DNA of 64,000 bases from Cubamyces lactineus (Eukaryota > Basidiomycota > Agaricomycetes > Polyporales > Polyporaceae): the NCBI GenBank assembly GCA_022376465.1, contig JACDTU010000028.1:240289-304288 (forward strand), given 5' to 3'. Made by a program: the position numbers and the translations under genes. The notes under the pieces are model-generated. The model did not search any database and had not been told where the DNA came from. It saw only the letters and a list, made by a program, of their open reading frames with translations. Position 1 is the first letter of the stretch; every line of letters starts with the position of its first letter. This document shows positions 1-64,000 of this stretch, piece after piece.

Positions 1-60
1 CCCGGCGTAGAGGGCGGCAAACGTAAGAGCTCTCCGCCAGTCGACCAAGGTACGAACCAT
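1..60 (-). CDS. possible N-terminal piece of a gene leaving the window
   Basis: On the minus strand an ATG at 60-58 opens a frame that stays open to the window edge (20 codons, beginning MVRTLVDWRR and then turning hydrophobic, LTFAALYAG). This would suit the start of a membrane or secreted protein on the minus strand, head-to-head with the enolase gene. The stretch is too short to separate from chance, and no domain can be read. Confidence 0.2.
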   Translation of the reverse strand, partial: MVRTLVDWRRALTFAALYAG

Positions 61-1154
61 GTCTAGTCGAGTTCGTCAAGCGTAGGAAGAGTAGCTGGAC
101 GGGGTGAAAAGAGAACAGACTCGAACCTGGGATCCTAATATTCCCTCAAGCCCAAAGGAGGGTCCCTCCCTGTCTGATAGGATTTGCATCAGTTCTCAAA
201 TGCATAGATTATCAGAATGAAGAATGATGATCATGTGCCGTCGTCGTGCTGCGAGGCATGAGAAGGGGCGACGTTGAATCTGTGTCTATCGGGAATGAGT
301 AACCTGGGAAGCGCGATGATGAACCATGATGCGTATGCATGTGTTGCCAAGTTCCTACTATCCCACGTTTCGCAACCTTGCCTTGCCTGCGGGCCGCTCA
401 CGCCTTGGTTTCCTATAACTGACCCACATATTGTGAAGGTGCATGGGGAGAATTGTAGACGGCGTGTCAATTCATTGTATATCCAACGTAGTTCCCCGCC
501 CGCGCCTGAGTCAACAAAGCAAGCTAAGACGACTGTGAGAGCGCCAGGCCACTTACGGCCCTCACATACCGCCTCAAACTCAAAGGTCTACATACCCACG
601 ACCCATACGGATATTGTGGCTGGTATCGTCAGAAAGGATGTCATTCTGCGGCCCGTTGGTTCTAGGTGTGCGCAGCGATCCAGACGACCCCTCGAGGCTG
701 GGTCCTAGAGTCCGATGGCCGAAAGGAAGAACCAGTGAATAACGAATAGTACCGAGGCACGCCTCGTGCCGAACGAGAAGCCGCGAACGAATGCGTATGC
801 TTTCATTCGTCGTGCATCGATGTCGGACAAGTGGACATGAGACGCTGCGTTATACCTAGTCATAGCCAGGCGTTGGCTCGGCGTTCATAGACCTAGCCAA
901 TCAGCAAAAGTAGCTCGTCTGCGCTAAGGACCAACGGCCGATGGAGGAGAGTTTGACAAAGATACATGGTCCGAGAAGAGCAGTGTTCCAGAGTCGTTCG
1001 AATTCGAGTACAAGCCATGACTCGGGCGCTTCCAATCGACTATTCGAGGATGCAAAAGATAAGCGCCCGTGGCAGCGTGGGAATCTGACGCGATTGAAGA
1101 ACGCGCGCGAACTGGAGCGAGGCGATCATCCTCTCTTGCCCTCGTACCATCGAT
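61..1154. other. gene-free region upstream of enolase
   Basis: Only short overlapping frames without protein-like composition lie here. The last part before the enolase ATG is pyrimidine-rich (CCTCTCTTGCCCTC around 1130-1143), as is common just upstream of strongly expressed fungal genes. I see no tRNA, no repeat and no clear TATA box. Confidence 0.5.
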
Positions 1155-3069
<1,915 letters not shown>

Positions 3070-3503
3070 AAAGTTGCAAGGATATAGAAGGGGGCGTGTA
3101 TGTTCGAGAAGTAGTTGTACTCACACAATGTACCAACCCATACCAATCGTAACTGCTGTCTGTTGATATTGTCCCGTTGTGTGAGCAACCAGAACAGGGG
3201 TGAACGTGGTGTATACACGCGACGCGTCAATCGCGTGACCGTGTTGCTTATTGTGGCTAATTAGCGCATGTAGGCGCCGAAATAAGCTGTACTTGTTCAT
3301 GTTCTATCGCCCGCGTAGCAACTCTGTCTCGTCCCTCACCATTCTCACGCTTTGAACCCTCAAACAAACACATTTCGGACCGAGGCGTATGAGATAGGGC
3401 TAACTGTCGAGCCATGTAAGCCAACCCTGCAGACCATATTATGATGACATTCGAATGACCAAGCTCCACATGCAGGGAGCCAGGTACATCGTCCACGGTT
3501 GCA

Positions 3504-5373
3504 ATGGCAGGACCCAGCAGCCTCCCAGAGAGGCCCATAACCACCGAAGTGACTGAGAAGAAGCCTGACGACAAGAAAAGAAGACGTCCAAAACGTAAGC
3601 GGGTCGCGAGTGAAGCAGCTGCTACGGAGGGTGGCGAAGTTGGCACGAACGACGCGCCTGTGGAGACATACAGCACGCCATGGCTTGAGAAGATGGGGAC
3701 GACCGTGTACGAGAGCAAAGAACAGAGGTACGTCGCGCTTTGGGTGTGTGTTGGGTGTACGTGACGTGTTCGAACAGGTTGCACGACGAGATAGTCGCGT
3801 TCTTCGAGTACATGACGCCCACCGCGGACGAGCGCCATGCGCGGGCGATGGTCATTGCGCAGGTCGCAGAGGTTGTGAAGCGGCGGCTGCCCAAGGCGGC
3901 GGTGGACACCTTCGGAAGCGTCGCGCAAGACTTGTACCTCCCTGATGGGTATGCTCTACTATCATCTGGGGGCCCCGCTTGGATGTTTGACTGATATATG
4001 CGGGGTAGCGACACGGACCTGGTCATCTCAACCCCGCACACCTATGATGACGAGACGAAGAAGCGGGTATTATTCCAACTCTCTGCGCTCATGCGCAATT
4101 CGCATGTCACGGACTACGTCCAAGTCGTTCACCGTGCCCGGGTCCCCGTCATCTCCTTCAAGACTTCGCCAGACCTCGGTAAGCCCTACATAACAGCTCT
4201 TTACTGCTCCCAGTATTCATCCGTCCCGCGTAGGATCGCTCAAGATTGATATCAGCTTGAATGCGACTGACGGGCTGAATGCCGTGCCTATCCTCCGCGG
4301 CTACTTCGAGCGCATGCCCGCGCTCCGTTACCTAGTGCTCGCGCTCAAAAGCCTCCTTACCAGGCACCGCCTCAACTCCGCATCTAGCAGCGGGCTGAGC
4401 AGCTACGGCCTCATCTGCCTCGCCATCAGCTTTCTTCAGCTGAACCCTATGGGCCGGCCTGCCGAGTACATCGAGAAGCCGCTCGAGAGCGAGAGCCTGG
4501 GCGTGCTGCTAATGGACTTTTTGCAGTACTATGCAGACGTATTCCCGTATGAGACGTCGTATGTCTCCGTCACGCAGGGAAAGGTACTCTTGAAAGCGGA
4601 TAAGGGTTGGGTGAACGAGTCACGGCCGGAGAGCTTATGCATTGAGTGCCTGCTGAACCCAGGTACGCGTGTACACTATGTCGGTCGGCTTACCCGGGAT
4701 CCCTTGCTGAGCGATTTTTACACAGACAATGATGTTGGCAGGCCTACTAGCAAAATCAGAGCCATCCGCGCGCTGTTTAGGGAATCGCATGCCACCTTGG
4801 AATCGTACTCCTTCTCGCCTTCGCCTTCGCCTGATCCCACGAACGTCCTTGGGTCCATCCTGGGCGTATCCGAATCGGTATGATAATTTGTATGACGTGC
4901 TTCGCTCTGCAGTTTTGAACTCATACGGCGCAACTTGCTAGACTCTCGAGCACCGCGCGCTCCTCAAGTCGATCGTAGACTCTGGACGTCTCACGCAGGC
5001 TCTGCAAGACGTCCAACACTCAGGTCATCAATTTGGCGCTCCTGGTCGACGACCGCCGCCATCCTCGGCACAGCAGCCCTACCCGCCACCTCGACATTAC
5101 GCACGGGTCTCCGGCCACGGGGAGAACGAGCGACATCCACGCAGCGAGCCTCGCAGTCAACGTCCATCAACAAACCATAGTCTTCCCGCCAGACCTCCCA
5201 TGCACCCGAGCTTGCCTGCTCGACCTATGCCTCTCTCCAGTACGACCTCTCACCGCGTAGCGCAGGGTCCGAGCATAGGCTCTATGAGAGGTGGAGGCGG
5301 CGGGAGGGCGCCTAGTACCCGATTGATCGACAGACTAGACGAGCCACAGCCATCTAGGAGACGGAGGACGTAG
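3504..5373 (+). CDS. Trf4/Cid14-type non-canonical poly(A) polymerase
   Basis: Likely nuclear nucleotidyltransferase of the TRAMP-type surveillance complex, which adds short A tails to aberrant RNAs for exosome decay. Six exons join in frame: 3504-3727, 3778-3948, 4009-4178, 4234-4662, 4726-4877 and 4942-5373, giving 525 residues. A lysine/arginine-rich N-terminus (KKRRRPKRKR) could be a nuclear signal. The pol-beta-type active site is complete: FGS at about residues 120-122, D133 and D135 in GDTDLVIS, and the third acid D194 in KIDISLN. The PAP-associated domain follows (GLSSYGLICLAISFLQ; GVLLMDFLQYY). The C-terminus is long, proline/arginine-rich and probably disordered. The gene lies 434 bp after enolase on the same strand and is tail-to-tail with the GH20 gene. 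Cid-type terminal uridylyltransferases share the fold; the domain order favours Trf4. Confidence 0.9.
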
Positions 5374-5535
5374 GGTTCGTTGCCCAAGTGCACACTACTC
5401 TTGGATTGTACCGTTGACAGGATTTGTACACTATACTAGCTATGTATACCAACCACAGTCGCGTTCTACCTGGCCGGGTCAGAGTATGGTATCGATGTGA
5501 TGACCGCAAAACTTCTGGCGGGCGAAGCCTCGAAC

Positions 5536-7672
5536 TCAAGCACCTAGGGTGAGCTTGACGTCCTTGATCTTCCCGCGGAAGCCATCCCCACCGATCTGCG
5601 CCGACGGCGCAGCGAACGACATGTTGCCAAGCGCCATGTAGTCGCCCCAGATGTCCATGAGCGTGTACCAGTACCGGGGGTGCGTCTCGTCGCCGTCAAT
5701 GACCGCGTATGTGTACTCACGCGTAGCGTGGATCTCGACGGACGTGTAGCGCTGTGTAGGGAGGACGTATCCAAGAGCATAGAGCTGGCCGGTCGCCTCG
5801 AATGTCAGGTTCGCGACGTGCAGCTTAGAGTCAGCCCCGGAAAAGAGGAGGCCCGTGCTAGGCGTCTTGTCGTCGGGCATAACACTGAAGGACAGGGTAT
5901 ACGGAGGGCCGACGGACGGGACGAGGGTGTTCAGCGCTGTGTACGTGCCAGGCAGGTCGAGTACGACGTCCCCGTAGAGCGGCTTGACGACGCGGTTCAA
6001 GTTCTGGCCCGGTGCCGCGGCGTTAAGGAGCGGATACGCCGCATCGAACTGTGCGCGGGTGAGCGCGGTCTGGCGGACGTCGCTCCCGGCCCACGCCTTC
6101 TCCCCGAAGACGGCGACGCTCCGCGCGAGCTGGTAGTAGATCTCGAGCGCCGTCGTCGCGTTGTTGCCCCAGTCGTTCCAGAGCGCGAAGATCGACCCGC
6201 GGAGGTTCGGGTCGTCCGGGCTTGTGTTGTTCGACGGGTCCGAGGGCGAGAAGACGTTCGGCGCCCAGCCTTTGCCTCCCGGGGCGCCTGCCCAGATGAG
6301 GTCCTGGTTGAGCTCCTGTGGGAACTGCCCGCCCTCGGACGTCTTCCCGTCGAGGTAGAGGAAGACCTGCTCCGAGTTAATCACGCGGTAGCCCTTCTGG
6401 AGCAGCTGTACGGGGATGTCGTCGCCGGGGAAGTCCCAGTGCTGTATCGTGATGTCCTCCGAGACGGACATGGTCTTGCTCGGCTCGTTCGTGCCCCAGA
6501 TGCGGATCGACTTTCCCGCTTTGGACGAGATGTACGAGGACATCTCGTTCACAAAGGAGATGTAGTCGTTCGCCAGGGATGCGTCGTACTCGTCCGCGCC
6601 AATGGAAACCTCCGAAGCAGAAAACCAGGGCAGGAATTCGTCCCAGATGGATTTGATCGTCGGGATCGTCTCCGGGTACGAGAGGTTGAGGTGATCAGGG
6701 GCGCCGTTCTCCATAAGCTCCGGCTTCCACTGATTGATGACGAGAGAGTGGCCCGGAGTGTCGATCTCGGGAACGACGGTGATGCCGTGTTTCGCGCAGG
6801 TCTCTTGCATTGTCGTGAACTGCTGTTTCGTCCAACTCTCATTCTTGTGGGGTACCAAGCCGTCGATTGGAGAGCCGGGCGGAGGCTGGAAGCGGAACGC
6901 CGCATAAAGGTGTTTCCAGCCCTCGTTTCCGTCTCCGTATAGGAACGCGGGGTTCCACAGATTGTCAGACGCGTGGAGGTGCATCTCGTTGATCTTAAAG
7001 AACGATGCATAAATGCACAGGTCACCTGGTACACATATCACGACGGTTAGTCTACGTTCGAGAAGTTATAAAACCAACGCTCTCACCTAGGAAGGAGGCA
7101 TCGAACCAATGCCGTCCTGCGTCTAGCATGAATCCACGCACCTCCCACCCAGGGGAGTCGGTGATACTACCCGCAGGGAAAGAGACCCTCTTCTCGCCGT
7201 CTGCGAGTTGCAGAGCAGCTTGCTGTAGCAGCGTCCTCGTGCCCCACCAAACGCCTAGCGGCGCGGAGCTCTTCACGATCAGGGAGTCTTGTGACACCTC
7301 AATGTCGTAGCCCTCATCTGTCGCCTTGCCGTTGAATAGCTTGTACTTCAAAGACGTGTCCAAGGTCAAGTAGATGGTAGGTATACCGAAGGTGATGCCG
7401 GGAACAAATGGAGACAATAAAACAGGGGCTAGGGACACGTAACCGACGATGTCCTTGAGATCATCGCTGAATGTATCTGCGAAGTCGAGGAGGGACGGAG
7501 TGCCGTGGCCAGCGTATTTGCTGTCTACGAGGATTTGGACGACGGGAGAAAGTTCGAACGAGCCACGGGACGACTTGAAGGACGCAACGGAGGGTATTTG
7601 TGGCTTCAGACCATCGCTGCCTAAAGCCACCGAGCATACGGTGAGAACGAGAAGCGCTGCCCTGATGAACAT
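5536..7672 (-). CDS. secreted GH20 beta-N-acetylhexosaminidase
   Basis: Two exons (7672-7087 and 7025-5536) separated by a 61-base GT..AG intron give 691 residues. The N-terminus (MFIRAALLVLTVCSVALGS) is a clear signal peptide, so the enzyme is exported. It probably releases terminal GlcNAc (or GalNAc) from chitin oligomers or glycans by substrate-assisted catalysis. A GH20 N-terminal domain is followed by the catalytic barrel: RGFMLDAGRHWFD, KINEMHLHASDN, VVPEIDTPGHS, and the Asp-Glu pair at about 339-340 within SIGADEYD. The usual HxGGDE is therefore GADEY here, a variant form. Residues after about 510 form an extra beta-rich domain resembling concanavalin/laminin-G folds, which explains a length above the usual 550-600. 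Tail-to-tail with the Trf4 gene, head-to-head with the GDSL gene. Confidence 0.92.
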
Positions 7673-8285
7673 CTTGAGATGCTGGCCAGCTGCTTAGTCG
7701 CGTCACCTGGCATCATGGTCAGTAACTCCGAGGATGGAACGACTACTGTTGGGGATATCACTCACTGCGCCCCACGGTATGTGTTTGGTATCCGTCGGGG
7801 AGGGTCAGGCGCACTGTTCGTAATGTCGTGAGCCGTGTCGAGTATACATAGCTCATGCTTATCTCGATATATGCGAGCACATGGCGTTCAGGCCCGCCAG
7901 GTCAGACCGTGGCTGGCGTAGTGCGTAGCGAAAGCGGCCATGTCTTGATTCGAGGAAACGGAGTAGACCATGTGATCAGACCTGCGGGAGAGCGAATACG
8001 ATCGACCATGGCGCACGTCAAGCTCTCGAAACGCCGGCCCGTTCGGACCAACTTCGGCGAGCCCGAAATCGGCAAGTGAGCAGGATGAGAAGGCGTACTC
8101 GCTCAGCTGGCGGTCCCCGTACCCGCAGATGTTCTAAAGTTACAGAGGTCAGCTGTTGCACGTCGTGATCTTTTCAGCGAGCGTTATTTAATGCGCGAAC
8201 TTCGTCGCAAAAAGATGAGGTTCCACCGACTCTCCTTCGACGGATTTACGAGGCTCAAGACTCAAGAGTCTACCAGCTGCCCACC
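7673..8285. promoter_or_regulatory. shared promoter region between GH20 and GDSL genes
   Basis: The 613 bases separate two divergent genes for secreted hydrolases, so both promoters must lie here. A TATA-like TTATTTAA sits at about 8184-8191, roughly 95 bases before the GDSL ATG. A GTATAC-type element near 7838 could serve the other side. I could not recognise a specific activator site, and no ORF here looks real. Confidence 0.4.
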
Positions 8286-9667
8286 ATGTTGCTCGCTCGT
8301 TTCTCAGTCGTCATCCTCGGAGTCATCACCTTTGCCTACGGCCATGCCATCGGCGAAAAGAGAACACATAGCCACTCTCCCGGACATTGGGTAGCCGCAT
8401 GGACCGCGATGCCACAACTCACGGAGGCGGCGAACCTGCCGAACCCGCCGTTCAACACGACCGGCCTGGTCTTCAACAACAGCACCATACGCCAGACCAT
8501 TCACGTCACAGCCACCTCCCCACATATCCGCCTGCGTATCTCGAATGCCTTCGGCACGACCGACCTGCCCATCACCGAAGTCGCCATCGCCAAACCCCTA
8601 AACGGCGCCCCAGGAACGCCCGCAATCGACACCCGCACGGTGAAGAAGCTCACGTTCAGCGGTTCGCCGAGCTTCACCATTCCAAATGGCGCGCTCGCTG
8701 TCTCGGACCCCGTCGACTTCGAGGTCACAGCTGGGACAGAGCTCAGCATCAGCATATTCCTTGCCGACGGACAAGTCAGCAACGACATCACGAGCCATCC
8801 AGGAAGCAGGACCACAAGCTGGATGACCTTCGGGAACCAGGTCACGGCAGCAAACCTGACTGGCCCGGATTTGCAGAACGTTGCGCATTGGTTCGTTCCT
8901 TGCATCGCATGCACGAGCGAGCACTTATCGTTCACTTCCACAGGTACTTTATCAGCACCCTCGACGCCTGGGTGCCGAAGTCAGAGCGCACTGTTGCATT
9001 CGTCGGCGACAGCATCACCGACGGACGCGGCAGCGACACTGACAAGAACAACCGCTGGCCCGACCTTCTCTGGAACCGCGTTCACGCCTCCAAAGACCCC
9101 GTCCTGAACACACTCGCGTTCGCGAACCAGGCTGCGGGTGGAAACCGCATCCTCGCGGATGGCCTCGGACCTAACGCGCTGGGCCGTTTCGACAGGGACG
9201 TGCTCTCCCAGCCGGGGATTAGCTACGTCGTCGTCTTCGAGGGCGTGAACGATATCGGCGTCGCGGACGCTACCGAGGAGGCCCAGCAGGCGATTGGAGA
9301 CGCAGTCATCTCCGCATACAAGCAGTTCATTGTGCGCGCGCACGCCGCCGGACTGCCCATCTTCGCCGCAACCATCACGCCCTTCAGCGCGCCGAACTTT
9401 GACACCGCGCTCCAGCCATACTCGAGCCCCATCCGCGAGGCGACTCGCCAGCGAGTGAACAAGTTCATCCGGACGAGCGGCGCGTTCGACGGCGTCATCG
9501 ACTTCGATGCTGTAGTGCGCAATAACTCCGCGCCGAGCCAGCTCCAGGACGCGCTTCAGTCGGGCGACTACCTGCACCCAAACGAGGCTGGCTACACGAA
9601 GATGTCGAATGCGTTCCCTCTGAACCTCTTCAAGGAGTTCCAGGGTGGGGTCGACGGATGGGCGTGA
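8286..9667 (+). CDS. secreted SGNH/GDSL-type esterase
   Basis: Two exons (8286-8890 and 8944-9667; 53-base intron) give 442 residues. MLLARFSVVILGVITFAYGHA is a signal peptide, so the enzyme is probably secreted. The SGNH hydrolase core lies in the C-terminal half: block I FVGDSITDG with catalytic Ser at about 225, block II Gly in NQAAGGN, block III VFEGVNDIG with the oxyanion Asn, and block V GDYLHPN with Asp at about 409 and His at about 412. The first 200 residues (HWVAAWTAMPQL, then a beta-rich part) match the N-terminal domain of the fungal GDSL family that acts on acylated plant cell-wall material or other esters. The exact substrate cannot be read from sequence. Confidence 0.9.
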
Positions 9668-10175
9668 GGTCTGGGAGCGGCAAGAAAGTATCCTAACGAA
9701 CTTTGTAGTGCGCTGTAAAGTCGCTCTTAGTACGACTGTATGTGGGACGCGGCACCAAAAAAACATGTGCGACGTATACCGCAATTAAAGGCTGTTAACC
9801 TTCAAGAATATGGCTTGAACCTAATCAATCTACCTATGTTTGAGCTTGAAGCTCGTGCATGGTTACTGGCAGCTCGACGACAGCCTCGCATACGCGCTAT
9901 GTCGGTGGTCGCGGACTCAGCCTGATTGAAAATCTAAGGTATCGAGTGCAAATGGGGGTGCCGAGGGCGAACATGAAGGATCATGCCAGCTTTGACACAC
10001 AACAACTGTGGTGCTCCAGGGTGGGCTTTTCGGTAGTATACAATGCGAAGTCCGCCCGGGTAGTTGGTCGCGGAGGCCTGCAAGACGCATACACGTTGCA
10101 TACGTATCCATACATATGTGGACCCACATGAGATATTGAACATACGGTGAAAGACGAAGGCAGTGAGTCGAAAGT
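9668..10175. other. tail-to-tail intergenic region
   Basis: Convergent 3' flanks of the GDSL gene and Rps9. There is no protein-like frame. A/T-rich stretches at 9758-9840 would suit polyadenylation signals for either gene. Confidence 0.4.
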
Positions 10176-11024
10176 TTACTCCTCCTCTTCGTCGCCACCC
10201 TCCTCCTTCTTCGCAGCAGCGGCCATGCGCTTGCGCTTGACACGGCCGGGACGGCCACCACCGTATGGCGAAGTGAGGGCGAAGTCGATGTGCTTTTGAG
10301 AGTCGAGGCGAACGACGAACGAGGGGACGTTGACAATCTGCTTGCCAACACTACAGAGATTGTTAGCATTGTATTTGTTGGCGAGGTATAGAGGGAGTGC
10401 TAAGTACCGGATGTGCCTTTGCCTGATAAGGACACGGGCGTGGTGGATGGACTTGGCCAGGCCACTCTTGAAGACCTGAGTCTGGAGACGACGCTCCAAG
10501 AAGTCCTCGATCTTCAAGGACAACACGTAATCGAGACGCATGCGGGACTCGTCGAGCACACCAATGCGGACGAGACGGCGAATGAGGGCGTTACCCTCGA
10601 AGAGACGCTTGGGGTCCTTGTCGTCAAGCTTGAGCAGCTCACGGGCCGCACGACGGATCTTGGACAGGATGAGACCAATGCGCCAGATCTCGCGCTTGTT
10701 GCGGAGACCGTACTCGCCCGCGAGCTATACGACGCAGTTATATACAGTGTATTGATACGGTTGCATAGGATCAGAGACGCACCTTCAGCTCAGCATCGAG
10801 ACGAGCCGACTCGAACGGGCGACGGGGGACCTTGTAACTGTAAAGTTATCGCCAAAGCGATATGGGGCACGGCTATGATCAGCACGGTGCATCCCTCCAC
10901 TAAGTGGATCTTGAAGAATGAGAAAAAGGCTCACGTCTTGCTGTGGTTCCGCGGGGCCCTGGACGCGCATAGTCAGTACGACGATGCTGCACACACGACG
11001 ACGGCGAACACACTACCTAGGCAT
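10176..11024 (-). CDS. 40S ribosomal protein S9 (uS4)
   Basis: Small-subunit ribosomal protein uS4, needed for early 18S assembly and decoding fidelity. Five exons on the minus strand join in frame: 11024-11017, 10958-10935, 10837-10783, 10724-10408 and 10350-10176, giving 192 residues. The protein begins [20 protein letters not shown]; the next exon supplies the conserved [20 protein letters not shown] block. The S4 RNA-binding domain follows ([39 protein letters not shown]), and an acidic tail [10 protein letters not shown] ends the protein. The first exon has only eight coding bases (ATG CCT AG) and was chosen because it is the only upstream start that restores the MPR N-terminus in phase. 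The head-to-head neighbour is Rpl21. Confidence 0.95.
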
Positions 11025-11289
11025 TTTTCTTGAGGATGGCGGAGTCGACGGAGGAGCCTAGCGCTTGGCCTTGCGGACTGTTCTCTGGTGTGTACAAACT
11101 ACGGTAAACAATCAAGGTTCGGCGTCCGCCACAACTGTACAGCAGATTTCAGCCACTCGGCAACTTCCGGCCCCGACAAGGTTTGTACTATCGCAATAGC
11201 GTCGACACCAGCAAGAACGCCGACGACCGTTAGTACCCCCTGCTCGCTGCGCTTGACGTCCCGGAACTCATCTCCTCGTAGTCCTCAAG
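11025..11289. promoter_or_regulatory. bidirectional ribosomal-protein promoter
   Basis: Only 265 bases separate the start codons of divergent uS4 and eL21 genes, so both are driven from this interval. This gives a direct way to co-regulate a small- and a large-subunit protein. CTCATCTCCTCGTAGTCCTC just before the Rpl21 ATG is the pyrimidine-rich leader typical of ribosomal protein genes. No TATA box is visible. Confidence 0.6.
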
Positions 11290-11945
11290 ATGCCTCACTC
11301 CTACGGTTACCGGGCGCGTACGCGCGACATGTTCAAGCGGGGCTTCAAGGGTGCGGAACTTTGACCTTGTATCCGATTCCTGGAAAGCTGAGGACTTCGT
11401 CTTCAGAGCATGGCCCCATCAAGATGTCGACGTACCTCGTCAACTACCGCGTTGGCGATATTGTTGACATCAAGGCCAATGCTGCTCAGCAAAAGGGTAT
11501 GCCCCACAAGTTCTACCACGGGTCAGTAGTTCTTCAGAAAAGAACGCAAAATGTCCCTCCGGCTGACGAAGAGATGTATCGCAAAGTCGCACCGGTATTG
11601 TCTACAACGTGACGCCTCGCGCTGTCGGTATCATCATCAACAAGGTCGTCGGCAACCGCTACATCGAGAAGCGCGTCAACATCCGTGTTGAGCACATCAG
11701 GCACTCCAAGTGCAGGCAGGAGTTCCTCGATCGCGTCAAGCGCAACCACGATGCGCACGTTGAGGCGAAGGCTAAGGGCGGTTAGTAGAGTCTACTTAAT
11801 ACTCTAGTGTTCCACTCACGAATATCTCTTAGAGCGTGTCAACCTCAAGCGTCAGCCTGTCCTCCCCCGGGCCGCGCACACCGTCTCGATAAAGGACAAC
11901 GCGCCCCAGACGATGACCCCTGTACCCTACGAGACCACCATCTAA
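11290..11945 (+). CDS. 60S ribosomal protein L21 (eL21)
   Basis: Large-subunit ribosomal protein eL21. Four exons (11290-11350, 11407-11521, 11587-11780, 11833-11945) join in frame to 160 residues, the same length as the yeast protein. It starts [20 protein letters not shown]; the SH3-like core follows ([41 protein letters not shown]), and it ends in the conserved [14 protein letters not shown]. All introns are 52-66 bases with GT..AG ends. The conserved termini leave no doubt about start and stop. Confidence 0.96.
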
Positions 11946-12274
11946 AACATGCACCTTCTCGCCCTACCCGCCGCCGCATCCATCACGAGGTTTATGCTTG
12001 TCGTCTCTCATTCTATGTATGCACATGCATGAATACGCATAACATGGAAACACTGTACATCTAGGTGCATGACAGCTGGCCTGAATCCTCGGTGCTGTGT
12101 GATGAACGAAGCCATTACATTCAGAGTCATGTATAGCATTGTGCGCCGCTTTAGCTGAACGGTGTATGATTGCCCAAATCTGCTGAGGGCGACTCGCTAG
12201 CGCTAGCGCTGTGCGACTGATTGAGCATACACTTTGACGCTCATGAGACAACATCTCTCTCCTCGACCTTCATC
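11946..12274. other. intergenic region
   Basis: 3' flank of Rpl21 and promoter of the next gene on the same strand. No ORF, repeat or RNA gene is apparent. The repeated GCTAGCGCTAGCGC at about 12195-12208 is the only notable word. Confidence 0.4.
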
Positions 12275-13442
12275 ATGCCTTCTCATAGACGGCGGTCCTA
12301 TTCTCGCTCGCCTTCCAGAGACCGCTCCCGTTCTCGTTCGCCGGAAAGGAGCGCTGCGCTGCCTGAGGGCGTCTCTAAGATATCAGAGTCGGACTACTTC
12401 CTGAAGAATGACGAGTTCCAGGTGTGGCTGAAAGAAGAGAAGGGCAAGGTCTGTGTTCTGCCGCCCGACAGTGCCTTGTCGGAGACTCATATTGCTAGAC
12501 AACTACCGTCTGATTCTAGTACTTCAATGAATTGTCCGGAGATCGGGCTAGGAAGTGAGTTCCATCCGCTGAGTGACGGATTGTGTTCGATGTTGACTTG
12601 GAACTAGATACTTCCGCAAGTTCGTAAAGGTACGCTGCGGACGCCGCATGGTGTCCTTTATCTGTTAACGTGCCATATGCCTAGGCGTGGAATCGAGGCA
12701 AGCTATCAAGTATGATGAACTTTCAGCTGACTTCGTATGCTGTCATCTCACATTCACATCCGCAAGGGACCATCTATGCTGGCGAAAGTAGAGCCCCAAG
12801 CGCCAGTAGCCAGACAGCATACAAGTGGTCATTTGCCTCGAAGACCTCTCGTGCAGACAGTGACGCATTGCGGGCCGCGCGCGAAGAGATCGACAGTGCT
12901 ACCTGGAACCGTGCCCAATCCTCGCAGGCAGCACCCGGTCCCTCCAATGGGCGGGTCATTGGTCCCGCCATGCCATCTGCGTCGGACCGTGTCCTCGCGA
13001 AAGAAGCGGACGAGGAGTACCGCGCCGCGGAACGCGACTACCAGCGAAAGCGTGAGCGGAAGGAGGCCAAGGAGCGGCTGGAGGATCTGGTCGGCCCTAA
13101 GGAAATGGGGCGTGCTGGGCAGCTAGAGAAGAAGAAGGCTCAGCGCGAGGCAAACCGCGCATACAGAGAGAAAGGCGACGAAGGCCTCGAGCTAGACGAC
13201 ACCACTCTGATGGGGGGAGGGGATAGTTTCCAAGCGCAGTAAGTCTCGGCATCCTACAAACTCTTATTATAGCTCACCCATTAGCGAACAGACTCGCCCG
13301 ACGGGAAGCGGCCAAGCGTCGATATGAAGAAAAGAACCATGAGCGGATAAGTGCTGCCCGTGAGCGTGCGGACGCTCTTCGACAGAAGGACAAGGCGACC
13401 ATGGACATGTTCATGCAGATGGCGAAGGAGAAATTTGGTTAG
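12275..13442 (+). CDS. conserved RS-rich protein of unknown function
   Basis: Six exons (12275-12448, 12520-12554, 12608-12629, 12685-12709, 12767-13238, 13292-13442) join in frame to 292 residues. The N-terminus is an arginine/serine repeat (SYSRSPSRDRSRSRSPERS), as in splicing-associated nuclear proteins. A compact conserved core follows across the small exons: SDYFLKNDEFQVWLKEEKGK, YFNELSGDRARKYFRKFVKAWNRGKL, and QTAYKWSFASK. The rest is a charged, Arg/Glu/Lys-rich coiled-coil-like region ending MFMQMAKEKFG. I recognise the core as widely conserved but cannot attach a proven function; a role near pre-mRNA processing is inferred only from the RS domain. The exon of 22 bases and the neighbouring ones of 35 and 25 bases are very small. 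Confidence 0.8.
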
Positions 13443-15035
13443 GTGTCGGCCCGGGTAGGGCGTGTCTGCCTCATCCGCTCGCTATATACTGTGATTCAGA
13501 ATTCGGATGTCGTCGGACCACTATCAATATGGAACTTGATGCAATATCGTGCACCGTCACTCCTCAGGAGTGCATGGGAGCCGCCCGGGTGGAGAGCGAC
13601 GATAGGGCCCCGTACCATTCCTACGAAGCGCTAGCTCTACGAGTGGGTCGTCCGGGTTGATGCACAATGGTACAACGTACGGTCATTCAGTAGAGCAAGA
13701 CAACCCGGAAGAGGCAAAAAGACGAGATAAGCTCACAAGAGGAGGAACTGTACGAAGCTGTAAGTGGCCAACAAGTACCTCCTTGATCATTTGACTCTGG
13801 AGTAGCGGTTTGTGGACCACCCGATAGCAGAGAGCAAAAGAAAAACAGACTGGCAACGATTGCAGTCCCAATAAAATAGCGCAGACAATGTCACACAATT
13901 GTGATGCAGCATTCTGCATGAATCCCATGCCCTGCCGTCCTGCCCGTCTGCCCACTGGGTAACTCTAGTTGTAGTTCATGACATCGCTTGTATGGCGAAC
14001 CACCTGCTATCGACAAGTTGCGCGTGCCCCGTTTGTGTATGTAGTATCCAAAAAACGGTGGACACCATAGCAAGTCTCATTGTCTTGTTCTCTTTGAGAA
14101 TCGTTATAGGTGGACAGAGCTGAGGGTTCCCAAGGACGGCCCAAAGCTACAACGTTTTCATCGACTGCGACCCCCTTCCCAGCATGTCGTCGGAGCGACA
14201 GTTCACCATGCGATCTTAGCCAAGCACTCGCGTTGCTTCGTGAAATCAGATGCGATATCTGAATGGGTGTGGCGCGTTGCACTCTAGGGTGACTAGTACA
14301 GTGACGGCCATAATTATCCTGCCACCCCCCTTCGGGCGCTTAGATATTTACATTGTGCAAAATCTCCGAAATCTATGAGACATATTTGTGTCTGTATTGA
14401 AAGCCTGCTGTCTATAGTATATAGTGCATTAAGCCATATCTTGAAACTCTGGATTGTTTGTGAGATTTTTGGAGATTTTCTGAAGATGTGTCTGACTGGG
14501 GCCCCTGAAAATGGGTCCTGTTCAAGCATTCTCAAGCCATATCTCCTAATCAATGGCATGGTGGGGCGTGGGGTATAGGCAGATATATAACCCACTGTTG
14601 CTGCAATAATGTACTGGAACACATTGTACATGGACCAAAGTTTACGGGGAGAAATTGGGCACTGTTATCATGAACACAAAAATTGAGTTGCTCCATCTTT
14701 TGATGTAGGCAACCAAAACCATTTGTATATGATGATGTCTACTACTGTCTGACATTAATGTATATGCATTTCAGTCAAGGAGAGAGCCAGTGGTGCCAGA
14801 GAAAATGCCCAAAAAATATGTCTTGGGCCAGACTTGAGTGCAATGTAGTACTTACAGTATTTCGAGAGAATGCGAAAGCTGCCATTAATTGTATAGCCTG
14901 TGAATAATTCTATGGAAGGGGCCCTATATATACTCAGTGGGTTCGGGGACTGGTAGTTCCTGGTTCAGCTGCAGGAATGCAGAATGTGGATGTATACAAC
15001 CAGTCATTTTGCCACCCTGCCATAAAATACACATA
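13443..15035. other. gene-free, partly AT-rich region before the transposon nest
   Basis: No frame here has protein-like composition. From about 14290 to 14930 the base composition becomes clearly more AT-rich than the host genes, with several A/T tracts and a TATATATA at 14923-14931. This is the look of decayed repeat DNA, but I could match it to no element in the window. The end at 15035 is the insertion point of element A. Confidence 0.45.
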
Positions 15036-15040
15036 CCAGG
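15036..15040. repeat. target-site duplication of element A, left copy (CCAGG)
   Basis: CCAGG immediately before the first LTR base (T15041) is repeated exactly at 46239-46243 after the last LTR base. A perfect 5-bp duplication is what Ty3/Gypsy integrases make, so 15041-46238 is one insertion. Confidence 0.9.
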
Positions 15041-15319
15041 TGTAAGGATTCCGTGCAACTAGCACGGGATCCACACTGGAATGTGCCACGAGCACATTCC
15101 GACATTCCGAAGGGGATGGCGCTAATCGCGCCATCCGCGTAGATTACAAACACTTGTACTAGATCTATGCGAGCGTACGGCGCCCTAGACGTTCGGGGTC
15201 TGGGCGCCTGGTGGGTAAGTCTTTCTTACCCACCATCCTCACGAGTACGCCGAGCCCAATACGAGCCCGGTCCAGAGTACTTGAGGATAGGGTGTGGAAG
15301 ACACCCGTGAGTTTTAACA
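15041..15319 (+). repeat. element A 5' LTR (279 bp)
   Basis: Begins TGTAAGGATTCCG and ends GTTTTAACA. There is no TATA box. The LTR is a chain of hairpins with five-base loops: stems 15046-15056/15062-15072 (loop AACTA), 15078-15086/15092-15100 (CACGA), 15114-15122/15128-15136 (TAATC), 15210-15219/15225-15234 (TCTTT) and 15290-15295/15301-15306 (GGAAG). A longer GGCGCCC/GGGCGCC inverted repeat lies around 15178-15207. Confidence 0.93.
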
Positions 15320-15412
15320 CTTTTTTACTCTTCCGAGTAGCGAACAACAAGCCCGAATTGGGCCCGACGTCACACGTCATCAAGAATCCCCCATTCCACC
15401 AACTCAACTTCT

Positions 15413-15437
15413 ATCTCTAGACATGGCGTCTAGAGAT
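15413..15437 (+). promoter_or_regulatory. hairpin with the gag start codon in its loop
   Basis: A perfect 10-bp stem (15413-15422 with 15428-15437, core TCTCTAGAC/GTCTAGAGA) closes a five-base loop ATGGC. The first three loop bases are the gag ATG (15423-15425). In the RNA the start codon would be presented in a loop, which could tune translation or packaging. Three smaller hairpins precede it in the leader (15326-15339, 15351-15363, 15366-15378). Confidence 0.75.
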
Positions 15438-18400
15438 TCTCCCACAGGAGAGGGGCAACCATCACGGTTGTCCCCGAAGACAACTCGTCCTCCTCTCGCA
15501 CCTCTTGCCGCGTCGGCATCAGGTCCGAGCAGGTCCACCCCCTCGCAATTAGCGGGGGGTTCTTCACCTTTCGAATTGCTGCAAGCTGGCAGCGCGACGA
15601 CCTCCAAGAAACCTTCACCTCTCGCTAGCAGAGCAGCTAGCAAGAGCCGGCCAAGCAGCAGATCATCAAACCGTTCAAACGCGAACAGTGACCGAGGTAA
15701 GCGAAGGGCTACCTCGCCCCGAGCATACAGAACTCCACCCGAGACAGAAGAGCCCGCCGAGCAATTAGTTCGCGCGGGTAACAAGCAATCACCTAGGTCG
15801 GATCACGAAGGACGATTGCAACAAGCAATCGAGTCGGGACAAGTGTCTAGACGTCAGTCAGAGCAAGGCAGCCAAGCGCTGCAGAAAGCCGCGATAGCCG
15901 GCTTACTTCGAGATGCGCGAGCACGATATAGCCAGCTCGCACAACAAGTGCAGCAGGCTGAAGAGCAATTCACAGCTCAAATAGAAGCTGTAATGGCTGC
16001 TACTGGGTTGTCCTTGGACTGGGAAGACGAGCGAGAAAACGACAAGTCGTCATTTCATGAGGATGACGCCATGTCCTCCAGAGACGAACAGCAGGTGGAC
16101 GATCTAGTCCAACCTGAAGAAAACGACCAGTCAGGCCCCGAAGAAGAAGGACCTCAACGATTCGTGAGTGGAGTGCAAGAAGCTCTCCACCGTCTTGATG
16201 CAGGACGAATGCATCGTCTGCGAAGTGCCGGATTGGCGGAAGAGGAGCACTTCATTAGTACTCCTCAAACAAGCCCGTCGTATCATTCGGCCAGTGCCCA
16301 ATTTGGACGCACCGAGGAGCAACGAGCCCCTCGGCGTAGTGTCGCGTTCGATGGGCTTGGTCCAAGTTCGATGCCGTCCGTTGAGGATTCGCTGGTTGCG
16401 GATCCCCAGCCTTCAGCATCGAGAGGTCCGGCATATAGGCAGACGGCGTGGACTTTGCCATTATCGGGACCGAGTGCCTGGGGTCCTCGTAGGACCTCGA
16501 TGGCACCTACTATCACAGCGCCTATCTCGGGTTCACGCGAACCACGAGAAGACTTAGCCTACGTTGGCCCCATAGCCAACGTACGCGATGGTATAGGAGT
16601 TCAAAGGCTCCTTACCATGATAGATGAACAAGTGGGAAGTGATCCCACCGACGAGCCGCCTGCGTATTTGAAGCTGGCTAAATTGCCAGCTCCACCGCAA
16701 TACGAAGGCAAGGACGACGCCGACAAGTTCGAGGTCTGGCTTCAAAGCCTACTCGAATATTTCAGTACCCTGCGCCTAACTGGCAAAGGGTTCGATAAGG
16801 ATCGTCTGCGACTAGCAGGCAATAGCCTAGGTGGCAACGCAGCCACCTGGTTCTACAACACCATCAAGTCCCCGACGCGCGAGAAGACGCACTGGACGTT
16901 CGAAGAAGCCATAGTAGGCTTATATCGACGGTTCATTCACCGCGATATGCATTTGGTAGCAGAGCAGCAATTCGCTGCTCTGAAATACGACTCCACTAAG
17001 GGTGGAGTCGCAGCACTTTACGAACAGATGCGCTTCCACGCCGACAAGATGTGGGAGAAGCCTACCGACTTCCAGATGCGCAAGAAACTGCTCGAAACAT
17101 TACCCTACCAATTCGAGCAAACCCTCACTATATACAAAGGGCTATCTGCCCAGTATAACACATTCTGGGAGATTTACCAGGCCGCGCTCGAATATGAGCA
17201 AAGCCTCCGAATTCTGCAAAGCCGACGAAACTCGCGTGAAACATCGGGTACACAGGCTAGTACCTCTAGTTCAGGCAAAGCATCACGAGACGCTAAGTCT
17301 GGACGATCGCATGGAACATCACATCGTCAGCAACAACGAACCACTGCAAATAGCAGTGGCAAACCGGGATGGTCCTATCATAGACCATCCGACAATCGAA
17401 ATTACCGTGCACCTCAAGCGAGTGCTTCAGGTACACGGCCCACTTCATCCACTAATGTACCCCGCAATGAGCGCGGTACGGGTCCGGTGAAGTGCTTCGC
17501 ATGTGGCCAAATAGGCCATTACGCAAGTGATCCAACCTGTCCGAAGTATGGGAAGCAAAATACTTCCCATAACGCGAGGATGTTCGCGCAGCAAGTAGTG
17601 CACGAACCTCCAGCGGACGAAGAAGAGCCGGTTCCACTAGAACCTGCTGAAGTCCCTCCTAAGGAGGAAGCGGAAGAGGAACATCCCTTTTCCGAAACAA
17701 TCCCTGAACCCGAAGCGGATTACCCCGAATCCGAATTCGGAGGTAATGGATCTCAATACGAATCGGATCGAGAAGACTTACCCTCGCCGATATTCGAAGA
17801 AGAGATCGAATTCAATGGCATGCGCGTAGCAGCAATAAAAGAGATCGAAACTGATCTCTTGCGAGCCCATGCGATGGCCGTTCAACCAGAACGGAACATC
17901 CGGCATGGGTGGCTATACGATGCTAAGGTCCGAAGGTTGACAAGGCCTGAAGACCAACCGAAGCGTAATGAGTACGCACAGCGCACACTATGTGCTGAGA
18001 TACCCATCAATGGTATCAAAGCTCTGGCGTTATTCGATTCGGGTTGCACAACCGACTCGATGACACACGAGATGGCGTATCTGTGCAGAGCAGATCGCAT
18101 CGACCTGAACGAACCCGTTGGGCTCCAACTAGGAACCAAGGGAAGTAGAACGCGCATCAATCTCGGTGCGCGTGCTACGGTACAGGTCGGCCCAGTCAAG
18201 GCTGACCACTACTTCGATGTAGTAGACATCGACAAATACGATGTCATCTTGGGTACCATGTTCTGTCGAGAGCACAAAGTAGTGCTCAACTTTGGCAACG
18301 ACACGGTAACGGTAAAGGGACAATCGATTAGATTGTTCGACCCGGCCGAGTACGAAACGCGAAGACGACGTCAGGAAAATGACGTCGCAAAAGGAATTGC

Positions 18401-18497
18401 ACAAAGCAATATCCCGCCACCTAAGGCTAATCGGCCTATGGTGGACAAGGGAAAGAATACAACCCAGTATTCTACGCCCACAGCATCCGCAAAGTAG
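15423..18497 (+). CDS. gag: element A Gag-protease polyprotein
   Basis: 1024 codons from ATG 15423 to TAG 18497. A long low-complexity N-terminus is followed by the retrotransposon Gag capsid region (about 420-600: KFEVWLQSLLEYFSTLRL, WFYNTIKSPT, ALYEQMRFHADKMW). A zinc knuckle at about 691-706 reads CFACGQIGHYASDPTC; its last spacing is six residues instead of the usual four. An acidic linker leads to a retropepsin-like domain with DSG at about 872 (LFDSGCTTDSM) in place of the common DTG, then DVVDIDKYDVILGTMF. The frame is intact. The stop is UAG, and Pol continues in the same frame. Confidence 0.92.
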   Translation: MASRDSPTGEGQPSRLSPKTTRPPLAPLAASASGPSRSTPSQLAGGSSPFELLQAGSATTSKKPSPLASRAASKSRPSSRSSNRSNANSDRGKRRATSPRAYRTPPETEEPAEQLVRAGNKQSPRSDHEGRLQQAIESGQVSRRQSEQGSQALQKAAIAGLLRDARARYSQLAQQVQQAEEQFTAQIEAVMAATGLSLDWEDERENDKSSFHEDDAMSSRDEQQVDDLVQPEENDQSGPEEEGPQRFVSGVQEALHRLDAGRMHRLRSAGLAEEEHFISTPQTSPSYHSASAQFGRTEEQRAPRRSVAFDGLGPSSMPSVEDSLVADPQPSASRGPAYRQTAWTLPLSGPSAWGPRRTSMAPTITAPISGSREPREDLAYVGPIANVRDGIGVQRLLTMIDEQVGSDPTDEPPAYLKLAKLPAPPQYEGKDDADKFEVWLQSLLEYFSTLRLTGKGFDKDRLRLAGNSLGGNAATWFYNTIKSPTREKTHWTFEEAIVGLYRRFIHRDMHLVAEQQFAALKYDSTKGGVAALYEQMRFHADKMWEKPTDFQMRKKLLETLPYQFEQTLTIYKGLSAQYNTFWEIYQAALEYEQSLRILQSRRNSRETSGTQASTSSSGKASRDAKSGRSHGTSHRQQQRTTANSSGKPGWSYHRPSDNRNYRAPQASASGTRPTSSTNVPRNERGTGPVKCFACGQIGHYASDPTCPKYGKQNTSHNARMFAQQVVHEPPADEEEPVPLEPAEVPPKEEAEEEHPFSETIPEPEADYPESEFGGNGSQYESDREDLPSPIFEEEIEFNGMRVAAIKEIETDLLRAHAMAVQPERNIRHGWLYDAKVRRLTRPEDQPKRNEYAQRTLCAEIPINGIKALALFDSGCTTDSMTHEMAYLCRADRIDLNEPVGLQLGTKGSRTRINLGARATVQVGPVKADHYFDVVDIDKYDVILGTMFCREHKVVLNFGNDTVTVKGQSIRLFDPAEYETRRRRQENDVAKGIAQSNIPPPKANRPMVDKGKNTTQYSTPTASAK

Positions 18498-18547
18498 AGG
18501 AGCGTGGTGCATTCCACGAAAGTGGAACCCTCCCGAACGCACCGCGC
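18495..18547 (+). promoter_or_regulatory. candidate stop-codon readthrough signal between Gag and Pol
   Basis: Gag ends in UAG (18495-18497) and Pol follows in the same frame with no other stop. Four bases later (AGGA) a 9-bp stem begins: 18502-18510 (GCGTGGTGC) pairs with 18539-18547 (GCACCGCGC), with one G-U pair. Inside its loop lies a second hairpin, TTCCAC (18512-18517) with GTGGAA (18522-18527), loop GAAA. UAG followed by a strong structure is the arrangement used for Gag-Pol readthrough in gammaretroviruses. Reinitiation at ATG 18561 in the same frame is the alternative. Confidence 0.6.
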
Positions 18548-21500
18548 GACAAGCGACTTAATGTCGTCAGGAGGGGGAGGGGACGGCAACTCAGCCGTTA
18601 AGATTCCTGTACGACATCAAGGTCGGGCCAAAACAGACTCAGCCCCAAATATCAATGAAAGATTTGTGCCAACTAGGCACTCATCTACGGAACCCAGAAG
18701 AGACCGATGGGGTCAAGAAGATCCCTACGGAATGAACGAGATGCTTGATCGGATTGCAAAAGAGCAATGGGAAGATGAGATAATACGACGAAGCCACGTT
18801 GGCTTCGTCATAGACGAAAAAGAGGAGGAGCTAATCAAGCTCCGCGAAAAGTGGTATGCGAAGACGGAGGACATCATGCGTCCTCCGCCAGATGAATTAC
18901 CTCCTTATAGGGAGATAAATCATCGCATTCCACTCATCGACGAACAGAAGAAGTACCGCTATCACCTACCTCGGTGTGCGGAAGTAGTCAAGCCCGCACT
19001 GATCGAGAAGATCAGGCGGTACGTTAAGGCAGGATGGTGGCGACATGCCACTGTGGAGCAAGCAGCTCCCCTGCTATGCGTAGCCAAGAAAGACGGCAAA
19101 TTACGGACAGTTGTTGACGCACATCAGCGTAACAACAATACGGTCCACGACCTCACGCCATTTCCGGACCAGGATCTGATCCGGATGGATGTCGCTCGAG
19201 CTAAGTATCGCTCGAAGATCGACTTATCCGATGCGTATGAACAAATACGCATAATAGCTGAGGACGTGTGGAAGACAGCGTTTGCCACTCCTTGTGGCAC
19301 GTTTGTGAGCGAGGTCATGCAACAGGGTGACACGAACGCTCCATCAACGTTCCAACGCCTGATGACTTCCTTGTTCTGGGATTGCATTGGACGATTTGTC
19401 CATGTATATCTCGACGATATCTTTGTGTATTCGGACTCCATCGAGGAACACGAAAAGCACCTGGAGATCGTCTTCGAGAAGCTACGCAAAGCGCAGCTGT
19501 ATTTAAGCCGCAAAAAATGCGACTTATTCTCGAAGGACATGGACTGTCTCGGTCATCGAATAGATGATCGGGGACTTCACGCCGATATGGACAAGATGAG
19601 CAGAATCCGCAATTGGAGGACTCCTCGTTCGTACCAGGAAGTGCAACGCTTCCTGGGTCTAGTCAACTACCTCGCACACTTCATGCCTGATGTAACGGCG
19701 TACACCACGCCATTATCGGGTATGATTAGGAACGACAGACCTTTCGTCTGGCGCGCATTGCACGACAAGTGCTTTGAGTCGATCAAAGCCTTGGCTTGCA
19801 AAGTTCCCATTCTCAAGCCGATCGACCCCAACAGGAATGAGCCTATTTGGCTCATTTGCGACGCTTCCGTATATGGGCTCGGTGCCCTATACGGCCAAGG
19901 ACCTAACTGGCAAACCTGTCGTCCTGCTGGACTTCTATCTAAGAAGTTCACGAGTGCGCAACGAGCGTACCCCACTTATGAGCAGGAAGCTCTAGCAATT
20001 CTCGAAGGATTGATGAAGTGGGAGGACAAACTACTAGGACGACATGTCCACGTAGTAACAGACCACAAGGCCTTGGAATTCTTGCAAGGGATACCTCGGC
20101 CCAACAGCCGACAAATCCGGTGGTACGAGTTTTTAGCTCGTTTCCAGTACGACATCACGTACATCCCGGGCAAGTTGAACAAAGTAGCTGACTGCTTGTC
20201 ACGCTACTATGAGAACGACAACTTCGATGAACCCGTCAACGAGTGGGACTACGTCAACGCAGACGTACGTCTTGATCCGAATGGGGATTTTCTTCCCTTT
20301 TCGCGAATGATCGAGTTGAAGGCTAGTCGTATTTTGCGACGATCTGCAAGGCTAGCGGAGAAGCAAGAAGCTTCTCTTGCTGCAAAAGCCAAACTTCCAG
20401 AAGTTGTCGAAGATCGCGTTCAGGAAGCCCAACAGCTTTCTGTAGCCCGTCCACAAACAGTGAACGAGGCTCCGAAGAAGGACGAAGATCCTACAGTAGG
20501 AGAACTCCTATCATCAGGACCTCCACTCAAGATTCGAGTGGAATCACAAGATGGATTCCATAACGCTATCCGAAAGGGATACGTTATGGACACGATGTTC
20601 AAGAAAATCGTCGAGGATCCGTCTCAGCACAAGGCCTTCACCATGCGTGAAGGTCTTCTCTACACTCAGAACCATAGCGGTAGCGAGGTACTATGTGTAC
20701 CTCGCGTACTACTCAAGGCTAGGATGCTGCCCGAGCTAGTTATCGACTGTGCTCACGGCACGCTTGGTCATCTCGGGCCTCAACGCACGTCTGACTACGT
20801 TAGGCGATGGTTCTGGTGGCCTAGCCTACGCAAGGACGTAGATAAATTCTGCACATCTTGCGGCACTTGTCAGACCATTAAGGCGAGCAATCAGCTCCCT
20901 ATGGGTCTCTTACATAGTTTACCAATTCCACGAATGCCGTGGAATTCGATTTCGATGGATTTTGTGGGTCCTTTCCCGCCGTCGCACGGACACGATTATG
21001 TGTGGGTGATCGTCTGTCGATTAACTTCACTGGTACACTTAGTACCTATCAATACTACTACTACCGCGGCCGAGTTGGCCATGGTCTATCTACGAGAAGT
21101 AGTGCGACTGCATGGACTGCCCGAGACTATTGTGTCTGACAGGGACAGCAAGTTCACGTCCAAATTTTGGCGCGAACTGCACCGGTTGATGGGGGCTAAA
21201 TTGCTCATGTCGACCGCTTTTCACCCACAGACAGATGGACTTAGCGAGCGAACTATTCGTTCGGTCACGCAAATTCTGAGAGCCATGGTAGCTCCGGACC
21301 AGAAAGACTGGTACGAGAAGCTACCCCTAGCCGAATTCGCCTTGAATTCAGCTACAAACGCATCTACTGGGTTTGCTCCATTCGAGTTGACCTACGGCTA
21401 CTTGCCGAAGTCAATGAGTGGTATCTCCACAGATACGCACTATCCCGGAGTGAAGGAGTACGCGCAACGAGCGCGTACTTATCTCGAGCAAGCACACGAC

Positions 21501-22037
21501 GCATTGATCGATGCGCGAGTGTCGCAAACGTTCCACGCGAACAAACGAAGACGGCACGAGCCCGACTTCGAGGTGGGGGACAAGGTATACTTGTCCACCA
21601 AGAATTTAGCAATACCGAAAGGACGAGCAAGAAAGCTCGTTCCCAAGTATATAGGCCCCTACACGATAATAGGAGCCTTCCCGGAGTCGTCCAACTACTT
21701 GTTGGACTTACCCGCTGAATTGAAGGAACGTCGGATACATCCGAAATTCCATGTGTCGCTACTAAGGCGACACGAGCCGAACGATGATGACTTGTTCCCT
21801 GGTCGAGAAGCACAGGCCTACTATGATGTAGGTCTAGACGACGAGCAAGAGTGGCTCGTCGACGAGATTATTGGACACGAGTGGGACGGCAAACGATGCC
21901 GTTTCCACGTACGATGGACGCTTGGTGACCATACATGGGAGCCATACGAGCATTGCAAAGAGCTCGTTGCTCTTGACAATTACTGTAACTTGATGGGGGT
22001 GAAGTCATGGCGGCAATTGCCTAGGCACAAGAGCTAG
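18498..22037 (+). CDS. pol: element A Pol: RT, RNase H, integrase, chromodomain
   Basis: In frame with Gag after one UAG; the first in-frame ATG is at 18561. Reverse transcriptase motifs: KKDGKLRTVVDAHQRN, KIDLSDAYEQIRI, QGDTNAPSTFQRLM and the catalytic VYLDDIFVY at about 302-310. RNase H follows (WLICDASVYGLGALYG, YEQEALAILE, TDHKALEFL). The integrase zinc motif HGTLGH...CTSCGTC and the DDE core (MDFVGPF, VSDRDSKF, AFHPQTDGLSERTIR) are complete. A C-terminal chromodomain (WLVDEIIGHEWDGKRCRFHV; WTLGDHTWEPYEH) suggests chromatin-guided integration. The frame is intact, so the element may be active. It ends at TAG 22035-22037, in the loop of an 11-bp hairpin. Confidence 0.95.
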   Translation, partial: RSVVHSTKVEPSRTHRATSDLMSSGGGGDGNSAVKIPVRHQGRAKTDSAPNINERFVPTRHSSTEPRRDRWGQEDPYGMNEMLDRIAKEQWEDEIIRRSHVGFVIDEKEEELIKLREKWYAKTEDIMRPPPDELPPYREINHRIPLIDEQKKYRYHLPRCAEVVKPALIEKIRRYVKAGWWRHATVEQAAPLLCVAKKDGKLRTVVDAHQRNNNTVHDLTPFPDQDLIRMDVARAKYRSKIDLSDAYEQIRIIAEDVWKTAFATPCGTFVSEVMQQGDTNAPSTFQRLMTSLFWDCIGRFVHVYLDDIFVYSDSIEEHEKHLEIVFEKLRKAQLYLSRKKCDLFSKDMDCLGHRIDDRGLHADMDKMSRIRNWRTPRSYQEVQRFLGLVNYLAHFMPDVTAYTTPLSGMIRNDRPFVWRALHDKCFESIKALACKVPILKPIDPNRNEPIWLICDASVYGLGALYGQGPNWQTCRPAGLLSKKFTSAQRAYPTYEQEALAILEGLMKWEDKLLGRHVHVVTDHKALEFLQGIPRPNSRQIRWYEFLARFQYDITYIPGKLNKVADCLSRYYENDNFDEPVNEWDYVNADVRLDPNGDFLPFSRMIELKASRILRRSARLAEKQEASLAAKAKLPEVVEDRVQEAQQLSVARPQTVNEAPKKDEDPTVGELLSSGPPLKIRVESQDGFHNAIRKGYVMDTMFKKIVEDPSQHKAFTMREGLLYTQNHSGSEVLCVPRVLLKARMLPELVIDCAHGTLGHLGPQRTSDYVRRWFWWPSLRKDVDKFCTSCGTCQTIKASNQLPMGLLHSLPIPRMPWNSISMDFVGPFPPSHGHDYVWVIVCRLTSLVHLVPINTTTTAAELAMVYLREVVRLHGLPETIVSDRDSKFTSKFWRELHRLMGAKLLMSTAFHPQTDGLSERTIRSVTQILRAMVAPDQKDWYEKLPLAEFALNSATNASTGFAPFELTYGYLPKSMSGISTDTHYPGVKEYAQRARTYLEQAHDALIDARVSQTFHANKRRRHEPDFEVGDKVYLSTKNLAIPKGRARKLVPKYIGPYTIIGAFPESSNYLLDLPAELKERRIHPKFHVSLLRRHEPNDDDLFPGREAQAYYDVGLDDEQEWLVDEIIGHEWDGKRCRFHVRWTLGDHTWEPYEHCKELVALDNYCNLMGVKSWRQLPRHKS

Positions 22038-22050
22038 TTGCTCTTGTGCC
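22024..22050 (+). promoter_or_regulatory. hairpin with the pol stop codon in its loop
   Basis: An 11-bp perfect stem (22024-22034 GGCACAAGAGC with 22040-22050 GCTCTTGTGCC) closes the five-base loop TAGTT. The first three loop bases are the pol stop codon. Two more five-loop hairpins follow: 22054-22060/22066-22072 and 22101-22109/22115-22123. Confidence 0.8.
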
Positions 22051-22285
22051 CTACCACTACTAGTCGTAGTGGGAGGCAAAGCCGAAGAAGCCAAGTCTTC
22101 GAAATGGTGATGTCCACCATTTCAATAAGCGCCGGATACGATCATGAGACGAGAGGACGCGACGCGTTACGCGTTAGCGCCGAATCTGGAGATTCAAACT
22201 CCACCAGCGCCAAACAGCGAGGACACGCGTTTTCGCTAAGTCTCCGTCTCTCGTGCCAGCCCTTCGCCAGCACTACACCACCACC

Positions 22286-23527
22286 ATGTCCAGCAACCAG
22301 CAACACCGTTCACCTCGCGGGCGACGACACTCGTCGCCGCCACTACCACCACCACTACCGTATGGGACTCCAGGGGGCGAAGACGTCATGGAACAAGACC
22401 CGGGGCATTCGCTAGTTGCGGATGCCCCCCAGCTGCCGCCCAGCTACTTTGCTGGGCCACAGCCTTTGCCGATGTCGGAACGACCGACACGATACGATCA
22501 GCCACCTCCCCCAGGATACAACTCGTATCCTGGACAAGGAGTCCACCCTCAACGTCAAGCTGCGCTGCCACACGCAGCGTACTTTGGTCAAGGGTCGTCC
22601 ACTCAGACGGCCCACTTCCCTCAACTACCAACCGTGCCTGCGGGATCAAGTATGCCCCTGGGTATGCCTCCGCTAATGCCAATCCCGGGCATTCCCAACC
22701 TCATGTGGGAGGAGATCCCCGACTACCCTTTGCTAGTCGCGCACCGGGAAGGCTGTGCTTGTTGCATGGACTTCCTGCGGCACTATGCCGCCGCGACGAA
22801 CGAAATGTCGTTCAGAGACGCACTCACGCGAGTCCAAACAGACTTGCAGAGGCGTTTCTGGGCGCATTTCGAGCAACACGCTCGGTCCTCAGGGGGAGGG
22901 GAGCGGGAACGAGAGCTCGAACGAGAACACGAGCGCGACGTCGGAAGGATCCGCGAGCTGCAACGAGCAGTTCGTGAATATGAAGAATTAGAACGAGCGA
23001 ACGCCAGGCTGCGTGAAGAGCGGGATTGGCTCCAAGACGAGCTACGCGACGTCCGTTCAGACAATGAACGGCTTCGCGGTGAGCGCAATCGCATCCGCGA
23101 GACATTACAAAATTTATACCGCGAGCGCAATCAGCCTCGCGGCCCATATCAGACTCCAAGTTCCAATCCCGACCATCGTCATCGAGACCCACGCGAGGTC
23201 AGTCCACGACGACCAGCTCAGTCTCGAACCACCACAACGAGTGGTGTGCCTACGAGTCAAGCCACGACTGAGGCGGGGCCGTCGAGAAGAAGGTCGCCAC
23301 CTCCGCAACGAGCGGAGGCGCAGCATACAGGACGAACAGCCTCGGCTGCTGGGTCTCACCGATCCAGTCAGCCGGAGGCCGCGATATCCCAGTCCAAAGG
23401 CAAGCAGCCTGTGGGCCGTGACGACTTCGACAATTTGTCGGAATTGTCGTCAGACAGCGACGGCAATCCTGTCGACCGCGACAAGATCCAGAAGGCCATC
23501 ATACGATCTCGTATGAGACGGGCGCGC
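22286..23527 (+). pseudogene. element A third ORF, 5' part (split by B1)
   Basis: From ATG 22286 the frame codes 414 codons up to the B1 insertion after C23527. The remainder continues in frame at 44167. Features: a proline/glutamine-rich start (PPLPPPLPYG, PPPPGYNSYPG), then a strongly charged coiled coil at about 205-285 (ERERELEREHERDVGR, ANARLREERDWLQDELRD), then an Arg/Ser/Pro-rich linker. No membrane segment is seen, so it is not env-like. The position after pol is unusual for a chromovirus. The frame was intact before the insertion. Function unknown; a nucleic-acid binding or assembly role is only a guess. Confidence 0.8.
23524..23527. repeat. target-site duplication of B1, left copy (GCGC)
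   Basis: GCGC precedes the B1 5' LTR (T23528) and follows its 3' LTR at 44163-44166. Removing one copy restores the reading frame of element A's third ORF, which confirms a 4-bp duplication. Confidence 0.85.
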
Positions 23528-23559
23528 TGTCACGCACCAATTTGGATTGGTACCTGGAC

Positions 23560-24543
23560 ATGGCAGAATCAGTACAAGTCAGTGGGAACGGATTAGCTAA
23601 AAGTCACGTGCCAGACCTGAGTAAGCGGATGACTGAGCAGCAACGTGATCATCAACGTGGCACAGATGCGCAGTCAGTCAGCTTCTCATCATCACCCATC
23701 ATGGTCGGCGTGTCATTCGATCTTCCCTTGGCTGTCCAGCACGCGATTCCCCGAGACGTTCAGCCAGACCAAATACCCCGCTGCCCCGTAGTAGCCTATG
23801 GCCTGGACCACCACGTTCTTTTCCGACCCGACGGCCTCTTCCCGCATCGGCTACGACCAGTCGCGTTAGGCGAGGAAGTCGACGAGCGAGATGTGTGGGT
23901 AGACGTTGAACCCGCAAACAAGGAGGTGCGCCCACGATGGTTTGTTCCCCGGGTGGGAAGCTACTGCCGACTAGTGCTCCCCGACCAACGACGTTTCACG
24001 GGGCGAATCACGCGCGTGGTCGAATACCAGCAGACGCGCATCGTTCTGTGGGTAGAACACCCACACTCCCCTGCCAGTGTCACCTTGGCAGTCCCCTACG
24101 CATTCTTCGAAGGGACTCGGTGGTGGTACATTCGGTTGCGGAGCTGGCTTGGATGGTTGCGACCCGACAGCGACCGGCACAACTCGGGCAAGTTTTTCAT
24201 TTCGCTCATATGTACACGTTGGAATCTCACACATCCACAGTGGTTGGACAGTCCCCGAACATCGACGAGTGGGAACTGGATGACCACATTCAGGGGGAAT
24301 TCCAGTATCTGTACGCGAGCTGAGGGAACGGGTATCGGACATGGACTTCTTAGATACAGTCATTCTTTCGGACAGTCACTCCTTTCGCGATCTCAATGGA
24401 CGTTCATCACTTTTTCCATTGCCAGATTCATGCCAGAGGCATACCTAAGAGAGGTATCTGAGGCAGTACTACCAGCAACGAGGCTATGCAAGGCTATACG
24501 GTGTTGCCATCGAGGCTGTGAAGCTAGCAACGCACAGCCATGA
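23560..24543 (+). CDS. ORF inside U3 of the B LTR (5' LTR copy)
   Basis: ATG 23560 to TGA 24543, 327 residues. The middle part reads like a folded protein (VSFDLPLAVQHAIPRDVQ, RPRWFVPRVGSYCRLVLP, GRITRVVEYQQTRIVLWVEH, FFEGTRWWYIRLRSW). After about 24170 this frame loses protein character while the next frame gains it (VFHFAHMYTLESHTSTVVGQ, then NIDEWELDDHIQGEFQYLY, stop at 24323). An ancestral one-base frameshift there is likely, shared by all three LTRs. U3 is present in element RNA only at the 3' end, so expression would be from the 3' LTR copy. No family recognised. Confidence 0.5.
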   Translation: MAESVQVSGNGLAKSHVPDLSKRMTEQQRDHQRGTDAQSVSFSSSPIMVGVSFDLPLAVQHAIPRDVQPDQIPRCPVVAYGLDHHVLFRPDGLFPHRLRPVALGEEVDERDVWVDVEPANKEVRPRWFVPRVGSYCRLVLPDQRRFTGRITRVVEYQQTRIVLWVEHPHSPASVTLAVPYAFFEGTRWWYIRLRSWLGWLRPDSDRHNSGKFFISLICTRWNLTHPQWLDSPRTSTSGNWMTTFRGNSSICTRAEGTGIGHGLLRYSHSFGQSLLSRSQWTFITFSIARFMPEAYLREVSEAVLPATRLCKAIRCCHRGCEASNAQP

Positions 24544-24885
24544 ACAGCCTCGGACACGACAACCAATGGCGCAGCCATACACTGTTCTAGAATGTTCCAG
24601 CTCATGCTAGAGGATACTAGAACACACAAGGAGGAACTAGAAGGTTCTTGAGGCAGTTCACAGCCTGGAATCTTCCGGGACTTCAAAGACTTAGAGGAGG
24701 CAGTGACCGCACAGCCTTGGGGCAGTGTACACAGCCGTTTGGCAGGGTAATTTGCAAAGCCGGGAGCATCCCAGACCTTGGTAGAACACCCTAGAATGTT
24801 ATGGAAGGTTCAGAGAACTAGTTAGTCATACATTAGTAAGTAGTTAGTAATGTAGATAGAATGCGCCGGAAGCTTTCTGGGAGAG

Positions 24886-24893
24886 TATATATA
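24886..24893 (+). promoter_or_regulatory. TATA box of the B LTR
   Basis: TATATATA in a GC-balanced context inside the LTR. Transcription would start about 30 bases on, leaving a leader of about 1.1 kb before gag. Confidence 0.6.
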
Positions 24894-25917
24894 CTCGACT
24901 GGCAAGGCCCCGGAAAATAGAGAATCATATCAAGAGATCACAGTAGGACTTTCTCACAAGCGAGTAAAGTCTGAAGCCAGCCAGCAAGGCTGCGGTAAGT
25001 ATCAGCAAGCACCAGCAAACCAGCAAGGCAGCAAGTTCGAGTCGATAGTCAGCAAGTCCAGCAATCGCCGTCAAGTTCTCAGCAAGTACAGCAGCAGGGA
25101 AGGTTTCTGCGCGAGTCATCGTAGGGCAATCGTTCAAATAGTTCTCCGTGTGGAACACGTTCGATTGGGCCTTACCATCGCTCGGTAGAACCACGAGTTA
25201 TATCGTAAGTCACTACAGGTTGGACCTTCGCAGCCGAGTCTGGGGTTTCGCAGTCTGAGTGCAGATACACGTCGGTAGATCGAAGGAAGAACGGGATAGG
25301 GCGGTTCTTAGACCGTTGACCGTTGACGAGAGCGTGCACGCCGTGTGGGTTAGTTAGGGGAAACTCTACCAGCTCTATCGGTACGTTCTAGAGTAGGTGG
25401 AGGAAGCTTTCTGGTAGTTACCGGAGGTTTCTGGGAAGGTTTCGAGATCATTACGACCTGGGAAGTAGAGGTCTAATCTTACTAGGTTCGATAGACTTAG
25501 TTAATTCCGTAGATTCTATTAATAGCGTACTTCGCCAAGTAAGGGCCACCCCGAACTCGGCAGAGCCACTGTCTGGAAAGGAGGAAAACCGACAAGCTTT
25601 GCGGCAACGTGAGGTCTTTTGGTTCAATCGTTTCGAGACTCGTATTCGAGAAACGTATTCTGTGTCACCCCTCATTTCTTTCATTTTGATCTTCATAGAA
25701 CTGTTGGTATCCCACCCTCGGTCGAAGATTTTTGATTGTTTTGAGTAAGGTAGTCCATAGGTAGTCTGTCAGTAGTCAGTTAGGAGGTATCTCGTCACTT
25801 CTGTGAGGTGCGATCCTTTACGCTTTCTGCATACATACTTCCGCTTTTGAGTGTGTTACACGCACCCATCAGTCCCTAGCCAAGCAAAGGACCGAGACCG
25901 ACCCCACTCGCGACATC

Positions 25918-25935
25918 TGGAGCCCACCGCGAGGG
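25918..25935 (+). promoter_or_regulatory. primer-binding site of B1
   Basis: TGGAGCCCACCGCGAGGG begins two bases after the LTR end. It starts with TGG, the complement of a tRNA 3' CCA. The tRNA species could not be assigned from memory. The same sequence follows the B2 LTR at 57615. Confidence 0.55.
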
Positions 25936-26020
25936 GAGCACAGAGAGTGTGTCTCATTTTCAGTACGCAATAGATCAGGAATTGAGTAGAAAGTTTATCG
26001 TTCCAGCGCTCAGAATTCCA

Positions 26021-29000
26021 ATGTCATCAACAATGGATGCACGTAGCAGTAGAGCCCACAGCCCGTCCTATGGAAGTGATCTTTCTTCTATCCCGTCGTC
26101 ACGTTCAGTTATGGACTTGCCGATGGAAGGGACAAAGCTGGCCCCAAAGACGTTTAGAGGGGATCCGGCTCAGGTGGAGCAGTTCTTGCGTAGGTTTGAG
26201 AGGCTAGCCATGTTACATAACCTCTCCCCTCGTGAGAAATGCGAGACCATAGTGGACTATTGCAGCAAAGTTGTTCGCGAGACAATTCAGGGATTTGCAG
26301 CGTATAGGATGCACAACTGGGAGGAACTGAAGCAGAATGTTCGCATTTTCTGGAATGCTGATCTTGAGGATAAGCGTTTCAGGATCCGTGATCTTCAAGC
26401 TTTTATTGCTCATTCTAGGAAGCAGCCTATCCATGAGTTGAAGGATTGGCGCAAGTACCTTCGTAAGTTTATCCGTATTGCAGGTTGGCTAGAGGGTCAA
26501 GGCAAGCTCACCGCCGATGACTACGCCTACTACATGTGGACAGGCTTATATGGGCCATTCCGGAAGCGATTGGAAGCTAGGATTCTTTTGAAGGACCCAA
26601 GCCACGACATGGCCGAGCCTTTTAAGCCTGAAGCTATCAGGAAAGCCGCCGAGGCAATTCTGGGAGTGGATAGGTTTGACACAGAGAGGCTTGGATCGGA
26701 AGATTGGTACGAGGATGACTCTGATAAAGACCAGTCAGATGATCTGCGGGAACTTGAGAGGCCTAGCACGAAACGGACGAAGAAGACATCGGCGAAGAGT
26801 AGGAAGACTCAGTCGGGATGGAAGGATGACGATGAAGATTCGGACGACGACGATTTCGATAGGGCGCTGCCGCGAGAAGTGCCGCGAGCCGTGGAGAAAG
26901 AGGGTAAGGCAGGAAAGGAGGCGAAAGTGGAAGAGAAGGAGTTCGACGAGTTGGTCGAGAAGATGAAGAAGTTGTCAGTGAATGATCCTCAGTATGGATT
27001 GTTGTTTCTGAAGGCATGCACTATGAAGCCTATTGCTGCTGATTGCTTGCCTCGCCCGCAGGTGAATCAAGCTGCACCTGACCGTGTCGACGGAAGGAGG
27101 ATGATGCCACCACATATATCTCGTCCAGACCCTAACCGATTCTTGTCGTACAGGCAACCGTTGCCGAATGCGGGAGGATGCTTTGGTTGCGGAGAGACAG
27201 GGCACATCATAGGTGAGTGTCCCCAGCTCCAGAAGTATCTGAAGGATGGTCTCCTTCTGAAGGATTTCAGAGGAAGGTGGACTTTGCCGGATGGTTCTCT
27301 GGTGAGACGCAATATGGGAGAAACGTTAGTGCAGGCAGTCAAGCGAGCGTTCCCAGATGTGCACTTTGTGACATATGGTGATCGACTCATAGGAGACGAC
27401 AATGAGGAAGCAGAGGAGAGCGCAGACGTATTGGTGTATCCAGTTGAGCGTACTCAGCGTGAGACTAGATCGTACCGGAAACAGGTGTTTGACAAAGGTC
27501 CAAGCTTGTCGTCTTTGCAGGAAAAGGGGAAGCAGAAGGAGTCAACTAGTCAGAAGCCAACTGTGCCTATGGCTCGGTTCCCGATGCAACGCCTTACACC
27601 CGTAGAGACACAGTCCCAGAGCTTTAACCCAGACAAAGATATTGAGATGGTCGAAGATCGTACTCTGAATCAGCGTCAGAAGAAGTCGAACAACGTACCT
27701 GTTAGCGACCGTGCTCGGGTGCCTGCTAGGGCCTCGCAGATCAGTAAGGATGTGGATCCATCTGCTGTATTGGACAAGATCCTCAACGCTCCAGTTACCT
27801 TATCAGTACGGGATGTTGTGGGTGTTTCCAAGGATGTGGCTAATTGCTTGCAGGAGGTGCTTAAGGTCAAGAAGGCTGATACCGTACCCGCTCCCGCTTC
27901 GCACTTGGTGACATCTAAGGCAGGATCTTTGATCCGCTTGGAAATGGAATGTAATCAGAAGCCAGTATCGTTTATTGTGGACACAGGCTCGCAGTTGAAC
28001 ATCATCAGCGAGGCAGTGTGCAAGAACATAGTTCGCAGGCCCATCAACACTGGTGAAGCGATCTCGATAAATGATGCAAATGGAGGATCTGGTAGGTTGC
28101 TTGGTTTGGTTGAAGACATCCCTCTCAAGATTGGGCATGTTAAAACACCGATCAGTGCATATGTAGCAGAGAACCCACCATTTGACGGACTTCTAGGCAG
28201 ACCCTGGCAGCGTGCACATAAGATTGGCATTGAAGAACGGGATGACGGAACCTATCTCACATTCCCTAACGAGAAAGGTTACGCGAAGTCAGAGCTATTG
28301 GTTACTACGTCGCTCGCAAGCAGAGGGACACCAGGTGTTTTCTCAGCGATTGTGAAGGAGTGGAACCAAGAAGAACCGAAGTGTGCAGTTATAGAACACG
28401 AAGGCTCGAACTCAGACGACTCAGATGCAATGTTGATTGCCTCAGCTGACAACGGGAGTGGCAACTTGGAAGGAGAGCCAGCTCAAGAAATGGAAGGCAC
28501 AGACTCTGACGAGAAGGAGGTCTCAGATCCAGATCCGGAAGGTCAGGATGACTCCGACTTCTGCTCAGAAAGCGATCAGGATGAAGGATATAGTCTAGAC
28601 CACGTACTTGGGTTATTGTCGTTGAGGGAGAACTCCGATGACGAAGAAGAGAAGCGGGAGAAAGACATGTATCGGAAAGTGTGGCGTTTCATGGAGATGC
28701 GGAATCCTGGGGGTACATTTGTGAAGGCTGGACCATGCACTATCATGACGGGCACGTCAGTGGAGTTACAGAATTCTGACCCGGGGGTAATCAGCCGAAC
28801 ATTCCTCTTGAGGGATGCTAAGCTATTTAACCGAGCAGGAGGATGTCACGGGCACATGATAGTCAAGGTAGTACCGTATGACGCGACTAGTTGTACGCGG
28901 TTTGAGCAGCTAGCAGATGATACTTTACGGGAGGTGAATGTGAATTCACTCCAAGTGGAAGAACCACCTTTGTCAGAAAGGGAGGGTAGCGATCAGAGGG

Positions 29001-30454
29001 TAACTCAGCAACAGGCACCAGCAATGCTACTGACAATGCGTGTCTGGCTCGAAGGGTATACGTTCCCATTCTTGATTGACACCGGATCTCAGATTGACTG
29101 CATTCATGCTAATATCTGGCGAGCCATAGGATGGGCACACCCGCTGACACGTAAGGCAGAGAAGGTGCTGAACGTTACAGGGTCACGACTTAGATGCTTG
29201 GGAGTATGGAAGGCGTTTGTTACCGTAGGAACCATTTCAGCCTTGGTAGACTTGCACGTCGTCGAAGACTTGACGGAGGTAGGAATACTGGGGAGGCCAT
29301 GGCAAGAGCTGAATCGTATGACACTTAGTGACACCGACGATGGAGTCTATCTCAGCATTCGGTCAGAAGATGGGTTACACACCTATGGGATGTTGGTAAC
29401 ATCGCCAGAGACACAGCGAGCAGTACGACGGAAAGCTAGAGAACTCTGCGCATCGGTGATTAGTCCGAACACAGTGAGGGCACCTAATGAGGGGTCCAGT
29501 CAGTGGCACAGATATCAAGGTCCGGAAGTACCAGACTGGTGGCACGGAGCCCACGTCGCTTCAGTTCAAGAGGAACAGGAGTCACAAGTGGATCTGTCAC
29601 TAGAGTCTACTCCAGAATACGATCCATGGGACTGGAAGGCAGGCGAGAAATCGGATGAGATGGATCCGGAACAGGAAGTCAGTGAAGCCAATTTGGAGAA
29701 CCGGATGTACTCAAAGCTTCTATGGCAATACTGTCACGGGCATCGTCTTCCGAGAGCTATTTCTCAACCGCAAATCGAGTCCATCGAGGTGTACGAGTCA
29801 GACAAACTCGAGCTTAGAGATGATTGGTTGACAGGGATCTCGAAGAAGGAACACATGTTCATTCTACGGAACGTATTAGTGCGCATAGACGGCAAGTATC
29901 GAGAAGGACACGGTGTGTTACGCATGGTGTACTTCCCACACGAGTCAGAACGTGCCAAGATAGCAAACGCAGCACTGAAGGAGGATCACGATACAGAGCG
30001 GAATGATACAGATGAAGAGTGGGAGCAGGAGCAGAGGGATCGGAGACTTCTTAGACGACGAATCTGGCCTAAGTATACGCAGGCAGACTTGTATCAGTCA
30101 ATGGAGGAGGTCGCTTTCGAAACACGAAACCGGGGGTCGATCAGCATAGACACGGAAGAGATGGAGCCAGGCGAAATCTCGGAAGTAACCCGACACGGGG
30201 CTGACAATTCTGGTGACGCGGACGTAGAAGACAACAACGTAGGCAGTATAGACGACACTCAGTCCGAGGGCAGCACGGTAGTGAACGGAATTCACAGGGG
30301 AAAAGGACAGGGGAACGGTTCCTCAACAATTGCATCAGTGACGCATGGGAACGCCTTCCTTGTCTCACACCACTTATTTGGACAAGTAGACGCACCGCAG
30401 GTTATTGCTAACACGCCCGGATGGAGACCTCAGTCTAGTCTTGACAATGTATGA
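26021..30454 (+). CDS. gag: B1 Gag polyprotein with two protease-like domains
   Basis: First in-frame ATG at 26021, stop TGA at 30454, 1477 residues. The Gag capsid region spans about 45-230 (GDPAQVEQFLRRFERLAML, WEELKQNVRIFW, YMWTGLYGPFRKRLEARI). A standard CCHC knuckle lies at about 387-400 (CFGCGETGHIIGEC). Two aspartic-protease-like units follow: FIVDTGSQLN (Asp about 654) with GLLGRPWQ, and FLIDTGSQID (Asp about 1020) with GILGRPWQ. Each has the DTGS turn and the LLGRPW strand, so this is a tandem duplication that has since diverged. The C-terminus is acidic. Pol lies 7.8 kb downstream, so simple frameshifting cannot join them. Confidence 0.9.
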   Translation: MSSTMDARSSRAHSPSYGSDLSSIPSSRSVMDLPMEGTKLAPKTFRGDPAQVEQFLRRFERLAMLHNLSPREKCETIVDYCSKVVRETIQGFAAYRMHNWEELKQNVRIFWNADLEDKRFRIRDLQAFIAHSRKQPIHELKDWRKYLRKFIRIAGWLEGQGKLTADDYAYYMWTGLYGPFRKRLEARILLKDPSHDMAEPFKPEAIRKAAEAILGVDRFDTERLGSEDWYEDDSDKDQSDDLRELERPSTKRTKKTSAKSRKTQSGWKDDDEDSDDDDFDRALPREVPRAVEKEGKAGKEAKVEEKEFDELVEKMKKLSVNDPQYGLLFLKACTMKPIAADCLPRPQVNQAAPDRVDGRRMMPPHISRPDPNRFLSYRQPLPNAGGCFGCGETGHIIGECPQLQKYLKDGLLLKDFRGRWTLPDGSLVRRNMGETLVQAVKRAFPDVHFVTYGDRLIGDDNEEAEESADVLVYPVERTQRETRSYRKQVFDKGPSLSSLQEKGKQKESTSQKPTVPMARFPMQRLTPVETQSQSFNPDKDIEMVEDRTLNQRQKKSNNVPVSDRARVPARASQISKDVDPSAVLDKILNAPVTLSVRDVVGVSKDVANCLQEVLKVKKADTVPAPASHLVTSKAGSLIRLEMECNQKPVSFIVDTGSQLNIISEAVCKNIVRRPINTGEAISINDANGGSGRLLGLVEDIPLKIGHVKTPISAYVAENPPFDGLLGRPWQRAHKIGIEERDDGTYLTFPNEKGYAKSELLVTTSLASRGTPGVFSAIVKEWNQEEPKCAVIEHEGSNSDDSDAMLIASADNGSGNLEGEPAQEMEGTDSDEKEVSDPDPEGQDDSDFCSESDQDEGYSLDHVLGLLSLRENSDDEEEKREKDMYRKVWRFMEMRNPGGTFVKAGPCTIMTGTSVELQNSDPGVISRTFLLRDAKLFNRAGGCHGHMIVKVVPYDATSCTRFEQLADDTLREVNVNSLQVEEPPLSEREGSDQRVTQQQAPAMLLTMRVWLEGYTFPFLIDTGSQIDCIHANIWRAIGWAHPLTRKAEKVLNVTGSRLRCLGVWKAFVTVGTISALVDLHVVEDLTEVGILGRPWQELNRMTLSDTDDGVYLSIRSEDGLHTYGMLVTSPETQRAVRRKARELCASVISPNTVRAPNEGSSQWHRYQGPEVPDWWHGAHVASVQEEQESQVDLSLESTPEYDPWDWKAGEKSDEMDPEQEVSEANLENRMYSKLLWQYCHGHRLPRAISQPQIESIEVYESDKLELRDDWLTGISKKEHMFILRNVLVRIDGKYREGHGVLRMVYFPHESERAKIANAALKEDHDTERNDTDEEWEQEQRDRRLLRRRIWPKYTQADLYQSMEEVAFETRNRGSISIDTEEMEPGEISEVTRHGADNSGDADVEDNNVGSIDDTQSEGSTVVNGIHRGKGQGNGSSTIASVTHGNAFLVSHHLFGQVDAPQVIANTPGWRPQSSLDNV

Positions 30455-33400
30455 GGATTTCGTCGGAGTGGTTTGTGAGTATGGTTGCTGATCACTCGAG
30501 GTCACACGTAGTTCCTACTCCCCCGAGTATTGATTACGACCGTAGCTCCAAGAACATTAGAGAGGTGTAGATAATGCGATGCCAGAAACCGAGTACCATG
30601 ACTGAGGAAGGATGCAAACGAGGAATGCAGAGACGGGTATACTGCCAACGGAAAGTCAGAGTCGACCAAAGGAGAAAGAGGGGAGGAGCGCGTACGAGAG
30701 ATGGGAGTTGATGCGAGAAGGAAAGGACGGACTCACACAGACGGTTGCGCGTGTATGACAACCATCCGTGGATACCTGCAACGGTGGGAATCATAAGTCA
30801 CGTTCTGCAAACGAGAGGAGGTAGACGTACCGAAAGACGGAAGAAGAACAGTGCTGCTCCGACCAACCATTCTTGACGGTTTGACTACGAGAGTCGTCTG
30901 CGAGAACGGGAGGGACGAGTGAGTACCAGCGACAAGTAGACGAGATGCTGTTGCGTACGAGGTGGTCGGTGCACACAGCGGAGCCCCAGGGCAAAGCTAA
31001 GAGCTCCGTGCAGCGTACATAGCAGCGGGGGGGGGTGGCGAAGAAGGAGAAGTCGCGAACGTTGCAGATCCAGAAGCCGTCCGTATATGTGAGGTACAGG
31101 CAACGGGTATCGGGGTGATTGACGAGCGTCTATGATAAGGGATGGAACCGGTCAGGGTTCTCCGGACCTTCAGCGACCACGTTAACACTAGAACGGTACC
31201 AAGGATCCAGGAACTAGGGCACGAAGCTCAGAAGCTGATCCACGAGGTAGTCATGGGATCACGTTTGAATAGAGGACAAATGCGAAGCGCGAACGTGTGA
31301 TAGGAGACGACTTCTTATCACAGAATGATGACTCGAGTAAGTCAGCGGAGTTTGTGAAGAGTCGGCAGAGAACGGAGATCGGACATGTGCCGCAGCGAGG
31401 CACCACGCAGACACGAATTAGGAAGCGATAAGAGGCAACAAGATCCGCCGAACCCATACCACGATGGTATTGCGTGTCGGGGAATTGTTCACGAGATCCG
31501 CCGAGCCTATGCTACGATGGCATTGCGCGTCGGGGAATCGTATGCGAGATCCGCTGGACCCATGTTACGAGAACATTGCGTACCAGGGAGTCGTAGAGCC
31601 CAACGAGAGTACAAATTACGTCACGATGACGTCACGAGATAGCATGCGTGTAAGGTTTGATCTCCGGGACAATGCCGAGTTCGGCATGAGCTTTGACAGT
31701 AGGACTCGGGGAGTCGTTTGGAGTTCAACAAGTGAGCGTGGTAGCATACGACTCGATCAAGACGAAGAGCTTCGGACTAGGAATGGGTAGTTGCGTTTTT
31801 GTAGCAGGCGAAAGAGTACGGGACTCTGGAGGTCAGATTTTGTGGACTGAATACTGGATGCTTAATTGCTTAAAGTCAAAAAGTCTAACGCCACAACAGA
31901 CAAAGTTTGATCGCCGGAGTACTTCGCGAGCGTTTATGATAATCACATGCTGAGGCCTCAGTCTTTTCTGACTGTGGGGCGATGCGTAATACGTACGAGC
32001 AAGGATTAGTATTGTGCAGTAGCCAGTTCAGAATTCCAACAGAGCTGAGACAGGAGTCCACAGGGCAAGAGCCCCAGGTACAACTGGACCCAGCACTGTG
32101 GAAGACTGAATAGGACTTACCGAGGTTAGTAGCACATGCAGAGGCAGGACAAGGCTGTGGCACAGCCATGCACAATGCACAGCCGGCGCACAGCCCGCAG
32201 AACGGTCTAGAGGGAGAGAAAAAGGGGGACAGAACGGCGAAGTTAGTCCGAGGGTATCGAGCCAGACAGGTATAAGTACGGCGCGAGGACGCGCATCTGT
32301 GAAAAGACATGTTAGTAGCAGACACGGGAATGGCACCCGATACGTACCTGTGGAAGCGAGAGAATACAACGCGCGTGCGCCTCGCAGCGTGCGCGGGAGT
32401 ACTGTGTGCCCCCCAGACGACGATCCCGAAGAGCCGCACATTGCGCGAGCAGCAGTGGGCAAGGGTGAGTTGGACGGGACGAGAACGCGAGTTGAGAGGA
32501 GAGAGAACGCCGAGGTTGCAGGAGATCCCGTGCGCGCCGCGGAGGCCGAAGCGATGGTGGCCAGAGACGCGAAGGGCGACGTACACGAGGGTGCGGAAGG
32601 TGTCGAGGACGAAAGCCGAGGTGACCGGAGTTAAGTAGACTACGCCCGGAAGTCTTGACGGACGTTGTCGACGCTGAACGTATCCCGTAGTGCGTACGTA
32701 CCTGTCAATGGTAGCTAGCGTGGAGAGCACGGTTAGTGGAGGTAGTGAGAGAGGTCCATGCACGAGTTCGACAAGGACAGCGACACGCGCAAGTGTACGA
32801 TGAGCACGTGCGAGCGCGCGACGAGCTCGCCACGGACACGGACACGGCCACCCGGAGGCGGAAGGGAAGAAGCCTAGAAAGGGGTTAGTACGGACGGAAG
32901 GTGCTGCAGCTGCTGCAGCGCCGGAGTCTAGGCCCAGAGTCGATATACGAGCATTGAAGTCGGAAGTCCGAAGTCCGAAAAGAGCGGAGGACGGAAGAGA
33001 GTTGCTGCAGAACGAAACGGACGCGCGTACAGATGTCGGAAACAGGGTGCCCCCTCAGACGGAGCTGGAGACGGCACCGCGCGAGGCGCACGCTATCCCG
33101 ATGGAGGTACAGACAGCTATAGATACGTTAGTAAGTAGCTATGGGCTCGACCATGTCGACGGAACGAATAGAAGCGAAGTCCGGAGGTGTTGGTCGAGTG
33201 CGCGGGTCCGGATAAGTCAGCGGCACCGATGGAAGGTGGAAGAGGCAGATCGTTCCGGCTGTAGGGATTTGCAGAAGCGAGGGTCAGTGTCAGCTTGTGT
33301 GTGCAGGAACCAGCCGAAGCTAGCTCCTGGGATTAGTACGTACCCCAGAAAATCAGAGAGCTTGAGGGATCCGGCACACGACGGACGCGGAGACGGCCTG

Positions 33401-34071
33401 GAACGCGGAAGGACACGGTTAGCATCGAAGTACGGACTAGGAACAAAGGTTCCGGGGCATTGTAACGCGTACAACACCCCAGAACCCTCGCGCGAGAATA
33501 TGCGCGACACGCGCGCATGTCGCGAGCTCAGTCAGCAAAGGAATAGTACGTACGGATAAGTGCATGACCGGCGGCGGCCGAGAGCGATGGCTGTATGAGC
33601 CAGAACTTGAGTGCGTCGCGGAAGGAGCAGCGAGACAAGTCTGGAGGAGGTTAGTACGAATGGTGAAAAGTTTGAGGGTTAGTACATACCTTGGGCCCAT
33701 GTAAAATTCGCTATCGCATGAGTTCCAGGGGACCCGCTAGTAGTACGCCAAGGAACGGAAGCATTTGTCGAGACGGGTAGTGCCGGAAAGCTGTGTTGAA
33801 AACATAGAAGGCCGGACAAGAGCCAACAGTTGGAAACGAGACCAGCGGAATGCGAGCCCAGAAGGCATCTAGGAGATCGTGGTCAGCATGAAGATCGAGA
33901 GGACCGAAGGTGCGGTAAGTACACAACTCGCGTACTTACCAAATTGGGAAGGCTCAGTTGTGGGTGCACGCGCGAGACGTTCGTAGTGGCGAACCACCAC
34001 CTGCTGAGGCGCGCGAGACCAAGGACGTCAGCAGCAAGCAACAAGACACAGAAAGGTACGCACGCGAGGAG
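30455..34071 (+). other. B1 gag-pol spacer, first part
   Basis: 3.6 kb, purine-rich on the plus strand, without a convincing protein. The first 2 kb is shared with B2 (62050-64000), but the copies differ by several one-base insertions/deletions, unlike the near-identical gag, so it is probably non-coding. It holds a 53-bp tandem repeat (31441-31582), a copy of GACTGTGGGGCG (31970-31981) and several RTTAGTAC-type motifs. Confidence 0.6.
31441..31582 (+). repeat. 53-bp tandem repeat, about 2.7 units
   Basis: Units begin AGATCCGCCG at 31441 and 31494, and a third partial one at 31547 (AGATCCGCTG). They have diverged by roughly 15-20 percent. The same repeat is at about 63104-63245 in B2. Confidence 0.75.
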
Positions 34072-34079
34072 TATAAAAG
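34072..34079 (+). promoter_or_regulatory. internal TATA box before the B accessory gene
   Basis: TATAAAAG, 37 bases upstream of ATG 34116. It looks like a core promoter for a transcript starting inside the retrotransposon. Confidence 0.5.
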
Positions 34080-34115
34080 GACGGGAGGACGAGCGGAACG
34101 AATGAACAGCACACC

Positions 34116-35442
34116 ATGGCTTTCATTCGTCCCACTCGTCCCACCGATGGAGTCCCTCGTCGAGGTGACCCTGCTCGCTTCGCGTACATTACTGACTACC
34201 ACCTCTGGTCGTCAGGTCGTACCACGCTGCCTCCGGTCACCCGCCCGCCATCACTGCTGGTTCCGCCCTCGAAGTCCCGGGAGTCGTCGCTCCCTGGGAG
34301 TTCGGTCAGCATCTCGACGTCTACCTGCTCCGCGACGCCATCCTACTCGCCAACGGGCGCACGCGCCGCGGACACGCTGTCCTGATGTTCGAGGACGCGA
34401 CCGACGTCCTCCCGCAGATGCTCAATCCGTCGCCTGGTCTTCCCCCCACGCCCGGAGCTGGAGGCATCGCGATCACGGTCACGAAGACCACGCACACTCA
34501 CTCATCGCCCGAGCCCGACGACAGCGACCACGACAACAATTCGATTCGTGTCAATTCTATCGTACAGGCGACTCGACCCGGAACCCCGATCGCGACGACG
34601 CACTCCGACTGCCCACCGAACTCGCCGCGCACCCGACCGGTGACCGTCGAGGAAGTGGAGGACGTCGAGGGTGAGTCTCACCCCATCTTCACGACAGCCG
34701 CGGACGCTCAATACGCACTGCAAAAGCTAGAAGGACTCGTATCAGCCTGGATGAAGAAGATGGACGTCGACGACGGACCAACCTGGACCGTCGTCCGCGA
34801 GTCCGAGGAGGTCACGATGGGCGACGAGGATGGTCAGGACAACGGAGGGACGTCTCGCGAGGACAGGCAGACCGGAGCCCCAACTGGCGACGGAACACTC
34901 AGCATCACGCCTCTCACCACGCCCGAGGCGGCCTCACCCATCCTCTCCCCGCTCGACCTCAACACCACGATTCTGGAGGCAAGGCAGGAGCGCGCGCTCC
35001 CAACTTTCGAGATCCCGGACGTACCGTACGATTTGCGCCCGCGTCCCGTACCCCGCAAGCGTTACCTCGAATCCCCGCGTGAGTATCAATGTTTCGAATG
35101 CGTTATATTGGGTCTAAATACGTTACAGCCCCCCGCGAGCCCATCAAGAAGCCCCGTCGTCGTGGCGCAGGCCGCGCTCGCCCGCAACTAGCCTTGCAGG
35201 CAGCCGAGCGTGCCAGACTCGTTAGTCTGCTGGACGTTCCGGCTCGCCTGTGGACTCGAAGCGAGCGACGCTTCTTGCGCACCTCCATGCGCTCGATGCG
35301 CCGGGCAATTCAAGGTGGCATCGGGCACGGCGAGGTCCTCACGACGGACAGCGACGAGAACCACGACGAGAACGCGCGCGAGCCCCCGCAGTGGGAGAGC
35401 GCAATGGACAATCATATCAATTCGTTTCGCGCACGGTTGTGA
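34116..35442 (+). CDS. B1 accessory gene in the gag-pol spacer, spliced
   Basis: The 3' part is well supported: a frame including ATG 34385 runs to 35078, a typical 50-base intron (35079-35128, GTGAGT...TTACAG) follows, and the exon 35129-35442 continues in phase to TGA. Residues are protein-like: VYLLRDAILLANGRTRRGHAV and LMFEDATDVLPQM before the intron, REPIKKPRRRGAGRARPQLAL and LVSLLDVPARLWTRSERRFL after it. The likely N-terminus (ATG 34116, MAFIRPTRPTDGVPRRGDPA, then RFAYITDYHLWSSG) is in another frame, so either an intron (for example 34165-34274) or a one-base frameshift joins them. The tail is basic, then acidic. No family recognised. A spliced gene inside an LTR element is unusual; it may be captured host sequence. 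Confidence 0.55.
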
Positions 35443-37430
35443 CTACAGGAGAACGAGCGGATAGAACGTACGCGGCGCATCTACAGCGCGCGCGCGGAGG
35501 TACTAGAGCTAATTTTTCGTATTGTCGTACTTTTCGTCTCTCAGCTACTTGACGTATTCGTATCCATGTGACCGGGGCTTTGTATTAGCGACAGTCAGTT
35601 TAGAACAACGGGAGAAAAGCGGCCTAGCCGCATAGACGAAAACCCCCACGCCCGAGCAGACAGCAAAGAGCGCGAATGGATACTCGCGAGGCGAAAGCCT
35701 CGGTCGTGAACCACCCGCGCGCCGCCGCCGCTCGAGAGAAGAGGGAGAGGGGACAAGGTTAGCAGACAAACAGAAGAAGAAAAAGAAAAGAAAAGACGAA
35801 GGGCGCGGCGACGGGTACTTACCTGGTATCTTACCTGGTACCCGTAGCGCGCGCCGGAACCGAGAGCGCGTGAGTGCGCGAGGCGCGAGATAGCGAGAAA
35901 GCGAGGAAGAAGGACGAGAGGGTGCGGAAGTGTGTAGAGGCGAGAAGGCGCGAGGCGCGAAAGAAGAAGAAGAAGAGGGAGGATGCGCCGGAGCTAGGAA
36001 GCTCGACGGCGGACGTACCTAGTAGTAGACGAATCCGAGCAGTGCAGAGGGTCAGAGGAGTTAAGTAGACTATGCCCGACGATGCGATGTACTGTAAAGA
36101 TAAGTTAGAATACACGGGATGGAAGCTGTCCGAGCGGAGAAGTCCGGGACATCGCCAGAGCTGAGGAGCTCGATGGCGGAGAGTGCAAAGTCTTGAAGAG
36201 CTTGAGGGTACCTGGGATGACGGATGAGTTAAGTAGACTACGCCGGAAGTTGTCCTAGATAGTCTTGAGGTTGTACGGAACGAGTGCGCGACGTCGAGAG
36301 GATACGGAAGTGGAGGCCCAGAGGACGGATGCTGCGGCAGGCGACGTAGGTGTGTGAGGAGAGAAGTGCAGATAAGCCGGCCTGGAACGGGTGGACAAGG
36401 TTCCGAGCCGTCTTCGACGTCTTCTTGAGGTCATGGGCTGCGGCGCGAGGCTGCCAGGCATCTTCTGCAAGGCCGGAACTGAATAGGATCGACGTAGGAG
36501 GGAGGTGGGGACTGGATTTGCAAGCTATAGGGTTAAGTACAAAGCGTAGATCATTAGTACTTACCTGTAAATCGCAAAACCCTGCCAATCGCCCGCTAAT
36601 CCCATTCATTTCCCCGCTAATCCGAGAGTTCCGAGTCTTGAGCGATCGAGGAGGACAGGTGGAGTGAGCACGGAGTCTTGACGCGCGGCGGAGGTGACCA
36701 GACGAGCAGGATACGAGAAGAGCAGTGTTCTGAGCGCACCAGAGGTCAGCCGAGTCGAGTCCGAAGGTTTACGAAGCGATGTCAAGCGTGAGAGGAGAAG
36801 GAGGACGTGTAGCCGACAAGAGAGGACGCATATACAGCTGAGGACGAGGAGAAGAGCATCGGGGAGACACTTGCACACCTCCCGAGGGGCTCGGACCTGT
36901 CGGAATTAGTTCGTATGAATCCGTAGTAGTACCTGTGAACCAAACCAGGCGTGAGCTAGAGGAATAGACACGTCGGAGGTGATGAAGGCTGAAAGTAAGG
37001 ACGAGTTAAGGACAGCCAGACTAGCGCCGAGGACGATAAGGACGATCCTTGCGTGAACAGCAGAGTAGAAGAGTCACGTGACCGGAGTACAGGACCGAGC
37101 AAACCAAAGTCCGAGAAGTCCGAGAAGCCCGAAGAGACCGAACCTGTGCTGCGGTAGAATAGACGCTATACTACCCAGAAAGGCAGGCTCTCGCGTGGCA
37201 ACCACGTGGAAACCACATGGCAACCACATGGCTCGGCCGGGCCCACGGAGGCTGTATCTCAGGCAATGCGAGGCTGTATCTCCCCCAATTCTAGTCCGTT
37301 CTAGACGATTCCGGTACCTACTGGTAGCCAGAAAATTCTAGAATTTAATAGAATACTCTGCTTAGTAACAATTGCCAATAGAAAGTGCCAGAAGGGCATG
37401 GAAGGGTGTACGCAGCCTCATTCGGACCAG
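35443..37430 (+). other. B1 gag-pol spacer, second part
   Basis: Purine-rich, no convincing ORF. It contains two of three copies of GAGTTAAGTAGACTAYGCC (36058-36076, 36226-36244; the first is at 32628-32646). There is an ATTAGTACTTACC motif (36553-36565), a short CCGAGAAGT tandem near 37108-37140 and GGCAACCACATGG repeats at 37195-37233. Confidence 0.5.
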
Positions 37431-37438
37431 TATATAAG
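37431..37438 (+). promoter_or_regulatory. second internal TATA box, upstream of the small ORF and pol
   Basis: TATATAAG, 44 bases before ATG 37475. It could start a separate RNA carrying the small ORF and pol, which would solve the problem of expressing a pol lying far from gag. Confidence 0.45.
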
Positions 37439-37474
37439 TCAGTGTACAAGTCCAGCAGAGCTCCAGTACCAGCC

Positions 37475-37741
37475 ATGAAGAACCCAGTTCTAGAAGGCAG
37501 GCTACGTCAGATCGAGTCAGAAGAGAAGGTTCGGAGAGTTCGTGCAGCAGTTATACTTAGTAAGCATAAGCCGAAAAGTACGCGTTCGCGAGCCGAGGTG
37601 ATACGACGAATGATGCGTCGAATGAAACAGGCAGACTACGCACAGAAGCGAGAGGCTCAGAGACCGATGTATAGCCCCAGTAGTATGCGAGGGAAGTTAC
37701 TGCGGCCCGGACCTCAGCCCGAGTTGTCGTACCAGACCTAG
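37475..37741 (+). CDS. small basic ORF upstream of B1 pol
   Basis: 88 residues, ATG 37475 to TAG 37741. Rich in Arg, Lys and Met: LRQIESEEKVRRVRAAVIL, SRAEVIRRMMRRMKQADYAQ. It could form one or two basic helices. It sits just after an internal TATA box and 480 bases before pol. No family recognised; it could be a nucleic-acid-binding peptide or a chance frame. Confidence 0.35.
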   Translation: MKNPVLEGRLRQIESEEKVRRVRAAVILSKHKPKSTRSRAEVIRRMMRRMKQADYAQKREAQRPMYSPSSMRGKLLRPGPQPELSYQT

Positions 37742-37753
37742 GTACACATCTCT

Positions 37754-37765
37754 GACTGTGGGGCG
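37754..37765 (+). repeat. internal copy of the polypurine-tract motif GACTGTGGGGCG
   Basis: The same 12 bases occur at 31970-31981 and at 41761-41772, the latter being the polypurine tract that abuts the 3' LTR. The internal copies may be extra plus-strand primer sites or scars of past recombination. Confidence 0.55.
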
Positions 37766-38219
37766 GGTGGCTAGCCTACGACGGAATAGATTAGTCGGAG
37801 TATGTCATAGTTACCATAGCACTCGTTCCATGTGCAGTGACAGAAATCGATGGTATATCTCCCGTAGACGGGCAACCAAATAACTTCTCTCAGTACACAA
37901 GGAGACGAGCTTCGAAGCGGAAGGCGCGACACGTCAGCTTCAATACCGTGATGAAACAGCCGAGGACCCTGTTCTCAGTTATTCCATCACGATATTGAGA
38001 AGCAGAAGGAGCAGAGCAGATGAGTATCGAAGGCCCGTCGGAGACTGGTGTGTTGATATAGGAGAGAACACGAGGTAGACACGTGCCGTCCTTGCTACGA
38101 CGGAAAACTGGCTAGATCATCCTTGGAGACAGCAATCAATCCAGAGCTCGAGATCCAACACGTGTAAACCTTGTTACTCACCAAATTTCACATCGCATCA
38201 ACGCACCAGTACATTTGAT

Positions 38220-41200
38220 ATGGAGAGACGTACTAAGACGCTCGGAGACCAGTCGAGGTCTCCGCCGACCCTTCTCACACGCGCAAGGAGGCCAATAGTG
38301 TTCCTTCTCGTAGAGGATGAGTCAGTGTTGCAAGACCCTGATTCGGAATCTGCCAAAGAGACACAGGAGGCTGATGAGACGGAAGACGAAGACGACCAAG
38401 AGGAGGACCAGCGTTGCCGTGTGTACGGAGCGTACAAGCCGGTAGATCGGAGAGTGAAACCAGTGCCTGGAGTGTTCCCGGAAGATGCTAGAGTCACTCG
38501 GCAATTTCCGGAAGACCCTCTATCGTCACTGCGACCACTTACCCCGCATCCGCCCGAGTTTGTACCGACGACGAAGTTGACACAAGAACGTATGGAAGGT
38601 CTGAAGATCAATGCAGATGGATTTCTCTGGCCGGAGGAAGAGAAGCTGTTCAAGCATATCTTCTCCCTAAACGAGAAAGTCCTAGCTTTCGAGGAAGGAG
38701 ATCGTGGGACGTTCCGAGAAGATTACTTCTCTCCTTACATAATCCCTACCATTCCGCATGTTCCGTGGATGGACAAGAACATTCCAATTCCACCAGGGAT
38801 TAAGGAGCAAGTAATAGAACTACTTCGAGGAAAATTGGAGGCAGGAGTCTACGAACGATGTCAGTCATCGTATAGATCCAAGTGGTTCTGTGTGCTGAAG
38901 AAGAACGGAAAGCTCCGTTTAGTTCACGATCTTCAGCCACTGAATGCTATTACGATACGTGATGCAGGCTTACCTCCAAACCTAGACGATTTCGTGGAGC
39001 CATTTGCGGGAAGACAGTGTTATACCGTGCTAGACCTTTTCTGGGCCTTTGACGCACGTAAGCTAGACATCGTGAGCCGGGATCTCACAGCATTCCATTC
39101 ACCACTCGGATTGCTGCGCCTGACTTCGATGCCGATGGGATTCACAAATTCACCAGCTGAATTCCAAGCTTGTATGACATTTATTCTCCAAGATGAGATT
39201 CCCCATGTGGCTAATGTGTTCATTGATGATTTACCAATCAAAGGACCAGCTACATGCTATCCCGATAGCGACGGTAACCCAGAAGTATTGAAGGAGAATA
39301 GAGGTATTCGCAGGTTCATTTGGGAACACGCCAATGATGTGCATCGGATTCTTCACAGAGTCGGGCATGCAGGAATTACGTTCTCGGGTCTGAAAGCCCA
39401 GGTCTGTAAGCCAGATGTCATCATTGTAGGACAGAAGTGTACGCCAGAAGGCAGGATGCCGGAGGATGATAAGGTGGACAAGATTCGCAATTGGCCGGTG
39501 CCAAAGACAGTCAAGGATGTACGAGGATTTATTGGTCTGTGCGGGACAGTCAGGATCTGGATCAAGGACTTCTCAGAGAAGGTAAGGCCTTTACGGGAGC
39601 TCACGCTTCAGAAGGCTGAATTTATCTGGGATGACCGTCGTCAGAATGCTTTTGACGAGCTGAAGGATCTGGTTGCCTCAGCACCAGCCCTGCGACCAAT
39701 AGATTACTCATCGTCCAACCCAGTCATACTGTCAGTAGACTCCAGCAAATACGCAGTCGGGTTCATTCTTTCCCAAATAGACGACGAAGGCAGACGAAGA
39801 CCAGCGAGATACGGATCATTGCCGATGAACGAGACAGAGTCCAACTACAGCCAACCCAAGCTAGAGTTGTATGGACTCTATCGAGCTCTGAGACGATGGA
39901 GGCTGTACCTGGTCGGAGTTAAGACACTTCACGTGGAAGTTGATGCAAAGTACATCAAAGGTATGCTCAACGAGCCAGACTTACAGCCAAATGCGACAAT
40001 CAACCGATGGATTCAGGGAATCCTGTTGTTTGACTTTAAGTTGGTTCACGTTCCCGCAGCACAGCATAAGGGACCAGATGCCTTGTCGAGACGACCTCTA
40101 GGAGAAGGAGAAGCAGTAGAAGACGACGATGGAGACGAATGGCTAGACAATATTGCGTTGTATATTGGTACCACTCCATCAGAAGCGAAGGATCAGTTTG
40201 AGATGTTATCGGGATATGACGAGAACACAGAGGTGTACCTGGCTCCTACCACCACTCAGGATCAGATATTACAGATGATATTCAGGTTCCTATCCGACCT
40301 CGAAGTTCCTGAATTCTCTACACCTCGTGCCCGTTTCAAGTTCCTCCGAAAATGTCACAACTACTTTGTGAAAGATGGAGCAATGTACAGACGGTACGCT
40401 CAGCGAATGCCTGTAAAGGTTGTGTTTGAAGAGAACGAACGGAGAAGGATTCTAAAAGAAGCGCACGATCAGTTCGGTCACAAGGGGGTGAGAGCCACTT
40501 TCGAGACAATTCGACTTCGATTCTTCTGGCCATACTACCACGGAGATGTTCATCGCTACGTTAGCGAATGTCGAGAATGCCAGATCCGGAGTGTCAAGAA
40601 AGTAGAAGTCCCGCTCATCATCTCTACACCTGTAGATCTGTTCTATAAGGTGTACATGGATGTCATGTTCATGCCGACCGTACGAGGCTATAATTGTATC
40701 GTAGCCTGCCGAGATGACTTATCTGGAGTAACCGAGGCGAGGGCTCTGAAGGGAGCATCGTCCAAGGAAGTTGCGAAGTTCTTTTGGGAACAGATCATCT
40801 GTAGGTATGGTGCAGTTCACCATGTGGTAACAGACAACGGGTCTGAAACGAAGGGAGCATTTGAGGCACTCGTACGGAGATATCGGATCCACCATATCCG
40901 TATCTCTCCATACAACTCAAAGGCAAATGGAGTCGTGGAGCGAGGCCATTTCATACTCAGAGAAGCCCTGATCAAGTCGTGTGAGGGGAACATCTCGAGA
41001 TGGCCAGAGCTGTTACCCTTAGCCGTATTTGCAGATCGGATTTCCATTCGGAGGGCGACTGGATTTAGCCCGTATTTCCTACTTCATGGAGTACACCCAG
41101 TTTTGCCTATGGACCTCCGAGAGTCTACGTTCATGGTGGAAGGATTCAGAAGTAATATGTCGCATGCAGATCTATTGGCTTTACGCATACGTCAATTAGA

Positions 41201-41726
41201 GCGAAGACCAGCAGATGTTGCACGGGCAGCTGAGATCCTACGCATGTCAAGACTAACCTCAAAGGAGCACTTTGAGAAGCGATTCGCACATCGCATTCGC
41301 AGAGAAGTCTTTGAGAGTGGAGATCTAGTTCTTGTCAGGAACTCTACTATCGAAAGGGAAATGAATCGGAAGCATAAACCAAGATACCTAGGGCCGTACG
41401 AGATCGTACGACGGACCCAGAACGGTTCATACGTCATCAAGGAACTCAACGGAGATGTCTCACGGGAGAATGTAGCCGCCTTCCGGTTGCTTGCATACCA
41501 CCCGTCAGATAGAGACATTGAGAACCTTGTCAGTGACCCAATCAATGCAGTAGACAATGATGACGCACAGCTAGAGGAAGATGTCTTGGAAGAAGAAGGC
41601 AAAGACGTTGGCGATGAGGATCTTGAGGAGATCATAGGAGAAGAGTCAGACAATGACGATGAATCTGAGGACGAGATGGACATGTTACCAGTAAGTCAGC
41701 GAACCCGAAGCCATATGAGATGTTGA
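38220..41726 (+). CDS. pol: B1 Pol: RT, RNase H, integrase
   Basis: ATG 38220 to TGA 41726, 1168 residues, intact. Reverse transcriptase: SKWFCVLKKNGKLRLVHDLQ, LDLFWAFDARKLD, MPMGFTNSPAEFQ, and a catalytic box VFIDD at about 333-337 in place of YxDD. RNase H: VILSVDSSKYAVGFILSQ, ESNYSQPKLELYGL. Integrase: zinc motif HDQFGHKG...CRECQ, then MDVMF, VVTDNGSETKGAF and SPYNSKANGVVERGHF with the DDE acids. No chromodomain; the C-terminus is acidic (EDVLEEEGKDVGDEDLEE). The integrase type and RT box mark a lineage different from A and C. There is a 480-base gap to the preceding small ORF. Confidence 0.93.
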   Translation: MERRTKTLGDQSRSPPTLLTRARRPIVFLLVEDESVLQDPDSESAKETQEADETEDEDDQEEDQRCRVYGAYKPVDRRVKPVPGVFPEDARVTRQFPEDPLSSLRPLTPHPPEFVPTTKLTQERMEGLKINADGFLWPEEEKLFKHIFSLNEKVLAFEEGDRGTFREDYFSPYIIPTIPHVPWMDKNIPIPPGIKEQVIELLRGKLEAGVYERCQSSYRSKWFCVLKKNGKLRLVHDLQPLNAITIRDAGLPPNLDDFVEPFAGRQCYTVLDLFWAFDARKLDIVSRDLTAFHSPLGLLRLTSMPMGFTNSPAEFQACMTFILQDEIPHVANVFIDDLPIKGPATCYPDSDGNPEVLKENRGIRRFIWEHANDVHRILHRVGHAGITFSGLKAQVCKPDVIIVGQKCTPEGRMPEDDKVDKIRNWPVPKTVKDVRGFIGLCGTVRIWIKDFSEKVRPLRELTLQKAEFIWDDRRQNAFDELKDLVASAPALRPIDYSSSNPVILSVDSSKYAVGFILSQIDDEGRRRPARYGSLPMNETESNYSQPKLELYGLYRALRRWRLYLVGVKTLHVEVDAKYIKGMLNEPDLQPNATINRWIQGILLFDFKLVHVPAAQHKGPDALSRRPLGEGEAVEDDDGDEWLDNIALYIGTTPSEAKDQFEMLSGYDENTEVYLAPTTTQDQILQMIFRFLSDLEVPEFSTPRARFKFLRKCHNYFVKDGAMYRRYAQRMPVKVVFEENERRRILKEAHDQFGHKGVRATFETIRLRFFWPYYHGDVHRYVSECRECQIRSVKKVEVPLIISTPVDLFYKVYMDVMFMPTVRGYNCIVACRDDLSGVTEARALKGASSKEVAKFFWEQIICRYGAVHHVVTDNGSETKGAFEALVRRYRIHHIRISPYNSKANGVVERGHFILREALIKSCEGNISRWPELLPLAVFADRISIRRATGFSPYFLLHGVHPVLPMDLRESTFMVEGFRSNMSHADLLALRIRQLERRPADVARAAEILRMSRLTSKEHFEKRFAHRIRREVFESGDLVLVRNSTIEREMNRKHKPRYLGPYEIVRRTQNGSYVIKELNGDVSRENVAAFRLLAYHPSDRDIENLVSDPINAVDNDDAQLEEDVLEEEGKDVGDEDLEEIIGEESDNDDESEDEMDMLPVSQRTRSHMRC

Positions 41727-41760
41727 AATGTTGGTAGAGGACGACCAGGGACGGTCGTAG

Positions 41761-41774
41761 GACTGTGGGGCGGA
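41761..41774 (+). promoter_or_regulatory. polypurine tract of B1
   Basis: GACTGTGGGGCGGA directly precedes T41775, the first base of the 3' LTR. The G-rich part is interrupted by one T and one C. Confidence 0.65.
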
Positions 41775-44162
41775 TGTCACGCACCAATTTGGATTGGTAC
41801 CTGGACATGGCAGAATCAGTACAAGTCAGTGGGAACGGATTAGCTAAAAGTCACGTGCCAGACCTGAGTAAGCGGATGACTGAGCAGCAACGTGATCATC
41901 AACGTGGCACAGATGCGCAGTCAGTCAGCTTCTCATCATCACCCATCATGGTCGGCGTGTCATTCGATCTTCCCTTGGCTGTCCAGCACGCGATTCCCCG
42001 AGACGTTCAGCCAGACCAAATACCCCGCTGCCCCGTAGTAGCCTATGGCCTGGACCACCACGTTCTTTTCCGACCCGACGGCCTCTTCCCGCATCGGCTA
42101 CGACCAGTCGCGTTAGGCGAGGAAGTCGACGAGCGAGATGTGTGGGTAGACGTTGAACCCGCAAACAAGGAGGTGCGCCCACGATGGTTTGTTCCCCGGG
42201 TGGGAAGCTACTGCCGACTAGTGCTCCCCGACCAACGACGTTTCACGGGGCGAATCACGCGCGTGGTCGAATACCAGCAGACGCGCATCGTTCTGTGGGT
42301 AGAACACCCACACTCCCCTGCCAGTGTCACCTTGGCAGTCCCCTACGCATTCTTCGAAGGGACTCGGTGGTGGTACATTCGGTTGCGGAGCTGGCTTGGA
42401 TGGTTGCGACCCGACAGCGACCGGCACAACTCGGGCAAGTTTTTCATTTCGCTCATATGTACACGTTGGAATCTCACACATCCACAGTGGTTGGACAGTC
42501 CCCGAACATCGACGAGTGGGAACTGGATGACCACATTCAGGGGGAATTCCAGTATCTGTACGCGAGCTGAGGGAACGGGTATCGGACATGGACTTCTTAG
42601 ATACAGTCATTCTTTCGGACAGTCACTCCTTTCGCGATCTCAATGGACGTTCATCACTTTTTCCATTGCCAGATTCATGCCAGAGGCATACCTAAGAGAG
42701 GTATCTGAGGCAGTACTACCAGCAACGAGGCTATGCAAGGCTATACGGTGTTGCCATCGAGGCTGTGAAGCTAGCAACGCACAGCCATGAACAGCCTCGG
42801 ACACGACAACCAATGGCGCAGCCATACACTGTTCTAGAATGTTCCAGCTCATGCTAGAGGATACTAGAACACACAAGGAGGAACTAGAAGGTTCTTGAGG
42901 CAGTTCACAGCCTGGAATCTTCCGGGACTTCAAAGACTTAGAGGAGGCAGTGACCGCACAGCCTTGGGGCAGTGTACACAGCCGTTTGGCAGGGTAATTT
43001 GCAAAGCCTGGAGCATCCCAGACCTTGGTAGAACACCCTAGAATGTTATGGAAGGTTCAGAGAACTAGTTAGTCATACATTAGTAAGTAGTTAGTAATGT
43101 AGATAGAATGCGCCGGAAGCTTTCTGGGAGAGTATATATACTCGACTGGCAAGGCCCCGGAAAATAGAGAATCATATCAAGAGATCACAGTAGGACTTTC
43201 TCACAAGCGAGTAAAGTCTGAAGCCAGCCAGCAAAGCTGCGGTAAGTATCAGCAAGCACCAGCAAACCAGCAAGGCAGCAAGTTCGAGTCGATAGTCAGC
43301 AAGTCCAGCAATCGCCGTCAAGTTCTCAGCAAGTACAGCAGCAGGGAAGGTTTCTGCGCGAGTCATCGTAGGGCAATCGTTCAAATAGTTCTCCGTGTGG
43401 AACACGTTCGATTGGGCCTTACCATCGCTCGGTAGAACCACGAGTTATATCGTAAGTCACTACAGGTTGGACCTTCGCAGCCGAGTCTGGGGTTTCGCAG
43501 TCTGAGTGCAGATACACGTCGGTAGATCGAAGGAAGAACGGGATAGGGCGGTTCTTAGACCGTTGACCGTTGACGAGAGCGTGCACGCCGTGTGGGTTAG
43601 TTAGGGGAAACTCTACCAGCTCTATCGGTACGTTCTAGAGTAGGTGGAGGAAGCTTTCTGGTAGTTACCGGAGGTTTCTGGGAAGGTTTCGAGATCATTA
43701 CGACCTGGGAAGTAGAGGTCTAATCTTACTAGGTTCGATAGACTTAGTTAATTCCGTAGATTCTATTAATAGCGTACTTCGCCAAGTAAGGGCCACCCCG
43801 AACTCGGCAGAGCCACTGTCTGGAAAGGAGGAAAACCGACAAGCTTTGCGGCAACGTGAGGTCTTTTGGTTCAATCGTTTCGAGACTCGTATTCGAGAAA
43901 CGTATTCTGTGTCACCCCTCATTTCTTTCATTTTGATCTTCATAGAACTGTTGGTATCCCACCCTCGGTCGAAGATTTTTGATTGTTTTGAGTAAGGTAG
44001 TCCATAGGTAGTCTGTCAGTAGTCAGTTAGGAGGTATCTCGTCACTTCTGTGAGGTGCGATCCTTTACGCTTTCTGCATACATACTTCCGCTTTTGAGTG
44101 TGTTACACGCACCCATCAGTCCCTAGCCAAGCAAAGGACCGAGACCGACGCCACTCGCGACA
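41775..44162 (+). repeat. B1 3' LTR (2388 bp)
   Basis: Same length as the 5' LTR, with three substitutions seen. At all three positions the 5' LTR and B2 agree, so the changes arose on this copy. The terminal CA is at 44161-44162. Confidence 0.93.
41807..42790 (+). CDS. U3 ORF in the B1 3' LTR
   Basis: The same 327-codon ORF as at 23560, here in the copy that would be carried at the 3' end of the genomic RNA, 80 bases after the pol stop. This is the position where an accessory protein could be translated from a spliced or subgenomic RNA. The same probable frameshift near 42417 is present. Confidence 0.5.
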   Translation: MAESVQVSGNGLAKSHVPDLSKRMTEQQRDHQRGTDAQSVSFSSSPIMVGVSFDLPLAVQHAIPRDVQPDQIPRCPVVAYGLDHHVLFRPDGLFPHRLRPVALGEEVDERDVWVDVEPANKEVRPRWFVPRVGSYCRLVLPDQRRFTGRITRVVEYQQTRIVLWVEHPHSPASVTLAVPYAFFEGTRWWYIRLRSWLGWLRPDSDRHNSGKFFISLICTRWNLTHPQWLDSPRTSTSGNWMTTFRGNSSICTRAEGTGIGHGLLRYSHSFGQSLLSRSQWTFITFSIARFMPEAYLREVSEAVLPATRLCKAIRCCHRGCEASNAQP

Positions 44163-44166
44163 GCGC
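44163..44166. repeat. target-site duplication of B1, right copy (GCGC)
   Basis: Right partner of 23524-23527, directly after the terminal CA of the 3' LTR at 44161-44162. Confidence 0.85.
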
Positions 44167-45423
44167 ACTGGTCGACCACCACCTGAGGTGGGACCAATGC
44201 CGTCCGAAGACCGACCAGCGATCCCTGGTTGGCCTTACGACCTTATGGCGCCCCCAGTCGACACGGATCCGCGGTTAGCCAGCAATTGGACGTCATACGT
44301 TCCAATAACCGCGTTGGAGGGCAATACGCTCATGCAGGCGGCCCGTGAGGGAAGTGGAGAGGCTCGTCATCGGTTGACGGATCTCCTACGCCAACTCACG
44401 GAGCGTCCAGAGATGAACGGAGTAGAAGGTCTGCATGTTTGCCAGATGAGCTGGCGCAATCACAACAAGGATCGCGTCGCTTCCACCTCTACTGCCGTCA
44501 GCACCCGCGATCAGCGAGGCAACACGCCTCCTGATCTGGAGCATGCCTCCATCGACCATCTACCGCGCCCATTGGGACGTGGACACCACCCCGGCAAGAC
44601 GTCAAAGTCGAAAGGCAAGCCGAAAGGGCCGAGCATGCCTAACCACTCGGACGCCCCCGAGATTTGGAGGCAATGGTATGTTGCCAATCCGGCACATACT
44701 CCTCGGTGGATGCTGGTGGATCGGGCAAATAGCCCGTCCGACACCAGCGTGGAATACCACCTCCTTGTTCGGCGCACACTTGGCCAAGGGGTGAGCATCC
44801 AGGACCGAGCAGTATGGATTCGCTTATCGCACGTCCTATTCTCGGTACCTGGCATGTATAACTATATAGTCGCTAATGGCGGCTATCCTGTGCGCAATCA
44901 CGTCGAGACCGTGCGTTACCCCGGCCCCGTAGCCGAGGTCAACATCTTCCGCCTTGCTTGGTGGTATGCCTACTGTGGCATTACCGTCCAGCAAGCCAAC
45001 GCACTACAGCCCTTAGCTGTACGTGCACGCAACGAGCGCATTGGACGAATGTTGGACGAGCCCGCGCCGTTCAACGACGACGAGTACAACTCCATGGATG
45101 AGTTACCACTCATTCCTACGTCGCAGGACCTTGGCATGGAGCACCTCATCACGGGTGCTCCTCCTGTTCCCGTCATCGCTCCTACCACGGCTAACGCCGA
45201 ACCCGTTGCGGTACGAGCTCCTGACGCTCCCGGCATGCCCGCCGCGCCTGTGCCTCACAACACTAGTGACGGCAACGTACCTGCGCCCACGGTCACCATC
45301 GACAACCCGGTGGTCGACGAAGACCATGAGATGGCCGACCAAAGTGCGGTCGTACCACAGGAGGACGAAGGCATCCAATCGACGCCGCACCCGTTGCCGC
45401 TCAATACCCCGCCGTCGGCGTAG
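44167..45423 (+). pseudogene. element A third ORF, 3' part (split by B1)
   Basis: Continues the frame that stops at 23527. Deleting B1 and one GCGC copy joins codon CGC (23525-23527) directly to ACT (44167-44169), for 832 residues in total. This half holds a basic stretch (KTSKSKGKPKG) and a compact, probably folded part: EIWRQWYVANPAHTPRWMLV, VEYHLLVRRTLGQ, FRLAWWYAYCGITVQQAN. It ends in an acidic/proline tail and stops at TAG 45421. I recognise no family. The exact in-frame join supports both the reading frame and the B1 borders. Confidence 0.8.
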
Positions 45424-45947
45424 ACGTACTCGAGCACCGTGCGCTACTTCATACTTGTATTATATTGCATCCCCGCGCGCGAGCTCCCCACTCGCGCGCG
45501 TCGAGAACTACGGGGAAAGCTCGTCGCTTCGATTCGCGACGAGCACAAGGGCACTCAGTGATCGTCACACTGAGTGTCATCGCCTCATGACGATATAGCT
45601 GCTTCGATTCGCAGCCTTTCAATTATACACCCTCCGAGTTGCAACTAGCAACTCTATGGGATAGTAAGACTCACCATCCTACTATTCCTTCTCTACTACA
45701 AGGTGAAAAGGGACGCTTCGTTTCGCGTCCCCAATGGATACTATTCCACGCTCACTTGGCGTGTAAACTCAAGTGACAAGCAGCTTCGATTCGCTGCATA
45801 TTGTATATAATCGCGCTATCGCGCGTTTGACTCATATTACCACCGTTCCTGGCCTCGCCTAGCCATGAACGCAGTCAACAGGCGTATTGCCGCTTTGATT
45901 CGCGGCTGTAAATATTCACTTTATATTCGAGACCCGTACACGAGTCT
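45424..45947 (+). repeat. structured 3' region of element A with a repeated hairpin family
   Basis: Five hairpins share the loop TTCGATTC (or a one-base variant) but have different stems, each fully paired: 45519-45527/45536-45544 (GCTCGTCGC), 45598-45602/45611-45615 (GCTGC), 45710-45716/45725-45731 (GGGACGC), 45780-45784/45793-45797 (GCAGC), 45889-45893/45902-45906 (GCCGC). Between them are other perfect hairpins: 45552-45560/45568-45576 (CACTCAGTG), 45636-45642/45648-45654 (GAGTTGC, loop AACTA) and a CGCGCGCGAG/CTCGCGCGCG pair near 45474-45500. There is no coding capacity. Confidence 0.8.
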
Positions 45948-45959
45948 GAAGGGGGAGAG
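45948..45959 (+). promoter_or_regulatory. polypurine tract of element A
   Basis: GAAGGGGGAGAG directly abuts the 3' LTR start T45960. This is the expected primer site for plus-strand DNA synthesis by reverse transcriptase. Confidence 0.85.
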
Positions 45960-46238
45960 TGTAAGGATTCCGTGCAACTAGCACGGGATCCACACTGGAA
46001 TGTGCCACGAGCACATTCCGACATTCCGAAGGGGATGGCGCTAATCGCGCCATCCGCGTAGATTACAAACACTTGTACTAGATCTATGCGAGCGTACGGC
46101 GCCCTAGACGTTCGGGGTCTGGGCGCCTGGTGGGTAAGTCTTTCTTACCCACCATCCTCACGAGTACGCCGAGCCCAATACGAGCCCGGTCCAGAGTACT
46201 TGAGGATAGGGTGTGGAAGACACCCGTGAGTTTTAACA
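45960..46238 (+). repeat. element A 3' LTR (279 bp)
   Basis: Same length and apparently the same sequence as 15041-15319. Followed at once by the CCAGG target duplication. Confidence 0.93.
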
Positions 46239-46243
46239 CCAGG
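46239..46243. repeat. target-site duplication of element A, right copy (CCAGG)
   Basis: Matches 15036-15040 exactly. Only ten bases separate it from the first LTR base of element C1 (46254). Confidence 0.9.
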
Positions 46244-46253
46244 CTATGGAAGC

Positions 46254-46716
46254 TGTTACGACGGTGCGTAACACGGCCACTGTTACGGTTATGTCTTGGT
46301 CTCATGACTTGTCCTATGCTTATGTATCATGCTTATGTTCCGGAGGCTGAGCCTGCTGCGGCTTACTCATGTGTTGTATACTTAGCTCCATTCTCCCATG
46401 CCATGTCGGCGACACGTCAGTTATTCTCATGATTCGTCATCCCCACTCCCATGTACAGTCAGCCCCAGCTATACTTAGCCGTACTGAACATTTGCTTACC
46501 GATCTGGTCTATTATTAGTCTCGGCCATGTATATATAAGCCGAGGATCTTCTTCAAAGAACCTCAGCTCGATCTGGCTATCTATTGCCTATTCACTGAAC
46601 CCCGGCTCACCTCTTCTCAGAAGATCTTCGATCCCTGACTCGCCTCTTCGTTACTCCTCGAGGCGACGTGACCCCTAGCTCAGCCACCGCGTGACCGATC
46701 TAGGCTCGTCATAACA
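46254..46716 (+). repeat. C1 5' LTR (463 bp)
   Basis: Starts TGTTACGACGGTG and ends GTCATAACA. TATATATAAG lies at 46530-46539. It is related to the minus-strand LTR of C2 (52161-54640). At least six CpG sites of C2 are TpG or CpA here, a sign of methylation-linked decay. Confidence 0.85.
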
Positions 46717-46787
46717 TTAGATCGAGCTCACGACGCCGTCAATCTACCCAGATTCAGACGACACCGATCGGCGCGGCTCTGAAATAG

Positions 46788-48257
46788 AGTGCGCCTGAAC
46801 CCGACGAAACGGAAGAACAGCCGACAGTTTACTCGGCGAACAAGGAGACCAAGCTAGTATACTACGGAGAAGATCAAGTCTACTGGGAGGACAAATCGTG
46901 GCACTTCGCTCCCCATCCATTCACCTGGCAAGAGTGCATTTGAATCTCCCCTGAATACCGTGTCAAGTACAACGAACTAGCCGAAGAAGAACTCCCGGAG
47001 GAACCAGCGGCACCCGCAGAGACAGAAACACGAACAGAACCGAACTTGCTGCCGACATCCCCAGTCGACTTCACCACCCCACGAACTTCTCGAGTAGAAG
47101 TAGCAAGCAGCAGCGAATCAGAAGACACCTCTCAGCAAGGCGAGAGCTCGACAGAAGAATCGGAAGAACCGATCGCCGCACCAGAAACCGAGGAAGACAC
47201 CTCAGACGAATCAGAAGATATGGCCAAACAAGGGCAACAGGAACCCCAGGCAGTGGCCCCCGCACCACTCATCGAACCGCGATACGAGCGGACCCCCAAG
47301 ATGAAACTGAAGATGCCCCCGGAGTTTGAAGGGAGGCGAGGAGAGGTCGTTGAATGGCTGCAGAAATGCATGCTGTACCTCTCTATCAATGAAGCGGCCT
47401 ACAACACCGATCAGAAGAAGATCATCTTCTGCCTCATGCTGATGAACGGAGGGACATCTGGAGCATGGGCGAGGTCGTTTATCGAAGACACACAGGCACA
47501 AGCGGAGAAACAAGGACCAGGAACACCTCTAAACTGGGGCACGTGGCGAGACTTCTCCAAGCAACTCACTGAAGCCTTCGACGACGTCGACGCTCAGGCC
47601 AGTGCAAGAGTACTGCTGCGAAGCGTCCGCCAGGGCAAACGACCAGTGGAGGAGTACGTCACCGAGTTCAAATCCCTGATCTCGCGCTGCGGTATCACCG
47701 ACTATCGCATCATCGCCGACTTCTTCTACGAAGGATTGAACAGGCCGCTACGCGAGAAAATCTTCGGAATGTACCCCATGCCTAACGACACGAACACTCT
47801 CTACATGAGAGCCGCGACACTGGAGCAGCAATGGTTGCTCAGCAAGACATACGATGGGAAGGGAAAGACCACGTACAACCCTACCTACAAGCTGCGTCAA
47901 CACAGGACGCGCGAGCGAGACCCCGACGCCATGGACGTCGACCGAATGCTCCCAGAAGAGCGCAAGAAGCACTACAAAGAAGGACAATGCTTCAATTGCC
48001 ATCAAGTGGGACACTTGGCATGCCAATGCCCCCTCAAGAAGGGGAAGAACGGAGACCGGAAGGGGAAGACGAGAGCCCGAATCACGGAGGTAGCCGAAGA
48101 AGAGGACAGTGATGACGACTCCAAGTCCACCTCCACTCGAGCATCTAACTCCTCTAAGAAGCTCATCGCTGCACGCATCCACCTCACCCTCAAGGATCTC
48201 AATGACAAAGAGGACCGCAAGGACGTAGTATCCGACCTCCTGGATGAGGGTTTTTGA
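46788..48257 (+). pseudogene. gag: C1 gag, broken
   Basis: The frame is open from 46788 but has no ATG near its start, and a TGA at 46941-46943 interrupts it (TWQECI, stop, ISPEYRVKYNELAEEEL). The rest is intact: acidic N-terminus, Gag capsid region (EFEGRRGEVVEWLQKCMLYL, FEGLNRPLREKIFG-like YEGLNRPLREKIFG), and a CCHC knuckle CFNCHQVGHLACQC at about 47989-48030. It ends at TGA 48255-48257, where a -1 slippery heptamer lies. A C-to-T change of CGA would explain the internal stop. Confidence 0.8.
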
Positions 48258-51200
48258 AGAACCGGCGTGCATCGACGTCACGACCGCGAACGACGATCCG
48301 TAATGTAATAGTAGCGCAGACTTCGAAGCAGTCTATGAGAATACCGCTATTTATTCATACGGATCGAAGCGTCGAAACGAAGGCCCTAATCGACACGGGA
48401 GCTGGAGAAACCTTTATGGACTACCGATTCGCGAAGGAGCAGAAGTTAAAGCTCACGGAACTGAAGAAGCCTATTCGAGTCTTCAATGCGGACGGAACCC
48501 GAAACGAGGCAGGCGACATCAAGAAGTGCGCTTTGATCGAAGTCGAAGCAGGAGGACACCGACACATCATCCGATTCCTCATCACATCGCTAGGAAAGGA
48601 ACCACTCATTCTAGGACTCCCCTGGCTTCAACGAGTCAATGCGAGCATCGACTTCACAGCAGGAACACTGGATATCGACCCTGGCAAGGTAGTCAAGACG
48701 GTCGTCGAGCACCTCAGAGAAATGTGGTTCCCAGATCAAGACCCATTCACAGGACGACCCAGGGAAATAGAAGAAGAAGAAGACCCCGCGAACAAAACAG
48801 AATCAGAAGAAGAAGAACCCCTATACGAAGATATCGGACGAGTTACCACATCAGACATCAAGCCAGAGGAAGAACCAGATGACCAAGAACTCTTGATCGC
48901 ATATCTATGAGACGAAATGGACAAAACGACCCATCCGCACATGGTTGAATGGCATGGAGACGCTCCCAAACCAGGAAACCCATTGACCGGAGAACATCAA
49001 CACGATGATGACGCACGTACAGGACCAGGACCCAGCATTGGACGAATTCGAAAAGCACCAACAGGAATACGCTTTGCAATAGCCAACAACGTTTGGATAC
49101 GAGCAAAAGTCAATCCCGCTATGGCAATGGCACAGCAGCAACAGGCGCAGGAGAAGCCGAAGACATTCGAAGAGATGCTGCCAGCGGCGTATTAAGAATT
49201 CGCCAGCGTCTTCGAGAAGAAAGCCTCAGAACGATTTCCACCGACTAGGCCATGGGATCTCGCTATTGAACTGAAGGAAGGCTTTGTACCAAAGGACTTC
49301 AAGCGGTATCAATTAACGCCCAAAGAACTGGAAGCCGAAGAAGAATTCGTGCGAGAAAACCTGCGAAAAGGATACATCAGAACCTCGAAGTCCCCCATGT
49401 CATCACCATTCTTCTTTGTAGGGAAGAAGGACGGGTCGTTGCGACCCTGCCAAGACTATCGCTATCTGAATGAAGGGACCGTCCCGAACAAATATCCTTT
49501 GCTGCTGATCCCGGAGTTAATCGACAAGCTTCGAGGAGCCAGGATATTTTCGAAGTTGGACCTACGATCGGGATACAACAACGTACGAATCAAGGATGGC
49601 GATCAATGAAAAGCCGCATTCCGAACCAGTTCGGGCCTATACGAGCCGATGGTCATGTTCTTTGGCCTCCGCAACTCGCCAGCCGCCTTTCAAGCCATGA
49701 TGAACTCCATATTCAAGGACATGATTGATGAAGGATGGGTGGTAATCTATATGGACGACATCCTCATATTCTCGGGAGACGAGGAAACCCATCGACGACG
49801 AACACTTCGAGTACTGGAACGCTTACGAGAACATGACCTTTACCTCAAACTCGAAAAGTGCACCTTCGACGCAGAAGAAGTGGAATACTTAGGAATGATC
49901 ATTCGGGAAAATAGCGTTGCGATGGACCCGGTCAAACTAAAAGGAATTCTCGATTGGCCGGAACCAACAACCGTAAAGGACGTCCGATCATTCCTAGGTT
50001 TTGGGAATTTCTATCGACGCTTCATCGACCACTTTTCCGAGATCGCGCAACCACTGAACGCACTCACCAAGAAGAACACCAAATGGGAATGGTCCGCAGA
50101 ATGCCAGAAAGCATTTGACCAACTCAAGACCTGCTTCGCCATGGCCCCCGTGCTACAGATGCCGGACGTCACCAAACCATTCCTAGTAGAATCGGACGCA
50201 TCTCAATGGGCAACGGGAGCGGTCTTGCGACAGCGCGACATCAACGGCAACATGCGACCTTGCGCGTACCTATCGGAAGGATTCACCAAAGCGGAACGGA
50301 ACTATGAAATCTACAACCGAGAACTATTGGGGATCATTCGAGCGCTCAAAGCATGGCGACACTATCTAGAAGGATCAGGGCATCCAGTAACGATACTCTC
50401 CGACCACAAGAACTTAACCTACTGGCGAAATCCACAACAGTTGAACCAACGACAAGCACGATGGGCGCTCTTCCTTTCCCAATTCGACATGACATTAGTA
50501 CATACACCTGGAACAGCCATGGTCCAATCTGACGCCCTATCACGACGACCGGACCACCGACAAGGAACCGACAATGACAATGTAGAACGCACAATGCTCC
50601 CAGATAACCTCTTCGTTCGAATAGTTGACCTAGCCGTCGCACCGAGGTTTCAAGAACTAGCAAAACAAGACCGCCTGTTTTGCGATGCACTAGCAGCGCT
50701 ACGGAACCACGGACCTCCGCCAATACGAAGCACCTTGACGGATTGGTCCGAAAGAGAAGGACTGGTCTTTTACAAGAATCGCTGTTATGTCCCTGCAGAC
50801 GAAACTCTCCAAACCGACCTCGTGCGACAGCATCACGACCTACCCGCCGCCGGACATCCAGGCAAATTCAAGACGCTAGAACTCTTGCGAAGATCCTACT
50901 GGTGGCCGGGAATGTACACCATGGTATCCAAATACGTAGAAGGCTGCGCCATCTGTCAGCAAGCGAAACCGAACACACACCCCACGACACCGCCGCCACA
51001 AGCAATTCCTGCTACAGGCGTCACCCGACCATTCGAAAACGTCACCATGGACCTCATCACAGACTTGCCGATATCGCATGGCTATGACAGTATTTTGGTC
51101 GTGGTCGACCAAGGCCTTACGAAGGGGGTGATTTTTGCACCCTGCAAGAAGACGGTGGATGCAATCGGAATGGTGGAACTCTATCATCGACACGTTTACA

Positions 51201-52084
51201 GAAGGTTTGGATTACCCAGCAAAGTCATCTCGGACCGAGGACCCCAGTTCGTATCCAACGTCACCAAGGAACTAGGACGACTCCTTGGAATCACATTGTC
51301 ACCCTCCACAGCCTATCATCCACAGACCGATGGACAGACGGAAAGAGTTAACCAGGAACTTGAAATCTATCTCCGAATATTCTGCGAAGGAAGACCCGAC
51401 GAATGGGTAGAACATCTCACCGATGCGGAAGTCGCGCATAACCAACGCCTACACTCGGCCCGAAACGCGTCGCCATTCTACCTCATAATGGGCTACGATC
51501 CTCCACTGATACCATTGGCGTACCCCCGAACCAATGTCCCAGCAGTGCAAGAACGACTTACGAACCTGCAGAAAGCAAGAGACGAAGCACTAGCAGCGCA
51601 TGAACTGGCACGGAACGTCATGACCAACCGGTATCGGGGGAAGTTCACCCAATTTGCCAAAGGACAGAAGGTCTGGCTAGAAGGGAAGAACCTGCACCTT
51701 GCTTATGCCTCGAGGAAGCTGGCACCCAAACGAGAAGGGCCATTCCGCATCACCAAAGTCATCGGACCGGTCACATACCGTCTAGAACTGCCGAAGTCGT
51801 GGAAGATCCACCCCGTGTTTCATGCGTGTTTCCTGACACCCTATAAGGAAAACAACACCCATGGACCCAATCACACGAGGCCCCCACCTGACCTGGTTGA
51901 CGGGGAAGAAGAGTACGAGGTCGAAGCTATTGTGGGACACAAGATGATCCGAGGAAAACCCCGATTTCAAATCAAGTGGCGGGGTTACTCATCAGCGGAA
52001 AACACATGGGAACCTGAGTCAGCGCTCCTGCCGAATGCTGCCGAGATCCTCGAGAGGTATAAAAAGGCGAAGAAACTCGCCTGA
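48248..52084 (+). pseudogene. pol: C1 pol: PR, RT, RNase H, integrase, chromodomain, broken
   Basis: One frame, -1 relative to gag, broken by TGA 48908-48910, TAA 49193-49195 and TGA 49607-49609. Each is one transition from a sense codon (CGA, CAA, TGG). Protease [73 protein letters not shown]; RNase [25 protein letters not shown]; integrase HHCC ([12 protein letters not shown]...CAICQQAK) and DDE ([35 protein letters not shown]); chromodomain [34 protein letters not shown]. From 49610 to 52084 the frame is uninterrupted. Confidence 0.88.
48249..48257 (+). promoter_or_regulatory. -1 frameshift signal at the C1 gag/pol overlap
   Basis: In the gag frame the end reads GAG GGT TTT TGA. G GGT TTT is a classic X XXY YYZ slippery heptamer (48248-48254). 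Slipping back one base gives GGG TTT TTG AAG, which enters the pol frame. The pol frame is closed by TGA at 48245-48247, so the overlap consists of this site only. Confidence 0.7.
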
Positions 52085-52094
52085 ATCTCTCACC

Positions 52095-52160
52095 ATGCCC
52101 TCTCTCGAATCACTCCACATCCTCTACTGCGCCGTCCTCGTTTCCGCCACACTCGCCTTC
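52095..52160 (+). pseudogene. C1 third ORF, first 22 codons, cut by C2
   Basis: ATG 52095, ten bases after the pol stop, begins MPSLESLHILYCAVLVSATL, a short polar start followed by a hydrophobic run like a signal or membrane segment. It is interrupted after 22 codons by the C2 LTR. Its likely C-terminal counterpart can be seen in C2 (54677-55224). Confidence 0.5.
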
Positions 52161-52615
52161 TGTTATGACGAGCCTAGATCGGTCACGCGGTGGCTGAGCT
52201 AGGGGTCACGTCGCCTCGAGGAGTAACGAAAAGGCGAGTCAGGGATCGAAGGTCTTCTGAGAAGAGGCGAGTCGGGGTTCAGTGAATAGGCAATAGATAA
52301 CCAGATCGAGCTGAGGTTCTTCGGAGAAGATCCTCGGCTTATATATACATGACCGAGACTAATAATAGACCGGATCAATGTTCAGTACGGCTAAGTATAG
52401 CTGGGGCTGACTGTACATGGGAATAAAGGTGACGTGTCCTGAGAATAACTGACGTGGCACTGTCGTGGCATGGGAGAGTAGAGCTAAGTATACAACACAG
52501 TGAGTAAGCCGCAGCAGGCTCGGCCTCCGGAACGTAAGCACGATACATAAGCATAGGACAAGTCACGAGACCAAGACGTAACCGTAACCGTAACAGTGGC
52601 CGTGTCACGCACCGT

Positions 52616-54627
52616 TGAAGCGTCTAACCCACCCGTAAGGGAAGGATACTACTCAGGCCGAGAGCCTTTGTAGGTTGAGGCCTGCTGGCAGGGGGAGGGG
52701 AAAGGACGCGAAGGAGAGGGGAGGTCGGAGTCGGGTGCCCTGTGTCTGGCGCGAACCGTAGCGAAGCCTAGGACCAAAGGGAGTGGGTAGAGAGGGTTGG
52801 CTGGCTTTTGCGAAGGATGCGACGCTGGCGAGAGCGCAGGGAAAGGGTTCGCGGATACACGGGGAAGGAGAAAGGGGGAAGGGGACAAGGGGAGAGGAGC
52901 GCGGGCTGTTGATTTCGCCAATGTCGCGGAGTTTCGCAGGTTTTCGCAACACGCGGTTTCGCAAACTTTTCGCGGAGTCTGTCCTCGTGGCTTCACGCCA
53001 TTTCGCAGCAGAGTGGTTTCGCAGATCTTCGCAGGGTCGTCGCAAGAGTTCGCAGTTCGCAGTTCGCAGTTCGCAGTTCGCAGTTCGCAGTTCGCAGTTC
53101 GCAGTTCGCAGTTCGCAGATTTCGCAGGTCGTAAATATCACAAGTGAGAGACCCTAAGGGTATGGGGGGAAGGGGAATCTGTATTGTCCAACCTTGCAGA
53201 GGGTACAGAGATGGGAGAGTATGGGAGAGGATGTCGCAGATTCGCTGGATGGAAAGGGAAGGAGGGGAGCACTGCTAGCCTTGCAATCCACAGGCTTCGC
53301 GTCTTCGCGTCTTCGCAGACTTCGCAATTGCAAGCTTCGCAGGTTCGTGGTTGGCAGGTTCGCAGCAGTCGCAGAGTATATGAAGGAAAGGAGGGGAACG
53401 CAGCTAGCTTTTACACAAACTCCCACAATCCTGCAGACGTAGCACTCGCAACTTTGCACTCTGAACTCGCAGGGTTTCGCAGGTTTCGCAGGCTTTGGGG
53501 GTTTGCTGTCTTTGCAGTTCGCAGTCGCAGGGTTTGCTGTCTTCGCAGTTCGCAGTCGCAGGGTTCGCAGTCGCAGGCAAAAGATTCGTAAGGTATCAAG
53601 TTATAGATTAGCAGAGGACGTGTGTACAGAAGAAGGATTCCAGCTGAAAGACTCTAGCAGTAGTGAAGGGAAGTGGGGATGTGTGGTATGGTGGGGGAAG
53701 GGGGCCAAGTTCTCTGTCGGCCAGCTCCCGGAGGGAGGAGCGTATGGTACTCGACTCTGGAGGGGGGGGGGATGCTGTGCTACAGTCCATCAAGTCTTGG
53801 CGAGGCCGCCTGGCCTCATCGCGGGGCCAGCTCGCCGCGCGACCTCTCCGCAGCCTCCTATAGGCTCTGCTCTACCTCTCGCGCCATATGGCGCCATTCC
53901 GCATTGTTTCCGTCGGCCGATACGGTCCATAGCTGGGCACAACACGTCCGCGAGGGCAAGGGGAGTGGGGCAGAGATCCACAGGAGTCCGAGCGTGCAGG
54001 CGCGAATGCTCCAGGTTTGCACAAAGGGTCCCGCGGACGTGCGAAGAGTCGCGCGAGGTTGCGACTGGCAAAGGTGTAGACGAGACCGCCGCGGAAAGGA
54101 GGGGAGACACCGCAGCGATAGCCCTCTGCTCTGACTCTGGACCGGCACCATGCGCATCACCGTGTGAGTGCACTAAGTGCACCGCGAGGCTAGCAAGTGT
54201 GCCACGCTCTAGCACATCCCTGTCGGCTTGAGGGTGGCTCGCAAATGATGTAGCGCCATCTTCGCTGACTTTCGCTGGCTTGCTATAGCCTGTCGAGGAG
54301 GGTAGGCAGCTCGCAAGTGATGCAGAGTGCTCGCGGGAGAGGTGGTGTCTTCGCAGGAGAAGCAGTGTCTTTGCGGGAGGAGTAGTGTGCTCGCAAGGGA
54401 ACAGGATGTGTTTGTGCGATGCGTCAGACCAGGATGGAAGAGAGATGCAAAGGGAAAGTCACTGAAGGGAGTTGCAGAGTCGCATGGGAGGGAGCAGGGG
54501 CTTCGCCAGACAGTACATTAGAGGGAGAGCCTTCGCGCGAGGGCCACTAGCACAAGAGGCAGCTGGAGGGCGCAGTTAGCAAAGGTGCGAGTTTGTTCTT
54601 CTGAGCCTAGGCAGGCAACACGCGCAT
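52616..54627. mobile_element. insertion D (2012 bp, TTCGCAG-rich) in the C2 LTR
   Basis: Flanked by the 6-bp direct repeat CACCGT (52610-52615 and 54628-54633), and its removal restores a full-length LTR, so it is an insertion. No terminal inverted repeats, LTR ends or convincing protein are visible. TTCGCAG and variants (TCGCAGG, TCGCAAG) are scattered through 52915-53600 and again at 54290-54400. The class of element is unknown; a non-autonomous element or captured satellite DNA are options. Confidence 0.7.
53049..53118 (+). repeat. tandem heptamer (TTCGCAG) x10
   Basis: Ten perfect uninterrupted units, followed by ATTTCGCAG. Dispersed copies lie on both sides. A related 31-base duplication (TTTGCTGTCTTYGCAG and on) is at about 53510-53570. 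Confidence 0.95.
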
Positions 54628-54640
54628 CACCGTCGTAACA

Positions 54641-54651
54641 TTACCCCCTTT
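54641..54651 (-). promoter_or_regulatory. polypurine tract of C2
   Basis: On the minus strand AAAGGGGGTAA immediately precedes TGTTACG at 54640. It fixes 54640 as the LTR start and the element as minus-strand. Confidence 0.7.
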
Positions 54652-54676
54652 GTATGGTCGACGATGACCTCGTCGT

Positions 54677-55224
54677 TCACCAATAGTATTCGCAATTGTT
54701 GAGCCCGTCCGGGCCCTGTAGACTGCGTGCGGGGTCGTCCATGGTAGCGTCCGCGAGTTCGACAGGGGCCTGTACTCCCCAGGGTGTGTTTGCGTGCGCG
54801 TTCCTCGTCGCTTCCTCTAGCGAACTCGGGTAGAACTGCGAGTTGTTCGTCAGAGCCTGGCCATACGGGGGTGGCGGTATGACCGGGGCTTCTTCCGGGT
54901 ACGCAGGTGCCGTAGTTGCAGGCCTCGTTGCGGGTTCATAAGACAGCGAGTGTGTTCGGAATTGAACGTCTGCAAATGGGATCCGAGGAACCGGCGCTGA
55001 GGGTCCAGGGTTGGCGGTGGCTGGACCCGCTACCTCTGGAGCGTAGGGCGTTGGTGGTCGCACTTGCCGCAGCGACGTGCGTCGCGCTACACGAGATTCG
55101 ACTCCTTGTTCGCGTCGTCGCTGTATTATCGTCGCCTCTCGTGCTCGTCGGGTGTAGCTGCGGTGGTCGCGCAGTAGGTACGTGTAGTCCTCCCACGAAG
55201 ATCCAGGGATGGTATGGTACGCGG
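54677..55224 (-). pseudogene. C2 third ORF, C-terminal part, cut by B2
   Basis: About 182 codons from the B2 border to a stop at 54677-54679. Basic/polar first part (SSWEDYTYLLRDHRSYTRRA), then a proline-rich region with PPPPYGQ, a PPxY motif of the kind that recruits WW-domain proteins (late domain in retroviruses), then PWGVQAPVELADATMDDPAR. Together with the hydrophobic start seen in C1 it may be a membrane-anchored accessory protein, but the two ends come from different copies. No family recognised. Confidence 0.55.
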
Positions 55225-57612
55225 TGTCACGCACCAATTTGGATTGGTACCTGGACATGGCAGAATCAGTACAAGTCAGTGGGAACGGATTAGCTAAAAG
55301 TCACGTGCCAGACCTGAGTAAGCGGATGACTGAGCAGCAACGTGATCATCAACGTGGCACAGATGCGCAGTCAGTCAGCTTCTCATCATCACCCATCATG
55401 GTCGGCGTGTCATTCGATCTTCCCTTGGCTGTCCAGCACGCGATTCCCCGAGACGTTCAGCCAGACCAAATACCCCGCTGCCCCGTAGTAGCCTATGGCC
55501 TGGACCACCACGTTCTTTTCCGACCCGACGGCCTCTTCCCGCATCGGCTACGACCAGTCGCGTTAGGCGAGGAAGTCGACGAGCGAGATGTGTGGGTAGA
55601 CGTTGAACCCGCAAACAAGGAGGTGCGCCCACGATGGTTTGTTCCCCGGGTGGGAAGCTACTGCCGACTAGTGCTCCCCGACCAACGACGTTTCACGGGG
55701 CGAATCACGCGCGTGGTCGAATACCAGCAGACGCGCATCGTTCTGTGGGTAGAACACCCACACTCCCCTGCCAGTGTCACCTTGGCAGTCCCCTACGCAT
55801 TCTTCGAAGGGACTCGGTGGTGGTACATTCGGTTGCGGAGCTGGCTTGGATGGTTGCGACCCGACAGCGACCGGCACAACTCGGGCAAGTTTTTCATTTC
55901 GCTCATATGTACACGTTGGAATCTCACACATCCACAGTGGTTGGACAGTCCCCGAACATCGACGAGTGGGAACTGGATGACCACATTCAGGGGGAATTCC
56001 AGTATCTGTACGCGAGCTGAGGGAACGGGTATCGGACATGGACTTCTTAGATACAGTCATTCTTTCGGACAGTCACTCCTTTCGCGATCTCAATGGACGT
56101 TCATCACTTTTTCCATTGCCAGATTCATGCCAGAGGCATACCTAAGAGAGGTATCTGAGGCAGTACTACCAGCAACGAGGCTATGCAAGGCTATACGGTG
56201 TTGCCATCGAGGCTGTGAAGCTAGCAACGCACAGCCATGAACAGCCTCGGACACGACAACCAATGGCGCAGCCATACACTGTTCTAGAATGTTCCAGCTC
56301 ATGCTAGAGGATACTAGAACACACAAGGAGGAACTAGAAGGTTCTTGAGGCAGTTCACAGCCTGGAATCTTCCGGGACTTCAAAGACTTAGAGGAGGCAG
56401 TGACCGCACAGCCTTGGGGCAGTGTACACAGCCGTTTGGCAGGGTAATTTGCAAAGCCGGGAGCATCCCAGACCTTGGTAGAACACCCTAGAATGTTATG
56501 GAAGGTTCAGAGAACTAGTTAGTCATACATTAGTAAGTAGTTAGTAATGTAGATAGAATGCGCCGGAAGCTTTCTGGGAGAGTATATATACTCGACTGGC
56601 AAGGCCCCGGAAAATAGAGAATCATATCAAGAGATCACAGTAGGACTTTCTCACAAGCGAGTAAAGTCTGAAGCCAGCCAGCAAGGCTGCGGTAAGTATC
56701 AGCAAGCACCAGCAAACCAGCAAGGCAGCAAGTTCGAGTCGATAGTCAGCAAGTCCAGCAATCGCCGTCAAGTTCTCAGCAAGTACAGCAGCAGGGAAGG
56801 TTTCTGCGCGAGTCATCGTAGGGCAATCGTTCAAATAGTTCTCCGTGTGGAACACGTTCGATTGGGCCTTACCATCGCTCGGTAGAACCACGAGTTATAT
56901 CGTAAGTCACTACAGGTTGGACCTTCGCAGCCGAGTCTGGGGTTTCGCAGTCTGAGTGCAGATACACGTCGGTAGATCGAAGGAAGAACGGGATAGGGCG
57001 GTTCTTAGACCGTTGACCGTTGACGAGAGCGTGCACGCCGTGTGGGTTAGTTAGGGGAAACTCTACCAGCTCTATCGGTACGTTCTAGAGTAGGTGGAGG
57101 AAGCTTTCTGGTAGTTACCGGAGGTTTCTGGGAAGGTTTCGAGATCATTACGACCTGGGAAGTAGAGGTCTAATCTTACTAGGTTCGATAGACTTAGTTA
57201 ATTCCGTAGATTCTATTAATAGCGTACTTCGCCAAGTAAGGGCCACCCCGAACTCGGCAGAGCCACTGTCTGGAAAGGAGGAAAACCGACAAGCTTTGCG
57301 GCAACGTGAGGTCTTTTGGTTCAATCGTTTCGAGACTCGTATTCGAGAAACGTATTCTGTGTCACCCCTCATTTCTTTCATTTTGATCTTCATAGAACTG
57401 TTGGTATCCCACCCTCGGTCGAAGATTTTTGATTGTTTTGAGTAAGGTAGTCCATAGGTAGTCTGTCAGTAGTCAGTTAGGAGGTATCTCGTCACTTCTG
57501 TGAGGTGCGATCCTTTACGCTTTCTGCATACATACTTCCGCTTTTGAGTGTGTTACACGCACCCATCAGTCCCTAGCCAAGCAAAGGACCGAGACCGACC
57601 CCACTCGCGACA
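55225..57612 (+). repeat. B2 5' LTR (2388 bp)
   Basis: TGTCAC...GCGACA, same length as both B1 LTRs. It agrees with the B1 5' LTR at the three sites where the B1 LTRs differ. Confidence 0.93.
55257..56240 (+). CDS. U3 ORF in the B2 LTR
   Basis: Third copy of the 327-codon U3 ORF. No stop differs between copies, but they are so similar that this does not prove selection. Confidence 0.45.
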   Translation: MAESVQVSGNGLAKSHVPDLSKRMTEQQRDHQRGTDAQSVSFSSSPIMVGVSFDLPLAVQHAIPRDVQPDQIPRCPVVAYGLDHHVLFRPDGLFPHRLRPVALGEEVDERDVWVDVEPANKEVRPRWFVPRVGSYCRLVLPDQRRFTGRITRVVEYQQTRIVLWVEHPHSPASVTLAVPYAFFEGTRWWYIRLRSWLGWLRPDSDRHNSGKFFISLICTRWNLTHPQWLDSPRTSTSGNWMTTFRGNSSICTRAEGTGIGHGLLRYSHSFGQSLLSRSQWTFITFSIARFMPEAYLREVSEAVLPATRLCKAIRCCHRGCEASNAQP

Positions 57613-57717
57613 TCTGGAGCCCACCGCGAGGGGAGCACAGAGAGTGTGTCTCATTTTCAGTACGCAATAGATCAGGAATTGAGTAGAAAGTTTATCGTTC
57701 CAGCGCTCAGAATTCCA

Positions 57718-60700
57718 ATGTCATCAACAATGGATGCACGTAGCAGTAGAGCCCACAGCCCGTCCTATGGAAGTGATCTTTCTTCTATCCCGTCGTCACG
57801 CTCAGTTATGGACTTGCCGATGGAAGGGACAAAGCTGGCCCCAAAGACGTTTAGAGGGGATCCGGCTCAGGTGGAGCAGTTCTTGCGTAGGTTTGAGAGG
57901 CTAGCCATGTTACATAACCTCTCCCCTCGTGAGAAATGCGAGACCATAGTGGACTATTGCAGCAAAGTTGTTCGCGAGACAATTCAGGGATTTGCAGCGT
58001 ATAGGATGCACAACTGGGAGGAACTGAAGCAGAATGTTCGCATTTTCTGGAATGCTGATCTTGAGGATAAGCGTTTCAGGATCCGTGATCTTCAAGCTTT
58101 TATTGCTCATTCTAGGAAGCAGCCTATCCATGAGTTGAAGGATTGGCGCAAGTACCTTCGTAAGTTTATCCGTATTGCAGGTTGGCTAGAGGGTCAAGGC
58201 AAGCTCACCGCCGATGACTACGCCTACTACATGTGGACAGGCTTATATGGGCCATTCCGGAAGCGATTGGAAGCTAGGATTCTTTTGAAGGACCCAAGCC
58301 ACGACATGGCCGAGCCTTTTAAGCCTGAAGCTATCAGGAAAGCCGCCGAGGCAATTCTGGGAGTGGATAGGTTTGACACAGAGAGGCTTGGATCGGAAGA
58401 TTGGTACGAGGATGACTCTGATAAAGACCAGTCAGATGATCTGCGGGAACTTGAGAGGCCTAGCACGAAACGGACGAAGAAGACATCGGCGAAGAGTAGG
58501 AAGACTCAGTCGGGATGGAAGGATGACGATGAAGATTCGGACGACGACGATTTCGATAGGGCGCTGCCGCGAGAAGTGCCGCGAGCCGTGGAGAAAGAGG
58601 GTAAGGCAGGAAAGGAGGCGAAAGTGGAAGAGAAGGAGTTCGACGAGTTGGTCGAGAAGATGAAGAAGTTGTCAGTGAATGATCCTCAGTATGGATTGTT
58701 GTTTCTGAAGGCATGCACTATGAAGCCTATTGCTGCTGATTGCTTGCCTCGCCCGCAGGTGAATCAAGCTGCACCTGACCGTGTCGACGGAAGGAGGATG
58801 ATGCCACCACATATATCTCGTCCAGACCCTAACCGATTCTTGTCGTACAGGCAACCGTTGCCGAATGCGGGAGGATGCTTTGGTTGCGGAGAGACAGGGC
58901 ACATCATAGGTGAGTGTCCCCAGCTCCAGAAGTATCTGAAGGATGGTCTCCTTCTGAAGGATTTCAGAGGAAGGTGGACTTTGCCGGATGGTTCTCTGGT
59001 GAGACGCAATATGGGAGAAACGTTAGTGCAGGCAGTCAAGCGAGCGTTCCCAGATGTGCACTTTGTGACATATGGTGATCGACTCATAGGAGACGACAAT
59101 GAGGAAGCAGAGGAGAGCGCAGACGTATTGGTGTATCCAGTTGAGCGTACTCAGCGTGAGACTAGATCGTACCGGAAACAGGTGTTTGACAAAGGTCCAA
59201 GCTTGTCGTCTTTGCAGGAAAAGGGGAAGCAGAAGGAGTCAACTAGTCAGAAGCCAACTGTGCCTATGGCTCGGTTCCCGATGCAACGCCTTACACCCGT
59301 AGAGACACAGTCCCAGAGCTTTAACCCAGACAAAGATATTGAGATGGTCGAAGATCGTACTCTGAATCAGCGTCAGAAGAAGTCGAACAACGTACCTGTT
59401 AGCGACCGTGCTCGGGTGCCTGCTAGGGCCTCGCAGATCAGTAAGGATGTGGATCCATCTGCTGTATTGGACAAGATCCTCAACGCTCCAGTTACCTTAT
59501 CAGTACGGGATGTTGTGGGTGTTTCCAAGGATGTGGCTAATTGCTTGCAGGAGGTGCTTAAGGTCAAGAAGGCTGATACCGTACCCGCTCCCGCTTCGCA
59601 CTTGGTGACATCTAAGGCAGGATCTTTGATCCGCTTGGAAATGGAATGTAATCAGAAGCCAGTATCGTTTATTGTGGACACAGGCTCGCAGTTGAACATC
59701 ATCAGCGAGGCAGTGTGCAAGAACATAGTTCGCAGGCCCATCAACACTGGTGAAGCGATCTCGATAAATGATGCAAATGGAGGATCTGGTAGGTTGCTTG
59801 GTTTGGTTGAAGACATCCCTCTCAAGATTGGGCATGTTAAAACACCGATCAGTGCATATGTAGCAGAGAACCCACCATTTGACGGACTTCTAGGCAGACC
59901 CTGGCAGCGTGCACATAAGATTGGCATTGAAGAACGGGATGACGGAACCTATCTCACATTCCCTAACGAGAAAGGTTACGCGAAGTCAGAGCTATTGGTT
60001 ACTACGTCGCTCGCAAGCAGAGGGACACCAGGTGTTTTCTCAGCGATTGTGAAGGAGTGGAACCAAGAAGAACCGAAGTGTGCAGTTATAGAACACGAAG
60101 GCTCGAACTCAGACGACTCAGATGCAATGTTGATTGCCTCAGCTGACAACGGGAGTGGCAACTTGGAAGGAGAGCCAGCTCAAGAAATGGAAGGCACAGA
60201 CTCTGACGAGAAGGAGGTCTCAGATCCAGATCCGGAAGGTCAGGATGACTCCGACTTCTGCTCAGAAAGCGATCAGGATGAAGGATATAGTCTAGACCAC
60301 GTACTTGGGTTATTGTCGTTGAGGGAGAACTCCGATGACGAAGAAGAGAAGCGGGAGAAAGACATGTATCGGAAAGTGTGGCGTTTCATGGAGATGCGGA
60401 ATCCTGGGGGTACATTTGTGAAGGCTGGACCATGCACTATCATGACGGGCACGTCAGTGGAGTTACAGAATTCTGACCCGGGGGTAATCAGCCGAACATT
60501 CCTCTTGAGGGATGCTAAGCTATTTAACCGAGCAGGAGGATGTCACGGGCACATGATAGTCAAGGTAGTACCGTATGACGCGACTAGTTGTACGCGGTTT
60601 GAGCAGCTAGCAGATGATACTTTACGGGAGGTGAATGTGAATTCACTCCAAGTGGAAGAACCACCTTTGTCAGAAAGGGAGGGTAGCGATCAGAGGGTAA

Positions 60701-62049
60701 CTCAGCAACAGGCACCAGCAATGCTACTGACAATGCGTGTCTGGCTCGAAGGGTATACGTTCCCATTCTTGATTGACACCGGATCTCAGATTGACTGCAT
60801 TCATGCTAATATCTGGCGAGCCATAGGATGGGCACACCCGCTGACACGTAAGGCAGAGAAGGTGCTGAACGTTACAGGGTCACGACTTAGATGCTTGGGA
60901 GTATGGAAGGCGTTTGTTACCGTAGGAACCATTTCAGCCTTGGTAGACTTGCACGTCGTCGAAGACTTGACGGAGGTAGGAATACTGGGGAGGCCATGGC
61001 AAGAGCTGAATCGTATGACACTTAGTGACACCGACGATGGAGTCTATCTCAGCATTCGGTCAGAAGATGGGTTACACACCTATGGGATGTTGGTAACATC
61101 GCCAGAGACACAGCGAGCAGTACGACGGAAAGCTAGAGAACTCTGCGCATCGGTGATTAGTCCGAACACAGTGAGGGCACCTAATGAGGGGTCCAGTCAG
61201 TGGCACAGATATCAAGGTCCGGAAGTACCAGACTGGTGGCACGGAGCCCACGTCGCTTCAGTTCAAGAGGAACAGGAGTCACAAGTGGATCTGTCACTAG
61301 AGTCTACTCCAGAATACGATCCATGGGACTGGAAGGCAGGCGAGAAATCGGATGAGATGGATCCGGAACAGGAAGTCAGTGAAGCCAATTTGGAGAACCG
61401 GATGTACTCAAAGCTTCTATGGCAATACTGTCACGGGCATCGTCTTCCGAGAGCTATTTCTCAACCGCAAATCGAGTCCATCGAGGTGTACGAGTCAGAC
61501 AAACTCGAGCTTAGAGATGATTGGTTGACAGGGATCTCGAAGAAGGAACACATGTTCATTCTACGGAACGTATTAGTGCGCATAGACGGCAAGTATCGAG
61601 AAGGACACGGTGTGTTACGCATGGTGTACTTCCCACACGAGTCAGAACGTGCCAAGATAGCAAACGCAGCACTGAAGGAGGATCACGATACAGAGCGGAA
61701 TGATACAGATGAAGAGTGGGAGCAGGAGCAGAGGGATCGGAGACTTCTTAGACGACGAATCTGGCCTAAGTATACGCAGGCAGACTTGTATCAGTCAATG
61801 GAGGAGGTCGCTTTCGAAACACGAAACCGGGGGTCGATCAGCATAGACACGGAAGAGATGGAGCCAGGCGAAATCTCGGAAGTAACCCGACACGGGGCTG
61901 ACAATTCTGGTGACGCGGACGTAGAAGACAACAACGTAGGCAGTATAGACGACACTCAGTCCGAGGGCAGCACGGTAGTGAACGGAATTCACAGGGGAAA
62001 AGGACAGGGGAACGGTTCCTTGTCTCACACCACTTATTTGGACAAGTAG
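57718..62049 (+). CDS. gag: B2 Gag polyprotein with two protease-like domains, altered C-terminus
   Basis: Same protein as at 26021, 1443 residues. Compared with B1, 37 bases (30323-30359 in B1) are missing at about 62019/62020, between TTCC microhomologies. This shifts the frame, replacing the last 45 or so residues with a short tail ending LSHTTYLDK. CCHC and both DTGS domains are unaffected. Confidence 0.88.
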   Translation: MSSTMDARSSRAHSPSYGSDLSSIPSSRSVMDLPMEGTKLAPKTFRGDPAQVEQFLRRFERLAMLHNLSPREKCETIVDYCSKVVRETIQGFAAYRMHNWEELKQNVRIFWNADLEDKRFRIRDLQAFIAHSRKQPIHELKDWRKYLRKFIRIAGWLEGQGKLTADDYAYYMWTGLYGPFRKRLEARILLKDPSHDMAEPFKPEAIRKAAEAILGVDRFDTERLGSEDWYEDDSDKDQSDDLRELERPSTKRTKKTSAKSRKTQSGWKDDDEDSDDDDFDRALPREVPRAVEKEGKAGKEAKVEEKEFDELVEKMKKLSVNDPQYGLLFLKACTMKPIAADCLPRPQVNQAAPDRVDGRRMMPPHISRPDPNRFLSYRQPLPNAGGCFGCGETGHIIGECPQLQKYLKDGLLLKDFRGRWTLPDGSLVRRNMGETLVQAVKRAFPDVHFVTYGDRLIGDDNEEAEESADVLVYPVERTQRETRSYRKQVFDKGPSLSSLQEKGKQKESTSQKPTVPMARFPMQRLTPVETQSQSFNPDKDIEMVEDRTLNQRQKKSNNVPVSDRARVPARASQISKDVDPSAVLDKILNAPVTLSVRDVVGVSKDVANCLQEVLKVKKADTVPAPASHLVTSKAGSLIRLEMECNQKPVSFIVDTGSQLNIISEAVCKNIVRRPINTGEAISINDANGGSGRLLGLVEDIPLKIGHVKTPISAYVAENPPFDGLLGRPWQRAHKIGIEERDDGTYLTFPNEKGYAKSELLVTTSLASRGTPGVFSAIVKEWNQEEPKCAVIEHEGSNSDDSDAMLIASADNGSGNLEGEPAQEMEGTDSDEKEVSDPDPEGQDDSDFCSESDQDEGYSLDHVLGLLSLRENSDDEEEKREKDMYRKVWRFMEMRNPGGTFVKAGPCTIMTGTSVELQNSDPGVISRTFLLRDAKLFNRAGGCHGHMIVKVVPYDATSCTRFEQLADDTLREVNVNSLQVEEPPLSEREGSDQRVTQQQAPAMLLTMRVWLEGYTFPFLIDTGSQIDCIHANIWRAIGWAHPLTRKAEKVLNVTGSRLRCLGVWKAFVTVGTISALVDLHVVEDLTEVGILGRPWQELNRMTLSDTDDGVYLSIRSEDGLHTYGMLVTSPETQRAVRRKARELCASVISPNTVRAPNEGSSQWHRYQGPEVPDWWHGAHVASVQEEQESQVDLSLESTPEYDPWDWKAGEKSDEMDPEQEVSEANLENRMYSKLLWQYCHGHRLPRAISQPQIESIEVYESDKLELRDDWLTGISKKEHMFILRNVLVRIDGKYREGHGVLRMVYFPHESERAKIANAALKEDHDTERNDTDEEWEQEQRDRRLLRRRIWPKYTQADLYQSMEEVAFETRNRGSISIDTEEMEPGEISEVTRHGADNSGDADVEDNNVGSIDDTQSEGSTVVNGIHRGKGQGNGSLSHTTYLDK

Positions 62050-64000
62050 ACGCACCGCAGGTTATTGCTAACACGCCCGGATGGAGACCTCAGTCTAGTC
62101 TTGACAATGTATGAGGATTTCGTCGGAGTGGTTTGTGAGTATGGTTGCTGATCACTCGAGGTCACACGTAGTTCCTACTCCCCCGAGTATTGATTACGAC
62201 CGTAGCTCCAAGAACATTAGAGAGGTGTAGATAATGCGATGCCAGAAACCGAGTACCATGACTGAGGAAGGATGCAAACGAGGAATGCAGAGACGGGTAT
62301 ACTGCCAACGGAAAGTCAGAGTCGACCAAAGGAGAAAGAGGGGAGGAGCGCGTACGAGAGATGGGAGTTGATGCGAGAAGGAAAGGACGGACTCACACAG
62401 ACGGTTGCGCGTGTATGACAACCATCCGTGGATACCTGCAACGGTGGGAATCATAAGTCACGTTCTGCAAACGAGAGGAGGTAGACGTACCGAAAGACGG
62501 AAGAAGAACAGTGCTGCTCCGACCAACCATTCTTGATGGTTTGACTACGAGAGTCGTCTGCGAGAACGGGAGGGACGAGTGAGTACCAGCGACAAGTAGA
62601 CGAGATGCTGTTGCGTACGAGGTGGTCGGTGCACACAGCGGAGCCCCAGGGCAAAGCTAAGAGCTCCGTGCAGCGTACATAGCAGCGGGGGGGGGTGGCG
62701 AAGAAGGAGAAGTCGCGAACGTTGCAGATCCAGAAGCCGTCCGTATATGTGAGGTACAGGCAACGGGTATCGGTGGTGATTGACGAGCGTCTATGATAAG
62801 GGATGGAACCGGTCAGGGTTCTCCGGACCTTCAGCGACCACGTTAACACTAGAACGGTACCAAGGATCCAGGAACTAGGGCACGAAGCTCAGAAGCTGAT
62901 CCACGAGGTAGTCATGGGATCACAGTTTGAATAGAGGACAAATGCGAAGCGCGAACGTGTGATAGGAGACGACTTCTTATCACAGAATGATGACTCGAGT
63001 AAGTCAGCGGAGTTTGTGAAGAGTCGGCAGAAGAACGGAGATCGGACATGTGCCGCAGCGAGGCACCACGCAGACACGAATTAGGAAGCGATAAGAGGCA
63101 ACAAGATCCGCCGAACCTATACCACGATGGTATTGCGTGTCGGGGAATTGTTCACGAGATCCGCCGAGCCTATGCTACGATGGCATTGCGCATCGGGGAA
63201 TCGTATGCGAGATCCGCTGGACCCATGTTACGAGAACATTGCGTACCAGGGAGTCGTAGAGCCCAACGAGAGTACAAATTACGTCACGATGACGTCACGA
63301 GATAGCATGCGTGTAAGGTTTGATCTCCGGGACAATGCCGAGTTCGGCATGAGCTTTGACAGTAGGACTCGGGGAGTCGTTTGGAGTTCAACAAGTGAGC
63401 GTGGTAGCATACGACTCGATCAAGACGAAGAGCTTCGGACTAGGAATGGGTAGTTGCGTTTTTGTAGCAGGCGAAAGAGTACGGGACTCTGGAGGTCAGA
63501 TTTTGTGGACTGAATACTGGATGCTTAATTGCTTAAAGTCAAAAAGTCTAACGCCACAACAGACAAAGTTTGATCGCCGGAGTACTTCGCGAGCGTTTAT
63601 GATAATCACATGCTGAGGCCTCAGTCTTTTCTGACTGTGGGGCGATGCGTAATACGTACGAGCAAGGATTAGTATTGTGCAGTAGCCAGTTCAGAATTCC
63701 AACAGAGCTGAGACAGGAGTCCACAGGGCAAGAGCCCCAGGTACAACTGGACCAGCACTGTGGAAGACTGAATAGGACTTACCGAGTTAGTAGCACATGC
63801 AGAGGCAGGACAAGGCTGTGGCACAGCCATGCACAATGCACAGCCGGCGCACAGCCCGCAGAACGGTCTAGAGGGAGAGAAAAAGGGGACAGAACGGCGA
63901 AGTTAGTCCGGGGTATCGAGCCAGACAGGTATAAGTACGGCGCGAGGACGCGCATCTGTGAAAAGACATGTTAGTAGCAGACACGGAATGGCACCCGATA
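62050..64000 (+). other. B2 gag-pol spacer, first part
   Basis: Corresponds to about 30380-32350 in B1. It includes the 53-bp tandem repeat (about 63104-63245) and GACTGTGGGGCG (63633-63644). One-base indels relative to B1 become frequent after about 62770 and especially after 63740. Confidence 0.75.

Follow-up and report, generated by a model that had tools for sequence, protein, structure and literature searches.

Why should a retrotransposon carry perfect hairpins throughout, in its coding sequence as well as its termini? The question is raised by one element (hereafter element A) in a window of 64,000 nucleotides from the fungus Cubamyces lactineus (contig JACDTU010000028.1, positions 240,289 to 304,288), for which a preliminary description had claimed saturation with perfect hairpins, mostly with five-base loops, and had suggested that either selection favouring structure in the genome RNA or repeated template switching of reverse transcriptase might be the cause. 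To our knowledge, there is no agreed purpose for the genome-scale RNA structure of RNA viruses.

Element A belongs to the LTR retrotransposons of the Ty3/gypsy type (Table 1). Its 279-bp LTRs are 100% identical to each other and bounded by TG...CA, a CCAGG target-site duplication flanks the element (15036-15040 and 46239-46243), the gene order gag-(PR)-RT-RNase H-integrase is present as in Ty3/gypsy with a weak protease match, and the best solved-structure match to pol was the Ty3-G polyprotein. The element consists of 15041-23527 and 44163-46238, two halves split by a nested 20.6-kb element; because that element sits inside A, the end of A is at 46238 and not at 22123, where it had been placed earlier. 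The supposed separate elements B and C likewise dissolved on analysis, as the ORFs taken for them (25949-30454 and 38220-41726, respectively) are the gag and pol of the one nested element, the insertion of which is marked by a GCGC duplication read from the flanking sequence. Relatives of A were sought in the same genome and in IMG/VR, with none found in the latter. A sister family (C15), the pol of which is 56% identical to that of A, shares the extra ORF3 and, directly after the LTR, CTTTTTTAC rather than the TGG of a tRNA primer-binding site.

Table 1. Coordinates of element A, its parts, and the element nested within it (positions in the window)
Feature	Position	Strand	Remarks
5' LTR of A	15041..15319	+	TGTAAG...TTAACA; five pentaloop hairpins at 15051, 15078, 15114, 15209, 15290
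Start-codon hairpin	15413..15437	+	10-bp perfect stem; five-base loop holds the gag start codon (15423)
gag of A	15423..18497	+	1024 aa; CCHC zinc knuckle, weak protease match
pol of A	18504..22037	+	1177 aa; RT, RNase H, integrase
ORF3, first part	22253..23527	+	uninterrupted copy C17: one frame, 866 codons stop to stop
Nested giant Ty3-type element	23528..44162	+	interrupts ORF3 of A; LTRs of 2.39 kb; not hairpin-rich
ORF3, second part	44167..45423	+	419 aa; continues the frame of 22253-23527 if the insertion is removed
3' untranslated region of A	45424..45959	+	array of hairpins
3' LTR of A	45960..46238	+	identical to 5' LTR

Perfect hairpins with a stem of at least 6 bp and a loop of 3-12 bases were counted and compared with 30 dinucleotide shuffles. 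The region 15041-22240 holds 81 against 13.8 (sd 3.9) in the shuffles, with five-base loops numbering 33 against 1.2 and stems of at least 8 bp 22 against 0.8, whereas control host sequence (1-14800) shows no excess (37 against 32.9). Codon-shuffled A had been set beforehand as the falsifier, and both the hairpin excess and the five-base excess survive it in gag (37 perfect hairpins against 8.5, z 11.1; five-base loops 8 against 1.0) and in pol (34 against 7.6, z 10.5; five-base loops 16 against 0.9); the first part of ORF3 reached z 7.0 in a run that included 69 bases of the nested element. The same shuffling gave z 1.1 for host ORFs, -0.9 for B, 0.5 for D, and 3.7 for the pol of C, and the excess in other Ty3 families is weak at most. 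With the two shuffle types in agreement, the saturation of A is real and far beyond chance. In the sister family, codon shuffling also revealed hairpin richness (pol z 7.6, gag z 4.5).

All 13 hairpins listed in the preliminary description exist within one base of the coordinates given there, and 12 have the five-base loop ascribed to them; in the one at 18787-18809, additional pairing lengthens the stem to 10 bp and leaves a loop of 3 bases, and the stem of another (19037-19051) is just 5 bp long as read by eye. The count of five hairpins with a stem of at least 6 bp and a five-base loop in the 279-bp LTR was confirmed. Five is the commonest loop length in A, but other lengths occur as well: among the 98 hairpins with loops of 3-8 bases in 15041-23527 and 44163-46238, both LTRs counted, 46 have five-base loops (41 of these unique). 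Over the same loop range, the 3'UTR (5 hairpins per 536 bp) is no denser than gag (29 per 3075 bp) and pol (31 per 3534 bp), and the LTR (5 per 279 bp) is about twice as dense. The longest perfect stems listed, with loops of up to 8, are 11 bp in A and 12 bp in C15, for which about 1.1 kb of host flank was trimmed from the listing.

Predicted folding energy lies far below that of codon shuffles in A (z -16.7, -14.8, and -9.8) and in C15 (z -8.9 and -8.6), whereas the six control sets range from z -3.3 to +1.8. The MFED of 15041-23527 is 28.9% with 47 of 47 folding windows positive (15.7 to 48.8%), compared with 0.8% for the host and -0.2 to 5.3% for five other element sets, and, by prediction, nearly all of the RNA of A forms a succession of short hairpins with almost perfect stems. 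On each strand of A, G-U makes up a smaller share of the predicted pairs than in codon shuffles. The five-base peak and four-base shortage are not produced by energy selection alone: of the perfect hairpins in 100 random RNAs selected toward a folding energy of -0.405 per base (-0.375 in A), 27 have five-base and 27 have four-base loops, compared with 46 and 6 in A.

The loops also have sequence signatures. Predicted folds of the A ORFs contain 99 pentaloops against 34.0 in codon shuffles, of which 76% are closed by C-G (40% in shuffles), 73% have A at loop base 2 (41%), and 34% have T at loop base 4 (24%); the common signature, picked after looking, is C-[NANNA]-G. Pentaloops are enriched in C15 as well (45 against 20.7), but the loop-base signature is absent there, NAYKN occurring in 3 of 45 pentaloops and in 29 of 517 in shuffles. 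Five hairpins of the A 3'UTR (45519, 45598, 45710, 45780, and 45889) present the same 8-base loop, TTYGWTTC, on different stems. We take these loops to resemble a tRNA T-loop; tRNA mimicry was considered and rejected; 15000-46300 contains no tRNA, and 44163-46300 yielded no convincing Rfam match.

Whether the stems are maintained was judged from substitutions at 1239 stem pairs in diverged copies grouped into eight sets, counting alignments of at most 97% identity, non-overlapping blast segments, and pairs free of gaps on both sides. Pair-keeping changes numbered 148 against 165.1 expected (0.90) and pair-breaking changes 179 against 315.7 (0.57; P = 5e-5), and G-U was tolerated better than A-C among the relatives of A (P = 0.014), P values that are optimistic because the eight copy sets share ancestry. 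By class, observed and expected changes were 111 and 125.5 for G-U, 83 and 134 for A-C, 76 and 149 for transversion mismatches, and 36 and 37 for double Watson-Crick changes, the last at and not above expectation over all of A; divergence was 0.155 in stems and 0.222 elsewhere. Relatives were also tested for compensatory changes, as had been proposed at the outset, and the 3'UTR hairpins covary. Over all 11 non-overlapping perfect hairpins with a stem of at least 5 in three sequences (one of 12 was dropped for overlap), 93.5% of 170 cells are paired, compared with 17.2-47.0% for slid versions, and 6 pairs changed on both sides, a number as high in 6 of 500 shuffles; ten hand-picked hairpins gave 92.6% of 175 cells, 7 doubly changed pairs, and 3 of 500 shuffles, but the conclusion is drawn from the full set of 11. 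A 73%-identical copy keeps most of the 3'UTR hairpins, some with compensatory changes. The LTR hairpins are paired in 85.7% of cells over eight LTRs (34.5-45.5% for slid versions), with covariation that is weak when taken alone (6 pairs, reached by 61 of 500 shuffles). The start-codon hairpin is identical in the relative C16 and largely kept in C40, C1, and C7, in which five G-U changes and two broken pairs were counted by eye.

Selection for RNA structure probably maintains the hairpins of A, as indicated by the whole-element energy excess, the larger deficit of pair-breaking than of pair-keeping changes, and the 3'UTR covariation; of the two causes first proposed, this one is supported, and template switching as the main cause is not. 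On balance, we lean toward a reading in which the plus-strand RNA of A is under selection to form a nearly continuous local chain of short hairpins that are rich in Watson-Crick pairs and favour five-base loops, and in which that chain has a proposed use in protein docking and packaging. The pentaloops would be places, scattered along the RNA, at which RNA-binding proteins encoded by the element dock, namely the CCHC-containing Gag and perhaps the ORF3 product, and docking would compact the 10-kb RNA and package it into particles. Packaging or Gag binding as the chief role of the hairpins is plausible but carries less than even confidence. Only 3 of 31 A pol hairpins lie at corresponding places in C15 (1.1 expected, P 0.094; 19 of 22 C15 hairpins mappable); hairpins thus turn over, and so the density of sites would matter rather than each site. 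Dispersed packaging signals of MS2, other RNA viruses, and hepatitis B virus likewise comprise many stem-loops in which one loop motif recurs on different stems (PMC6281560), although in A the loop reader is putative and the signature is not shared by the sister family. More tentatively, A and its kin may represent a clade of fungal Ty3-type retrotransposons that write about 100 pentaloop hairpins per RNA through synonymous codons, to be read by Gag and/or ORF3 in condensing and selecting the RNA, with reader and loop signature diverging together while loop length stays at five.

A further candidate is selection for folding as such (GORS), by which the RNA would be a poor target for Argonaute and small RNAs and for host dsRNA recognition, and the loops would go unread. 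The MFED excess spans the whole element, and hairpin density is conserved between A and C15 while positions hardly are, as in the GORS of HCV, pegivirus, and coronaviruses, where the energy excess covers the whole genome including coding regions, consecutive stem-loops are many, and their density is conserved with positions and pairs poorly so, including in coronaviruses (PMC7642675). The host also seems to have RNAi machinery, with Piwi-domain matches at five places (C40, C22, C11, C12, and C23), RdRP matches at seven (C34, C9, C12, C1, C39, C21, and C11), and neighbouring RNase III domain pairs at C6, C5, and C42, although some matching frames hold stops or may hold introns. Shielding predicts neither the five-base preference nor the four-base depletion, which energy-selected random RNAs lack, nor the loop signature of A and the shared 8-base loop of its 3'UTR. 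A differs from those viruses in being a fungal LTR retrotransposon with short, near-perfect Watson-Crick stems and loops peaking at five bases, and its MFED exceeds the 23.4% quoted as the highest for vertebrate RNA viruses (PMC7642675), the methods being similar but not identical. We consider shielding unlikely as the principal explanation; under the docking and packaging reading, it might be a by-product or second driver.

Quite improbable as the main cause, in our judgment, is a mutational origin in which reverse transcriptase switches template by fold-back of the nascent strand and so perfects quasi-palindromes, with five bases set by polymerase geometry and no function needed. The standing stems speak for it. 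Where a stem of 7 or more Watson-Crick pairs is interrupted by a single internal non-Watson-Crick pair, G-U and A-C occur 17 and 14 times in A and 10 and 14 times in C15, and among stems with at least 9 Watson-Crick pairs, perfect ones and those with one internal mismatch number 17 and 12 in A and 18 and 21 in C15. The equality of G-U and A-C in near-perfect stems runs counter to RNA selection, which should favour G-U, and because of it template switching may still supply new hairpins. This pattern is near the "binary" one that was read as conversion in the mitochondrial coding palindromes of Nematomorpha (PMC6649704), the GC-rich loop-closing pairs could be priming sites, and double Watson-Crick changes do not exceed expectation. 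However, stem changes are not concentrated in one arm (0.28 against 0.35 expected over 26 hairpin comparisons with at least 4 stem changes, P 0.91), the 3'UTR is no denser than the coding regions even if the LTR is, and G-U is tolerated above A-C between copies of A. Nor do the near-identical copies C21, C6, and C17 display fresh conversion: one of their 19 variable sites in 17004-23527, too few to decide, falls in a stem and breaks a pair, and an LTR variant of the C6 copy likewise breaks one. The Nematomorpha palindromes resemble those of A as perfect inverted repeats in coding sequence, gained and lost between relatives and biased in codon phase, but reach 284 bp in mitochondrial DNA (PMC6649704), whereas here the loops are small, the stems measure 6-12 bp, each nuclear element carries dozens of them, and pair-breaking changes between copies fall short of expectation.

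The hairpins might instead act in DNA, as structures of single-stranded cDNA or as double-stranded palindromes (e.g., in strand transfer or integrase complexes), in which case the strands would be equal and G-T as harmful as A-C. The standing stems fit this, as does the C15-C8 comparison, in which G-U (18 against 30.7 expected) was kept no better than A-C (20 against 33.6; keeping versus breaking, P 0.79), and a C-G closing pair reads alike on both strands. Against it are the greater tolerance of G-U between copies of A, loop bases in A that are not strand-symmetric (though shuffles are skewed too), and the greater stabilization of the plus strand, which gains 1.57 kcal more than the minus strand per 120-base window (115 windows, P = 0.0016), a small difference of the same sign in all five reading frames that is significant by t-test in no single frame. 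We infer with moderate confidence, from partly conflicting evidence, that the structure acts in RNA, and we regard a DNA-level function as very unlikely. An artefact of chance or composition (codon usage, GC content, or palindromic codon pairs) has next to no probability and nothing found in its favour, being refuted by the codon-shuffled control and opposed by the dinucleotide shuffles, the host genes, and the other Ty3 families.

The preliminary description knew of no retrotransposon with this property, which agrees with limited literature searches. The RNAs of yeast Ty1 and Ty3 have stable, highly structured regions that make up to 30% of the RNA and are dispersed over the genome (PMC11381356), but the word "hairpins" is absent from the main text of that source and seemingly no such array is described there. 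In A, genome-scale RNA structure occurs in a DNA-integrated element, its predicted extent exceeds the maximum quoted for vertebrate viruses, dead copies provide a fossil record, and the sharp loop-length signature goes beyond what folding energy explains. The hairpin chain, its preference for five-base loops, and the tendency of pairing to be retained suggest a folding and recognition code built into the RNA genome. The purpose is thereby made testable, since distinct outcomes are expected under a mutational origin, under RNAi shielding, and under binding by Gag or ORF3.

The 57 hairpins of gag and pol with loops of 4-8 bases are distributed over the three codon phases as 30, 18, and 9, a bias that shows only that protein constraint shapes where hairpins fit. 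Codon phase proved a wrong guide to the frame of ORF3: the C17 copy is one ORF in the frame of 22253, and in that frame the hairpin phases run the other way (8, 3, and 3).

Perfect Watson-Crick hairpins with stems of at least 6 bp and loops of 3-12 bases were counted across the window and, for comparison, in shuffled sequence. The Ty3/gypsy-type LTR retrotransposon element A contained 81 hairpins in 15041-22240 versus 13.8 (sd 3.9) expected from 30 dinucleotide shuffles, with 33 versus 1.2 five-base loops and 22 versus 0.8 stems of at least 8 bp. The preliminary description had proposed that A is saturated with hairpins and had named codon-shuffled A as the refuting comparison; against 60 such shuffles per ORF the saturation held in gag (37 hairpins versus 8.5), pol (34 versus 7.6), and the first part of ORF3, the extra reading frame after pol (17 versus 3.4, including 69 bases of the nested element). 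Host sequence at 1-14800 contained 37 hairpins versus 32.9 in shuffles, and the nested element's gag 5 versus 8.1 in codon shuffles. The hairpin excess in A is real and specific. Twelve of the 13 five-base-loop examples originally listed were confirmed, and the remaining one, 18787-18809, pairs down to three loop bases.

Features of element A and of the element nested within it
Feature	Position in window	Size and type	Remarks
A LTRs	15041-15319 and 45960-46238	279 bp each, identical	CCAGG flanks on both sides
A ORF3	22253-23527 and 44167-45423		Split by insertion; open without interruption over 866 codons in the copy on contig C17
Nested element	23528-44162	20.6 kb, giant Ty3-type, 2.39-kb LTRs	Splits A; GCGC duplication
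Second copy of nested element	55220-64000	99.4% alike over 8.8 kb	Runs past window end

A's gag bears a CCHC knuckle and its pol encodes RT, RNase H, and integrase; the ORFs that we equate with B and C of the preliminary description are the gag and pol of the nested insertion. The window corresponds to 240289-304288 of contig C21, in a genome that at least 22 hydrophobin and 30 Fungal_trans matches identify as fungal. A search of the genome (36.3 Mb in 43 contigs) recovered A copies of about 10.56 kb, as judged from LTR spacing, on contigs C6 and C17, diverged copies (69-88% in DNA) on C12, C16, C40, C1, C7, and C2, and a sister family on C15 with a pol 56% identical to that of A over 1107 aligned residues, a diverged relative of which lies on C8. 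Directly after the LTR (window 15320-15340; locus L039), both families carry CTTTTTTAC in place of a TGG-type tRNA primer-binding site. A chromodomain Ty3-type element at 46.2-52.6 kb has a 0.46-kb repeat on each flank (46261-46716 and 52161-52615, 90% alike), the two lying in inverted rather than direct orientation.

The C15 family shared the excess under codon shuffling (pol, 35 hairpins versus 10.3; gag, 19 versus 7.8), and these two families stood out from the other element sets (z -0.9 to 4.5). Fold energies relative to codon shuffles gave z of -16.7, -14.8, and -9.8 for A, -8.9 and -8.6 for the C15 family, and -3.3 to +1.8 for the plus strand of six other sets. Minimum-folding-energy differences (MFEDs), calculated in 350-base windows with 8 dinucleotide shuffles per window, were 28.9% for 15041-23527 (47 of 47 windows within 15.7-48.8%), 23.0% for 44163-46238, 22.8% for a degraded copy on C12, 17.0% for the C15 family (windows -3.7 to 44.9%), and -0.2 to 5.3% for the host and five other element sets. 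The top MFED quoted for a vertebrate RNA virus in a coronavirus paper, likewise from 350-base fragments but with a different shuffler, is 23.4%; human pegivirus is given there as 12.5% and HCV as 7.5-10.7% (PMC7642675).

Five was the commonest loop length in A, as the preliminary description had indicated: loops of 3 to 9 bases numbered 5, 6, 46, 16, 14, 11, and 1 (stems of at least 6 bp, both LTRs included), and 8, 11, 23, 11, 7, 8, and 5 in the C15 family. Predicted folds of A's ORFs contained 99 five-base loops versus 34.0 and 26 four-base loops versus 45.6, and those of the C15 family 45 five-base loops versus 20.7. One hundred energy-driven random RNAs (-0.405 kcal per base; A, -0.375) showed four-base and five-base loops equally often among their perfect hairpins (27 each), and their folds contained 145 four-base versus 75 five-base loops; as they lacked a five-base peak, folding energy alone is insufficient to account for that of A. 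Within predicted folds, A's five-base loops were closed by C-G in 76% versus 40% in shuffles and had A as their second base in 73% versus 41%; the closing pair and second base in the C15 family were barely biased (40% versus 38% and 40% versus 28%, respectively). Five 3'UTR hairpins with differing stems (45519-45906) have in common the 8-base loop TTCGATTC (TTYGWTTC; variants TTCGTTTC and TTTGATTC), which we take to resemble the tRNA T-loop; these hairpins matched no tRNA and no Rfam family convincingly. A 10-bp hairpin at 15413-15437, with the gag start codon in its five-base loop, is a possible translation switch; one relative has it unchanged, and three more retain most of it.

Substitutions at 1239 stem pairs were tallied by mapping diverged copies, in eight sets, onto A, with expected counts taken from non-stem complementary pairs at similar distances. 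Single changes yielded 83 A-C mismatches versus 134 expected, 76 transversion mismatches versus 149, and 111 G-U pairs versus 125.5; double changes yielded another Watson-Crick pair 36 times versus 37 and a mismatch 20 times versus 33. Pair-keeping differed from pair-breaking (P 5e-5) and G-U from A-C changes (P 0.014), both P values being optimistic given shared ancestry. Divergence was 0.155 at stem sites, 0.233 in loops, and 0.222 elsewhere. In the C15-C8 comparison, single G-U (18 versus 30.7) and A-C changes (20 versus 33.6) were equally depleted, so G-U was not favoured there (keeping versus breaking, P 0.79). Most 3'UTR hairpins remained in position in a 73%-identical copy, where loops including AACTA and TCACTTG had stayed the same and some stems had changed on both sides. 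Across three sequences and all 11 non-overlapping perfect 3'UTR hairpins, 93.5% of 170 cells paired versus 17.2-47.0% when slid, and six pairs had changed on both sides, a count matched by 6 of 500 shuffles; among eight LTRs, 85.7% of cells paired versus 34.5-45.5% slid. Compensatory change, suggested earlier as a check in A's relatives, was borne out in the 3'UTR; in the LTR it was seen in helix 1, with the number of doubly changed pairs reached by 61 of 500 shuffles.

Measured against codon shuffles, the plus strand gained 1.57 kcal per 120-base window over the minus strand (115 pooled windows, P 0.0016), with the same sign in all five frames, none significant by t-test and one by rank test. 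Stems with exactly one internal mismatch comprised 17 G-U and 14 A-C in A, and 10 and 14 in the C15 family. Despite this equality in standing stems, the structure more likely acts in RNA.

Of the two causes initially offered, structure selection is the likeliest account: genomic RNA would be selected for dense small hairpins, with individual ones turning over. The pol hairpins common to A and the C15 family were 3 of 31 versus 1.1 expected. A real rival is that the hairpins shield A's RNA from RNAi, and Argonaute-, RdRP-, and Dicer-type domains are present in the host. Piwi domains (C40, C22, C11, C12, C23), RdRPs (C34, C9, C12, C1, C39, C21, C11), and paired, Dicer-like RNase III domains (C6, C5, C42) each occur at several places, and the host therefore likely has an RNAi system. 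The other initial proposal, template switching, predicts one-arm changes, which were not seen, and G-U equal to A-C, which fits the standing stems but not A's substitution counts.

A reader is suggested by the loop-length peak, by A's base signature, and by the recurrence of one loop in the 3'UTR; the element itself encodes two candidates, Gag and ORF3, that may bind the loops. ORF3 occurs in both hairpin-rich families (L013, L055; 866 and 851 codons) with weak similarity (best BLASTP E 5e-5); an arginine-serine-rich stretch is present in the C15 family's version. A's ORF3 had no convincing Pfam match, the only one being ZapB (E 0.002, below its cut-off); its product is a candidate RNA-binding protein.

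The likeness to viral genome-scale ordered RNA structure lies in hairpin density with turnover of single hairpins. In agreement with the preliminary description, no retrotransposon with this property was found described in open-access full text, a scope outside which most subscription papers fall; we regard the property as this already known kind of structure, carried by an LTR retrotransposon and marked by a pentaloop signature. Several other Ty3 families (L016, L018, L019, L021, and 38220-41726) had a weak, approximately twofold hairpin excess (z 3-4.5), with 4-5 five-base loops versus about 1 in L016, L018, and 38220-41726, and the property may be graded among Ty3 families.
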